From assembly GCA_030248295.1 (NCBI GenBank), contig JASANH010000902.1, positions 124,001-188,000 on the forward strand: DNA of 64,000 bases, given 5' to 3'. This document shows, one piece after another, positions 1 to 64,000 of the stretch (the stretch's first letter is position 1; every line of letters begins with the position of its first letter). Made by a program: the position numbers and the translations under genes. Under the pieces are notes generated by a model. It searched no databases. It had not been told where the DNA came from and worked only from the letters and a program-made list of their open reading frames with translations. The DNA is from Mesodorylaimus sp. YZB2_4 (Eukaryota; Nematoda; Enoplea; Dorylaimida; Dorylaimidae).

Positions 1-2361
1 AATATCTTCGGCGTGTGATTCGACTAATATCTCGATATTTTTGACACCAGTCGACCAATGACCGAAACGTTCAGCCATGGTGCCGATTTGATTACAATCC
101 AAAACGCGAGGTTGAACCCAATTGATCAGAACATTCTTTTCCACCTCGTCGATGTATCCCTTGACCAATCCGAGAGCGAATGCTTTCATCACCAGCAATT
201 CCACCTGAAAATGTGCACTGACTTCAAACTCCCCTCAGAATACCCCACGCGCCCCTGAAAAGCACAGCCGCAACGTATGGCGCCCTTCGTTTTTCAATAG
301 CTCCTGGTCATTGGAAGCAAACCTATTTTGCACTAACTTGAAATCGTCGGGCAGAATTCTTCCCAGAAACCCTTCTAGAACTCGCTATGGCGACTCCTAA
401 GCCACACTAATCAGCCTAGACAAAACACTGAATTCGAGGTTTTCCAGCCTCTCCATCCAAAATTCATCACGGATTCTCAAGGCTGATAAAATATCTGCCA
501 CCCCAATGTAAATGGAAAAAACTCACCTCATTTTCATCCACCCTCGACGTCTTTGCAATTTCAGCGAACGAAATACGACGTTCTTTGGACGGCCTAGCGA
601 AAGCCAATTCCATCAAACTCAAAAGACGTATTTTTCGTTCCAACAAAGCCGATTGATTTCGCAAATCGTCCTGTTTCGACCAAGTCGGTTTCAAATCCTC
701 GAATTTCTTTATATTTCCACTATTAAAAGCGTAGAGTAGATCAAAAAGCCATTTATCGTTGTTTTGCAATGCTTTCAAGACTGGATGAGCCAACTGAAAA
801 TGTACAATTGGAAGAAATGAATTGAGTGGTTCCTTCAAAATCTCTTACCAATTCTCCGATATTATAAATATCATCGCCCAGCAAGGCAGCCAGTCCCAGA
901 CACTTGGCTTGGAATACGCGTTCGGTACCTAAAGCAGCCGCAAACAGCGATGTAAAACCTGGTCAAGGGAAAGAATGGCATTTGCAGCTGGCCCATAAAA
1001 CATGGAGTTGGTTGAACTAGTCTAAGACACTCACCCAAAACGATCACCACATTTTCCACGCCCATCCGACATTTTACCCGCCCAGGGTCAACTTACCCGA
1101 CATTTCTTTCTCCGCATCGATGCATCCCAAAAATCGTAAGGCCTCGCGGTAATAAGAATTATAATCGCCCACTTCGCGCAAATATTTGGACGAAACACGA
1201 TAATATTCTCCATGTACTTCGGGCAAAACGTGTTCGAGCCCTTCTAATTTCTTTCCCGCCTCTTCCAAAATTGTCTTCACTTCATTGATGGCCGTGCATC
1301 GTCCGCTTCGACCATCGCGTATTTCCAATTTCATATCTGCGATGCTGGAATGACACAAAACCGATGCCTCTGCATTCGATGAACCGGCCGACGATTTCGC
1401 CGAGCCGATTGAACTCCATAGTTTCTCCAAGAATTTAGCGCCTTCCACTTTATCTGCAGAACAATGCGATTTTAGAAATCACAGCCACACAATGACACGA
1501 CTCACCTTTGAAAGATCGAGCGATCAATAAACCGATTTGGACCAGAGTCAGCTGATTGATACTGAAAATATCAAAAAACAGTGTCGGGAACAGCATGAAC
1601 TAATGTTTAAATCTTACCGATGTTCGAAATCGCGAATAAATCGATCGTAAAATTGAGCCAAGTTTTCTTTCGAAACGAATTCGGGATCTTGTAAAGCTTT
1701 TTTGACGTGAACAGTCAATTTGTGCCAGATCCTGGAAAACAAGATTAAACGATGTGATTAAAGCCAGTTAAATAAACTTCGAGTCTGGTGCGAGATTAAT
1801 ATTAAAAAGGGGCCGGGAGGTGGACTTGAAAACATGTACTCCGTTCCGTCTGCGACTCGATTAACAGTACTTAATTGAAAGGAATCTCAAAACTAGGTGA
1901 GGTTTTGAACGAGTCGGCCTTTTCTCTGACACTCGAAGCTTAGACACTCAAAATTCATCGAGATGGGCCACGAATGCAACAAATACTTACGGTATTAGGA
2001 GAAATGGGGGATTTATGAAAGCCGTTAGGAAAGTCTAGACCTTTCGTTTTTGTGCGTTTAAAGTTCGGACACATGATATTAGCAAAATTCTTAGAGGAAT
2101 TTTTTAAGTAAATTGATCTCACACCCGCCCGAGTTTATCTGTGGATGCTGCCACTGCAACAAGCTGATCATGGCATGGGACCAGGTACCCCGCGGCACTT
2201 GTCCTTAAATGCATGCAGGCTCGCCGAAAAAAGAGGCTACAAATCGTACCACCAACTTACTTTCGTTGATAGAAATCCTCGAATTCACGCCAATATTCCG
2301 CATTTCGACCGACGGCAGCCGCTTTCCGTTCGGATAAATATTCTTCCACTTTTCCTGACAT
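1..2361 (-). CDS. PSMD13: 26S proteasome non-ATPase regulatory subunit 13 (Rpn9), 3' end cut by window edge
   Basis: Non-catalytic PCI-domain subunit of the 19S lid of the 26S proteasome. Seven exons read on the minus strand: 2261-2361, 1618-1731, 1506-1561, 1097-1453, 849-958, 527-793 and 1-204. All have GT-AG borders and all joins keep frame. About 403 residues are visible; human PSMD13 has 376. The surplus is mainly a Ser/Ala-rich insertion near the start of exon 4. Diagnostic stretches are [26 protein letters not shown] and [16 protein letters not shown], followed by NWVQPRVLD, the PCI/winged-helix end of the family. At position 1 the reading is ...SHAEDI, so only a few C-terminal codons are missing. 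The start ATG at 2361 gives [13 protein letters not shown], a natural N-terminus. WDR55 lies 374 bp upstream on the same strand. Confidence 0.95.
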
Positions 2362-2735
2362 TGTTTCGTAGAAAAACGAGAACGTAAAAAAACCGACAAA
2401 CAAATTCAACAAGAGCAGAAATTAATTTTAGAAAAGACCGATTGCGTTGTCACCGTTTGCGCACACTGCTCGGGATTCAGGTACAGCAGCTGCTCACTTC
2501 AGGGTGGCGGGAATTTTAAACTTTTTTTTTTTTTAACTTGCTTACTGCAAACTATGCTAGTAATTCTAAGTCCCTCAATTCAAATTCCAAGTCCCTCAAT
2601 CCCTCAAGGCGACAAACTTTTCATTTCTTGGATTCGATACCATTCACAACAATTTCTCATGAAATTCGACACGAAATAACACAAGAAATTAAAGTTTCTG
2701 TCAAAACACGTAATAACAGCGAAAAGAAGACGAGT

Positions 2736-5700
2736 TCAATCCGAATCAGAATCACTGGTATTGTTAAAATTTCCTTGCTCATTCCCGTCGAACAAACCCT
2801 CAAAAAAACCAGCATCGACTTTCTTTGATTCTCGCTGTTTCTTTTTCGCCTTTTTAGCCGCTGGTTCTTCATCAGCATTTTTTCCATTCTTACTCAAATG
2901 TTCTTCCAAATCCCAAAACTTTACTTTTTGGTCTTGTCCGCAACTCACCAAGAAACTTCCATCTTTGGTCATGGCCAAATCCTCGACGGCCGACGCGCCT
3001 TCTCCATTCTCCTCGCCGTGCTGCCCAACAGGGCCCAAATCCGTGTTCTGGCCCACACGCAACAGTCGAATTGAGCCATCGGCCGATGCACTGGCGATCA
3101 AACCAGACTCGTCGATGCTCAGCAGCCGATCGACCGAATCGCGGTGACCCGTCCTGCCTCGCTCGCAAATATTGCCGAATTGGTCCCAGTTGAACATCTC
3201 GACGTAGCCACCCTCGCCACTGCCGCACACCACCTTCTGCCCTGAAATGGAGCCAAAACTGATGAGCACAGGACCAGGACCAGGGTAGAACTGCCCAGGT
3301 GGGTCGTGATCGATTTAGGAGGTGTCAACCTCTCGGCTTGATGTTTCAGTAACCAGGCCTGGCAGGCGAGCAGGGAGGGACAAAAACCCGGACTGGAGCA
3401 GGCGAGTCTTGCGACTGCGGATGAAACATCAACTCGCGAGGGAGAGCATTGATTATTCTCCCACTCGCATTGGCCTGCCTGGCTGAGGGTCACATTTCAG
3501 CCGCAGGTATGGTCGCAAGACTCGCCTGCCCCAGTCGGAGTTTTTGTCCCCCCGGAATTGGGCGGCCACACTCTCCTAGGCCTGCCGGGCATGGGTGCAC
3601 AGGCGTCAGGTAGCGCTGCCACTGCGCCGAAGTGGATCAGTGCCAGGTCCGCCGTACATTATCGTTCGGCCGATAACCGATACGCATTATCGGCCGATAA
3701 AACCGATAATTTTTGAAAACTTTAAAAATTCAAGTTTTATGGCGGGAAATTTGAATTTTGGTCAGATCCCCTTCCTTACATCAGTTTTTTATTTCGCATG
3801 CTAGGCTTCCTTTGAACCAATTTGAATCAATCTGGTAGCCCAATCTCGACCGAACATGTAGTTGCAATATACCAACTAGAACTCTTCTTCGCAGTCATCA
3901 CTTGACCGCACACCTCTCCACCGCACTGTCAGGAGTGGCATAAATATTAACCCAGCTGGCAGCAGGGTCTGGATGCTTGAGTAAAAGGAGTTACTCATAC
4001 AGCAGAGCTCCCTTTATTTAAATTGGATATAACTGGATTTTTTACTCCATCTTACAGGCGGAGGTACATTATGTCACATGCACACCCTGGAACTTGATGA
4101 GACCTAGACCGTCTAAAACTCATTTTGTTAGACTCTAGGTAGGGATAATGAGTGAAATATGCAAAGCAATCCTTTCACAACTTTTTGAGGGCTCTAGTGT
4201 TCGCGTCCTACCCTATCCTCATCCCAACAGCATGCATCGGGGATTCACCCTCACACTCTTCCACGTCCAGATAAACGAAATCCCACGATCATAGTATCAG
4301 CATTATGTGCAATCTGTGAGGGACTGAGATGTTTATACTTATAAAAAATAGTTCCGATGCAGGGCAAACTACATTAAGTTTTTAGACATGTCAAGAAAAG
4401 AAGTAAACAGATGACGGACTTAACAGCCAGAAGCTTTTTTCTATCCCAGTCCCTTCAGGGTTTCTCGAACCCCAGAGACCCTGAGGCCATCACCATTCCT
4501 GTCCCTACTCCAAATGGGGAAGACCCTTCCCAAAATCTCACTCAAGGGTAATCTACGCTACAGCGATAATTGTAGTCATAGCCCCTTTTTTGGGTCAGAC
4601 TAACCTGTATTTGTTGGCGCGGGGGCCTGAGAAGGACTCTTGTCTCTGAGTGTACAGTAGACAATACGACACGAGGCAAAGAGTCGCCTTCATTAGAGCA
4701 TGCGAGTAACAAGACAGGGCTAGCCCTACCTCCTTCCCATAACCTTAGCCTATGCACACACAGCAGCCAAGTGCTTTTAGTAACTGCTTTGTCCATTGCG
4801 GCATCCCAGTAAGAAAAGTCATGATCATGGGATCGTGACTTAGCTCCAGACTGTTCTTGGCACCTCTTTGATCGAAATCCGTGCTCCCTGCTCCCGTCAT
4901 AATCACTATCACAGGCCATCGCTCGCCCTAACTTTTATTGATGGAATCTACATTTTCGGCAGCACAAGTTATCGGTATCGGCCGATAACCGATAACGCAA
5001 TTATCGGCCGATAAAACCGATAATTTTTGAAAACTTTAAAAATTCAAGTTTTATGGCGGGAAATTTGAATTTTGGTCAGATCCCCTTCCTTAAAACATGC
5101 AGTTTTTTAATTTCGCATGCTAGGCTTCCTTTGAAGACCAATTTGAATCAATCTGGTAGCCCAAAATCTCGAGACCGAAGACTATGTAAGTTGCAATATA
5201 CCAACTAGAAACTCTTCTTCGCAGATGACATACACTTGAGGCAACGCATGACACCTCTGGACCAGCCGTGTGACACTGTCAGGAAGTGGGCATAAATATT
5301 AAAACCCAGCTGGCAGGACAGGGTCTGGATGCTTGAGTAAAAGGAAGTTACTCATGAAACAGCAGAGCTCCCTTTATTTAAATTGGAATATAAACTGGAT
5401 TTTGTTACTCCCATCTTACAGGCGGAGGTACATTATGTGCACATGCACACCCTGGAAACTTGAATGAGACCTAGAACCGTCTAAAACTCATTTTGTTAGA
5501 CTCTAGGTAGGGATAATGAGTGAAATATGCAAAGCAGATCCTTTCACAACTTTTTGAGGGCTCTAGTGTTCGACTGGGGTCCTGACCCTGATCCTCATCC
5601 CAAACAGCATGCATCGGGGATTCACCCTCAAACACTCTTCCACGTCCAGATAAACGAAAATACCCACGAATCATAGTATCAGCATTATGTGCAATGCTGT

Positions 5701-7121
5701 GAGGTGACTGAGATGTTTATACTTATAAAAAATAGTTCCGATGCAGGGCAAACTACATTAAGTTTTTAGAACATGTCAAGAAAAGAAGTAAACAGATGAA
5801 CGGACTTAAACAGCCAGAAAGCTTTTTTCTATCCCAGTCCCTTCAGGGTTATCTCGAACCCCAGAAGACCCTGAAGGCCATCACCATTCCTGTCCCTGAC
5901 TCCAAATGGGGAAAGACTAACCTTATCCCCAAAATCTCACTCAAGGGTGAATGCTACGACTACAGCGATAATTTGTAGTCATAGCCCCTTTTTTGGGTCA
6001 GACTAACCTGTAATTTGTTGTGGCGCGGGGGCCTGAGAAGGACTCTTGTCTCTGAGTGTACAGTAGACAATACGACACGAGGCAAAGAGGTCGCCTTCAT
6101 TAGAAGCATGCGAGTAACAAGACAGGGCTAGCCCTACCTCCTTCCCATAACCTTAGCCTATGCAACACACAGACAGCCAAGTGCTTTTAGTGTAAACTGC
6201 TTTGGTGCCATTGCGGGCATCCCAGTAAGAAAAGTCATGATCATGGTGATCGTGACTTAGCTCCAGACTGTTCTTGGGCACCTCTTTGATCGAGAATCCG
6301 TAGCTCCCTGCTCCTCGTCATAATCACTATCAACAGGCCATACGCTCGCCCTAAACTTTTATTGATGGGGAGATCTACATTTTCGGCAGCACAAGTTATC
6401 GGTATCGGCCGATAACCGATAACGCAATTATCGGCCGATATTATCGGTCGGACCTGGGATCAGAGCACGACAAACACTCACCATTCCTGGCCACAGTCAC
6501 CGACAACAATTCGGCGTGCATCTCCTCCGACTGCATTTCCAAAGCTCGTTTCTTGGCATTGAAGGCGGCCAGAGTGCCATCGCCACTGACGGCCAGCAAG
6601 GTTTTGTGGTCACTGCTCGATGTCAGGTCATTGACGATGTCCAGGTGCGGCTCGTCGAAGGTGACCACGCACGGCGGCGAACTATCCACTCTCCAATCCC
6701 ACAACTTGACTTGACCACTCTCGTCACCCGTCGCGCACACCTTATCAGTCAGGCAATGCAGAGCGAACGGCGACGAGTCGTGACTGCATCGAACACACCT
6801 GACTTTCTTGCCCCGCTCAACGTCCCACAGGCAAAGCGCACGATTCTTGGTGATCACCAGCAAGTGGTCGCCAGTGTCCGGACTGAACCTCAGTCGCCGC
6901 ACTGCTCGTTTGTGAGATCGATACCATTGCTCGCTCAGACGAAGGTTATTCATGCTGTACGACTGATGCGCCTGGTCGAAGATGTCCTTCCGACTTTGAG
7001 CCATGGCGAACACTCGAAACGACGACAGCGATATCGACCCGTCGATGAAGCCCACACTGATCAGATTGGCGCTGGGGTGGCACGCCACGGCCACAGGCAT
7101 TTCCTCGAACGACTTCTCCAT
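2736..7121 (-). CDS. WDR55: WD repeat-containing protein 55
   Basis: Nucleolar WD40 beta-propeller protein; the family works in rRNA processing. Two exons, 6482-7121 and 2736-3241, are joined across a 3.24 kb intron with a GT donor at 6481 and an AG acceptor at 3242. The product is 381 residues; human WDR55 has 383. Visible WD-like blocks include LCLWDVERGKKVR, VKLWDWRVD and VKFWDLEEH. The segment KKVVCG/GQKVVCGSGEGG is typical of the family. The C-terminus is a lysine-rich likely nuclear signal (AAKKAKKKQRESKK) followed by an acidic DSDSD tail, as in WDR55. The ATG at 7121 is preferred because a splice acceptor ends at 7130, eight bases upstream, and because the length then fits the family. 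It follows the formimidoylglutamase-like gene by 132 bp. Confidence 0.93.
3300..3600. repeat. Inverted pair of the dispersed hairpin repeat, inside the WDR55 intron
   Basis: A minus-orientation copy (about 3335-3450) contains the reverse complement of GTTGATGTTTCA and GTCGCAAGACTCGCCTG. It is followed by a plus-orientation partial copy (about 3506-3595) with GGTCGCAAGACTCGCCTG and CAGTCGGAGTTTTTGTCC. The same words recur near 9.05, 14.75, 22.05, 25.45, 33.9, 51.75, 60.1 and 60.5 kb. Confidence 0.7.
3659..6450. mobile_element. Tandemly repeated 1.3-1.4 kb element with palindromic TTATCGGCCGATAA boundaries, in the WDR55 intron
   Basis: Three copies of a palindromic boundary containing ATTATCGGCCGATAA and TATCGGTATCGGCCGATAAC occur near 3660, 4970 and 6395. 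They delimit two direct copies of one unit, about 3660-4967 and 4968-6395. The outer ends read as inverted relatives of one another, suggesting a DNA element with short palindromic termini. Neither copy has a convincing long ORF. The longest clean stretch is a 60-codon frame at 5796-5978 that I cannot assign. The first copy differs from the second almost only by one-to-few-base deletions, which is odd for natural divergence. Confidence 0.75.
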
Positions 7122-7129
7122 GGCCACAC

Positions 7130-7252
7130 CTGGCAAAGGCAGCACACTCGAGGGGGTCGTCAGCGACGAGTCACAAGTAAATGGGCACACAACCCACGGG
7201 CCAGTCACAGACAACAGCACGCTAGCAGCAACGTTTACTCATAGCCAAGTCA
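7130..7252 (-). promoter_or_regulatory. Short intercistronic spacer with splice acceptor, possible trans-splice site
   Basis: Between the stop of the ureohydrolase gene (7253) and the WDR55 start (7121) the minus strand ends in a pyrimidine-rich TGCCTTTGCCAG, with AG at 7131-7130. No donor pairing with it is obvious in the spacer. In nematodes this layout is typical of operon genes receiving a spliced leader. A 5'-UTR cis-intron is the alternative. Confidence 0.5.
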
Positions 7253-8586
7253 TCACTGCACCCTCTCGGCCAGCCCCAGGGCCAGGTGGTAGACCATGTT
7301 GACCAACAACCTGCCCGTCCTGTCCTCCTCGATCAGCGGGTTGTACTCGCTGAAATCGACCAGCTGGACCTTTGCGTTCCTGCCAGCCTCCCTGCACATC
7401 CCCAACGCCTCCTCGGCCGTCAGCCCGATCGTGCCCGGACAACTGACTCCGGGACAATCGGCGCTTCGAATTGAATCCATGTCGAACGACACGAAAATGG
7501 GACGATTTCCAAAATTGGCCAAAACTTGGGTGAATTCGCTCACGACGTCCTTTGTCGAACGTATTTCCGACAACCACCGAATCGAGCCACCCTTCGACTG
7601 CACGTACTCCGAGTGCTCCTTGCTGCACTGATGGCCCTGGGCGGCAAATTCAACGAAAACGCCACGGAAATCATCATCTTCCAAAAGTTGTCGAAACGGA
7701 GTGCCAGAATGAGCTAACAATGGCGGGCGGCCGTTCAATGGACGCACATCGAGGTGGGCATCGATGTTGACCACGCCAACATTGCCCCCATACTTGTTCA
7801 TGAACGCGCGGCAATTGGGATAACTCTGGTCATTGCCACCACCCACAATGACTGGCGTGAACTGCTGGCCAAGGGCCTAGAAATATGCAGATACTCAGAA
7901 ATCCCAGTCAGGTTTGGCGGGAAGTTCAAATATATGACACCTACGGATCCTGCTGAAATTGGTGAAACTGTACGTTCTGTCTCTGGTACCTGTCAGCCAG
8001 GCCTCAGGGTGAAAAATGTTTCAAGTTTGAAATGTCATACTATCGCCCAAATTTCTGACAAATACTGCAGTAAATGGTGAAACCTTGCGTATTCTGTTTT
8101 AAGGGTCTCGGGGTAAAAAATGTTTCAAGATTAAAATGTCAAACAATCGCACTTTGTGTCAAAAATTTAAATTTCCCGCTAAAAATTAAACTGCCGGAAC
8201 CCCTTCGCAAATGATGAGTGGACCCTCGAGTCACCAGTCACCTCAAAAGAGTAAAAAAAGAAAAACTCCGATCCTACCTGCTCAACTTTTCTCATCAAAT
8301 TTTCATGCGTTTCTTCCAGAGTTCTCTCAGCTTCGACATCCCCGAAGTCCTTCCATTGCAGTCGACTCAAATCGATGCCATATTCGGGATTATATGCCGT
8401 GCCTAATCGATACAAATATTTTCTGAACGATGCAGGCCCTTGTTTGGCCCCCACACGTCCATTATTCCTGGCCACTCCGTCATCGCACGCATAACCGATT
8501 ATTCCAATTTTCCCCAGCGCATTATCGATCGATTCCCGTTTCAATAAGTGCCCTAAACGAGGATCGTCACTCTTCTCGGCAGCCAT
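7253..8586 (-). CDS. Formimidoylglutamase-like ureohydrolase (arginase superfamily)
   Basis: Mn-dependent ureohydrolase fold; the family includes HutG, which splits N-formimidoyl-L-glutamate in histidine breakdown. Two exons, 8278-8586 and 7253-7876, join in phase 0 across a 401 bp intron, giving 310 residues, normal for HutG. Family marks are DDGVARNNGRVGAKQGP near the N-terminus, GGGND, NIDAHLDVR, HSGTPFRQ (characteristic of formimidoylglutamase rather than arginase or agmatinase) and SFDMDSI. The first metal-ligand His of the arginase GGDH/GGGH motif is Asn here; the DAHxD and DxD ligands are present. The ATG at 8586 (MAAEKSDD) is chosen because further upstream codons lack similarity. This gene heads the series leading to WDR55 and PSMD13. 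Confidence 0.88.
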
Positions 8587-10292
8587 TTTGCACAAACTGA
8601 GCGTCCGCGCAGAGCGGACGTTGTGTACATAAAAGGAGTCTTGAGCACAGGGCGATGCGTGTTTGTCGGTGGAGGAGCTGTCCAAGTTTGCCACTCCCAT
8701 TAATCACACGGCCCGACCGACAGGCCGATCGTGTACCGTTCGCTTTGCACAACAAAGTCGGTGGAACAAGTGGCTCTTCATGGCCCGTCTTGGTGGCCTG
8801 TATTCTACATTTCTCGCGTGATTATCACTTTTTGAGCAGGCGATGCATTGGAAACAGACCAAGCCCAGGTGGTGGGCACGCACTTGATCACAGTGTTCAT
8901 GAAAGGAGCAGGAAATGATCTTCCAGGTTTCCCCTGGTTGTCTGAACACCACTGGACCAATATCAAATGATTGCAGGCAGCAGCATACAAACCAAATGAT
9001 CATGGCGGTGGTTGGCTTCAGGCCATGGTTAGTAACCAGCATTCATTGGGGATCGATACTCTCCCTTGGCGGGGCACGTTGACCACTTCAGTTGATGTTT
9101 CAGCGGCAGCCGAGAGCCTCGTCCCGGGAACTTGGATCTTTCATGTCTCCCGCCGGCTGGGAACGCTGGCAACAGCTAAACTAGGGGAACAAATCCCATC
9201 TCATAGACTGTTCACAGTATTTTCACATGGCAACCGCAGCATGGCTGATAGACACCGAAAACACAGGTGAGGTGATTCTGGAAGTTTCGAAAAAGAGAAC
9301 ATTGAAAAGCAGAGGATACAGCGGGGCTTATCTTTAACACTACATAGTGCTTGACTGGCTAGAACTGCGGCAGGTGCGGCAATCCCAGTTTAGGCGATGG
9401 TTGAATTCACCTGTGTCCTTTGGAGCGGTCTGACAGAAAGTATAACAACGAGGAAGCAGACCAGGTTGGTGAGGACCCGGTGCCAAACACGTCATCCCCG
9501 CCAATCTTTAATTTTTTGAAGCGGATTGGTAGGATCGGATCGGGCGATCCACACCCTGGATTGGATCAATAACAGGATCCAGGCACAAGGTCGGATCGGA
9601 AGATGTCGAGATAAACGCCCCCCCCCCCCCCTATTGGACCGACACAGTCTGCTAAATCATGGGGAACATACATTAGGTAATTCTTGAAACCAAAATGACG
9701 TAGCAGACCCCTCGTATCAGGCGTGAAAAAACAAAAACCTACTTGCAATACGCACGGATCACGCCAACATTTTCATGCTATCGGTCAATACCATCATCCA
9801 TGACGAAGAATCGACCCGATTATATGCATTTTAAGGCAGTCGAGGAAGAGCAAGCTTTTTCACAAAAAAAAAACAAATTCCAAACGTGGGCGGGCGGGAA
9901 TCGCCCTTCATGGCACACCCACGTAAAGCATGCCTACGCAAAGTGCAATGCACGTTTCCCTCCTCGATGCAGACAAGTCTGACTGCCTATAGCAGCAACG
10001 CAATTTCACGTATTTCTGCCTCACTGAATTTTGTTCCGGCATCGACTCAAAATGCTAATGCCTAGTGTGTGCCTTTGAAAATTTTTTTGCTCTCTTGTCC
10101 CAGCAAAGAGATCTGCTTTTGCTGAATCGCACGAGCTTGTCATGTTTTTAACTGGGTGGGGCATACTTGCTGTACGTGACCGAAAGATAGGCAGGCTAGC
10201 TAGCCACCAGTTGGGATCATTGGATTGGACCGGATCGGATTGTGGAATCGTCATAGTCACCCCTATTGTATTCATATTAGGTTTGGGAAAGA
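8587..10292. other. Intergenic region between divergent formimidoylglutamase-like and ARHGAP1 genes
   Basis: It should hold the promoters of both divergent genes. Just upstream of the ureohydrolase ATG is a short hairpin, GTCCGC-GCAGA-GCGGAC (about 8605-8621). A copy of the dispersed hairpin repeat lies at about 9045-9175 and a 14-base C run at 9618-9631. I see no supported coding exon. Confidence 0.5.
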
Positions 10293-13200
10293 ATGTCGGC
10301 GGAAAAAGTGCCACCCTCATCAACATCGCCGAGCCACATCGACCTCGGGCGACACGTGTCGTTCGTGGAGCCCGACGAGCCGTTCGCTGACGACGATCTG
10401 ATGACCGAATCGCAAGAAGGTACGTGCCTGTTCCAACTGCATAAGGCCTTTCGGCACTAAAACGAAATTATCTTTTTTACCAAATCTTTTTATTTTTCCA
10501 GTTCTGCAGCTTATCTTGAGAAAGAAAATTCAAATTTCGCGTGACCAAAAGTTTCAAAACGCTACCAAAGATTTGTGACAGCGAACAGGTGTTTTTTCAG
10601 ACGTTCTGGATTGTATGGAGGGCACTGAGAAGAACTATTTAGAAAGGGACGATTTCGAGTGCGAACTAGGTTCACCCGCCGAGGATTCGTGGTCGGAGGA
10701 CTTCACCGATATCGCCGCCTACGAAATCGTGGACGTGATCGGCGATGATCGGGCCGGTCGACCAGTGGTCGTCATTTACGCATATCGATTGCCCGCCCAC
10801 ACTCCTTCCGCAGATCCCACCCGTCCGTTCGACCATCAGAAGTTTCTGCGGTAAGTCGAATCTGGGTGGCTTGGGAGTCAGGTCTTCCTGTGTCAGCAGA
10901 AGGTTGAAGACAATGTGCGCTCTAGAATCGATGTAGGAATATTGAAAAAGTAACACGAGATTCAGCTTCAACACCCACTTTTAACAGGGGTAGTCAAAAT
11001 TCTGCACCTATGCGAAAAGTCGAAATCATTGATTGCAAAGGGGGATCGTTGGGGAATGAGAATTATGACTTTTTCAATAAATAAGATTTTGGTCCTAAAT
11101 TTTGGCTATTTTCTATGAAATGTGGTTGCTGAATATGAATATCATACTCTTTTAATATTCTGACATCGACTCTAGAATGCACTCCGCCTTTCACTCGTGT
11201 GTCTTTCAGTGCAACAAATCGTGAATATTGGATCAGCGTGACAATATATTATTTTTTGCAGGTATTTGATGCACACTTTGGACAAATTCGTTGAGCAGGA
11301 TTATACAATCGTGTATTTTCACTACGGTCTTCGCAGCTACAACAAACCGTCCACGAGGTGGTTGGTGCAAGCCTATCGTTTATTGGATCGGAAATATAAA
11401 AAGAATTTAAAAGCGCTGTATTTGGTTCATCCGACGAGGTTTATAAAAATCGTATGGACCATGTTCCGGCCATTTATTAGCGCCAAATTTGAACGGAAAA
11501 TGCAATACGTTAATTATTTGCACGAATTGAGAGAACAATTACATTGCGATCAGTTAGTCGTGCCTAAGGAAGTGGAAGAGTAAGTTGCAGTGCACCACTC
11601 CAGCATCCGAATCCTAGCCTTAGGCCAAGAGGGGTCTAGATTTTTTTCGGGTGCTTAGGAACTTTGTACCATAACTATAACAACACGCAACAAAAACTGG
11701 AAAAAATGACCCTTATCCTGAACTGTCGTGATAAGACGACTTTGATGCAAAATGGCGAAGACGCAGATTCTTTTTAATCAGCTTGAGTGCCCTCTGCATG
11801 GCCCCACATCCATCCATGATGAGGGTTTTGGAACTGAGTTTTCTAACGGATTCTCTTGGTTTTCTTCGCGACAATGCGCGATGTAGTGCACTTTTGGAAT
11901 TCTAATTTTTTGCCACGGAAGCATCGATTAATGGGCAGTTCTTGCTTGTGGGGTTGTGGAATGTTTCGCCGAGGCGAACATGGTGCTAATTCGCTACAGT
12001 CAGTCATCGAATCTGTCAGATCTGCGCTTCGTACAATGTTGGTGAAGAGGCTTGGTGATTTTTTTACGCATGTTCGAATTCAAGAAAAATGTTTTAATTT
12101 TTTTAAATAGTGACTTTAAAAAATAATTAAGTTTCCTGCTGAGTTCCGCAATTTACATTGGATGACAGCACATAGTTGTCTGGTTTTCTCTCGATGTAAA
12201 ACACACTCAGGGCATCTTTTGCAACTTTTGTGTGAGGCTGAGGGGGGCTTTGTAAGGACATCCACGAGGAATTGCCCCCTCATCATCCCGATTTAGTCCT
12301 TATTTGGACTCCGTCTCCATCAGTTTTGACCTGTAGGCTACCACTGACCGAAAATATCGGCTACTACCAATCGTTTTTCCTGCCAGTAATGGCGAGACTG
12401 TGGATTTCGCAGACGATTATAGTTTTAGGCGAATTAGTAGTTGTCTGCTGAGAGTGAGTATGACGAGTTCAACCTGCAGCTAGTCGGGGGAGAATTATCG
12501 ATTTCCTCTGACTGGGATGCGTCAATGTCTCGGGTTGAATATTTCAGCCAGGGTTGCACGAGGAACAGGGAGCTGGATTTTGGCCGAAAAGTAAAGTGCC
12601 CAAGAAAAGCCTGGCCTGATTTGTCTTGCTGGTATGACCGTGACCATGCTGCTGGTAGCAATGACGAGTAGGAGATCTCTCCTGACTGGAATGTGTCAAC
12701 TCAAGTATGTATGGGCAAGGGGGGCCGGCCAGGACATTGAACCCTTCCTCTCGAACCCCCCCACCTTAGGTCCAGCGGGAAGAAAGAAAAGGAAGCACGC
12801 AAAAGCGATCAAATTGTGTGGGCAGGACCAAAACGTGACCTGACTGACCAAGTCTTGGTCTCCAAGCACAGGCCGATTGTCCAGCCACCCTACAGTACTC
12901 TATGTAAACAGTCGTACAACTCACTCACTCGATTCGACTTAAACCTGACTTCTCACACGCGATCAGATCAGGCTTAGGCGATCTGATCTGATCTCTACCC
13001 CCTCCTCCCCCCCAAACCCCCCTCTAACCCAGCTGACCTTGCCCATACTTGGTCAACCTCTTGGCCAGCATCGACCGATCCGACCATAGGCCTGGGTCCT
13101 GATCTTTATCCGACTGATCCGCTTTATAAGGGTTGGTGGGGGAGTTTCGAACGTGCGTGGGCTCAGGGAATGGTAAGCAAGGAGGATTCGGTACTCCAAC

Positions 13201-15812
13201 AGCTGCGGCAGGTCTACTTGCTTATTTTGTTTTATACCCATGCCTTATTTCGCACAAAACAAATCCGGACAGGCAGAAATTACATGGTGATCTGACAAAA
13301 ACTTAAATTTCCCGCCAAAAGTTAGTTTGTACAGTATAGGATGCTGATGATTGCCTTATCGAAAGAACCTGCTCATGTAAGGACTGACCACATGGCAGCC
13401 AGTCTGTCATCGTCTGAACTAGGAGATCCTGGACCAGGCTCGTTTATATGAAAGCCTGTCTGTCGGACAGCCGAACCTGTCCTCCCCGTTTGACTTGTGT
13501 CTTTGTGGTCGTAGCACCCGACAATGCGTGATGAGGCACCCTTTGCAGGGTGAGAATACGTATTGTCCCCCGCAAAGGGGGACAATACGTGATGAAGCAC
13601 TATAACCCTCGCGGACCCCATGCAGGGTCCGCGAGGGTTATGGCTCGCGCAAAGTAACCTCCATCACCAGGAATTGAACCTGGGCGAGACGTAGATTGTA
13701 GACGAACACCAAACCGCTGCACCACCGCAGCCCCGGGGTTGGGGAAGGGGTCTCGATGCTTTCCATTGCAGCCTTGCATAAAGATTAGATAGCAGTCTGT
13801 GGACCATATTACGTACTGTAGGATAGCATTGGTCTACTTGGCTTGTCTTGCAAGTCATATTCTGATCACAATGGGCGTCGAGGCGTCTGTAACTCTTGTC
13901 GCAAGAATGATGGTCCTGTGTGGTGTGTCCATTGGGAGAGGCAGAAACCCCCAGTAGCAAAAACTGTCATGGACCCTATCCCCAGCTCTGGGTCTGAAAA
14001 ATCATGCCTACACCAAAGACTTTGGATTTCGAAAAAAAATCTAATGAATTATTGCTAGCTGCTATCGCAGTTTTTCAAAAAATACCCAGACATACAGATT
14101 TTACGCCAAGAAAGGAATGAAAAGAATTCATCATAAATCGCCTGCCTTGCAATGCTCTGCACACTTGATGCAATATTTGGAAGCAGCATGCCAGGTTTGC
14201 AAAGCGCTGCCCACCGAGGCCAGCGAAATCCGCAACTCAAAGAGAGCTTCCTGGCTGAATGGTATCAGAAAGTGTGCTGGCTGCTGGCCTTTGGAATGAA
14301 ACGTAGCAGTGAATGACGCATTAATTTTCATTTTGTGTTAAGACTTGTCAATTGTGACTGCCCCTAATTAATCGGGCCTACACTCAGGCATTAACCTTTG
14401 GCGACCTTTGTCAGGCGGGAATGTATTTAAGAGGATGCCTAAGCCAGTTTGTCCATTGCGAAGTCGGCCATTTCATTTAGTGCTTGTTTTTTCTTCTTTC
14501 AGTCACGATCGGACGTTACTAATGCGCGGCAAAATACAAGCCAAGCCGCCTCCCATCAAGCAATTATTGCCGACCCAGCAGTTCGGTGTCACCTTGTCTT
14601 AGTGAGTGGTGGGCTTGCTTCTTGAAAATTTTTGCCTTGTGTCACCAGAGACAGGCCCTGACCTTGCGAGGATTTCTACGCGCAAGCTGTTATCCCCTTG
14701 CCTTTCATAGTGATGCCTTGCGGGCCATGGCGCGTGGAGAGAATTGATCTCCCCTTGCTGAGAGACATCAACTCGTCGGGTCGATGTTTCAGTCGCAAGA
14801 CTTGCCTCACTCGAGTGGGAGTTTTGCCAGGCTTGGTTATAGTAGTCTGCCAACTCGCACTGTGCGCCATTTTCAGCATTCTTAAAAATCAAGGGGGCGC
14901 GAAACTGCCGCCGATCGTGGTCGAATTGACGGAATATCTGTTGGCCGAAGGATTGCTAACGCCGGGCATATTCCGTCGATCGGTGACTGTGAGCGAGGTG
15001 CGCCAAACTCAAGAACGGATCAATCGTGGTAAGTTTAGTGAAGCCTGAGGGAAGAAAGTGGCATTTTATGGACATCCCTCAGTCCATGACTGTCCGCTGA
15101 CTTTCAGGGGAAAAAATCAATTTCCGTCAATACGACAATCCGCATTTGGCCGCGGTGCTTTTGAAGACGTTTCTACGAGAATTGGCCGAGCCAGTGATGA
15201 CGTTCGCTTTGTATTCTGAAGTATTGAAAACTCAAGGTCAGTCGAGTTGATTTCTGATGTGCAAGCGATTTGTGGTTTATGTTATTGGTAATTCATTTCA
15301 GAGCTGCCTCAGGATCAACGAACGGGTGCCATAAAGGCGCTAGTATCGAAATTGCCAGCAGAAAATTACGCTTTGCTATATCATATCACTAAATTTTTGA
15401 CTGAGGTATGTGATTGCCTCGATAACTTCGCTTGATGCGCATCCTGCTGCTGCCACGGCAATAGCGTACTTGTGGCGCGACGGTTAGTGCAGACACACGA
15501 GAGAGCGTCTGGTAAGAGTCAGAAACTCGAGCCGTGAGTGGGATTCGAACCCTTTGTAACACCAGTCTGACAAACTAGCAGCTGCACCAGTGTGACTTGC
15601 TGTGTTCTGACAGGTTTTGTTTCAAAGCTAGTGGCATTTAGGTGATGGCTCGTTGCGATGCTAATTTAATGAATGCCAACAACCTAGCAATTGTTTTTGG
15701 TCCGAATTTGGCCTGGCCTGGCGACGAGCAAGTGGGATTAGTTCATGTGAATCAATTGACCAATTTCACGTATCGTCTGTTGACCAATTGGGCGGAAATA
15801 TTTGGATCGTGA
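10293..15812 (+). CDS. ARHGAP1: p50RhoGAP: SEC14/CRAL-TRIO plus RhoGAP domain protein
   Basis: Cytosolic GTPase-activating protein for Rho/Cdc42-type GTPases. Eight exons: 10293-10419, 10601-10850, 11262-11579, 14503-14601, 14877-15028, 15108-15236, 15302-15405 and 15642-15812. All have GT-AG borders and consistent phases, giving 449 residues (human 439). After an acidic N-terminal tail, a SEC14/CRAL-TRIO domain spans about residues 80-231 ([36 protein letters not shown]). A proline-rich linker leads to QQFGV and a RhoGAP domain at about 258-449. Catalytic features are present: the arginine finger in PGIFRRS (about R298), [12 protein letters not shown], and [13 protein letters not shown]. Intron 3 (2.9 kb) is full of dispersed repeats. 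Three SEC14-less relatives lie 7-22 kb downstream on the other strand. Confidence 0.96.
13656..13733 (-). repeat. tRNA-like element (second SINE-type family) in ARHGAP1 intron 3
   Basis: The minus strand carries an A-box-like TGGTGCAGCGG and, about 40 bases on, a B-box GGTTCAATTCC. The 3' side does not pair with the 5' acceptor-stem sequence GGCTGCG, so this is a tRNA-derived repeat or pseudogene rather than a working tRNA gene. Confidence 0.6.
14738..14840 (+). repeat. Dispersed hairpin repeat copy in ARHGAP1 intron 4
   Basis: The core CATCAACTCGTCGGGTCGATG can fold on itself and is followed by TTTCAGTCGCAAGACTTGCC and a TCGAGTGGGAGTTTTTG-like word shared with the other copies. Confidence 0.65.
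15527..15598 (-). repeat. tRNA-like element in ARHGAP1 intron 7
   Basis: The minus strand has A-box-like TGGTGCAGCTG and a perfect B-box GGTTCGAATCC, resembling the copy near 13.7 kb. No closed acceptor stem is visible, so a functional tRNA is not claimed. Confidence 0.55.
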
Positions 15813-18800
15813 GTGCTCGTTGAAGGTTTAATTCTTACTTTCCACTCGAGAAATTTGCGTTTAAGTATTTTTCTGTCTATTGTTTCTATAAGCATATAGT
15901 TTAGTGATTTGCAGCGTGTGGTCGCATAAGATATATGGTGATTGCGATGTGCAAGCCTTCTTTTATGAGCGTTGATGATGGTTTGTGTGCACTCTTGTTT
16001 TGTGTGGGTAGTGGTCAAAGTGCCTGCTGGCCATATGTCCTGTGAGCATGTCGGAGGTGATGGCTCACACTCGGCTCGAGTGCATAGGATGTTCTGTATT
16101 TGTTCATATCCGGAAAAAATTTGCTGTGCATGGCCTGTAGAGTGGCTGTGATCACTTCTTGTAACGTTCCCAGCCTTTATTCCAGAATGGCACTGTTGAT
16201 ATGACTTGTTTTTTAATAAAGGACCAATATCGGTTTAGTTGGCGGCGAAGTAGCTTTTCGAATTACTTTAGCATTATTTTTTATGCGCTAGCGTGCAACC
16301 TGAGGTGTCTGCTGGCTGAAACAGTGCAGGCAGCTGACACCTCCGGCTGTGGTGGCATGGGACAAGAATGTGGCATTTTCCTGCAGTCCACTGTTTTTCT
16401 CCCAGATGCTGCAGTCCGCAGGACCTGAAACATTTTATCTCACCACCAGTGTTCGTAAAATGTAGTTTCCGTGCTGGCGCTATGGAGCCTTGCAGTGGTT
16501 GGGTTGCTGCCAGCCAGAACTCCTTCAAGGCCTGGGTTGTGTAGGCGATATTTGGGAGCAGTCCTTGATTATGCACAATAATGGAAGTGTTGGCGTTGGG
16601 TGCAATAGGTCTACTACATGGATTTCCCAATGAGTAATTGGCCAATTACTGGGCCACCAGTTAACAGTGCGGCCCACACAGTGTGCCGTGGGCACTAATT
16701 ATTGCCTGTTTACGTATGTCATGCTTGTCGGTACTGCCAGGCACAACGCATTTTGTAAATGCGGCCCCAATTATTCTTTTTGTTGAAAAGTGGTGCCTTG
16801 CATCGACATTTCGCGTCACCTTGGGTAAAGAATTGTTTTTTGAAAAATTTAATTGGGAATTCGTTTGCGTAGCATGTTTGCTGGAAATCTTGTGCAGCTG
16901 GCAGTCACAATCTGGCGTGTCACAGAAGAATCTGGGCGAAACAATGGAAAAGGCACTGGCGTGCAAGCTCAGTTATGCCGCTCAGGCGCAATGTTGGTGG
17001 CCATAGACGGGCAGTGTCTGATCGGCACCCTCGGCCAGGCCAACCGCACTGGTCATCATCAGTCCAGCAGCAATGGGGTGGTCTAACGACGCTAGTAGAG
17101 TACGAACAGATTTGGTCAGCAATGAAAAGGGCCTGGAGACTCATGCTGCAGCATCCATTTGGGCTCCCTAAGCCAGAATCGGTCAATGGCGCCGAGAAAA
17201 GATTACAAGTAGGCGTGGCATGCCAGCAGGTCAATCAAGGAGTGCGGCCCGTACTGAGCTGGCCAGTTGATCGTGATGGAACAGGCGTGGACACCTTATA
17301 TCACCTATTAGTGCACTGGTTTAGGGACTTGGCGTTGTTTTGTCCAAGTCTGTGGATAGGCCACAGACCTGGCTTCAAAGCTGTGGTGAGAAAAAGATTG
17401 AATATTATCACAGCCTCAGCTCAATATCACATTACAAGCAACGTTTTCAATGTCGCAGTCTGCTTTGTGTTTTTGCTATAACCCTTCATTGTGCATAACT
17501 GGCATGCTGCTTATTTGTTGGGCCAGATAGGCGAGTTTAAATCGTTACGGCATCGTCACGCTTTCCCCAATTTACTAACTGAGCTTGCAGCTTCCTTCGC
17601 AACTTACTCAACTATCAGGGTCAGGATCAGTGTCCCGTGTTATACCTGCTAAAATGTCCGCAGAAAAGCACAAATGTCGATGCAACCTGTTCCACTTCGC
17701 CACTTCTGTCAATTCCTCTGTATGTTGACTGGTAGTGCACCCAAAACTCTGAGGTCGAGCGGCTGCGCCTGCATCCACTGTGCTCCCCGCATCACTGGAA
17801 GTGTTCTTCCAGCATGGTAGCAGAACGTGTTGTCAGACTCACCCGCTCGATCTTACAGTTTAACTTGGCCCCACATACACACACACACCCTGCATACAGG
17901 GGAGTTCAGACGGATGACCGGCGCTTGGGGGAAAAGTGAGCCAGAGGCAGGAGGGAAAAAGGTCACATCGAGATTTTCAGTCTGGCAATTGATATTCTGC
18001 ACGGAGCTGGCAGCTGGGAGCGTCACCCATCGGGATGATGTTGCAGCCATACACTAGGTCAAGACATGATTGGCTACCCTGGGTTTCTGACGTGGTGAAT
18101 AGGCTTTACCAGTCACTCCCTCCAGTGCGCTGCCCTGCCAGTCTACATAGAGGGGAATTCAGAAAAGTGAGTCGGAGGTAGATGCAAAGGCTGCTACTCG
18201 CGAGATGCAACAAGAGACGTGTCTGGCTGGCTGGTCATTATTCGTCTTTTTCGACACGCGTCACAGCGCCCACACTGACCTTGGTTGGCAGTCACGCTAG
18301 CAAGTTGTAAACAGTTCAGCCCACAAAATCACAGCGATCTCAAAGTCTGTAATCTCGTCTATGCTAATTGACTACAACTAACACTTGCACTCTCCACAGT
18401 TCAATGGGCCTCGAGTGGGCACGGACTGAGGGCGCGGCATACACTGCGTCCTGACTCGAAGTTATATTCTTGAACAATGGCGAGACAGACATCAGCGAAA
18501 TTTGGTCAGTGAAAACAAACGAGCAGAATGCATACAGTGCCCACTCGCAGAACTTTGAGTCCCGACTGTTTACAACCTGCACCAGTCGAAGGCGGTAAAA
18601 AATCAATCCTAGCTATGAGAAGTGCAGCAGCTGCTGCTGGCGCGAGACTGATTTTCTCGCGATTCCAATAAAACATGATGACGGCGCCTACAGCAGATCC
18701 GAATCAGCGCACAACCGCGGTGCATTTATCGTTCGTCCAGTCGTAGGAGCCGGCGGTCGCAGAATTATCAGCAGCAACTAGTTCTTACACCACTTTGACG

Positions 18801-19237
18801 CCATTTTCAAGTCGCTGGTGGAGCTCAGGCGCTCCACCTATCAAGAGAGGAGAAACAAGAGTCGCGGGCCAACTATGAGATGATAAGACTACCTGAATTG
18901 ATTCTGGGTACACCCTTTTGAAGTTCTCTGCAAACAGTTGTGACTCTCGTACCCGTCAATCGCACAGCGATATGCTTTCGAGTGAGTGCGCAAAAAGTTC
19001 AGACATTTCATTTGGCGCCATTGCTCGAAGGCCACAGAAATCAATGGTCAGTCCTGTGAAAAAGTGAAAATGAGATGCCCTGGCTTTATCGAAATCAATG
19101 CACATTTTTTAGAACCCCACTCGTAGTCCGAAGATCGCCTCACGTTGTTGATGTGCGGCAGGAGAAACTATCATCCGATTGAACGTGACCACCCCTCCTA
19201 GCAGAGTGAATCCGCGGAGTGCCGAGCAGTCTGTTCC
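15813..19237. other. Gene-free stretch downstream of ARHGAP1
   Basis: I see no exon with family similarity. A short CA-rich patch lies near 17875-17890. Open frames here lack splice context or recognisable residues. The first part should contain the ARHGAP1 3' UTR. Confidence 0.4.
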
Positions 19238-19345
19238 TTTCGGCCCAGTGGCTGCGTATGTGTCTCACATTGGGTGCGGAGTGCGTTCGACTCCCATTCG
19301 GCTGCTATTTCGTGAAATATGCATTATCACCAGGTCTGGCGATGT
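19238..19345 (+). repeat. Degenerate copy of the main tRNA-derived SINE family
   Basis: It contains CCAGTGGCTGCG, TGTCTCACATTGGGTGCGGA and a B-box-like GCGTTCGACTCCC in the same order as the better copies at 28.6, 48.0 and 63.5 kb. Confidence 0.5.
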
Positions 19346-19439
19346 GGTAAAGCATTGGCGCGGGCAACAGCACCGTGTCCTCGTCACATCTCCACCCGCC
19401 GGACTCATGATCTCAGGGAGGATATAAGCTGTATAGTGG

Positions 19440-20060
19440 TGCCCCAGCTGTACAGGGACATAGGCAGGACTGTGAAGACTGCCATATCCAGCTTATTCGA
19501 TCAAGGCACTGTCGGATTGGATACAAGAACATTTCCAATTGAACACGTCAAGACCAAGCTGCTGTGTGAGCACATGATGGAAAAGAAGGCGGGGAAAGCT
19601 ACGCGCAATGCAGGAGCATTGGAAGAGGAAGTTGGCAAACGAGCATATCGACTTGAGGGCTTACTGGAGGCTCAACAGGACCTAGCACGTCGATGGCCAC
19701 ACTCGAAGTATACACTACGCTCTACTGTACAAGGAATTGTTCACAAGAAGCAAAGTCTCGCACTTTGCATCTGAGGTTGATTCAGCCTGCAGGCACTGTG
19801 AGAAGCAGGGAAGATAAGCAGGAGGATGTGCGCCACGTGATCGTCCAGTGTCCAAGGACGCGCGAATTCTGGAAAAAAGTGGAGTTTCTGCTGAAGAAAG
19901 TTGACCCAGCAATGATTTTGAGGGAGGAGAATAAGATTTTTGGTATTGCAGGCCTACAATGCAAGCATATCGCCTGCGTTGCCAGCATGGTTTTGCAGTC
20001 AGCACAGCAGTGCATATGGTACGCGAGGGCTGATTTGAGGAGGAAGACAGGATAGTGGAC
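19440..20060 (+). pseudogene. Decayed LINE (non-LTR retrotransposon) reverse-transcriptase tail
   Basis: A frame at 19693-20055 reads VRHVIVQCPRTREFWKKVEF. This is the CP-x3-FW part of the zinc-binding domain that follows reverse transcriptase in many LINEs. The preceding C-x2-C pair (CRHCEK) is in a different frame about 50 bases upstream, so at least one frameshift has occurred. The upstream frame (19319-19774) has a charged stretch plausible as the end of a reverse transcriptase. No polymerase core is visible, so this is a 5'-truncated, dead copy. Confidence 0.6.
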
Positions 20061-21677
20061 TTGTGGGATGCACTGGGCAGGAGGTGGAAAGTTTTGACTG
20101 ACAAGAGCCAGGTGCTCTCTGTCACCGCGCATGTTCCAGGATTATTTTGCAGAGCCGTCTATCTGGGATTTGTTAGATTAGGGCCCTGGTTGAGGACAAT
20201 AACCAATAACCATAACAAAAAATAAGAATGGAAAGATCGGAAAATCAAATGGATAAAGCTTATGTGTGGTTCCTCTCTTTCTTTTTCTTGTGGGTGTCTC
20301 ATACCCTTGTCATTAATGATGCTGTGTGAGACAAGGGCCATGATCTGGTGCCGGGTGCAGCTGCTGACATGACTGACAAGGAAAGGAGAACAGATCAGAT
20401 AAAAGATCAATAAAACCAATAAAAAAATTTTCGTTTCAGCATGCTATAACGTCGCGCATTGATATAGAAAAATAATTCATCAAAAAAAGCTCTGTTTCCC
20501 TGAGAAAGGTCGAAGGTCAAGACTGGTCACAGGGCCACCTACAGGCGCGCGTGCCGCTTAGCTAGGATATCACACGTACGCCATCCCTCAGGCCTGCGAC
20601 CTGGTGACGACGTGCCATACATACAAAGAAATGTAAAATTCTAACATCAGTGCGAAAACAGAAATAATTAGTGCAAGTTTTTTCATGCTGTTGGTCATGT
20701 ATTCTGCCTGATAACTTTGATCTTCTCTTTCCTTTTATTACTATCAAAAAGTGCATGCAATCAAAGCAAAAACCTAGTGTGTTTTTTATTGTGCCAGGGG
20801 TTGCCCAAATCTGATGTTTTGTGCACATTAGACGACGCTTTCACAATTTTCATTTTCTCCTTCATCGCTATTTGTAATTGGCTTGAAGATATGGTTGCGC
20901 ATTTGCGGCATCGCTGTTTTCGAATTCCACCTCGCGCTATTCGAGAGGGAGCGAAAATTCGATGTTTCTGCCCAGCGCCAAGAATGCAACAAAAGAAACA
21001 GATTTACAGCAGAAAAATTGGGAAAAGTTTTTTGGGTGGAAAACAAACTAACGACTGTAACGAATGTCCTTGCGGGCAAACAAGGAGAGCGGGACGCAGT
21101 TTTTGTTTTCCAGCCAGGTTCAGGGTGGTTCTTTTGCACATACTGCAAATAATGAGTACTGGCTGTGCGGCAACACAGAATTGACAGTAACCCCACGCTT
21201 GCTGCACGTCTGTTCCGCTTTTTTGGATTAGAATGTGGATCTTCAGATTTTAGATTTGCGGAGACGGGGAAAGAAGAGCTTGCAAGGGCTGACGGCACCA
21301 GTCAACAGGATAGCAGAGCATCCGAGTCTCCGATCAGCTGACTGGGAAGACGAAAAGATCAGATGCGCCGAATAGGAATTTGCATCTGTTTTACAAGCGG
21401 AAGTAGCGGCCAAAGAGTGAGGAGAATACACATTTTCAATTGCGCCCTAGAATAAGACTGAGGGGGCGCGAATGCATTAAATACGGAATTATTTTCCATC
21501 AGCTGCACAAAGGGATTAAATTTATAGAATAATTAAAATGCCTGAGCAGCTAGCATTTACATCAGCCCCCGCTCACGTGCTGCAATTGAGTTTGTGTAAT
21601 CGAAAATGCCTATGACGGGCACCCATCATCGGCAGTTGAGCGACAACGCCTCCGTCCTCCTTCATTTCATAGACTGA
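20061..21677. other. Intergenic region without recognised genes
   Basis: Open frames on both strands overlap one another and have no recognisable domain or splice structure. No strong repeat is seen. Confidence 0.35.
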
Positions 21678-21683
21678 TATAAA
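21678..21683 (+). promoter_or_regulatory. TATA box before a small secreted-protein gene
   Basis: TATAAA sits 42 bases before the ATG at 21725, leaving room for a short 5' UTR. Confidence 0.55.
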
Positions 21684-21724
21684 CTGTCATCTATCCTCAG
21701 TGTCATTCCGTTGTAACATCGACT

Positions 21725-22332
21725 ATGTCGCCTTCTACACTTTTTATTCTGTCGCTCATTTGCGTGTGCCTGATTGGTCAGACCAAGCCGTCTGATGCGG
21801 CGAAACTGATTGTGTGCACTTCGCCCTATCGTTCGGGCAAATGCAGAGTATATGACAAGCAGACGCTCAAAGATCAGGCGAGTGCCAAGTAAGTGGTCGA
21901 GTGCTTCGGAAAGAGGGCAGTGTCCTCAGCTTGTATTCCCTGGAACGCTTTTTAGTCCCATGCGAATACAGGCTGAGGATTCAGGATTTCCTACATTTGA
22001 AACCGACTGGTTGGCCATGGCTAGTAAAAGAGGGTACTCGATCTTCCCTGGTTGGAAAACGTGAACCCCTCAGGTTGATGTTACAGCCCACTGGACCAAG
22101 GCAGCAAGACTTGCCTTGCCAGAATCAGAGTTCTTCTCGCTCTGACTTCAGTTTGGCCGCACTCTCACCTGCGCCTGCCAGGTTCGGTTACTCATTGTCG
22201 ACCTCTTTGTTTCAGCCAGTGGTACAAGGGCTTCATGATTCAACGGGCGTTAGTTGGATGATTGGCGAAAAGACCTGTTCAGTGGAGAAAATCAGGATCC
22301 GCGATCCCAAAGATATCGCACTGTGTCTCTGA
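21725..22332 (+). CDS. Putative small secreted peptide, exon structure partly uncertain
   Basis: Exon 1 (21725-21888) starts with a clear signal peptide, MSPSTLFILSLICVCLIGQ, followed by KPSDAAKLIVCTSPYRSGKC and a donor GTAAGT at 21889. A TATA box lies 42 bases upstream. A likely partner exon begins after TTTCAG at about 22214. The best-looking downstream frame (TCSVEKIRIRD..., ending TGA at 22332) supplies two more cysteines but does not join in phase with exon 1 at the obvious sites. The in-phase join instead stops after about 14 codons. Either a small middle exon is missed, the locus is frameshifted, or the protein is short. The intron holds a dispersed hairpin repeat (about 22035-22195). 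Function unknown. Confidence 0.45.
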
Positions 22333-22709
22333 AAGTATAACTATTGCACTTTCGGTCCTGTCCACTCCTTGTTTGCTGTTTGCCGCACCAGATAGCTGTG
22401 TGGCCATCCGAGTGTGCGTGCCCCTAAAACAGTTTCGATAGAAGAAGCAGCTGTTGAAGATTCATCTTAACTTCAAAAGTCAGGAAACTGATGGCACTGT
22501 TGTAAAAATTAGGTGGACAACAAAACATTATCGCATTCGAATGAGCAGTCACGTTTTTCACACTGCATCAATCCAATTTATTTCTAAAAATGCACTATGT
22601 TGTCTGCGACTAAAAAGACTGCTGCAGCACGTGGTCTCTGGCTACAAGTGCGGCGCCACGTGGCCCATCGGCGTTTGAGTCTCGTCAACCGCATGGCCTG
22701 CACTCCATG

Positions 22710-24370
22710 TCAGGGACCGAAAATCAAATCGAAATCGGCGATTAATCGATACACGAAATTAGTCAGCTGCTTGCACCGCACCCGTTCGACCTGATGGTCT
22801 CTGGGCCTGGCCAGACTAGGGCCTAGAACTATGGCCAGGTTGTTCGCGTTCATTTGGTTCGTGTCACTGTTGGCTTGCACCTGAAAAAAGGAGGTGCAAT
22901 AGAATACTGAAAGAAGAATGGAAAAAATAGTGTTTTTCAACATCTTTTGCAAAAATCTAACTTTCAGGGAAAAGCAGTTTGCAGGACACAAGCTCACAAA
23001 TGCCAGCTCATACAAGTTTGGTGCTGATATCTAGCTTTCTTCGAGATGTTCGAGGTTCTGGCTTCCACGGCCGAGTGGTACTACTGACATCCAAGGGTTT
23101 CACTTCTATGCAGAACGGGGAGCCAATGAACGCTAGACAGCAGCAGGGAAGCAAAAGCCCTATTCTACCCATGTTCTTATTCCAAGCCAGTCGAAGGTGG
23201 ATCTGTATGTAAAGCAGGCGGAAATCAACTCCTCCTGCTTCCATGTTTCATGTGAAATCAAAATCGTGATGGAATTCTCAGAACATATTTAGAATGTGGG
23301 TGAACTAGTGTGACTACTTCCAAAAAATCTCACTCCAAGTAAGAGCTATGAAACCATAAAACAGAATTCTACGCCATCATAAAACTCGTACTGGGAACCA
23401 TTTTTGTGCACTAAGTCAAGCACCTGCGTCAAAAATTGTATAATGTGATGCAGCAGCACCAAATTTCGAGTTGGCAACTTGGTCAGTACGTCCTTGATGG
23501 CTGTCGTTTGATGATGTTTCGGCAATTCTGAAAATGAATTATGCGGCCCATAACTGGGGTCAGTTGGGGGCAGTGCACTCACTGTCAACACGCGCGATGT
23601 CTGAATACAGCTCGAACGTGATCAGCGGTTCGGGCAGCTCTCTTAGGAACATCTTCAATAGAGCGGCAGCCAAGTGAGGATTGTCACTTTGGTGGAAATC
23701 AAATTTTTCCCCTGAGAATGAAATTTGCCTGCACTTTCGATTTTTAGTCCTTTAGCAGATTAGTATTTTTGAGCAAGCGGCATGGTTTACTCATACAAAA
23801 ACTGTGTTAAACTTTATTGGTGTGCAACAATATATTTCCGCTAAAAATAGAAGAGTGCCGACATGAATTTTTGAGTGAGATAAGGATTCTGGCTTATGAA
23901 GCAGTCTCCTGGCATGGAGGAAGACAGAAGGGACGACTTACCACAGTCGATCCTGTCGCGCATTTGAAGCAGTTCGGTAAGACTGACCGATCGGCGGAAT
24001 AAGCCTTGGGTCTGCAGGCCTCTGTCCAGCAGATATTCGGTCAGCTGCACGATGACAGGCGGCAAGGTGGCGCCTGGGTTATTTTCGAGGATGCTACAAA
24101 AGAAACCACGATTAGTCACGCTCGCTGCTGGGCTATCTGCACATCCCCAGGTTGGTGCAAGTGCACAGAAAACATAATCGTGACCAGAACCAACCCCGGT
24201 TATGGATCTACCAGGAAAAGTCAGTCAACAAATAGGCGCAGATTAGATGGGAAGTCCCCCCCAAATTCTGACCTACTGCACACTCAGTAAGCATACCAAG
24301 ACAGCGACACTCCAAACTGCCGCGTGGGTGCATGCTGCCGGGCCGTCCTCGACTGGATCGTTCCGCACAT
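22710..24370 (-). CDS. RhoGAP-only paralogue 1 of ARHGAP1
   Basis: Five exons on the minus strand: 24297-24370, 23942-24093, 23583-23711, 23424-23527 and 22710-22880. The last four are 152, 129, 104 and 171 bases, identical in length and phase to ARHGAP1 exons 5-8, so origin by duplication is clear. The product is about 209 residues: a short N-terminus (MCGTIQSRTARQ) then RhoGAP only. The arginine-finger motif is QGLFRRS and LLKMFLRELPEPL is intact, but FGPNL has become LGPSL. No SEC14 exons are found upstream. The start corresponds to an internal methionine of ARHGAP1 exon 4. Frame is open throughout, so it may be functional. It is the most diverged of the three copies. Confidence 0.82.
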
Positions 24371-26722
24371 TGTAAATCCCGAAGGGTAAAATCGAGTGTG
24401 ACTAGAATGGTGCTGTTCACTCGGTCGGACTGGCAGGTGCAGGCTAATTTCTGCGAACACCTCGAAAACAATCGAGGAGACTCGTCAGAAAGACCTGAAA
24501 ATTTAACCTATATAATTACCACAGCTCTATCTTTTTGTTTCCATTGCTGTTAAGTTGAAAGACTCTATTCTGTATCGTTTTCGGCCTAGAAAATGTTAAT
24601 TGCCCTCCGACAGCCGCGTTTTGCGCCTACGCCTAATTAATTAGAAAGATCGTCAAGCATCGAAATTTTTCCATTTGTTTGAAATTTGATGTAAGAGCAA
24701 GTAACTTTTCTGTCAAGACGTCAGCTGCCGCAATCTGCCGACTTCCTCAAACGCAAAGGCATTCTCAATTGATCTCTCTTTCATAAATTTCCTTGTGCGT
24801 GAGCTAATCCCTTCGAATTCATGCTTCGACTGTGTCCTTTCTGACTTTTTTCGAAGAATACAATTTTGATTGTAATGATGGCTTCCTGATTTTGGTATTG
24901 TTGTAGAATATATTGTCTCAAAGACTCAGGCTTTGACTATGAATGAGACAAAAGAAAATTGGCTCGCTTTGTGCTATGCACTTTCAAATTACAGGTGACT
25001 CGAGGACTTTTCCAACAAAATGCCTGTCCGCAATGACATCCAGCAACTAGCGTCAGCACAAAGGCAACGAGCAGTCCCGGCTTGGTGACAAATAGAATGA
25101 GATCTGTGCAAGGATGCTCAGAGTTGGTTTCAGTTGCCATTCAATGAATTTCTAATCTTTTATGTGACATTGGCGGCCTGCAAAGGGTATGAGAGGTACA
25201 AGCAGTATGTATGTTGGTCGAGATGGTCAAATGGTTGCCTCGATATCCCCCGTCCACTCAGCACCCAATCCCTCGCACGTCTGCCAAGCAATCAAATTTC
25301 TGAAATACATTCATCTAGTTCAGCAGATGTGGACAGTGGGGAAACTGTTGGCATGTTCATGGTTTTCTAAATCTTGCGGCTTGTGCAACCCTCGCGCCCG
25401 GAGGGCATTGGCGAGTTGGAGAGAGTAATCGGTCCTCCCTGGGTGGGAGACGACAACCTTTCGGGTTGATGTTCCATCCGAAGTGTAGTAGGTGTGTTTG
25501 ACCTGTGAAGAGAGTACCGTACTGCATTTAGTTGCCTTGGTTGGCCACTCGACACCCTCCTCCAGGCCTGGCAGAAACCCGTCGGGTATGTCTCAGGCAC
25601 CTACGACTAGGTGACCTGCCAGGAGGGTTTTAAGTCCATCCGCTCCCCGCGATATCTTCTCCAATGTAGGGCTAAGTCGCCCATTACAGAAGGTATAGCC
25701 GGGAGATTTGCCTGCTCCAATCAAGATTTCTGCCCACCGACTTTTCCTCACTCCTACGCGCCAGGCTTGGTTGCACTCTGACCCTGTGCCGCCCAGTTGG
25801 ACACCCTGCCAGTTTTGCCTGGCACGGTAAGCAGTCATGGTATGATAAGCAAGATAAGCTGCCTCTGACATCTCCGCAAGGAGCGCCCCGCACCAGCGTC
25901 CCCAGAATGTACTGGGCGGAAAGAGAGGGGCCGTCCAGTCTGCAATTTGACATACGGGGCGAGTCGGCCAGAGCCAGATGTGGAAGGGTCAATGGACTCG
26001 CGAATACTAGACATGCCATTCAAGACAGGTTCCAACTCCTAAAACCCTCGCTGACCTGCCGTTCCAGCCTGGATGAAACTGCCACCCCTGCGGGTCAGGG
26101 TTGCTGACCCGAGCAACGAGGGACCAGCGTCCCAACCACCCGAGCCATTGCGGCTATTTGTCGGGCTCAGGCCGAAAAGTGCTGCCAAGGTGACGGGTGA
26201 AATTACTCAAAAAGGACCGAGAGCACAATTCCAACAGAAAGCAGTAATGTTCTGTGGCGCACCAGTCCAGATTGTGTCTGGAAATTCAAACTGAGTGGAT
26301 TTCAGCGTCGTTTGCGGCTCGCTCTGGAATCAAACTGGCCATAGTTATGGAACCATTAATGCTAAATATAGCAAGCATCCATGTCTTGGTTGACCTAGTC
26401 GACTTACAACACTTTTTGCCTGAGACATCGCAGTTTCATCAATTGTAATTGCTGGGCTCAAGACTCATCAAAACCAAGGCCAGAAGACTATTGAAACCGA
26501 CCTGGGATCGCACTCTCGCCCCTGGAATTACTGACTCACGAGCAGTGCAAGTCTGCTGAATCGACTTGTTCCTAGTTCGTGCGTGGCAGAAACATTGAAC
26601 AAATGCGACTAGCAGCTTCTGTTCATGTTCGTGAGCATAAGTTGAAGGGGATACCACGACATGAGTGAACCAAAAAAGAACAGCAAACCAATTCTCAACG
26701 TGTTCTCCGACTCGAGGTGTCG
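24371..26722. other. Repeat-bearing intergenic region
   Basis: It contains a dispersed hairpin repeat at about 25415-25600 (CAACCTTTCGGGTTGATGTT, a clean hairpin) and a related fragment near 25720-25790. I recognise no coding exon. Confidence 0.4.
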
Positions 26723-26728
26723 TATAAA
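26723..26728 (+). promoter_or_regulatory. TATA box of the secreted cysteine-rich gene at 26814
   Basis: TATAAA in the context CGTATAAATCAG lies about 85 bases before the preferred ATG, a normal core-promoter distance allowing a short leader. Confidence 0.5.
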
Positions 26729-26813
26729 TCAGTTCCGTGATCATCCGTGAGTCTTTGCCGAGAGAGTAAGAAATTCAGCTGTGGATCAGACACGGCAAAC
26801 TTCCGGAGTAAAC

Positions 26814-27044
26814 ATGGAGTCATTTAAAAAACGGAAAATTCAAGCTCTTTTGTTTCATTTCGTGAATCTCTTCCTTTTCGTCATTCGTTACGCATTTGCT
26901 GATTGTTTCGAGTGCGGGCCTGGCACAATGCGTGATTATAAGTCAGCATGTTTGTCTACGTCTACGATCGAAAGTCCAAGTCGTTTTGATGACTTGGATT
27001 GTAACTGCGTCAAGTGCCACCTATTTACCACGTCTAGGGACTAG
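26814..27044 (+). CDS. Putative small secreted cysteine-rich protein
   Basis: A 76-residue single-exon frame. MESFKKRKIQ is followed by a hydrophobic core (LLFHFVNLFLFVIRYAFA) that reads as a signal sequence, then CFECGPGTMRDYKSAC and CNCVKC, giving six cysteines in the mature part. The ATG at 26814 has an AAAC-ATG-G context; an in-frame ATG at 26781 is an alternative. A TATA box lies at 26723. I recognise no family. The spacing of the CxxC pairs loosely recalls small Ly6-like domains, but that is not enough for a name. A decayed relative seems to lie near 35.3-35.5 kb. Confidence 0.45.
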   Translation: MESFKKRKIQALLFHFVNLFLFVIRYAFADCFECGPGTMRDYKSACLSTSTIESPSRFDDLDCNCVKCHLFTTSRD

Positions 27045-27616
27045 GAATTAATTGCATGGGAGTCCAGGATGCTTATCGGCGGCTAACTTGTGCCAGTAGT
27101 GACCAGCCCAGCCCACAAGATTGCCGTGCATTCTCAAAATCTCTCCCCTCGGCATTAATTTACTGGAACTACAGGATGCGAATTACTTGGTCGGGTGCGT
27201 TTTCCGGTTCAGTCCGATGTATCGACCAGCACAAAAACAGTGAGGCCGTTGATTTCGTGTAATTTGCGCACCAGTCCAAGAGTCATAGTTCTTTAGCCCC
27301 AAGCTTCGTCTGTGCAAACAATAACCGCTTAAATGCTGTTTTCTCCTCGAGTTCTCGAAGTGCGTCGAAGTTGGGGACACTGTTTCCCGCTGCAGTACAA
27401 TCACCCATGACTCGACGCGCTTCATAGCGAAAAGACGGAACAGCATACTAAATGCCATAAAAATGACTAAAAACCAGACGATTCGGAAACACGACTCACA
27501 AACATAGGATACAGGGCCCAGCATATGAGCAAGAAACAAATATCAATGCAATATCCAGCCTCGATTTCAAAGCCAGCTGCAAGAATGTCGTCCAGTCTCC
27601 TCAGACCCACTCAGGG

Positions 27617-29550
27617 TCATTGGCCGAATATTGCATGGAAGTTTGTGATAATGCAATGCGTGAAGTTGATTAGATGCGCGCAGTGCTCCAACCCGACTTG
27701 CTGGCCACTCGGCCAAGCCAGATTAGGGGCGATCACGATGGCCAAATTGGTCCCGTTCATTTGATTAGTATGCCAGTGGGACTCGACCTGAAAGAAGACA
27801 GGTCGAAAAGTGAATAAAAATGCGACAAAATGTGGCAGCAATTCACCAGTCCGGCAATCATTTCTTCCGTGCAGGTCGCTGCTGGGAGGGGAATTGTCAG
27901 CGGCAAGATTACGAAGTTTCTGACTTGAGTTGTTGTGCTTTGGGTACTTGGTTTTTTTTATCTCATTGTAGTTGAGTAACTTAAAATTTTTTAAATATTG
28001 GGTTGCGAAGAAAGATATGAGCCGGAGTCATGCGAAGGAAAAAGATGTTTTATCGAATTTTAGTTAGAAATGTCTTTTTTGGACACTTGTGAAATCGACT
28101 TGCTGAACCAACTGTGAAAATGTTTTGAACCGACTGCGACTGGTCTCTCGACAATTTCATACCTGTGTCAAAAATTCAGTGATATGACGCAGCAGGGCGT
28201 AGTTTTTAGCTGGCAGCTTCGTCAGAAGAGCTTTGACTGCTGTCGTTTGTTGGTGCTTCGGCAATTCTGAAACAACCAGCGGCTACTTTGCTACTGTAAC
28301 GCACAAATGATATTCTTACTGTCAATGCGCACAATTTCAGAATAGTGGGCGAACGTCATCAGCGGCTCGGGCAATTCTCGCAGAAACATTTTCAGCAGGG
28401 CGGCAGCCAAGTGGGGATTGTCGTATTCGTGAAAATCAATTTTTTCGCCTGAAATGCAGGGCCTTATTGACGTGTAACATATAATCTTAATAAACCAGGA
28501 GAGATCTCTTAAACTGCAAGTTCTTTCTTAAGACAGTTAGTTTACGCCTAACCCACCGGCCTCGTGGCCTGGTGGAGGCGTCTGCCTCTCACGCCGGGTG
28601 CGCAGTTACGGGCGAGTGTTCGACTCGCGGGCCGGTAAATTATTTGGTGTCCCTCCACCCTCGAGTGCGCATACGCGTTTGGTGATGCGGTAAAACATGA
28701 ACATGAACATGAACACTTATCTTGGTATGCCCTTCCCATCTTGATCATTTCTCCCTCAAACAGCATCACCAGCGAGCTGCAACCAAGGCTGTATGTACAG
28801 CCAACCAGGGCCCCTCAAGTTGTAAGTCATAGGGTGAAAACGTTAAAACAATGAGTTGATGCACTGGATGGGTGTTTTGGCGGATTTTTGGAAAATACTT
28901 TAGTTCTTCAGTATAAGTCGCACTCAAATCAATCGCAACTTTTAGTTGTTCCATTACATAACTTTCTCCCCAAGACAGGAAGGAATTATTTTAGATTGTC
29001 TGTTAATCAAAAACCGTTAAATTTCGAGGAAAGCAGAGCACAAGCAAAATCTGCCAAGACACGGGGTTCTAGCAGACACGTATGGAAAGTTGGTCCTCCA
29101 CAATTTTCCAACCAGCACGCCTCTGCTCAGTACAGATTACTTTTGGTACACTCACACCTAATTGCTAGGACTTGTCACTGCACCTGATAAGACACACTCA
29201 CCCTTGTTTATTCTGTCTCGCATTTGACGCAGTTCTCTGGCACTGGCCGATCGACGAAGTAATCCTGGCGTTTGCAGTCCTTTGGCCAGCAGATATTCGG
29301 TCAGTTGCTCAACGATGGGCGGCAGAGTGGCGTCTGGGTTGTTTTCGAGAATGCTATCAAAGAAACCAGGGTTACTCACAGAGTGGTGAGACCATCTGCA
29401 CATTCGATCAGTTTGGTGCTGGTGGCAGGAAAGTCGTGCAGAACCAACCACAATCTGCACCTACTGGGACAGCGGCACCCCGAACTGCTGCGTGGCTGGC
29501 AGCCTGGGCGCCTTGGTCAGCATTTTGCCGAACATCGTAAAGTCGAACAT
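27617..29550 (-). CDS. RhoGAP-only paralogue 2 of ARHGAP1
   Basis: Five exons: 29465-29550, 29202-29353, 28320-28448, 28163-28266 and 27617-27787. The last four have the ARHGAP1 lengths 152/129/104/171. The product is 213 residues. It starts MFDFTMFGKMLTKAPRLP, preceded by an in-frame TGA, so a new start was gained where ARHGAP1 exon 4 begins. QQFGVPLS precedes the RhoGAP domain. The finger motif reads PGLLRRS, with the usual aromatic residue changed to Leu while the arginine is kept. LLKMFLRELPEPL and MNGTNLAIVIAPNL follow. A SINE (28552-28714) sits in the intron between the 129 and 152 base exons. The gene is closely related to copy 3, and the duplication includes 5' flanking DNA. Confidence 0.85.
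28552..28714 (+). repeat. tRNA-derived SINE, best-preserved copy
   Basis: Order of parts: GGCCTCGTGGCCTGGTGG (A-box-like TGGCCTGGTGG), GTCTGCCTCTCACGCCGGG, B-box-like GTGTTCGACTCGC, then a unique body with CCACCCTCGAGTGCGC, and a 3' tail of ATGAAC-type repeats. The head is tRNA-like but the 3' part is not, as in tRNA-derived SINEs. Confidence 0.8.
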
Positions 29551-29654
29551 GGACGGAGAATTTCTCGTTCAGATGCCTCCTGCTCAACAGTCCTAAAGAA
29601 GTTTAGATGGGAGTCGAGGATCCCTTTCCTTCGAAGCCCCTTTACTTGTAAACT

Positions 29655-29850
29655 GGCCAGAAAATTACATTGCAATTGCGACAGCCCAGATTTGAGAAGA
29701 ATTCTCATAAAACAAAGCAGCACATATTTTAATTGCGCCTCGTTTAATTGAAGAATGGATGAATGTTTTGCTATAATTTGCTGGAAGCGAGGAAATGTTA
29801 ATTGCCTGACCAACAATGGCATTGTTAACAGGAATGCCGGAAATCATCAG
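29655..29850 (-). repeat. Duplicated 5' flank of RhoGAP paralogue 2
   Basis: About 190 bases nearly identical to 38055-38246, each lying upstream of its own RhoGAP-only gene. The minus strand of both keeps a roughly 60-codon open frame starting MISGIPVNNAIVG. Close identity of the DNA itself makes shared recent ancestry, perhaps of promoter or 5' UTR, the simpler reading. Confidence 0.7.
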
Positions 29851-31954
29851 GTTAATCTTTTGTGAACTCGTTTGTTCTCGGTGCTCGTCTGGCTTTCAGG
29901 CGCTCCAGTCCGCCCGTTCTGCCCAAGCTGAGAGCACAATGTAGCACTTTCTTCTGGTTCCCGCCTTTTGTGTCCAAAACGAGAGTGGCGACCGCGGGGC
30001 AGCCTGGCGCCGGGAGGTTTTTCTGAACTGCTCTTCACGCAGCGAGCAATCTATTTCGTGTCCACTCTCTGCTGGATGCCAGGGTGAAGCACCTGGGACG
30101 CGTGTATGTGATAGGATTCCTCCACGATGATGGAAAGCATTCGTTCTTTATCGTGGCGCCTGACTGACTGTGAGAGAAGCTGATTTGGTGGGTCTCATGT
30201 CACTGCTCCATAAGCATCTTCAGTTGCTCCGGCCGAGCGCCGATGAGGGTACAAAAGCACTGAATAATCACTCGGTCAGACTCGAAACAGGGCACTCTCG
30301 GCTGGCACAAGGTTTGAGTCGCGCGCGACGACCGCCAGGATTTCTGGCGCCGGCGATAAAGGCAGCAATGAAAGCATAAAAAAAGCGCAAACTAATCCTG
30401 ACTAAAGGAAAAACAGGTGCTCACACAAAATGCGCCTGGTGCATCTGGACTAAACAAAAACAAATGCAATGGACAGTAGGCACTCGAAAATCGAGGAGGA
30501 TCACACACCCGATCACAAACAGGAGCAGTGGTTGGAGTGTTTTTCAATGAGATCGGATAAAGTAGGACGTTTTGTACGATTGTAAAATTTCTTGGAAACA
30601 GTGAATGGAATGATTTCAGTTTTTGATCTGGGAGCTCACTGAACCAGAAGAGTCTGCGACGCGCACGAATTGAAGCGCAAGTGGGGTTTTAGGTCCAATA
30701 AAATTTTTACTTGAGAGCAGGTACTCGCAATCGTGATTGCAGCCGTTGAATCAGTATAGCCAGGTTTGTCCCGTGCAGGGCGTGGAAGGTGTGAGAAATG
30801 CATTCGGCTTCTTATATCAATAATGCTTTTCTGCCTATCCTAATACATTACACGTATTCCCTAGTCCAAAGGCCCGTGGTTCGAGTCGTAGCTCCACCGA
30901 GTGTTCTCTAAACCTGATACCCTCTTCACCGCTGCCCATTACTTAGCGACCTGAGGGAAAGCAATCTTGGCGTGGTGGCTTTACTCGAATGTCTTCGTGA
31001 GAGAGAAGTTGGGAGGTTAGTGGAAGAGTCCCGCTTGGCCAGGGCTCCAGCTAGCACATTTTGACAGCGCGCAGAACTCTGAAAGTTGACCTTACGATCA
31101 ACACATTTTTGAGCAGTCGATTGAGTCCTTACCCACTCGCATCTTTAACCACCTTCAGAAAGATCTTCAGGGAATCAGAGGCAGCTTATCCAACAGGTGA
31201 TAAACTGGCGTGAGCCTCCGCATTCGGTGGCTGGACTCAAAAACAACCCTGAGACCCAAGAGGTATCCTGCTCATATCTCAGCGACCTTTCCCTTTTCGA
31301 GCTGCATTTAAAGTTAGCGAAGGCCAGTTCTTCAGACTTCTGTCCGAACTGACTGATTTTTAGAGATTAAACGATGGCAGTCATCATATTAGCGCTTGGT
31401 TGAAGGTGGAGTCAAATGATTCCAACTTTAACTGAGCGCTTTTCTCCAATCCGTTCCATCTGGCAGTAAGCGTGCAAGTAATAAGGCGAGTACAAGACCA
31501 GAGAAAGTGGGCCGACACGAGTAGGCGAGGGTCGCGAAAGTGGTCTTTACATCATACGTGATGGTTATGCATCAGCACTGCTCTTCTGAAGGGATCTCGT
31601 CTTCCCCATTTGTATTACATTTGCAAAATCATCGGCTGCTATGACGATCCCCGCCATTGCTTCTCGCTCTCATTCCACTCTCCGCCCAGTCGTTGGCTGT
31701 AGCTCCCTGCGGCTATTCTGGAATTCTTCTGTTCCCTGTGATTCGGTGCGCCTAATTGCTCGAGCCAAGCAGATTGAGGCAGCGAAGCTTGAACCCCCTG
31801 GCTCCTACCGTGCAGGGTTTGCATGACGAGCAGAAGCAATGAGATGGGAAGAATAGCAAGTATGTATACAGGTAGTCTAACCCGCACCTCCCAGCCAGGA
31901 GATCAATATCTCCCATTGGCCATGGCCCGTTGGCTGTGGATTCAAGTGGTGTTG
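29851..31954. other. Intergenic region without recognised genes
   Basis: Beyond 29850 similarity to the third RhoGAP copy stops. A B-box-like GTGGTTCGAGTCG occurs near 30870. No coding exon is supported. Confidence 0.35.
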
Positions 31955-31958
31955 CCGG

Positions 31959-33071
31959 TGTCATGACATAATGCGTCCGCCATCATAATGCGTCCGGCCG
32001 GACTCATTATGACGTCATAATGAGTCCGAGGGTGTCATAATGCGTCCGGGTGGCTCAAAAGCAACTAAGTCGATCCAAATGTAGAATGTACTGTCGTAAC
32101 ATCATATATCGTACCATATATCATCAAAACAAAGCAAAAGTCACCATGAATACAAAGGCACGAAATGATGCAAACGATTGACAATAAAAATCGCTTCATG
32201 TCGGCGGAGCACTCTTCCGTACTGTCGTAACATCATATATCATTAAAACAAAGCAAAAGTCACCATTTATACAAAGGCGCGAAATCATGCGAACGATTGA
32301 CAATAAAAATCGCTTCATCGGACGAACGAATCTTCAGCTTGAACTGGACCCAAGCAAACCCACTGACCTGTGGACCGTAACACCAAATTTCGGTCTCCAA
32401 TAGATCCGCAGCAACTTGCAACTCGACATCTGAGCCCCACGAGCATTAAAGCAGCATCATCTTACCGATTTTCATTCTCAGTTTCGTGGAGTGGACTGAC
32501 CAAATCGATGCACCATCGGAAAAACAGATCGGACGTGACGGCGATGGGATGAAGACTTGCTACTTCAGGTCGGTTGTTCGGATTGGCCATCTGACATGGA
32601 CAACAGGCTTTGATAAAAGCCTCGACGTCCTTGGAGCAACCAGGCCACCAGTAGCGCTCCGCAATTTTCCTGAAAAAAAAGCACTCTGATTCTTCAGTCG
32701 AAACGTAAAACAGAGCAACACTTACTCCCACGTCTTCCGAATTCCAAAGTGACCACTACCCAGCCCGCTGTTATCCGTTTTCGTTATCCGTTGCTCCTTC
32801 TGGATACTTTCCATCGGCCAAATAAGAAACGATCTTATCCCTTTCGGACAGCTCCATTGGACTGAGAATATTCAACACAAACACCTCAGCCGACAAATCA
32901 AGCGCCTTTGTCCAGGTCTTTGTTCTCAACACTGACCCCGGACGCAATATGATTGCCTCGGACGCATTATGATGACCGCTGGCCAATCATAATGCGTCCG
33001 GCCGGACTCATTATGACGTCATAATGAGTTCGGCCGGACGCTTTATGATGAGGACGCATTATGACGGGACA
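31959..33071 (-). mobile_element. Ginger-like DNA transposon with gypsy-type integrase remnant and spliceosomal intron
   Basis: The ends TGTC...GACA are inverted (TGTCATGACATAATGCGTCC against TGTCCCGTCATAATGCGTCC). They are flanked by CCGG at 31955-31958 and 33072-33075, and both have subterminal palindromes with CGGCCGGACTCATTATGACG. The minus strand codes SERDKIVSYLADGKYPEGAT (32771-32986 frame). After a short frameshift or deletion comes GHFGIRKTWE, ending at 32726. A 56-base GT-AG intron (32670-32725) follows, then 32466-32669 with ERYWWPGCSKDVEAFIKACC and RWCIDLVSPL. This is the H2C2 zinc-binding region and start of the core of a Ty3/gypsy-type integrase. Terminal inverted repeats plus such an integrase define Ginger elements. 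The catalytic core is missing, so this copy is defective. A gypsy fragment caught in another element is the alternative. Confidence 0.65.
32088..32325. repeat. Two tandem copies of a roughly 105-130 bp unit inside the Ginger-like element
   Basis: Both units share ACTGTCGTAACATCATATAT, AACAAAGCAAAAGTCACCAT and GATTGACAATAAAAATCGCT. The second lacks a short duplicated ATATATC piece found in the first. Confidence 0.75.
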
Positions 33072-33075
33072 CCGG

Positions 33076-35298
33076 CGCTCCTAAACTCCCTGACTTTTTT
33101 AAGCTCGTATGGACCCGAAAAATAGACTTCCACTTGAAGCATAGCCTACCTGGGGGCGGGGAGGGGGGGGGGGGTAAGTCTTTGGGATGGCCCTTTAGGT
33201 AAGTCAATTTTCAAAGACACCTCACATCTGACATTTCCGAGATGTCATGCATCTTAATTTCCTAATACAGAAATCATCAAATCAGGCTCTAACAAAGAAA
33301 AAGCTTGGGATAAATGCTTCTCTTGGTGACTATTAAAAGCAAAAATAGCTTTTCGAGCTAGCGGTGAGAGGCTTCGATCTTGGGGTTGGAATTCCGCGAA
33401 AAGGTATTGGAAGATTTCGAGGGGGAGAATTTCCAGGAGATACGGTATCTAAGCACCCAAAAGATAAGATACAGATATACGTACTCATTTGCAAAAAGAT
33501 ATACTGTAGATATAACTACGACATTGATATCCATGTCTCAAAAGATATGAAGTTTCATTAAATATATAAATATAGATGCATATATATATCAACACTTGCT
33601 TGGTGAAACCATGTCATGTTGCTGATTAGGATGCAGCGGACCACAGGACAGACGGAAGGATTCCCTGCATGAGTTTATGATGGGAGGCACTTGCTTGATA
33701 ACGATTAGATAAGCTGATTAGGCAAAGCTCTAATACTTGTAACGCCCGAGCCCATCTAGGGCCCTTACGGAAAAACCATTACTTACCCGGAAGTCCCCTT
33801 ATTCGACCGCTCTCCGCCAGAAGGCCCTCAAAAGAGCCCCCGAGTCACTCAAAAACTCTCCTTATCTAGACGCAGCTATAACCAGCATCCCTGGCGGTTG
33901 GGAGTAATCGATCCGCTCCCGTGGCTAGGACGTCAACCTCTTCGGTCGCGAGACTTGCCTTCCTCCAGTCGGACTTCCGTCTCGACTATCTCCCGCCGCC
34001 TGGGTGCGCTGGTTACAAAGCGCAGCAAGAGCACTCAAATACATCGTTGTTTTTGCATACATAGCGCGGTTCAAGTACTCATGCAAAGCTCCGGCTGGAA
34101 CTGAGGATAAGTTTTCTCGTTTGAGAATGACACAAAGCGTGTGATCATACTTGACGCGAATTTTATTTCAGATAAAACACGACACCTGTAATAAAAGGAA
34201 GTTGGATAGGTTCGTATCGAATGGATACTTCTTAGTGGTTATTATCAAATGGCGACACAATCATTTGACTCGATCATCAAAGGCTTTGTCTTTCGACCGC
34301 TTATTCGAAGGTTCTTTTGCGTCAGGCAAGTATTTTTTGATGCTACCTAACTGATGTTCGACTTGGCCCTGATCTTCTGCGTGGTCTTTTGTATTGCGCT
34401 CAGTAATTCATATAATTTCAGGCATGGATGCAATCGCCCGGCTGTCCAGCAATATAGCACGCATTGTTTAAAAACTGGACGTTAGGTACTCCGAATCCAA
34501 AATGAGGCTAATAAACTGGAATCCTTTTATCGCTGTGTATCTTTTTGATGCGTATGTCGTAATGTTGTTGTACTCGTAGAATGCAAATATGGTAGTGGTA
34601 AACAATGATGAATAACAATTAGTAATAATGAAAAGACGAATTTTTTATTCCATGTAAGGAAAGCGATGAAATATCAACCAATGACGCCGCATTATAAACT
34701 GTCTAGTTTTGGTTTTGTGAAACTTGGGCACTTGCTTGCACAACTTTGCTCTTTCCATCAGCCGAGCGGCTGCCAATAGCGCGCCCGCGTCTATCCATAA
34801 TTTGCGCACGCGCGCCCTTATGTTTATCACGGTGGGTGAAAAACGTTTTGTAGGGAGTGGAAATACGCGTCTATGGCAGGCGATATTAGGTGGACTCAAG
34901 CATCGATCGCACCATCTTGCCTGATCGAGGTAAGCAGTTTGAACCTGCTGAGATATGAGAAATCCGCCGAAATTCAATTTTTTTTACTTGTCGAGGGTTG
35001 TCGGAAAGAAATGACCCCGAAGTCATTTTAATCGGGTGCGATTTTTCTCACTGCAAAGCGTACCTGCCTTAATTATGTGTGCGACTTTTTCGGATGTAAT
35101 CTAGACAGTCTTCGCCACCTAAAACACGTATATTCCAGATTATCCCTCGATGAATCACCAAATATGCAGTAACACTGACCTCGTGGTTATTTGACTGGGC
35201 ATGCTGGAAGGAGACGGTCCAAGTCGCCCCGAGAGGCATCCCGCCCACCTAATATTTTCTAGTTTTTCATTTGGGTCGTCATCACTCTCCAAATCGAA
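33076..35298. other. Intergenic region with low-complexity DNA and one dispersed repeat
   Basis: It includes a 12-base G run at 33163-33174 and an AT-rich stretch around 33470-33600. A dispersed hairpin repeat lies at about 33895-34020, ending TCTCCCGCCGCCTGGGTGCG. No exon is supported. Confidence 0.4.
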
Positions 35299-35640
35299 GT
35301 GAACACGTGTTCCATTATTTTCATGTCGCGCTGCCAATTCACTGTTTCATCGCGGAAGTCATGCACACACAAGCCGATGCGCAATAGTCCTGGGCCTGAA
35401 TATCTAAAAAGTGCAAAGGCGGTACAGGCTCAAGTCAACATGTTTGTCTCCGCAAATAGTCGAATGTCGACTCTCGCTGAGCACGGCTGCTCCTGATTTG
35501 CGGTCATCACACGCCTCCGTGACGACGCCCAGAGCACCGAGGAATTAATTGTGGGGAATGGCATGTTTCAGGCGACTAAATTGTTTTTGTATATAAGCAT
35601 CCCTGCCCACAAGATTGCAGTGCGCTCCACAACCGTCTCT
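35299..35640 (+). pseudogene. Decayed duplicate of the 26.8-27.13 kb secreted-gene region
   Basis: Ordered short matches to 26.88-27.13 kb include GGGCCTG, AAGTCA(G/A)CATGTTTGTCT, GGAATTAATTG and GCCCACAAGATTGC. They lie at matching distances from the third RhoGAP paralogue. The cysteine pattern of the secreted protein is lost. Homology is inferred from these words only. Confidence 0.4.
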
Positions 35641-36022
35641 CCTTTGTGTTCGTTTATCGGAACATTTGCTAGTTCCGCTATGCAGCTCGCAGCTGTTTAT
35701 CGTGTAGCCTGCGCTAAGCCCGGGTCTAACAATTATATCAATCATAGTTCTGTGCTGCGGTCTGCAGCGGGAATAAGATGTCTTTCTGGCCGCACAGTTC
35801 CGAGAAAAGTTGAGGAGTTATCGGCAACGATCACGACACAAATGCTCTTTGCTAGAGTCGCAGGGAAAAGAGATGAAACAGCTGATAACGGGGGTGAAGA
35901 GAAACTGACTTAATACGACAGGATAGGTCATACAAAGAAACAACAGATCGGGAAACAAAAATGCATTCCTCAAAGGTGCACAGTCATCTCACAATTTGTT
36001 TCACATTCCTTCCTAGATCCGC

Positions 36023-37943
36023 TCAGCGCCCAAAGATCGCATCAAAATTTATGATCATGCAGTAGGTGAAATGAACGAGATGTTTACAGTGCTCCAGTCC
36101 GACTTGCTGGTCACTCGGCCAGGCCAGGTTGGGACCCATCACTATGGCCAAATTGTTCGCATTCATTTGATTAATGTCGCAGCGGGACATGACCTGAAAA
36201 CAAAAACCCATGAGTCCCGAAAAAATTTTAAAGGCCTAGCAAGGGTTTCTACAGCAGATATGCAGAAAATGCTGCGGTGAACCAAACTGTGACCACCAAC
36301 AGATTGGGCTTTCGATACTCGTCTGCGGGCGGACATTAATTGCTACCGTTCTCATGTCAGTCATGCGCCGTACTCGCTATTAAAAACGAAGTACACTATC
36401 GAGTCGATGACTGAGTATTGAAAAAATATAATACTTACTCAGATGCAGAGCAGGTTTCAAGGGGACTAGCCAAAATTACCTGTGCAACAAAAGGCGAGAT
36501 TCTGGTTCGCAAAGGTGGACAATTAGGAAATAAAAATTTCGCCTTCTTTAATGTGATGGCAGTCAAAAATTCAGGCTATCCTCTCTAAAATGTGGGCGCC
36601 ATGTGTACAGCATTTTTTTTTCAATATTCTGACATCTGTTTTGGAGTGTACTTCGCCTTTGAGCTTTTTTTCATTTAATATCCCCGACATTACTTAAACT
36701 TTTACTTTCCCAAACGGCCAACCGATAGGATTTAAGTGTTGTGACGAAACTAAGCAGCCCAAGCGGACGAACCGCAGTGATCTACGGTCGACCGCAATTA
36801 CCCCCAAATCAACTGGTGCAGCTTGGGGGGGGGGGGGGGGGGGGCATTGTCAAGCCGCCAGCCAACGATGTGGTACCACAGGAAGAGGGGGGCGTTTTGG
36901 TCGACCGCAGATCACTGCGGTTCGCTTCAATACGGTTAACAAATAAAAGTGTCACTACTTGTTAAACTAACATGGGCTAGACATTTTTTGTGTATGGACC
37001 AAGTGGCAGCTGAGATTCAGACGAAACTCTAATTAATTAAGGCAATGGTAGAAACACGGCACCTGCGTCCAGAATTTAGCAATGTAATGCAGCAGGGCGT
37101 AGTTTTCAGCTGGCAGCTTTATCGCCACAGCCCTAATTGCTGCCGTTTGTTGGTGTTTCGGCAATTCTGAAAAGCAGTAGTTGTGCGAGACTACTGCATC
37201 AACGGCACAGCCACTCAGCTCTCACTTCCAATGCGCACAATTTCAGAATACAGATCGAACGTCATCAGCGGCTCAGGCAACTCTCGCAGAAACATTTTCA
37301 GGAGAGCAGCAGCCAAGTGGGGATTGTCATATTCGTGGAAATCAATCTTTACACCTGAAATGCAGAACAAAGAGGAGTTCCTAGAAGCTATATTTTATCA
37401 AGCAGGTCATTTAAATAGGGCGATACAAGTATCTTCGCATCTGCTCAGGGACAAAAAGTACCAAACTACTGCCTCATACCTCGAAATCCCTCTGAGTCGT
37501 GCAGATTTTTCCACTCAACACCCCCATCTTATGAAATAACGGGCTTTTGGGAAAAACTGTATGTCGTACGAATTTGATAACACGGACTCACCCTTGTTTA
37601 TTCTGTCTCGCATTTGACGCAGTTCTCTGGCACTGGCCGATCGACGAAATAAGCCCGGCGTTTGCAGTCCGTCGGCTAGCAGATATTCGGTCAGTTGCTC
37701 AACGATGGGCGGCAGGGCGGCGTCGTGGTTGTTTCTGAGAATGCTATAGAAGGAGCCATGATTAGTTGTCACTAACTGGCGGGCTATCATTCAGTCTGGC
37801 TGGTACAGGCGGCAAGGTGATCGTGCGTAAAAGACCGAGTGCTTGAGAGTCACCTACTGGGACAGTGGCACCCCGAACTGCTGCGTGGCCGGCAGCCTGG
37901 GCGCCTTGGTCTGCACTTTGCCGCACATCGTGAAGTCAAACAT
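36023..37943 (-). CDS. RhoGAP-only paralogue 3 of ARHGAP1
   Basis: Five exons: 37858-37943, 37592-37743, 37226-37354, 37063-37166 and 36023-36193, with lengths 86/152/129/104/171 exactly as in copy 2. The product is 213 residues starting MFDFTMCGKVQTKAPRLP, with an in-frame TGA just upstream. RhoGAP hallmarks are all present: PGLFRRS (arginine finger kept), LLKMFLRELPEPL and [16 protein letters not shown]. No SEC14 exon is found. The intron that carries a SINE in copy 2 is only 237 bases here. The 869-base intron before the last exon holds a foldback repeat with a poly-G centre. Confidence 0.86.
36741..36955. repeat. Foldback (MITE-like) repeat with 20-base G run, in an intron of RhoGAP paralogue 3
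   Basis: Arms around 36757-36792 and 36896-36930 are inverted (shared core GAACCGCAGTGATCT and GGTCGACC). The centre contains an uninterrupted run of 20 G at 36825-36844. It is absent from the matching, shorter intron of paralogue 2. Confidence 0.65.
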
Positions 37944-38054
37944 GGACGAAGAAGATTCTCTCACTCAGGTACCTCGTGCTCAACAGTTCAAGACAACTTC
38001 GGACGGTAGTCGAGGGTCTGCTTCTTTGTAGGCACTTTTCCTTAGAAACCGGCC

Positions 38055-38246
38055 AGATCATTAAATAGCTATTGCGGCAGCCCAGATTTGAGAATTCTTA
38101 TAAAACAAAACAGCACATATTTTAATTGCGCCTCGTTTAATTGAAGAATGGATGAATGTTTTGCTGTAATTTTCTGGAAGCGAGGAAATGGTTATTGCCC
38201 GACCAACAATGGCATTGTTAACAGGAATGCCGGAAATCATCAGGTG
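38055..38246 (-). repeat. Duplicated 5' flank of RhoGAP paralogue 3
   Basis: Nearly identical to 29655-29850, sharing the words AATTGCGCCTCGTTTAATTG and AATGGCATTGTTAACAGG. It lies at a matching place upstream of its gene. Similarity ends at about 38246. Confidence 0.7.
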
Positions 38247-38747
38247 AACCTTCTGTAGCCCCCTCGCCCTCGGTGATCGTCTGCTATGGCTCCCCACATA
38301 TTCCGACCACAGCTCTATAGCTCGACCCCAAACACTGGCAGATCAGTGCTTTGAAGGTTGTTGTAGTCTCTTGTGACAGAAACGAGATTGTTAAAGTCTT
38401 TGTTCTAACCAGTCCATGCCGACGAATGCATTCGCCATTTTCCGTTGGCCAAGTCAGTTTCATATCAGCAGGTGATCGTGGCAGAAACTAAGCAGAACTA
38501 CAGTGCTTTGAACTTTTTACTTCTTGCGCTAAAACGCACAAAGCAAAAAGGCCCGTGTGCGACATTGCCAATACGTCAATTTCTCTCAGTGACACGCCAC
38601 AGGTTGAATGAGCTGATCTGACAAGCTACTTCTCTTGTAACCACAAGCATTCCGCGGCATCGCTGAGCGACCTGCAAACACTAGTTGCATGTATTCACTC
38701 GGTCAGACCTTGGTATTTTCCAATCATCTGCCCGTCACTTCACCAAA

Positions 38748-38908
38748 CTCATGTTCATGTTCTAACATTTCACCAAATGCTTATGCGCACTCGAGGGTGA
38801 AGAGACACATTTTACACGAAATGATTTAACGGCCCGCGAGTCGAACACTCGCCCGTAACTGCGCACCTGGCGTGAGAGGCAGACGCCTCCACCAGGCCAC
38901 GAGACCAA
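38748..38908 (-). repeat. tRNA-derived SINE, minus orientation
   Basis: Reverse complement of the 28.6 kb copy: A-box region ...CCTGGTGGAGGCGTCTG, B-box GTGTTCGACTCGCGG, CTCGAG-containing body, and a tail with CATGTTCATGTTC. Confidence 0.8.
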
Positions 38909-40540
38909 CCTGATCATGACTTGTCAACAACGTGAGATGCTCACTGGCTGCATGTTCGGTGGAATTCCACTGAAAGCTGAAATCCTGCAAAGCAAACTGA
39001 TCCCCCCAAGTGAGCGTTTGACACTGAGATGAATTAACCGATAAAACGTCAGGAAAGGCAGCCAAGATCTGCCAGCACGCCTGCCACAAGTCCAGTTGAT
39101 GCATCGTCGTGGCACACTGGACAGGGTGCTTATGACCCGACCCCTGGGTGAAAGGAGGCTGATACATACTGTAGATTCCACAGTATTGATGAGCCTCTAA
39201 TCGGGATTGGACTTGTGCGTTCTGGGACTCGTTCGACATCCGGCATCTTCGGCAATACTTGCAGAACTGGCACGTGCAGAGTGGGGTCATCGATTTTGCT
39301 CAAACAGTCTTTTGGCCCAATCAAAAGACGAATAAACATGACGCTAAGCACGTCAAAACAATTGGGGCGAGCCGTATCAAAGGAGGACTGGGAAATTAGT
39401 CGCGACAATTGATGCCCTTGTCGCACCGGCATTTAGGTACACAAACGTCAGAAACGAAGAGGGGCGTGAGAAAAATCAAATTGTAGCTCTTTTCATTTTG
39501 AATGCCTAACAGCTTCAAGGTTTTTCGATCTCTATCGTGTGAACTTTTTTCTCTTTTCGGTGCAACTCTTCGTTGTATAAGAAAAAACGGCCAGGCATCT
39601 GAATGCGAGGCTTCTTTGGTGGGCAGCTTGCGATTAGGTGCCCGCCATCTCGACATGTCCAACGCGCGCACGCCTCTCTTCATGACTATCCACATTAGAT
39701 CACCCTCGGATCCTCGCACAGTAGCAAACATCCGGACTCTTTAGGAGAATTCACGCAGAGCCTGTGCTAAATCTACAGTCCACAAGGATTCTGTGCAGAG
39801 TCTTAACGGATCCGCATTGGGCATCAAGGTTGCTTTTCTGTGTGTCTGCAGAGATTGTTAAAAAACCAAATGGATATATGTGCACTCGCATGTGCACGCC
39901 GATCTGATACACGAAGCAGCAGGCATGCGGCACACTCGCAGTATGTGGCATGCTGTTGCAGCAGACAATCAGTTCGCAGACTGGTTTTTCACGGCTTCTA
40001 ACCTCGCCACCACTCAAGTTCGATCCATCGACTCGAGTCATTTGATTTTCCAGTTCGCATAGCTAACTTCCCATCTTAGACAATAAAAATCGCGATCGAA
40101 GAAACAGAAGGAGAACACATGGGCATGCGATAACTTGATTGAAACGGCTGAGATTTCTGAGCTTCAGCTATCGAGCTTGGATTGCCTGCTTTTGACACTC
40201 AATCTCCTTATTGGCAGCGAGTCATACACATAAGCCCTCTCCGATCTGCTAAATCACCACGAATCGCTATTTACATTACCCACTAGGCTAGAATTAAAGT
40301 AGTCGGCTCCCTATCTTTCGGCTGGACCCTGTTGGCCTGTGTCTGAAGCCCGATCAACTAATTCATTTTTATTTTTCGTTTCGTTTTTATTGCAACTTGA
40401 CCCTTTGGTATTCTCCTCTGAACTACTTTTGGCCATTTCGGCTGAAAATTTTTAAGATGAGAATTTCTTGCACAGTTTTTATCGTAGAATTCGAATATCA
40501 AATGGAAAATTTAGTCAGCGTTTGCGAAGTATTTTATTTT
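38909..40540. other. Region without confidently recognised genes
   Basis: A 154-codon minus frame (38826-39290) begins MTPLCTCQFCKYCRRC and runs into the SINE, so it is not accepted as a gene. No other supported exon is seen. Confidence 0.3.
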
Positions 40541-40620
40541 CACCTTTCATGTTCAAGTCCATGTCCATGTTCATGCTTCACCACATCACCAAACGCTTAT
40601 GCGCACTCGAGGGTGAAGGG
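40541..40620 (-). repeat. 3' half of a SINE interrupted by transposon insertion
   Basis: Tail-side SINE sequence (CATGTTCATGCTTCACCACA, GCGCACTCGAGGGTGAAGGG) stops abruptly at 40620, where the CCAGGATCGACC end of an inserted element begins. The head half resumes at 44838. Confidence 0.8.
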
Positions 40621-41785
40621 CCAGGATCGACCGAACACGGTTTTTGCACCGAACCGAACCTTACCGAACTTTTTCTAAAATCTCACCGAGCCCGAACCGA
40701 ACCGGACCGAACCGAACCGAATTTTCTATGTTCACCCTAAGCACATCCTACATAAAGTATCATCATGTATATAGAGTAATATCAAGAATGACCCGCTAAT
40801 GTTTCGTCTTTTAGCAGCCCTAATCTGAAAGTTATTGCGGTAAATTTGATACCATTGTGTTCAGCATTCGATTCTGAGTCAGTTTGACCTATTTTGCTAG
40901 CCATTATATTCACCATTCGTTTTTTAAACGCTATACACGCGAAGTACCAACTGTCACAACTTTTTTCACAATATCCGAACGAATTCGTTTCGGCAAGCTC
41001 AGCTTTTGGAGTTGCTTCGGACTTTACTCGATCCCAGTTCATTGCATAAGCAAATTCTTCCTAGACTGAGTAGTCTAATGGTTCGAATCGGGACTATTCA
41101 GAGGCCAACGCTTAGCTTTGATAAAATCGGGGAAAGTGATCCCTGCACCATTTCTCTGAATCTTTGTGGGTTTGAGCCTTCGCGCCATCTTGCTGAAATG
41201 TCCAGTTGTTCCCAAATACTTTTCTTCCATATTTCTCAGCTGCTGGCAAACCATTTCCATATGAACGGAATCATTGACTGTAACTTTACCCAACATGACC
41301 AGCGGTGTAACCGAATTTCTAAGGTCTTGACTTTTCATTTGTTGTACAGGCAACTGTTCAGTATTATGGACACTGATTTGGTGAGTGCACTGCCTGATGA
41401 AGCAAATACTCTATCTTTCTGTGTTGGTGTTTACTACAACGCGACTGCTTCCGTAGAAAACTAGCCATTTTATGTTAGTGTCATTCTTTGTGGCACCCGA
41501 TATTTTCAAAATATTCAGAAGTCACTCCTGTTAATCATTTTTCAAAATGGAATTTTTGAAGATAATGAAGAAAGGACTGAATAATTAAGGAAAAGGGACA
41601 GAGAAATTTATAGCGAGAACGAAACCTCAAACAAAATGACCGCGTTTTTTCCAATAAAAGAGGGAACTCGAAATTGGTTGTTCGGTTCGGTGGTTCGGTC
41701 CAAAAAAGCAAGTTCGGTTCGGTTCGGTAAAAATCGCCAATCCGGTGGTTCGGCTCGGCCGGTTCGGTGGTTCGGTCGATGCTGG
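40621..41785. mobile_element. DNA transposon copy A with CCAG...CTGG inverted ends and FR-type GGTTCGG repeats
   Basis: The left end CCAGGATCGACCGAAC is the inverse of the right end GGTTCGGTCGATGCTGG with one mismatch. Both ends run into long tracts of GGTTCGG/CCGAACC. The interior carries a broken transposase-like frame on the minus strand. The left flank GTGAAGGG and right flank GGAGGGACAC are imperfect copies of one SINE target. Confidence 0.75.
40790..41463 (-). pseudogene. Broken Tc1/mariner (IS630)-type transposase fragment in element copy A
   Basis: The minus frame 41075-41353 contains TPLVMLGKVTVNDSVHMEMV, then GAGITFPDFIKAKRWPLNSP. FPDFI...WP-NSPDLN is the hallmark region around the second catalytic Asp of Tc1/mariner-type DDE transposases. 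The following frame (40782-41042) resembles their C-terminus (SCDSWYFACIAFKKRM). Stops and frame changes separate the parts. In this copy the motif reads SPDSNH, with the conserved Leu lost. Confidence 0.65.
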
Positions 41786-42040
41786 GGAGGGACACCCAGG
41801 ATCGACCGAACACGGTTTTTGCACCGGACCGAACCTTACCGAACTTTTTCTCAAATCTCACCGAACCCGAACCGAACCGGACCGAGCCGACCGAACCGAA
41901 CCTACCTACCGAACCGAACCGAATTTTTTTATGTTCACCCTTAGCACATCCTACATAAAGTATCATCATCTGTATCGAGTGCCATAAATAATGGCCCGCC
42001 AATGTTTCGTCTTCTACCAGCCTTAATCGCGGTAAATTCG

Positions 42041-42818
42041 ATTATTTCCAAAAAAGTCTGTTATGACAGACTCAAAACTTTTAGACCAGCCAATGCACAG
42101 AGTGAAACCAGGGCTTAGAATGGCTGGTCTACTCGGCCACTGCTAAGCGCAACCACGGTTTAGGAAAAATGTCTGAGCAGAAGCTGCTTTTTCTGCATGA
42201 ATATCAACAGGACGACTGATCCTGGTAGAGGGCCACACGATCCTGTGCTCGTGGTCCTCAAAGTGGGCTAGGAGTGTCTAACTCTCGGGCTATGCGTAGT
42301 AGCGCTTGCTCGTATCATTACTAGGGAGTGTTCGACTCGCGGCCAGGTAAATCATTTTGTGTCATGTGCCCTTTTATCCTAGAGTGTGTCATTACTGATA
42401 TGATAAACCATGAGCATGAACATAAAGTTGGAAGAAGGGGAAAGATTTTACAGTGTTCATCGAGGCTTAGGCATGTAACGATAAGCAATATCACTTTGCT
42501 CCCAGCGCTACAGCTTTAGCATGCAGTGTGCAGGTTAATTGTGTGGAACAGCACAGCTGCCTTTGGGGAGCCTGTCTGAACAGCAGCAGTACATGCACCG
42601 AACACAAGCTTTGTGGCTTGGATGCTGACATATCAATGCATACATACATACAGTATATGTGTGCGAGCAATTACAAGCTGTGTGTGCACTGCCTGTTGGG
42701 GCACTTTCCCTTTTTCTTGTGGCCGAGTAGACCAGCCATCCTAAGCCCTGGTTCCACTGTGTGCATAGGCTGGCCTAAAAGTTTTGAGTCTGTCATAACA
42801 GACTTTTTTGGAAATAAT
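42041..42818. mobile_element. Foldback element with 100-bp terminal inverted repeats
   Basis: 42041-42140 and 42719-42818 are inverted copies with only a few mismatches, starting ATTATTTCCAAAAAAGTCTG and ending ACTCGGCCAC. The 578-base centre contains a worn SINE (about 42250-42428) and no supported ORF. It lies within the DNA that interrupts transposon copy B. Confidence 0.85.
42253..42428 (+). repeat. Worn tRNA-derived SINE inside the foldback element
   Basis: The B-box region GTGTTCGACTCGCGGCC and the tail ATGAGCATGAACAT match the 28.6 kb SINE. The A-box side is heavily altered. Confidence 0.6.
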
Positions 42819-43670
42819 AAAACCGTTTTTCCTTTTTTTGCTAGAAACTAGTTTGGCCCAAAACACTTGTTCCTACAACTGAGAGAATTGAGCGACTTGA
42901 CTGTCATACACCTTCTTCCAAACCTCTCAAAACAGAAACATAGAACGGAACGTTAACCCGCGCCCATGAAATTACTCGTAAAGACCGCCTACAGATCGAT
43001 CGACCATTTCATAGTCAGAAACTCTCACCCGTGCCTGCTCATGAAATGCGCATTTTTTTGCATATATACTCAGATATACAGGCGGCATGAAAAACAATAA
43101 AGCTTATTCGTAAGGATTTCTAATTCGTAAGGACTAGCTCATGCTCGAGTGGTCTTAAGTTCTATATCCTCAGAGTATTCCATCAGAAGCTGAAACTGAA
43201 TACTTAGGATCCGCAAGTTTTATAAGTTATTTTTAGCTCCTATTTTCCTCAGCCCATCTTCGTGAAAGCGCGCTAAGTGAGCCTAGCCAATCAATAGCGC
43301 TGCACCTCAACCCGTTCAGTTGATGTTTCTAAGCTGCGCGCCGAAAATGAAAAAAACAGAAGCACCAGAGCCAGCTACTTTCGGTAGTCAATAACTCAAG
43401 AATGATTACACCAAAAAAGTTTATTTTTCGCACGCTTTGCAAGATAGGTCAGATCCGCTGCCACGTCAATTTTTATCAAAATCTGTTGAGTACTCGACAA
43501 GCGACGGGTTGAAAAAGCCAAAAAAGTGATTATTTTCTGGAATAACCTTTTCGAAACTAAAGCGTTCAAAAAACGAATGCCAAAAGGCAGATTCTGAAGA
43601 TGCAAGCTTTCAGAAAAACTAATATTTACACCTGTACGACCTCTGGTTGTTGCTCTAGGCTGATGTTTAT

Positions 43671-43697
43671 CCTCCTCCTCCTCCTCCTCCTCCTCGT
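43671..43697. repeat. CTC trinucleotide microsatellite
   Basis: About eight CTC units in a row, extended by similar pyrimidine triplets. They read as a polyglutamate tract on the minus strand, but no gene is supported around it. Confidence 0.8.
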
Positions 43698-43903
43698 CTT
43701 CTCCCCCCTGAACAAGAAATCGCCTATCCTGGAATTCGACAATAGCCGGACGGATTTTGATAAAAATTGGCACGATTGTAGATTCGGCCGATTCTGCTAT
43801 GTGTGCAAAAAATCAAAAATTCTCGTCAAATCGTTCTCGAGTTATTAGTCGGTGAAAATGGTCCTTTAGCATTAGGCGTCTGGTTGGCTGGTCTAAGCAG
43901 GCT

Positions 43904-44525
43904 GATACCATTGTGTTAAGCATTCGATTCTGATTCAGTTTGACCTATTTTGCTAGCCACTAAATTCACCATTCGTTTTTAAAACGCGATATAGCCGAAG
44001 TACCAACTGTCACAACTTTTTTCACAATACCCAAACGAATTCGTTTCGGCAAGCTTTAACTCAGCTTTTTGAGTTGCTCCGGACTTTACTCGATCCCAGT
44101 TCATCGCATAAGCAAATTCTTCCCAGACTGAGTAGTCTCATGGTTTAAATCGGGACTATTCAGAGGCCAACGCTTATCTTCGATAAAATCAGGGAAAGTG
44201 ATCCCTGCACCGTTTCTCTGAATCTTTGTGCGTTTGAGCTTTTGCGCCATCTTGCTGAGATGTCCAGTTGTTCCCAAATACCTTTCTTCCATATGTCTAA
44301 GCTGCTGGCAAACCATTTCCATATGAACGGAATCATTGACTGTGACATCACCCGACATGACCAGCGGCGTAATCAAATTTCTAAGGTCTTGACTTTTCAT
44401 TTGTTGTACAGGCAACTGTTCAGTTTTATGGACACTGATATGGTGAGTGCACTGCCCGACGAAGCAAATACTCTATCTTTCTGTGTTAGTGTTTACTACA
44501 ACGCGACTACTTCCGTAGAAAACTA
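43904..44525 (-). pseudogene. Broken Tc1/mariner-type transposase fragment in element copy B
   Basis: Duplicate of the copy A fragment. The minus frame 44101-44415 again has FPDFI and WPLNSPDLNH, here with the conserved SPDLN intact. It then runs into ETTQSG instead of the normal family continuation. Together with copy A this shows the insertion carried an already broken transposase. Confidence 0.65.
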
Positions 44526-44837
44526 GCCATTTATGTTAGTGTCATTCTTTATGGCACCCGATATTTTCAAAATATTCAGAAGTCACTTCTTTTTAACCAT
44601 TTTTCAAATTGAAGTTTTGAAGATAATAAAGGAAGTACCAGATGATCAAGAAAAAGGGACAGAGAAATTTATTGCTTAAACGAAACCTCAAACAAAATGA
44701 CCGCGTTTTTGTCCAATAAAAGAGGAAATCCGAAATTGGTTGTTCGGTTTGGTGGTTCGGTCCAAAAAAGCCGGTTCGGTAAAAATAGGCAATCCGGTGG
44801 TTCGGTTCGGCCGGTTCGGTGGTTCGGTCGATGCTGG

Positions 44838-44946
44838 AGGGACACATTTTACACGAAATGATTTACTGGCCGGCGAGTCGAACACTCGCCCGTAACTGCG
44901 CACCTGGCGTGAAAGGCAGGCGCCTAACCCACCAGGCCACGAGGCC
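44838..44946 (-). repeat. 5' (tRNA-like) half of the interrupted SINE
   Basis: It resumes at AGGGACACATTTTACACG and continues with the reverse complement of the B-box (GAGTCGAACACTCGC) and A-box regions. This completes the SINE broken at 40620. Confidence 0.8.
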
Positions 44947-46721
44947 GGTAAACCGGCCGGCTTTCTTCAGACCTAACTTTCTGGCCGGCGTGCGCTCTGA
45001 CAAGACGATTGGTAGTGATATCTCTATGACTTATTTTTATTTTATTTTCTAAGATTTCGCCCAGAACACCTTCCTGAATGTCTCGCTGCCACTTGCTTTC
45101 GTCATTTTCATCATTACGACAGATTACAAAGTAAGCGAATTCTTTTTCGTGAAATACTGATGGTTTCATTGGGCATAAAGTTGGACTGGGATCTGTAGCA
45201 GTCCATGATATGCGTCTAAACACTCTGAAAGATGGGCTTCATTCAAAGCCCTGACTTCTCGTGCAGAATGATTTTCCCCGCCTTGTCACTCATCGTCATC
45301 AAATGTGCTATTTTTCAGGATCTATCCAGCGTTTGACAGGCCATTCGACCGAATGGGCACAAGCGGGTTCCGCGAAGTTTTAGTCCCTTACAGGTAAGAC
45401 ATTGTATCTCCGCTTCTCATGCAATGTCAGTCGAAGTATTTTCTTGTGTCACTTTCCAGAATGAAAACGGTAACTCATCGTCAGTGACGTCAGCAGCAGT
45501 TTGGTTTTTCTATTGAAAGTCGGAATTTACATCTTCTTAAACGTATTTTTACATCATGTGTTGTTTGTGATTTGTGATTAAAATTGAGGAATGTTTATTT
45601 AGCCAGTTTAGCAATGCTATTTTCTGTGAAACAGAGTAAATCACACCAGGAGGAAATTTTTGTGAGCCAGATTGCACTATAATCAATCAGTGAGTCACCA
45701 GGTCATCAGCATAGAGTTACAAGTCCTTATGTTCCAGCAGTGAAAAATTCAAAGTCATTCTGTGTCATCACGAAATGTCGTCCCGCTTTTTGCAGACAAA
45801 GCGGCCCGTCGACGGGTTGACAAAAAACCCTTTACGGGCGGCCCTCGCTCCAGCCCGCCCCCCCCCCCCCCCCACCCGTCCTGTGCCCGCTGCTAGTATA
45901 AACCTGCAAATCGACCTTCGCCCGGCCCTCACCCGCAGTGCAGTATAAATTCGCCTTGGGGGCTCCTCTGCCTAATGAATATTGCTGCCTCCAAACTGTG
46001 TCCATGCAGTGCGATGGCAATGCTTAGGCTGAGCCCACTCAAGTTCAATCAAGTTTGGAAAACCTGTAAAAGTCAGGAAATCTGAAAAGTGCCTGGAATA
46101 ATCAGCAAAAGTGGGAATCTGTGAGCCAAAGTCATGGAACCTGTGATAAATAAGTTGCACTTTGTGTTTTCATATTGTGAAAATCGTCAGGGAAAGTTTT
46201 TGCCCGTGCCTGAGTAACCTGGAATAATCATTTTCTGCTCCATGAATGACTCCATCCTTTCTATGTAACAATGTAATTTTTGAAGACTCGCTTTTTCCTT
46301 CCTGGAATCCCCCAGTCATGGGCTAGGTTTCAGAAGAGCATGTTCATATTCACCACATTAATATTCACCAGGTTGTACTTTTTGGACCCAGACTCAAAAA
46401 AAGTTGCATTCATCCCGCGCGGTTATATTTCGAATTAATACAGTATGCATGTCGTACAAAATACAAAAATCATCGAGCGTCACTTCGTGAAAAGCATGTA
46501 ACAAGAAAGAGTAAGTAGTCGCAGCAATGCAAGCAAGGAGACTCGAGAATTCCCAATACAGCAGGGCCAACACGCCAGAAGTCATTGATAACTATCCTGT
46601 ATACATGCATATGGTGTGTCGAAGCAGCGAAAGCCCAGGTCCCAGGTAACATGGTCCTCGCAAAACACATCTTGGAAAATCTGCGAACTGGTGTCAGTGA
46701 CGACAAGTCAAAGGAGGCAGT
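44947..46721. other. Intergenic region with two orphan exon-like pieces
   Basis: 45319-45393 (plus) is bounded by TTTTTCAG and GTAAGA and reads IYPAFDRPFDRMGTSGFREV in one frame. An acceptor TTTCCAG allows an in-frame join to 45460-45487, ending in TGA. No upstream exon or family match is found. A 16-base C run lies at 45858-45873. Confidence 0.3.
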
Positions 46722-49718
46722 TCAACTCTGCTGGAAAACGCATCTCTTTGACAGGAATTCTTGATGACGTTGTTTCTTTTCTTCGGCTTTGCGTCGATTT
46801 TCTTCTTGCTCCGCTCGAATCTCCGCTTCCAATGCGTTAGAGCGAGTCAGTTGATCGATCTGGTAAGAGAAGGGTGATCGTGCGATTGTGCGTGCGGGGG
46901 ATCGGTCGTGCGTGTTTTACCCCATACACAGTGAAAAAGTATATTTTATTACTATCTCTAAGGAAGACAAGTTCAGAAAAAAGGGTGAATTAGCGATCTT
47001 TTGCTCAGCTATCAGGAGCAGCATTAAAATTTAAATTAAGAAACTTGGCGGGAAATTTTGTTTTCTGCAAATCGGCTCAGCGTCGTGAGCTTGCTCATAA
47101 TTGGTTGGCTAAGTGATCACTGTCGCCACACAGTTTCACGTGGGAACATGCTGTTTTCATGTGCACTGATTGTGAGTAAACTTTTTTGCCACATTCAAGA
47201 ATCACAAACACAAACATCTTTGGTTTTTAAGAAATCGGTTGGGTACAGGCTATTCGAAGGGCGTGGGCAGCCGCAGTGGTTCTTACCTTGGCTTCGAAGA
47301 ACTGCTTAGCACCACTGACGCCTTCCTTGGTCACGTCGATATCGGCAAGATTTGCGAATACGCTCAAAGCGGAATTTTCTTGCAACTCACCGGCGGCCGC
47401 TTTGCGAAAAATAGACAAGAACTAGGGAAGAGAAAAAATTCAAAAAGTTTGCACAACAAGAAGAATAAAATTGATTAATTAATACCTCGCGCAAATTAAT
47501 TTTTCCATCCTGGTCTTCATCAACTTCACGAATCATTTGCTTCAAGGCCAAATGCGTTTGCGGAGCGCCCAGTTTCTCCATCATTACTTTCAGTTCATCG
47601 ATGCAAATGAAACCATCGCGATTCGTGTCGTATCTGAAATAAGAGATGGATGCTGTCACTGTGTTTATTTTGTACCTACCACTTTCGCCATGCATGTAAG
47701 TCTGTGTCGTGCGCAGCGCAGCTACGCTTTAACTTCTTTTCCCTGCTTCGAATCGGGTCGCAAGAATTTCTAGGGCAAACTAATAACATATGCTCAGTAG
47801 TGCTGCCGCACCCGGTCGTAGCGAAAAAATTTCTTGTCAGTTCAGAAAAAAAAAGAAAAAAGCAGCTGAATATTGCCAACTATACTATCAGCACTGGGGC
47901 ACCCCACTATCGCCCGTGGAATAGACCTGGCCTCATACGTCCCACAGTTTTGTTGATGATTGAGCAATCAGCTAATATTCGTATTTCACTCAGTACTAAG
48001 TCAACACGACATGACTCGACCCGCTAGGTCCGGGTCTGGTCTAGCAAAAGGCGTCTGCCCCACACGCTGGGTGCACACTACTGGAGAGGGTTCGACTCCC
48101 GCCTGTGTAAATGATGATTGTCAACTATGTGTTCCTAGCCTATGGATAAAGTATAACAAGACATGACACGACGGACGAGGCAAACTGATGTGAAGACAAA
48201 AAAGAATTGTCAGCAAAAACAGCAGTGGTCAGACGAACGAAGCAGTGCTAGTATGCCTGTAGGAAGCATGTGCGCGGTTACGAGTGGCTCATAATCGCGG
48301 CCAGGGGGATTTGCTTGCTTTCTAGTGTGTTAAAGACTAGAAAAACTGCGGGTGGTGCAGCTGACGATGAGCGTTCGAGATTAGAGCTGTCCACAAGATA
48401 GCTGGGAGCCCCGCTTGAACCGATTTGCATGCGCCCCGCACTTCCGGTCATATTCTATTCCAGTTTCCAGTTTAGTCGTGCGAGAATGGCAGGTCTAGAA
48501 TGTTATCGAGTGGCCTAGGTCGAGTCAAAGTCCTCATACTGCTTTATCCATGAAAAAGGCAAAAGTGCACAACAGGGTTGAAGGTTTCGTGTTTTTTCTA
48601 TCGTGTGTGCCATAAAGAATGACGATCGCAGAACTGGCCAGTGTTCTTCGGAAGCAAAACTGTAAACTTTACACTAACACAGGCAGATAGAGCACTCGAT
48701 TAATTAGACGTTCATTCTTGATGGATCGCCCAATACAACTGGAGGAATTACTTCGACACCTAATTTCGTAGAGAACAAAGCTGCACGAGGGGAACATGTC
48801 CAGAGTAGGCCCGGCGGAGTGTGAAGTGCGAATTCGTGGACGTGAAACCCCGCACCACTGCCATTGTCTACTGTAGGCCACCTGCGCCCGGTATTACAAT
48901 CACCTAGGACGGGTGCTGAATATTAGGACACCCAGGGGGCAGCAAAAGTATTCGGCGCTTTTGCCCTTTGGTCCCCAGACGAAGGCTGTTATAAGGCTGG
49001 CTGGAGCCTAATATCAACTTAAGCTTAAATCTCATATACCAGACTAAGCCTAAGCCTAAGCCTAATACCAGCCTAAGCTATATTATGTTGGGGAGCAAAC
49101 AGCAAAAGTTTCATAGTCGAGGTTTCCTATAAAGGATCATCCTGATCTTTTCCCCGTGCATATATATTTCTTATATGATTTTTGCTGTCCCCTTGATGGT
49201 CCTAACTTTAGGACGTCCTAGCTGATTGCGAAACTGGGCCCTGCTGGTGCCGAACGACTTTCAGGGGGGCCATTCCAAGCGCATATCATTACTGAGCGTT
49301 CCCTGCAACGGTGAGGCACTTACTTCTTGAACATTTGTTCATACGATTTTAATTGTTTCCGCGAGAATTCGTTGAATTCTGCGTAGAGTCCCGGATAGAC
49401 TTTGTGCGCTCGCTGGGCTTCCACCGGTTTGCCTTCCAAAATGTCCTGTCTTCGAGTCAAACGCGTTTTCAATTCGTTGCTGGCACTGCCGGAAATGGGC
49501 GAATGCAATTGGCCAGATGGATTATCGCCTTCCTCCGCAACACTGCCGCCGTGCGAACTAACCATGCTCAACGTCGATCCCGCACTGTCCGATCCCGCCG
49601 AATCCAAGTGACACAGACGCGCATCCTGATCGCAATCGCTCTTTTGTTGATCGATCGACGAGTCGTGGATGATTTCTTGCCTACGCGCCAATTTTAGAGC
49701 CAGTTCAGAATCGGCCAT
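46722..49718 (-). CDS. EFHD2: Swiprosin / EF-hand domain-containing protein D2
   Basis: Calcium-binding, actin-associated adaptor. Four exons: 49324-49718, 47486-47633, 47287-47421 and 46722-46859, with GT-AG borders and matching phases, 271 residues (human EFHD2 is 240). A Ser-rich, low-complexity N-terminus precedes AEFNEFSRKQLKSYEQMFKK. EF-hand 1 has the loop DTNRDGFICIDE and EF-hand 2 the loop DEDQDGKINLRE; both have canonical Ca ligands at loop positions 1, 3, 5 and 12. MMEKLGAPQTHLALK between them and FRKAAAGELQE after them are family signatures. The C-terminus is a charged coiled-coil-like helix (RAEQEENRRKAEEKKQRHQ). The ATG at 49718 is the first in frame. Intron 1 (1.7 kb) carries a SINE and a telomere-like repeat. 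Confidence 0.95.
48022..48172 (+). repeat. tRNA-derived SINE in EFHD2 intron 1
   Basis: A-box-like TGGTCTAGCAAAAGGCG and a perfect B-box GGTTCGACTCC, followed by a body ending in AAGACATGACACGACG. The subfamily tail differs from the 28.6 kb copy and matches that at 63.5 kb. Confidence 0.75.
49044..49065. repeat. Interstitial nematode-type telomere repeat
   Basis: CTAAGC repeated three times plus CTAA, the complement of TTAGGC, with further partial units (GCCTAAGC) nearby. It lies in EFHD2 intron 1. Confidence 0.7.
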
Positions 49719-52700
49719 TGTTCAAGAAATATTTGCCGGCTACAATGAAAAGTAAAGTCAAAATTTGGGAAGAAAAAGAACGCGCTACGCGTGTTTTATG
49801 GTTTTTGGGGCGGGTCGAATAAAAACTTTGAACAGGACTGGCGTCCTGCTCTTATCTCGGTTTTGTAGTTTATCCAAGCTGGTACACATCTGCGTAAACA
49901 CGGCGAGTAGCTAGCAGAAGACACAGCCAACCCGAGCTAAGTCGCCAAATACGAGTTTGGAAGCGAAGAAAACACGAGCTGCAAAGATCGACTAAGGAAT
50001 GTGATGTGGATGAAATAACGGGCGATCAGGCCAACTAGTCTTGCTCATCGGGTCTACTCACATTTCGCCAACATATTTGCCAGGCTGATTTCATCCACCA
50101 TTCGTCGAACCAACGGCAAACCACGCGAAAAAAGCGGCGCATAGGGCGAGCAAATTCCTGTTTGTTGCAGCTAAACGATAAACCCCCTGCGATGAATCAA
50201 AGACGCATCATCCCGACAGAAGGCGGTAGGCGCGTGGCGGCGAGTATCATCCATCAATTGGCCGAAAAACATTGACTCACTGGCGCGAACATGGTGACAT
50301 AATGTAAAACACATGCTCATTGAAATAAATTGCGGAAAAGCAGAACGAAAATTCAACTGGCACCGCCTGCTGCATTATCCCAAGATCAAATTCAGGCCCT
50401 CGCTCGTACGAATTCCAAGCACGCATCCATTCGCCCGTCCATAACGGCCTGCCCGCAAGATTTTCAGGCTACCATCTGCCACGCCACGGGGACGACCCCC
50501 GCCTAGAGACAATGTATACACAGCACAGAAATCGGAGAGAATGGCTCGCATTCTATGAACGAGGGGAAATGCACACAAAACGAGACGACAGCAAACCCAG
50601 TGTAAACTGACTGCGAGTCATAATTAGCAGCAGGGATTCTGATCCCACGCGCCACTCGTAGGGACAAAAAGTAAACCATACGAGTAGGGCATAAACAGGG
50701 GTCGGGGCTATCAGGTTATTGCTGGGACGGGGTCCTCATTGACTGAGCTGTATGATCCGGAATCGGACCCTCATTGACGAAGCTAGCTGATAGTGCTCCT
50801 ATATTTTAAGGAGCGAGTTTTCTCTGATTCGGTTCTGTCAAAATCCGAGCTCCAATCGCGCAAGTCAATTGCCAGATCACACAGCCGTCTGATTGAACTT
50901 GCCAAAGTCTAATCTCAGAATCAACTACAGTACATTGGAGAGATGGACCTATTCCAATTTTGGAAATAAGCTTACAGAGTACACTGTTTCTCACACCATG
51001 CAGGCGCTTCTCCTGCACAGCACAGATGGCTACAGATGAGCTCCCATTGTCAGGTACTGCATTCTTAGAAATTGTTTGGTGGCTGGGATCCGGGCTACTT
51101 TCTCAATTATTCACTCCTTGGCATCGGGAGAGCGAGTAGTAGATGACTCGAAAATGGTCATTCAGTTCTAACGGCCTGACATCAGTGAACACGTTTTTTT
51201 GAAAAGGGTATCTATCTAGGGTCCCGGAGTAAGAGTTTGTTGTCCGTGCTCGTAAAGGCGGTTTAAAAATGTTTGTCAATACCAACCCCTGCTCGGTTCA
51301 TTTCTGGGGCTCATTGACTTTCTGATGTTCTAGATCCTCTGTTGCGTGGAAATACTCACTGTTTTTGTGCTAGCTCCGATTATCGTGTTGGAAGAGTCTG
51401 CGCCTCAAAAATTACTTTATCTCGAAGCCGAACAGGGCCTGAGCAAATGCACTGCCTATGCCAGATGTTGAGGTCCTCTGTCTGGGTCAGGATGGGTATG
51501 TGAAAGGATTCGTGGTTCGTGTGTTTTCCAACGATTCGATTCAGTTGGAGAATTTCGTGGATCACCGTTGTTGACGCTGACTAATCACGGTGAGTACTAT
51601 ATTGAACTTTGATGAGCGATGAACCATTTTGGCATCCAAACAGAGTGAAAGTCGCGTGGATGTTGATGTTGCCCTTTTGGCAATGTAACCAAGCGTGTTA
51701 GGCGCAGGAGAGTCGGCGGGACAAAAATTACAATTGGAGCTTGCGACTACTTGCGGCTGAAACATCAACCCGACGAGCATTCCAGCCAGGGAGATCGATT
51801 ATTTTCCCCCACTCGCCATGGCACCAGGCGTCAAGGTTATAGGAAAACAAAAAAGCCTCGCCCTCTACCTGTCCCAGGCGTGTGTCCGCTAGGCGGCGCT
51901 GTCATGCAGTCCCGCGACGTTGAGGTTTCGCATGTGCGCTTATTATAAAGAGAAGCGGCCCAGCCATGCTAATCAGCAGTAGGTCCGGAGGAGCTCGGTT
52001 ACCTTCCGAAATCCCCCGACTCCGCTTCATGACCGCTGTTTTTGCTTTTCTCTTCTAGCAGTGGCGCGTTGTAATTTTGCAGGTCGATGAAAGGGCGGGA
52101 GACAAATGAGTATGGAGACTGTGAATGGCTTATTCAGCCGTTTAACAGTCAGGGCGATATGGCAAGAGAGGCAGCATGTAAATAATGCAACTTTCGAATA
52201 GTTTTTGAGCACAAACTGATGCTGTGTTACAAGATGGCCAACACCCAGCTAAGACGTCCCCTCATTATCAGGTCCATTTGTTACAGAGAATATTTTGTTG
52301 GCAGCATTCTAGGGCACAGCTTGTTCGCTGTCTGCTTTTCTGCTCTGGTGGTCATCTTGTGGCAGAAGACTCGAAAAACAGGCCAATCGACTGGGTTACT
52401 ACACAGGCCACCTGCCCTGCTCTTCGTATTACCTATATCCGACCAGCCAGTGCGAATTATGTTGCCTATTCATGGCTTGTGAGCACTGTTTCAGGATAAT
52501 CCCTCGATCTTGCATCTGTGCACTTCCGACTATAAAGCACCTGGCTGAGTACACGCCCACTGGGAGACTCTCGTATCACGGCTAACAGACATACTGGCCC
52601 AAATGAAACTAGTTTGAGCAGTGTGCCGACCAGAGACAATACACCTTAAAATTTACTCTTTCGAAGGGTGCGGCTGGAAAATTTAACGTAATGATGCAGA

Positions 52701-53032
52701 CAAAACGCCTTCGACAAGATACAGTTTGCTTTTTGATGAGACCATATCTTTTCTGACGACTTTGTCATCCAAAATTGGGAACACATTTCCTGAATGAGTG
52801 TGCGAACCTGTTTCTGGCCTTCCTTCAACGAAATACAGTCATCGCCATTTGTTTCATCAATGAGCGTTTCGATTCGAGGTCTGAAAATGCAGATGCGTCC
52901 TTGATGTCTCGTATTTCGTCTTCGTCTAATCTGCCGCACCTTCCTCAGTAAATAAGACTGGCGAGGCGCACCTTGTCTCTGGTGGCATTTCCGTCATCGC
53001 CTCGAGTCACTGAGCCAGAAAGGGCAGTCGTG
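49719..53032. other. Intergenic region between EFHD2 and the MIG-18-like gene
   Basis: It holds the EFHD2 promoter side and a minus-orientation dispersed hairpin repeat at about 51710-51850. A plus open stretch around 51460-51576 reads GQDGYVKGFVVRVFSNDS. A 97-codon charged minus frame lies at 52646-52939. Neither has enough support to be called a gene. Confidence 0.35.
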
Positions 53033-53039
53033 TATAAAA
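53033..53039 (+). promoter_or_regulatory. TATA box of the MIG-18-like gene
   Basis: TATAAAA in GTGTATAAAACTAG stands 103 bases before the ATG at 53142, on the coding strand. Confidence 0.6.
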
Positions 53040-53141
53040 CTAGCGTCACTTTGCAAAACGGGAGTCGCACCCCGATGAAGTAGGTGTCCACCCTGGTGGT
53101 GTGGAAGTGGTGTGGGACTAGTGTCAGTTGTCCGTTGCGAA

Positions 53142-54188
53142 ATGATTCCCGCCATTTTCTTCCTATTCGTCGCTGGTGTGGTGGCTGCATCGCCATCTAA
53201 CCGCGACTCCAGCTCGTGTCCCGGCGGCTACAGCGAAGGCGATCAGCTGGACGTGGGCAAGTTCTGGTACGAATGTCGGGCGGGACAATTGATCCCGATA
53301 GGATGTTTGACACCGAACGGACGTATCGGCTGGAGTCAAACGCACGACGCGCAGTCGGTTCGTTCGATTTGCGCAATCGACCAACGAGGATATCCGGCCT
53401 TGTTGCCCAAATCGTGCTTGGACGCCTCTGCACGCGAGCACCAACCGAACGAACGCTGGTTAGAAGGTAGTGTGTTCTACGAGTGCAAACCAGATGGTAT
53501 CTACCTGAACGTCGAGGGCGTGGCGTGCGTGGTCAACGGCAGCCAGGCCGTGGAAGTGGGCACTAAGACGCCCATTGGCAGCGTGGTCCACATTTGCACC
53601 CGGGACGCCGCCTATCGGCCAGTCCTCAGGCCGTGGGGATGCTTGGGCAAGGATGGACGGTACTACAACACTGGCGACGAGTACGAGCACGACGGCACCC
53701 TCTACTTGTGCATGGAACGCAACGGTCGGATCAGCAACGACTGCAACGGCTGCGTGTTCCGAGGGCGACGATTCCACGGCGGCGATCGATACGAAGAGAA
53801 CGATGTGGTCTACTTGTGCTTCACAAACAACAACCAGCAGGCTGAAATGCGCATCACAGGCTGCATGACCAAGAATATCATCGATGGCGTCGTGGCTGAG
53901 AAACGAGTCAACTGTTCTTGGAATGAAGGCAACGAACCCTTTCAAATAACTTTCCAGTGCAAACTCGATCCCAAAAAGCAAAAAGTGGTCAAAACGGCCG
54001 AGAAGTGCATATACGTTCTGGACAGGGGCACATTCAAGATCGATATCGGATGTTATCGCGTCATTGACGGCGTTGGCATGGCGTGCAGACAGAATTCGGG
54101 CGATCCTGGCGATGTCAGCTTCTCGAGGTGGCCAGTCGACGCCAATGGTCAACTCGTTCAACCTCCACCCGAAATGAGACGCTGCTAG
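53142..54188 (+). CDS. Secreted protein with repeated MIG-18-like (fibronectin type I-like) cysteine modules
   Basis: A 348-residue intronless frame. The ATG at 53142 gives a signal peptide MIPAIFFLFVAGVVAAS; the frame is open further upstream but has no other ATG. The mature protein is a string of modules of the form G...(W/F)YEC...GC, for example GKFWYECRAGQLIPIGC, GSVFYECKPDG, GTLYLCMERNGRISNDC and DVVYLCFTNNNQ. They alternate with Cys-Gly linkers such as RPWGCLGKDGRYYNTGDEY. This matches the nematode family named after abnormal cell migration protein 18, an extracellular-matrix protein family. At least four modules are visible, with a divergent C-terminal one. It probably acts in extracellular matrix; partner unknown. 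Confidence 0.85.
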   Translation: MIPAIFFLFVAGVVAASPSNRDSSSCPGGYSEGDQLDVGKFWYECRAGQLIPIGCLTPNGRIGWSQTHDAQSVRSICAIDQRGYPALLPKSCLDASAREHQPNERWLEGSVFYECKPDGIYLNVEGVACVVNGSQAVEVGTKTPIGSVVHICTRDAAYRPVLRPWGCLGKDGRYYNTGDEYEHDGTLYLCMERNGRISNDCNGCVFRGRRFHGGDRYEENDVVYLCFTNNNQQAEMRITGCMTKNIIDGVVAEKRVNCSWNEGNEPFQITFQCKLDPKKQKVVKTAEKCIYVLDRGTFKIDIGCYRVIDGVGMACRQNSGDPGDVSFSRWPVDANGQLVQPPPEMRRC

Positions 54189-55272
54189 CAGTGGGAGGCG
54201 GGTGAGAATGCAAAGTCGTCATGGCCAGTATCGTGTGACTGGGCTGTCGGTGTGGGCATTATATTCGTTGGGTGGTTGCAATACGATAAGTTTCGAACCT
54301 GTTTTGAGTTTTTGGCATCTGATCATCAGTGCTGTGCGTTAGTCGCGTACGAAATGGAGTGGTCAGTCGGTGCATGTTTGTGTTAGAGGCTGCGTGATCG
54401 CCCGATCGGTGCGGCAACTAGCGCTTTGAGGTACAATGTACTGTTCATTGATACACCAGAATCCATTCAGTGTATCCATGATACTGTTCGACAGCAAGCC
54501 ATCTACTGTAACCAGTCAATCACACGCATCGGGTCCGTGGGTGCGTGACAAAGTTACATATATGTTGGGCGCACATGAGCATGGCAGCGGCAACATACAA
54601 TATGTCAACATACGCGGCATCTCTAACGCGCTTACCCAGCCTGAATTTGTGCAGCACTCGAAATCAAAAACTCGCTCTTGTTTACTACGCTACGCTATCT
54701 GTATTCGCATCATCGTCCTTGGACCCATGGTCATGAGTGTCTGTCAGGACAGGCACTTATGTAACAATTGATGGACTTTTCGATGCTAGAAAACAGGTTC
54801 AGGCAGAGTAAACTCAATAAAGTCACTAAAGCGTATCAAAACTTATACCAAACTACGACTGCGTAGGATCACTTCGCTTATACTGTTTGTGGTTTACACA
54901 GCGAAAAGAGTGGGTGGATGGAAGTAACTGTAGCGGAGCAGGTAGTAACATATGTGACAGGGAGGAAACATCCCCTGGCATTAGCAGATGAATAATAGTA
55001 AATTCCAACGACAGCCTGTTCCCTAGCATTCGGCATAGAATTAATGGCAATGTGTTCATAGTTTTATTGACCCCGAGTCAGCATGGCAACCAACAACCAT
55101 AGACGTGGGTGAAGTATAATTCAGGACCCGCTCACACTCCCATCTTATCATGCATAGTTGAAGTCATTTGTCTCATTGCTTTTATCAGCGATCGATACAG
55201 CCTGGGTGTGTAGTCTTGAGAACGCGCAAGGCCCGCCGCCTAGCGTGGTCAGTCCGTGACACGGGAACTGCT
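54189..55272. other. Gap between the MIG-18-like gene and GCHFR
   Basis: It should contain the 3' UTR of the former and promoter of the latter. No repeat or exon is recognised. Confidence 0.35.
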
Positions 55273-55536
55273 ATGCCTATCCTCCTGGTCGAAGGCAATG
55301 CCGGTGGCAGCGAAGTGACCATCTACGCCGAGGACACGGCCATTGATTTGGAAGCCTACTTCAAGTCGCTCAACATACCAGTCAAGAGTGATCCCAGTTG
55401 CGTGTACAGTTACACCCGGCACGTGGTCGAGGCGGCCCCCATTACCGTCTTGAACAGACTACAAGAGATTAATTTTTCGGTGATTACATCTGCGGCTGGG
55501 AAGGGAAATATTGTGTGGACATTGACGAGTCAGTGA
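55273..55536 (+). CDS. GCHFR: GTP cyclohydrolase I feedback regulatory protein (GFRP)
   Basis: Small protein that binds GTP cyclohydrolase I and mediates its feedback control by tetrahydrobiopterin and phenylalanine. The frame is 87 residues; human GFRP has 84. It begins MPILLVEG (human MPYLLIS). The second half fits the family: Y-x-Y, then APITVLNRLQEINFSVIT, G-x-G and VWTL, aligning with the human PRIVLDKLERRGFRVLS...VWCL. The frame is open upstream to 55168, but MPILLV is the family start. No intron is needed. The middle (about residues 9-45) is poorly conserved. Confidence 0.8.
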   Translation: MPILLVEGNAGGSEVTIYAEDTAIDLEAYFKSLNIPVKSDPSCVYSYTRHVVEAAPITVLNRLQEINFSVITSAAGKGNIVWTLTSQ

Positions 55537-55823
55537 CTAGGCTTGGTGGGCAGGGTGAGTGTTGCTTCTTCAATGTGGTGCGCTCCTTTTGAAGTGCAGC
55601 AGTTCGTCCCATGTAGTCTGCAATTGCTGCGAGAGTGTGTGCAGATTGACATACCACAGATGGGAGCGCGACCCGTGATAGTGATGTTTCAGCCGTAGAC
55701 TGTGTAGCCATAGTTTATACACATTGCAATGGCACCAATTATCAAGGAGACGTGAACTGGGTGAATAAGGCCCCATTCCGCAACATAGCTTCGAAACTAC
55801 AGCCCACACGATCAGGGTATCAG

Positions 55824-57081
55824 TTATCCAATAGTCACCTCATTATCCTCCAAACAGAACATTCTCTCTGCATCAATAGTTGGCACCTCGCAAGTGAACA
55901 TTCGACTGATGGTGCACATTATATTCAACCCGAATGAGTTCACGATCACGTTACTCGGGTTAGCCTTGTCCTTCACCAAAGCGAATACTCTGATTCTGTA
56001 TTTGGTAAGGTCTTTTTTATATTTCGATAATAAACCGAGCATGATCATTTTCGCAATGGCTTCAGTATTTGCAAAAATTGGGCCTACGATTAACCTTTTA
56101 CCAGCGACATTCTTTATAGCTCCATAGCCAATGACGGTTTTTGTTTGGGAATCACAAGCCACGAGTGAGATGACGTGAGGATGGTGGATTAAATATTGAC
56201 TCAGCTTTTGACTCCGACTTCGACCGAGTACACCGAAATCGTACTGAATCACTCGCTCCAGAACCCATGCGCTTATTTCCTCCAAAACGATGCCACTTAT
56301 GCTCAGCTTTTTATCGAGTGACTTAGGTGATATGCAGCCATCAGCTATCACGATGCCGTAGTCAGAAACCGCAGTGAAGCCTTTTCTCAAATAAATGTCG
56401 CTCATGTGGGGTTCTGAAACAAAAAAAAACAGAAATTGTCAAACCACTTTCCCGCAAAATTTTGAGTTTGACGCTCTTTACATTTGTTTCTTTGATGTTT
56501 GCTACAAATAATCTGCGCTGTTGCGGTTTTCCTTGCCCGGTTAGACCCCCAGCGCGGTGCCTTGCTCCGCCTGATTAATGGGTAGGAGGAGGGTGGGAGT
56601 ATCATCGTTGGTTTCACCACTCATGAACTTGAAAAAGCTTCAGAGTGGCAGCTGAAATTTTTCTTATCGTGCATGACATGCACGATAAGAAAAATTTTGA
56701 ACCCCAAGACCAGATATTTTGCAAATTTCTTGAGGATTGCAGAAAATTGCGGTTAAACTTACCAGCTGCCAGCCCAATGTTTTTGCCCTCCAGCATCTTT
56801 AATGCTTTTTCAAAGAGAATTTTTCCAATTCCACTGTTTCTTTTATCTTTTCTGACAAAAAAGCACCCGATATAGCCATCGCGCACTCCATGCACCATAG
56901 CCGTTATGCATCCAACGCATTGCCCGTTTTCATCCTCGGCCACCAAAAACCAGTCGCCTTTCGTAGAGTCCTTGTGAACATGAAAATCATCAGGCACCAA
57001 CTCCCAATCGAATTCTTCCGCTGACCATTCAACAAGCAATGAAAAATCTTCGAAGTTGCCAGTGCGAACTTTCAAGGCCAT
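55824..57081 (-). CDS. GNAT-family N-acetyltransferase, tandem copy A
   Basis: Two exons, 56763-57081 and 55824-56413, joined in phase 1 across a 349-base intron, 302 residues. The N-terminal half is a GNAT fold with the acetyl-CoA loop R-x-x-G-x-G (RNSGIGK) after DGYIGCFFVRKD. The C-terminal half (CDSQTKTVIGYGAIKNVA, LIVGPIFANTEAIAKMI) is the second acetyltransferase-like domain of the YitH/HolE type found in many nematode proteins. Acceptor substrate unknown. The start MALKVRTGNFEDF at 57081 is preferred; an in-frame ATG at 57114 gives 11 more residues. Its intron contains a perfect 43-base palindrome. It is paralogous to the next gene, sharing intron position and phase. Confidence 0.85.
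56655..56697. repeat. Perfect 43-base palindrome in the GNAT-A intron
   Basis: Arms of 21 bases (AAATTTTTCTTATCGTGCATG and its exact complement) are separated by one base at 56676. No mismatch. Confidence 0.95.
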
Positions 57082-57444
57082 TTTGAAGAACTTCTGATCG
57101 TGTTGGCTGCACAAACAGCCGTAGCTTTTACGTGCATCGAGCTAGTAACTTCCATGACGACTCGCTTATCAGTTTTATTGCACAGTAAAGAGCGTCTTGT
57201 TAATTTTTGTGAGTCTGGCCTATTTCGCAGTCTGATGTTGACAGACTCGGCTGTACGACCAGGTGCTGTGAGCAGCGACAGTAACTAACCATAATTACTA
57301 GACGATGCGACTCGGTGCATCCAATGCATGGGTGGTGACTGTAGTCCAACGGCAACTAGTGTTGGCAGCATGGGAGCTGTAGTCCAATGCACCATCACAA
57401 CAATCACAAAAATGTTATTTCCTATTTTATTTTCTTGGCTGTGT

Positions 57445-57555
57445 CGGCGCATCCAGTGCACTGATTTAGGGAGCCGTCCTCTCCAAAGTCACGGTCCTCC
57501 ATCCCTGACTTAGGAGAGGCGGGACGGCCCCTGAACCAGTGCACTCGATGTGCCG
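57445..57555. repeat. Long imperfect hairpin just 3' of the GNAT-B gene
   Basis: Arms 57445-57491 and 57506-57555 pair with few mismatches and small bulges around a 14-base loop. Shared blocks include CAGTGCACTG and GCCGTCC. On the minus strand it lies 32 bases after the GNAT-B stop, so it would be in that transcript's 3' UTR or downstream. Size and shape suit a pre-miRNA or a short MITE. Confidence 0.7.
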
Positions 57556-57586
57556 ATAAAGCCCACGCCGATATCGTCATCCAAAG

Positions 57587-58840
57587 TCACACAACATTCA
57601 CATCACAGTCGGCCAGACAATACACCTTACTCTTGTCGATTGGTGGTGCGTACTTGGTGAACATACAGGCCATAGGATAGGGCATTTCGAGACCCAACTC
57701 CTCGGCCAGTGCATTCCTCGGGTATTGGTTACTGGCCAACATGCAGTACATGCACAATTTATAATCTTCGGGTCCCTTCATAAATTTCGACATCAAGGAA
57801 AATGTAATCATTTTCGCGATTTGTTCCGAGTCGGCGTAAAGGGGGCCAATTTTTAATTTTCCAATCCCGATATCTTTGATCGTGCCATAACCGCAAATTG
57901 CATTTGTGCTGGAGTCCAATGCAATTAAACTGGTCGCGTACGGATTATGTAAAAGATGTCGAGTGCACCAAAGCGTTCGATCGTGGCCGGATATCGCCCT
58001 ATCGTATCTGATCACCGATTCGATCATCGACTGATCAGGTTCTTGAAGATTGATGCCATCGATGTTGTGATTCTTGTCGAAGAATGCTTGTGTAGTGAAC
58101 CCTTCCGCGGTGACCAGCGAGTAATCATGGAGGACTGTGAAACCATTTTTAAGGTAAATATCCATTACGTGAGGTTCTGAAAGAGAAATCTTGAGATTGG
58201 TTATTTGCCACTGCTCGACTGGTCAAACAGTGGTGCTTGAAATCGTCGTCTGGAGCCTGTGGATGCAGCGCTGTAGTTTGCTAGCGCAAAAAGGCTGGGT
58301 GGCCATACATTGGAGAAGATACCGCGGAGATAGTTGGCTTCTCTCCCAGTCGTAGGAGACAGAGACATCCACCCGATGTGTTTCTGCCCTATCGAGCAAC
58401 TGATGCAACGCTGCATGCGGCAACCAAATACACCGCGTTCCCTGCAGGCCAATCACACCTTCTACACAAGATGGCCCACTGATCATGCCAACAATGGGGA
58501 CGCAAACCTTCAAATTACCTGCCACCAGACTGATGTTCCTTCCTTCTAACTTTTTCATCGCTTTTTCCAGCAGTACCTTTCCAACACCGCAGCCACGCTG
58601 ATCCTTCCTGACAAAAAGCAGTCCGATATATCCGTCATGCGGGCCGTGCTCCACAGCCGCCACGAATCCGACTGGCTCATCAGCATCATTTTCGGCCACC
58701 CAAAACCAGTCGGGGGGCAAAAAGCTGTCGTAGATCAGAAAATCGCTGGGAGATAATTCCCATTCGAATTCTTCCACTGACAATTCAACGAGTAGCTTGT
58801 AATCGGAATAGGCCCCTGGTCGAAGATTTATCGAGGACAT
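57587..58840 (-). CDS. GNAT-family N-acetyltransferase, tandem copy B
   Basis: Two exons, 58519-58840 and 57587-58176, joined in phase 1, 303 residues. Same architecture as copy A: GNAT with R-x-x-G-x-G loop (RGCGVGK) after DGYIGLLFVRKDQ, then the second domain (CGYGTIKDIGIGKLKIGPLY, EQIAKMITF). The exon 2 lengths of the two genes are equal (590 bases) and both exon 2s open with EPH, so the pair arose by tandem duplication of a two-exon gene. The ATG at 58840 (MSSINLRPG) is chosen to match copy A; an in-frame ATG at 58867 is possible. TATA-like TTTATAAA lies about 91 bases upstream. Confidence 0.86.
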
Positions 58841-58930
58841 TGGTGCCAGGTAGAAGACTTTCCGCAAGAATCACGCGATGGAAGCAGGACTCCCGCCGGC
58901 AGCAGACTTTTGACTTAGCGCACTAGCGCG

Positions 58931-58952
58931 TTTATAAATGTTGACCTATAAA
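58931..58952. promoter_or_regulatory. Divergent promoter with two TATA-like boxes
   Basis: TTTATAAA (58931-58938, self-complementary) and CTATAAATC (58946-58954) sit between GNAT-B on the minus strand (start 58840) and the small plus-strand frame at 58969. Confidence 0.45.
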
Positions 58953-58968
58953 TCGAAAAGCGCTGATA

Positions 58969-59163
58969 ATGAGTGAAGAGAATGAAGATGAAGAGCGCTT
59001 TTTATTTATTCAAGGAACACCTCTGTCAGTTTTGATAAGAATCAGCGGAAAGATAATTTTTTGGCTAGTGCAACTGTTCGCTGCTTGCCTGCCGACGAAG
59101 GCGAGCAAACCCAACAGCAACAGCAATAAAACATTCTCACGCAACAAGTTTTGTGGACGATAA
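58969..59163 (+). CDS. Putative 64-residue single-pass membrane microprotein
   Basis: The frame begins with an acidic head (MSEENEDEERF), then a hydrophobic segment (SGKIIFWLVQLFAACL) long enough for one membrane helix, then a Ser/Asn/Lys-rich basic tail ending TAA. The ATG follows two TATA-like boxes closely, which would leave a very short leader. Not recognised. The composition looks protein-like, but length and single-species reading make it uncertain. Confidence 0.35.
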   Translation: MSEENEDEERFLFIQGTPLSVLIRISGKIIFWLVQLFAACLPTKASKPNSNSNKTFSRNKFCGR

Positions 59164-59244
59164 TGCTTTCTTTCCACGCCAAATATGCAAATAACAGTAA
59201 TCATTGGACTGCCCGGAAACTGTAGGCCGCAATCGAGGATATGC

Positions 59245-59524
59245 AATGAGTTTTCAACTCCAGCAACTGAAAACCAAGCACAAACCGCCAACAACTAGTC
59301 CGCCTCAAGCGAAACCTAAAAAGTCTAGTCCCACCTTGAAACTCAACTTTTTCAGAGGAGTATCTCAAATGTCTTTCATGCAACTTCCTCAAAGATCAGA
59401 ATTCAGGTTGCCAGGGAATGTACGAATAATGAAAACATCCTTGAATAAATTTTGTTGCTGGTCCATCATTTACCTACATGCAGCGCAAAAAATTCGCACA
59501 TTTTTGTTTTTTCATTCCAATTAA
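59245..59524 (+). CDS. Possible small basic proline-rich protein
   Basis: The frame MSFQLQQLKTKHKPPTT continues with SPPQAKPKKSSPTLKLNFF and runs 92 codons. The first 60 codons have protein-like composition; the end is AT-rich and less convincing, so a missed splice is possible. It follows the 64-residue frame on the same strand by about 80 bases and could be part of one transcript. Not recognised. Confidence 0.2.
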
Positions 59525-62371
59525 AACTGCGACACCAATGCCAGAAATTTCGATCACAAATCAACAATCGTCTTGGCTGTGGCTGATTCAACTGGTTTTA
59601 TCAATCATAATTTCGAAAACATATTAAAAGCTTTCTTCTGGGTATGCGAAAAACCAAAGGAGCAGGGGTGAAGCATTCAGAAACGGCCATATTTCTCAAA
59701 CTCACCGAAAATTGCGCACAAAGCAAGAGGAGGCTTGCTGCATCCGAAGCTTCCGATTCTTTTTAGGCTGTCGTACAAGTCAGGCACACATCGCTGGCTC
59801 CTCCCCGCCCCCCCCACCCCCCCCCCTCCCCCCCCCCAACCAATCCCGAACCCAAGCCACTTAAACACAAAAAAACCAAAAACCTCCGTCTCCAATGCCT
59901 TTCTCAGACCAGAACTTCTTTAGAGGAGTGTTGCCCAATTCTAGCTCGGAGATATATTTCTCGTTGCCATCGAAAAATATGCTTTTGCAGGAAGTTGTGC
60001 GAGTGGGGTGCGTGCAATGGCGACCCACACTCGCTGTGCCCCCCTTTACTCTCTGAAATACAGAAATCGTCACGCACAGTATTCATTTGAGCCGCTGTAA
60101 CTATTCCTGGGGGTCGGGAGATGGATACTCTCCCCTGGCTGGGGACGGCAATCATCTGCTCGATGTCTCAGCAGCAGGTATAATCGCGAGATTCGCCTTC
60201 CTCGAGTCGGAGTTTTTGTCCCACATACTCTGATCTCTCTTATCTCCCGCCGCCTGGGTGTGCTGGTTACATTTATGACCAGCATGACTCTCTCAGTTCA
60301 CCAATGATACACACAAACTGACTCAAATCCACTTCTGATTCCATCCCACAACGGGTGTGCCCTTTCGAACATGTGAACCTTCCTTATCTCAGAAAAAAAC
60401 ATGAAAACTTTGACCCATATGACCAAAGATCAGGAATGTACGAGTACAGCTCGCAACCCTCAGCCTGGCTGACCACGGCGAGAAGGAGAGAATGATCGAT
60501 ACTCCCTGGCGAAGAGACGCTAACCACTCTGGCCAGTGCTTCAGCCGTCGGCATTGCAGAGATGCTTCCAGTAAGCTGTTTCTAGCCTGTTAACACTTTC
60601 AGTGACTGTGATCTCATTGGAAGATGCATGTCTTGCCGGTGCTTGCCATCAACTCAACCCCCCCCCCCCATCCGCTCTCCTCAGCGTTCTGGTCCATGGA
60701 ACCTTAGTAATAACAGAGAGAGATCACTGAAACCGCAGGACAGCACCCGCAATCGCTAAGCTGTGTTTGTGCAGGTCACTGAGATCTTAGGTGCGCAGCT
60801 TTTTTTGAGCAAGCAAATAAATTTTGTTTCTTATCATTTTATTCGAGGTGGCGTTAGTTCACGTGGTTGGTCAGAACACACGGGCTCCACGCAGCCCCAG
60901 CTCCCCATCAGGTCAGTGGTTATAAGCGCCCGTGAGGTGACTAGCTCTCACGGCAGATTCCCTCTGTGCCTCAACTAGGAGCACCTACGCACGAGGGCAT
61001 CCTGTGCCAGCAACAGAGTCCCAGAATGATACTGGGCGAGAAAGGACAGCCCTCGCAGGCTGAAGTTCCTGCTTCTCCACTCGTTCGATACCCAGCGAGT
61101 TGCCCAGAGCCAGGGTTGCAAGGTCATCGCGCGCAGGTCATTAAACTGCAGTCCTTACGTACATTCAGTCGCAAAAGAGCTGTCATCCAGTCAGGGTTGA
61201 TGGGGACAAACCAATCGAGCCCGCGGGTCCAAGCTTACTGAAATGAGTTGGGCATTCAAGTAGCTCAACTCGCTGATTGTATGAATTTGAGCCATCGACG
61301 CATTTTGTCTTCAACAAATTTCAAATGCGGCTGCAACTGTCGTTTGGGAGTACTGGTTGCCATCGCGTCCAGTCACGTGTGTCAGCGACGGGAAAGTGGC
61401 AAAGAAAAAGCAAAAAGCCACCCCGCCATAACCCGTCTGGCACTGATTTCGAAATGACGTCTCGCCGGAGTAACGCTGATAATCTCAAAACCTAGTCAAG
61501 TCGTGGGCTAAAATCAAGGAGGCAGGTCTTACTGACCACAACCACGATTCGCTGAACTTCCAGAAATAGGACAAGCATGTTCGCGTATGCTCCCTTTTTT
61601 TACATCTCTGAGATTCTGACTTGAAAAATAGAAGTCCGGCTTGTAGACCGTCTTAAAAAAAAGATTTGAGAATGTTGTTTTCGTGTCACTACAGACTTTT
61701 TATAATTGAATTTTCCGCTAGTCCAGTCCAGCTGAGAGTACAGGGCAAACACTGCAGTGGTGTCTTTCCCCAATTGAAAAAATCTTGAGTGAAAAATACG
61801 CTCGCTTCTGAGTGATCATAACGAGGCTTTCTATGACTACTGTATTCTCAGATAATTAGAAGGGTCAGTCTGCTTGATGCTTTTTCTTCAGATTAGTTTT
61901 AGATTAGCGGGGTCCCACTGGGTGGAGCATTTTAGAGTTTTTTTACGTGTCATCTTTCAAATGGCATGTTGCATTGTGAATTATATCCGCAGTACAGCAT
62001 GTGTGTCGAAGTACCTCGGCTTTTTTTGTTGGGCGTCTAAAAAGTATTGCATAGATTCTTTCCCTATTTTAGTTTTCCGTTGTCTTTTTACTCACCATTC
62101 AGTTCAGCTGGCCTGACTCTCCAGTGAAGTGTGTACTGGTTTAGTGCATCTCAAATTTATTTCGTTTAAAGTCTGTAGTAAAAGTGAAAGGCTCCAGAAG
62201 GGTTTTTCCAAAAATGGTGCGAATGGTGATTGTGAGTGAAATGCCAGCACCCACGGGGTTGGCAAGCGGAAGGCTCAAGCCTGCAGAAGCACCCAGCTAG
62301 TTGAGCGCAGTTTGTTGGTGTGCCACGCGCAAGAGCTGTTTAGGCTGTGAATTTTAGAGAAAAATACCTGC
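59525..62371. other. Repeat-bearing intergenic region
   Basis: It has C-rich low-complexity DNA at 59808-59837 and a 12-base C run near 60658-60669. Dispersed hairpin repeats lie at about 60110-60275 (with TCTCCCGCCGCCTGGGTGTG) and a weaker one at about 60490-60600. No exon is supported. Confidence 0.4.
60110..60275 (+). repeat. Dispersed hairpin repeat, long copy
   Basis: The longest clear copy: ATGGATACTCTCCCCTGGCT, a GATGTCTCAGCAGCAGGTAT core, CTCGAGTCGGAGTTTTTGTC and the terminal CTCCCGCCGCCTGGGTG...CTGGTTAC. It matches the 33.9 kb copy over its whole length. Confidence 0.7.
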
Positions 62372-62749
62372 ATGCTGTGTGTTGTCCTTGTTTCAGCAAG
62401 CAGTCTTTGGATAATGGTCCATTGCTGGGTGCCCGGCCAACAATGCACCATTTTGTCTGACCGTTCCATTTCAGGTATTCATCTGCTCAGGTCCCAGTCC
62501 CTTTTTTCCAGATTGCAAGTCATGACCATGCTGCAAAGCGAACGAGTCGCTGGACCGACTCAGGAGAGGCTGACTAGGCCGCTGAACTTGACAGTGATCC
62601 ACGCCGATTACATCAGCAGGCGCTGGGGGTATGCAAGGCGACAAAGGGCACAAATTCAAGTAGGCAGCAAAAACCGTGCATATCTAGCTGCTCTGTTTAA
62701 TACCCCGAAACTGCCACCCACTAGTCTGCATGATTTGTTCTTGCTGTGA
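62372..62749 (+). CDS. Possible 5' exon of the astacin gene or separate small secreted ORF
   Basis: A 125-codon frame opening with MLCVVLVSASSLWIMVHCW, which looks like a signal peptide. It lies 0.4 kb upstream of the first sure astacin exon, but no donor in it joins in phase to 63166. Recorded as a candidate only. Confidence 0.2.
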   Translation: MLCVVLVSASSLWIMVHCWVPGQQCTILSDRSISGIHLLRSQSLFSRLQVMTMLQSERVAGPTQERLTRPLNLTVIHADYISRRWGYARRQRAQIQVGSKNRAYLAALFNTPKLPPTSLHDLFLL

Positions 62750-63165
62750 CTGCGCACTGCCGAGCACAAGTTGACTCGCACTTACTTCGTGGGCGTAAAC
62801 TCAAAAAGACTCAGGGCGGGTCGAGTTGTAAGACTAAGCAAACGTTGTTTCACGAGTGGCCCCTATGAATGGCTCAAACACACAAATATGATAAGGTGGT
62901 GACGCGCATAAGCAGGCGGCAGCTTTTCATCCAACTCTATGCGGCCGAGGAGCAGTGAAAGTGGGAGCAGCCAAATGTATCCGTCCACATTGACTCTATG
63001 TGCGTATCTAACCGCTGCCTATAGCTATGGTAAGCAATATTATCCACGGCTGGGTTTCTTGCACCGGTGTCCTCCATGTCAGAAGTTTCAGTGAACAGGC
63101 TCTGCATCCGAATCATGTCAGTGGGGAGTGCGGAATGTGCCCCCTGTCTATCCATACCATTTCAG

Positions 63166-63968
63166 TTATTGATCCGTCCTACCAAAAGAAGATCAATCTA
63201 GGTCAGCAAGAGGGCCACTTCGAAGGCGATATTCTTGGCCGAGCGTCTGCCCAACAGAGCAGGACTTATTTGAGCAGGGTTCAAAGCGCAGTAAGTCACA
63301 CTCGATCTTCTGCTGTGTCTTCAGAACTAAGACGTGGATGGTTTAGGCCAAAAGTGGAACTGTATCGCAATGGTTGTGGGATGATGGAGTCATCTATTAT
63401 GAACTGGACGGAAGTGACAGCGAATGGAGTAAGTGCTTTTGTCAACCGCGGTCGTGGGTCAGGGGGCCCCTGCCTCTCACACTTACAGGGGAGGGTTCGA
63501 CTCCCACCTGGGTAAACAGTGACTGTCAGATATGTGCTTCTTAGCCCTCGAGTGCTAAAGTATGACATAGAATGGCATGACGTCGATGTGGATCACGGGA
63601 TTATTAGCCCACATACATTGACAAAGTTGTAAGGGACTGCCAAAACTGCCACTGACATCAATCACACCGACTTGCGCCAAGTTTGGATCAAAAATGACTG
63701 CAAAACTGATACTGACTAAGCTTCTGCAAGTTTTTGAAATCTCTGAGACCCTACAAAATACTAGCGTCATTCGTTTCGTGCCATGAGCTCACCTAGTATG
63801 TCCTAGTCTATGTTTTGTTTAGTATTTTGCCCTCATGTATTTCAGGTCAACGCCAATTGCGAATGCTCGAGAACGCAATACATGAAATCCAAAATAACAC
63901 TTGCATTGTTTTCGAAAAACGAAAAGATCAGCCAAATTATTTGAAGATATCGCAAGAAAAGTCGTACG
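63166..63968 (+). CDS. Astacin-family zinc metalloprotease, partial (propeptide and start of protease domain)
   Basis: Secreted M12A endopeptidase. Three exons: 63166-63290, 63347-63428 and 63846-63968. Phases agree and donors GTAAGT, GTAAGT and GTACGT are clear. Exon 1 carries GHFEGDI, the F-x-G-D motif whose Asp blocks the zinc in astacin zymogens. Exon 2 gives QWLWDDGVIYYELD, the W-x-x-G-x-I-x-Y start of the mature protease. Exon 3 gives QLRMLENAIHEIQNNTCIVF and YLKI, including the first disulphide Cys. The HExxH zinc site lies beyond the window, and the signal peptide exon upstream is not settled. A SINE occupies the second intron. Confidence 0.85.
63440..63590 (+). repeat. tRNA-derived SINE in an astacin intron
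   Basis: Contains CCTGCCTCTCACACTTACAG, a perfect B-box GGTTCGACTCC and a body with CCCTCGAGTGCTAAAGTATG, ending ATGGCATGACG. Same subfamily as the 48.0 kb copy. Confidence 0.75.
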
Positions 63969-64000
63969 TAGCACTTTCATAAAGTTTTATTTTGATGAAC

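Follow-up and report, generated by a model that had tools for sequence, protein, structure and literature searches.

The locus studied here lies in a 64,000-nt stretch of DNA from the nematode Mesodorylaimus sp. YZB2_4 (contig JASANH010000902.1; analysed at its full length and called the window below). In keeping with a nematode host, the profile search gave 133 matches to Col_cuticle_N, a domain that marks nematodes. It raises the question whether three short genes beside an ARHGAP1-like gene, each encoding the RhoGAP domain only, are remnants of a duplication or sources of free-standing proteins. The BCH domain of p50RhoGAP is described in PMC11090974 as autoinhibiting the GAP activity and as binding Rho and lipid, and one BCH-RhoGAP gene has been reported for Brugia and Caenorhabditis (PMC3313917). 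Nematode copies of ARHGAP1 reduced to the RhoGAP domain were not described in any paper found by a limited search of the open-licence literature.

Gene structure of the locus

The gene A1 (10615..15812, plus strand) is of the ARHGAP1/p50RhoGAP type, a SEC14(BCH)-RhoGAP gene. It has an open spliced frame with GT-AG introns and seven coding exons: 10615-10850, 11262-11579 (carrying CRAL_TRIO_2), 14503-14601, 14877-15028, 15108-15236, 15302-15405 and 15642-15812. The 99-nt exon 14503-14601 is numbered exon 4, and the last four exons measure 152, 129, 104 and 171 nt. The product, taken to start at the model's first Met, comprises 402 aa, in which Pfam recognised CRAL_TRIO_2 (E 1.6e-26) and RhoGAP (E 4.1e-40). 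On the minus strand and adjoining A1, WDR55-like WD40 frames and two frames belonging to one arginase-family gene (PF00491) occupy window positions 2736-8703. Further away, a plus-strand frame of 369 codons (53079-54188) contains two stretches matching Fn1_2 (fibronectin type I), and its start looks signal-like by eye; adjacent GNAT acetyltransferase-like frames lie on the minus strand at 55824-58870, and a scan of two of them gave Acetyltransf_18 in both.

The cluster of copies begins 6.9 kb from the 3' end of A1 and is oriented opposite to it. Gene c1 (22710..24370) has the exons 24297-24370, 23942-24093, 23583-23711, 23424-23527 and 22710-22880; c2 (27617..29550) has 29465-29550, 29202-29353, 28320-28448, 28163-28266 and 27617-27787; c3 (36023..37943) has 37858-37943, 37592-37743, 37226-37354, 37063-37166 and 36023-36193. 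In all three the first coding exon starts within the equivalent of A1 exon 4. An earlier reading, made from the letters alone (the sequence-only reading), had described three minus-strand genes that reuse the A1 exon lengths and phases and encode 209-213 residues. The lengths of 152, 129, 104 and 171 nt, the last including the stop codon, and the phases were exact in 3/3 copies, and the spliced frames were open over 209, 213 and 213 codons for c1, c2 and c3. The 13 intron positions counted in that reading have to be corrected to 12, four per copy, every one with GT-AG borders. Weak splice donors were seen at exon 7 of c1 (gtgctt) and c3 (gtgccg). Protein identity of the copies to A1 was 56.5, 60.6 and 63.5%.

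Between c2 and c3, window positions 31960-33080 contain repeated GGACGCATTATGACG-type motifs, recognised by eye, amid which 85-nt direct repeats start at 32115 and 32234; the region is possibly a mobile element. At 40640-41910, CCGAACCGAA / GGTTCGGT repeats form arrays, noted by eye, with part of the repeats facing each other.

RhoGAP domain and active site

The RhoGAP domain was present at full length in all three copies (Pfam E 1.5e-41 for c1, 2.3e-41 for c2 and 6.9e-43 for c3), and besides it no Pfam domain matched the three proteins. Scores against PF00620 were 142.2, 141.6 and 146.5 bits at a cut-off of 24.5, covering profile positions 1-147/148. The only copy submitted to a PDB comparison, c3, had p50RhoGAP as its best match (E 5e-43); by this match and by the exon lengths and phases the copies' domain is of the p50RhoGAP type with the parental exon structure. 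In the alignment R85, K122, R126, N188 and N194 (p50RhoGAP domain numbering), which we take to be important catalytic positions, were retained in 3/3 copies. The arginine finger, already noted as conserved in the sequence-only reading, is thereby confirmed at the column of human R85. Near the active site c2 carries two changes, F84L just before the finger and G200A. The N-termini MCGTIQS and MFDFTM did not resemble signal peptides by eye.

Translation starts and the missing SEC14 exons

Translation of c1 would start at the ATG equivalent to an internal Met of A1, that of c2 and c3 at a Met five codons earlier, in line with the proposed starts at or just before that Met; all three positions lie just ahead of the RhoGAP domain. 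The acceptor of A1 exon 4 (ttctttcag) had no AG counterpart in the aligned sequences of c2 and c3. SEC14 exons spliced in from further upstream, named beforehand as an observation that would speak against free-standing genes, found no support: c2 and c3 are closed by in-frame stops at 21 and 24 nt ahead of their ATGs, and inspection of the sequence between stop and ATG revealed no pyrimidine-tract acceptor. The c1 frame meets its nearest stop only after 117 nt, thus a 5' exon is possible for this copy, and the open stretch includes AG dinucleotides as possible acceptors, e.g., gtgttcgcag.

A PF13716 profile search of the whole genome gave four matches at E up to 0.001, the sole one on this contig being that of A1 itself. 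With A1 exons 2-3 as tblastn query, the window yielded A1 followed by a next best E of 0.70, and the best E in five further fetched stretches was 0.28. The claim that no CRAL-TRIO exon accompanies any copy was upheld by both searches. The N-terminal BCH/CRAL_TRIO domain that defines ARHGAP1 and the group-III BCH-RhoGAPs is absent from the copies, the case being weaker for c1.

Origin and age of the duplication

A tree rooted on human ARHGAP1 placed the copies in one clade beside A1 (support 91). Inside this clade c2 and c3 were united (support 83), and c1 was joined by c4, a further copy on contig C839 that entered the tree with exons 6-8 only (support 79); three placements of c4 had codon likelihoods within less than 2 units. 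The copies retain the introns of the parent and are therefore DNA-level copies; a processed, intronless retrocopy is ruled out by the four introns in each. Clade and introns together substantiate the proposed partial duplication. Maximum likelihood (ML) dS between A1 and the copies was 1.6-2.4, with NG86 undefined for two of the three, and amounted to 0.87 for c1-c2 and 0.36 for c2-c3. Since the A1-copy values are high or saturated and the others lower, an old partial duplication was followed by younger duplications. The derivation from the neighbouring ARHGAP1 gene thus holds as descent from its ancestor long ago, but not as a fresh duplication.

The c4 exons (L026 7645-8302) are open and have splice sites; exon 8 measures 177 nt. 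The c4 branch had an omega of 0.27, and omega = 1 was rejected (p 0.002). Neither exon 4 nor exon 5 could be located in L026 upstream of c4. Exon 4 and part of exon 5 are located about 7.6 kb downstream of c4 on the same strand (L027 5925-6249); here the exon 4 ATG and the conserved QLGVP stretch are in different frames, and exon 5 is interrupted by an in-frame stop. The pieces on C839 may represent one copy or two, in permuted order, and in its present state the locus cannot encode a complete RhoGAP. The sequence upstream of the C839 piece showed no similarity to that of the other copies, the scores being matched in 76 to 192 of 200 shuffles. A frame immediately preceding exon 4 on C839 (L027 about 5820-5924) resembles by eye a non-LTR reverse transcriptase (DVKKAFYRVHHSPILRNLE). 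RhoGAP-like matches on contig C293 were rejected as a further copy; in L023, tblastn with A1 and the copies as queries gave nothing at a cut-off of E 0.01.

Selection on the copies

Codon ML on A1, c1, c2 and c3 gave an omega of 0.287 for the copy branches and of 0.111 for the A1 branch; two ratios were superior to one (LRT 9.3, p 0.002), with the copies above A1. Fixing omega at 1 was rejected both when it was imposed on every copy branch at once (LRT 62.7, p 2e-15) and when it was imposed on the c2 and c3 tips jointly (LRT 30.0, p 4e-8). Single branches, tested against one background ratio, differed from omega = 1 with p 3e-4 for c1 and 0.04 for c3; p was 0.15 for c2 (omega 0.41), thus selection on c2 alone is not proven, and 0.27 for the internal branch. 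A neutral simulation, run without indels and on branch lengths rounded from pairwise dS, never left the three frames open together (0/4000 trials). The frame survived in 173/4000 trials on a single branch of c2 length and in 164/4000 on one of c3 length; over the path connecting c1 with the c2/c3 ancestor it did so in 5/4000. The suggestion that the open frames reflect selection is consequently sustained for the copies jointly, but not for c2 singly; a dN/dS near 1, the other observation that had been expected to speak against functional genes, was not seen for the copies jointly, while c2 by itself leaves room for it. Relaxed but real constraint fits these sequence comparisons best. Pseudogenes with broken frames or neutral evolution were rejected on the open frames and an omega below 1 for the copies jointly, with the exception of c2 tested singly.

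Elements upstream of the copies

A conserved block of 166 nt precedes c2 (29698..29863, minus strand) and c3 (38091..38256, minus strand), ends 147 nt before the ATG in both and is identical at 156/166 positions. It is more conserved than the spacer between block and ATG (109/144 identical, Fisher p 7e-6), the 4-fold sites (61/79, p 3.6e-4), the aligned parts of the second intron (195/237, p 4.6e-4) and of the fourth intron (284/374, p 1.4e-7) and all exons (542/642, p 8.8e-4). At full strength the block occurs upstream of c2 and c3 only: a genome search skipping very common words gave these two matches and no third, which rejects a dispersed repeat. A tRNA or Rfam RNA was likewise rejected, neither having a match in the window. 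One frame is stop-free in both copies of the block, yet seven of the ten differing codons change the residue, therefore a coding exon is not favoured. Gene conversion between c2 and c3 could be an alternative cause of the identity.

Both blocks enclose the perfect palindrome AACAATGGCATTGTT (29812-29826 upstream of c2, 38205-38219 upstream of c3), which resembles two facing SOX-type sites. Its two matches in the window compare with 0.02 expected, for a motif that was chosen from the block itself and whose two matches are copies of one another. The 14-mer GGCAATTAACATTT was taken as a shared motif because all three copies have it at the same place: exact upstream of c1 (24591..24604, minus strand) and c2 (29793-29806), with two mismatches upstream of c3 (38186-38199), the respective distances to the ATG being 221, 243 and 243 nt. 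The window holds three matches versus 0.89 expected, and at least three were reached by 5/100 shuffles. The upstream similarity score of c1 and c2 was reached by 0/200 shuffles, that of c1 and c3 by 4/200. Block and motif are likely a shared promoter region with promoter or regulatory function. An origin of the upstream element from A1 intron 3 was rejected as weak at best, the scores being reached by 118 (c1), 30 (c2) and 9 (c3) of 200 shuffles.

Interpretation of the cluster

The gene structure, the open frames, the joint selection, the catalytic residues, the absence of a SEC14 exon nearby and the upstream elements are directly supported. We consider it likely that an old partial duplication gave rise to free-standing RhoGAPs, probably active, that lack the known BCH brake. 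The ancestor of the SEC14(BCH)-RhoGAP gene would have been partly duplicated from exon 4 on in inverted orientation, and the duplicate would have multiplied locally, giving c1 and then c2/c3, and also have reached another contig at least once, where it appears to have decayed. As protein-coding genes with an upstream region of their own, c1-c3 would be transcribed and presumably translated from the Met that shortly precedes the RhoGAP domain; each would yield a catalytically complete RhoGAP without BCH/SEC14 and probably with GAP activity. Such products may act as unrestrained GAPs that have lost autoinhibition and membrane targeting along with that membrane anchor. They would reduce Rho/Cdc42/Rac-GTP in the places and at the times at which their own promoters drive expression; since they begin at the GAP domain and lack brake and anchor, we infer that output is set by expression. 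Points that weigh against this view are the single-branch result of c2 and the marginal one of c3, the two c2 changes near the active site, the weak exon 7 donors of c1 and c3, the decayed relative on C839, the limitation of the full-strength block to c2 and c3 together with its possible origin by gene conversion, and the higher omega of the copies compared with A1.

The elevated omega of the copies relative to A1 and the F84L and G200A changes of c2 would also suit proteins that were made and selected, although not as GAPs, binding Rho GTPases (or A1) as decoys or modulators. SRGAP2C and most wasp venom RhoGAPs provide precedents (PMC8156310, PMC13301370). Against such a role stand the five checked catalytic residues, kept in all three copies, while nearly all wasp copies described in PMC13301370 have lost the arginine; we regard decoys as unlikely. 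The genes might instead be longer than seen, with unrelated 5' exons spliced to exon 4 or 5 and RhoGAPs with a new N-terminal part as products. The open 117 nt before the c1 ATG with their AG dinucleotides and the stop-free block frame of c2 and c3 are compatible with this; however, the close in-frame stops of c2 and c3, with no pyrimidine-tract acceptor seen in between, and the residue changes in the block frame, unlike those of a selected exon, make such longer genes quite improbable. Recent silencing or a pseudogene state of the copies, with frames still open by chance and selection only in the past, has in its favour the single-branch result of c2 and the decayed relative on C839, and is very improbable in view of the joint rejection for the c2 and c3 tips, the 12/12 GT-AG introns and the rarity of open frames under neutrality, both for a branch of c2 length and for all three together.

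Relation to known RhoGAP duplicates

Partial duplicates of RhoGAP genes are already known from human ARHGAP11B and SRGAP2B/C and from parasitoid wasps (PMC8156310, PMC13301370). The nematode copies differ from these cases in having kept a whole, catalytically complete GAP domain and lost the regulatory half. With ARHGAP1/p50RhoGAP/Cdc42GAP (group-III BCH-RhoGAP) they share the RhoGAP domain, the catalytic residues and the exon structure of A1, but BCH/SEC14 and the first part of the linker are missing from them. ARHGAP11B is similarly a DNA-level partial duplicate of a RhoGAP gene with a shortened protein; according to PMC8156310, however, it keeps the first 8 of 12 exons and its truncated RhoGAP is inactive in vivo, whereas the nematode copies keep the 3' part with the domain complete. 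SRGAP2B and SRGAP2C, also partial duplicates of a RhoGAP gene, have retained most of the F-BAR and lost the RhoGAP domain (PMC8156310), the mirror image of the nematode copies. The Leptopilina venom and Venturia calyx RhoGAPs, derived from RacGAP1, form a RhoGAP-domain multigene family as well, and in the Leptopilina venom proteins the coiled coil and C1 motifs of the parent are lost (PMC13301370). In contrast to c1-c3, whose N-termini are not signal-like by eye, the Leptopilina copies are described as having gained a signal peptide, and nearly all Leptopilina and Venturia copies as being without the catalytic arginine (PMC13301370), which is present in 3/3 nematode copies.

A more far-reaching view, which we put forward tentatively and hold to be possible rather than probable, is that the cluster constitutes a naturally occurring group of p50RhoGAPs without their brake, fully catalytic and relieved of BCH autoinhibition and of lipid targeting, long selected and under a shared new promoter (the block with the palindromic AACAATG.CATTGTT), by which a nematode lineage may have made a regulated GAP into a small expression-regulated family. 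The locus adds an animal case to the pattern of useful partial duplicates from RhoGAP genes. If the products are active, it would represent an evolutionary test of the role of BCH/SEC14, in which a single genome offers the same catalytic domain both braked and unbraked, and the nematode host could make this comparison genetically tractable.
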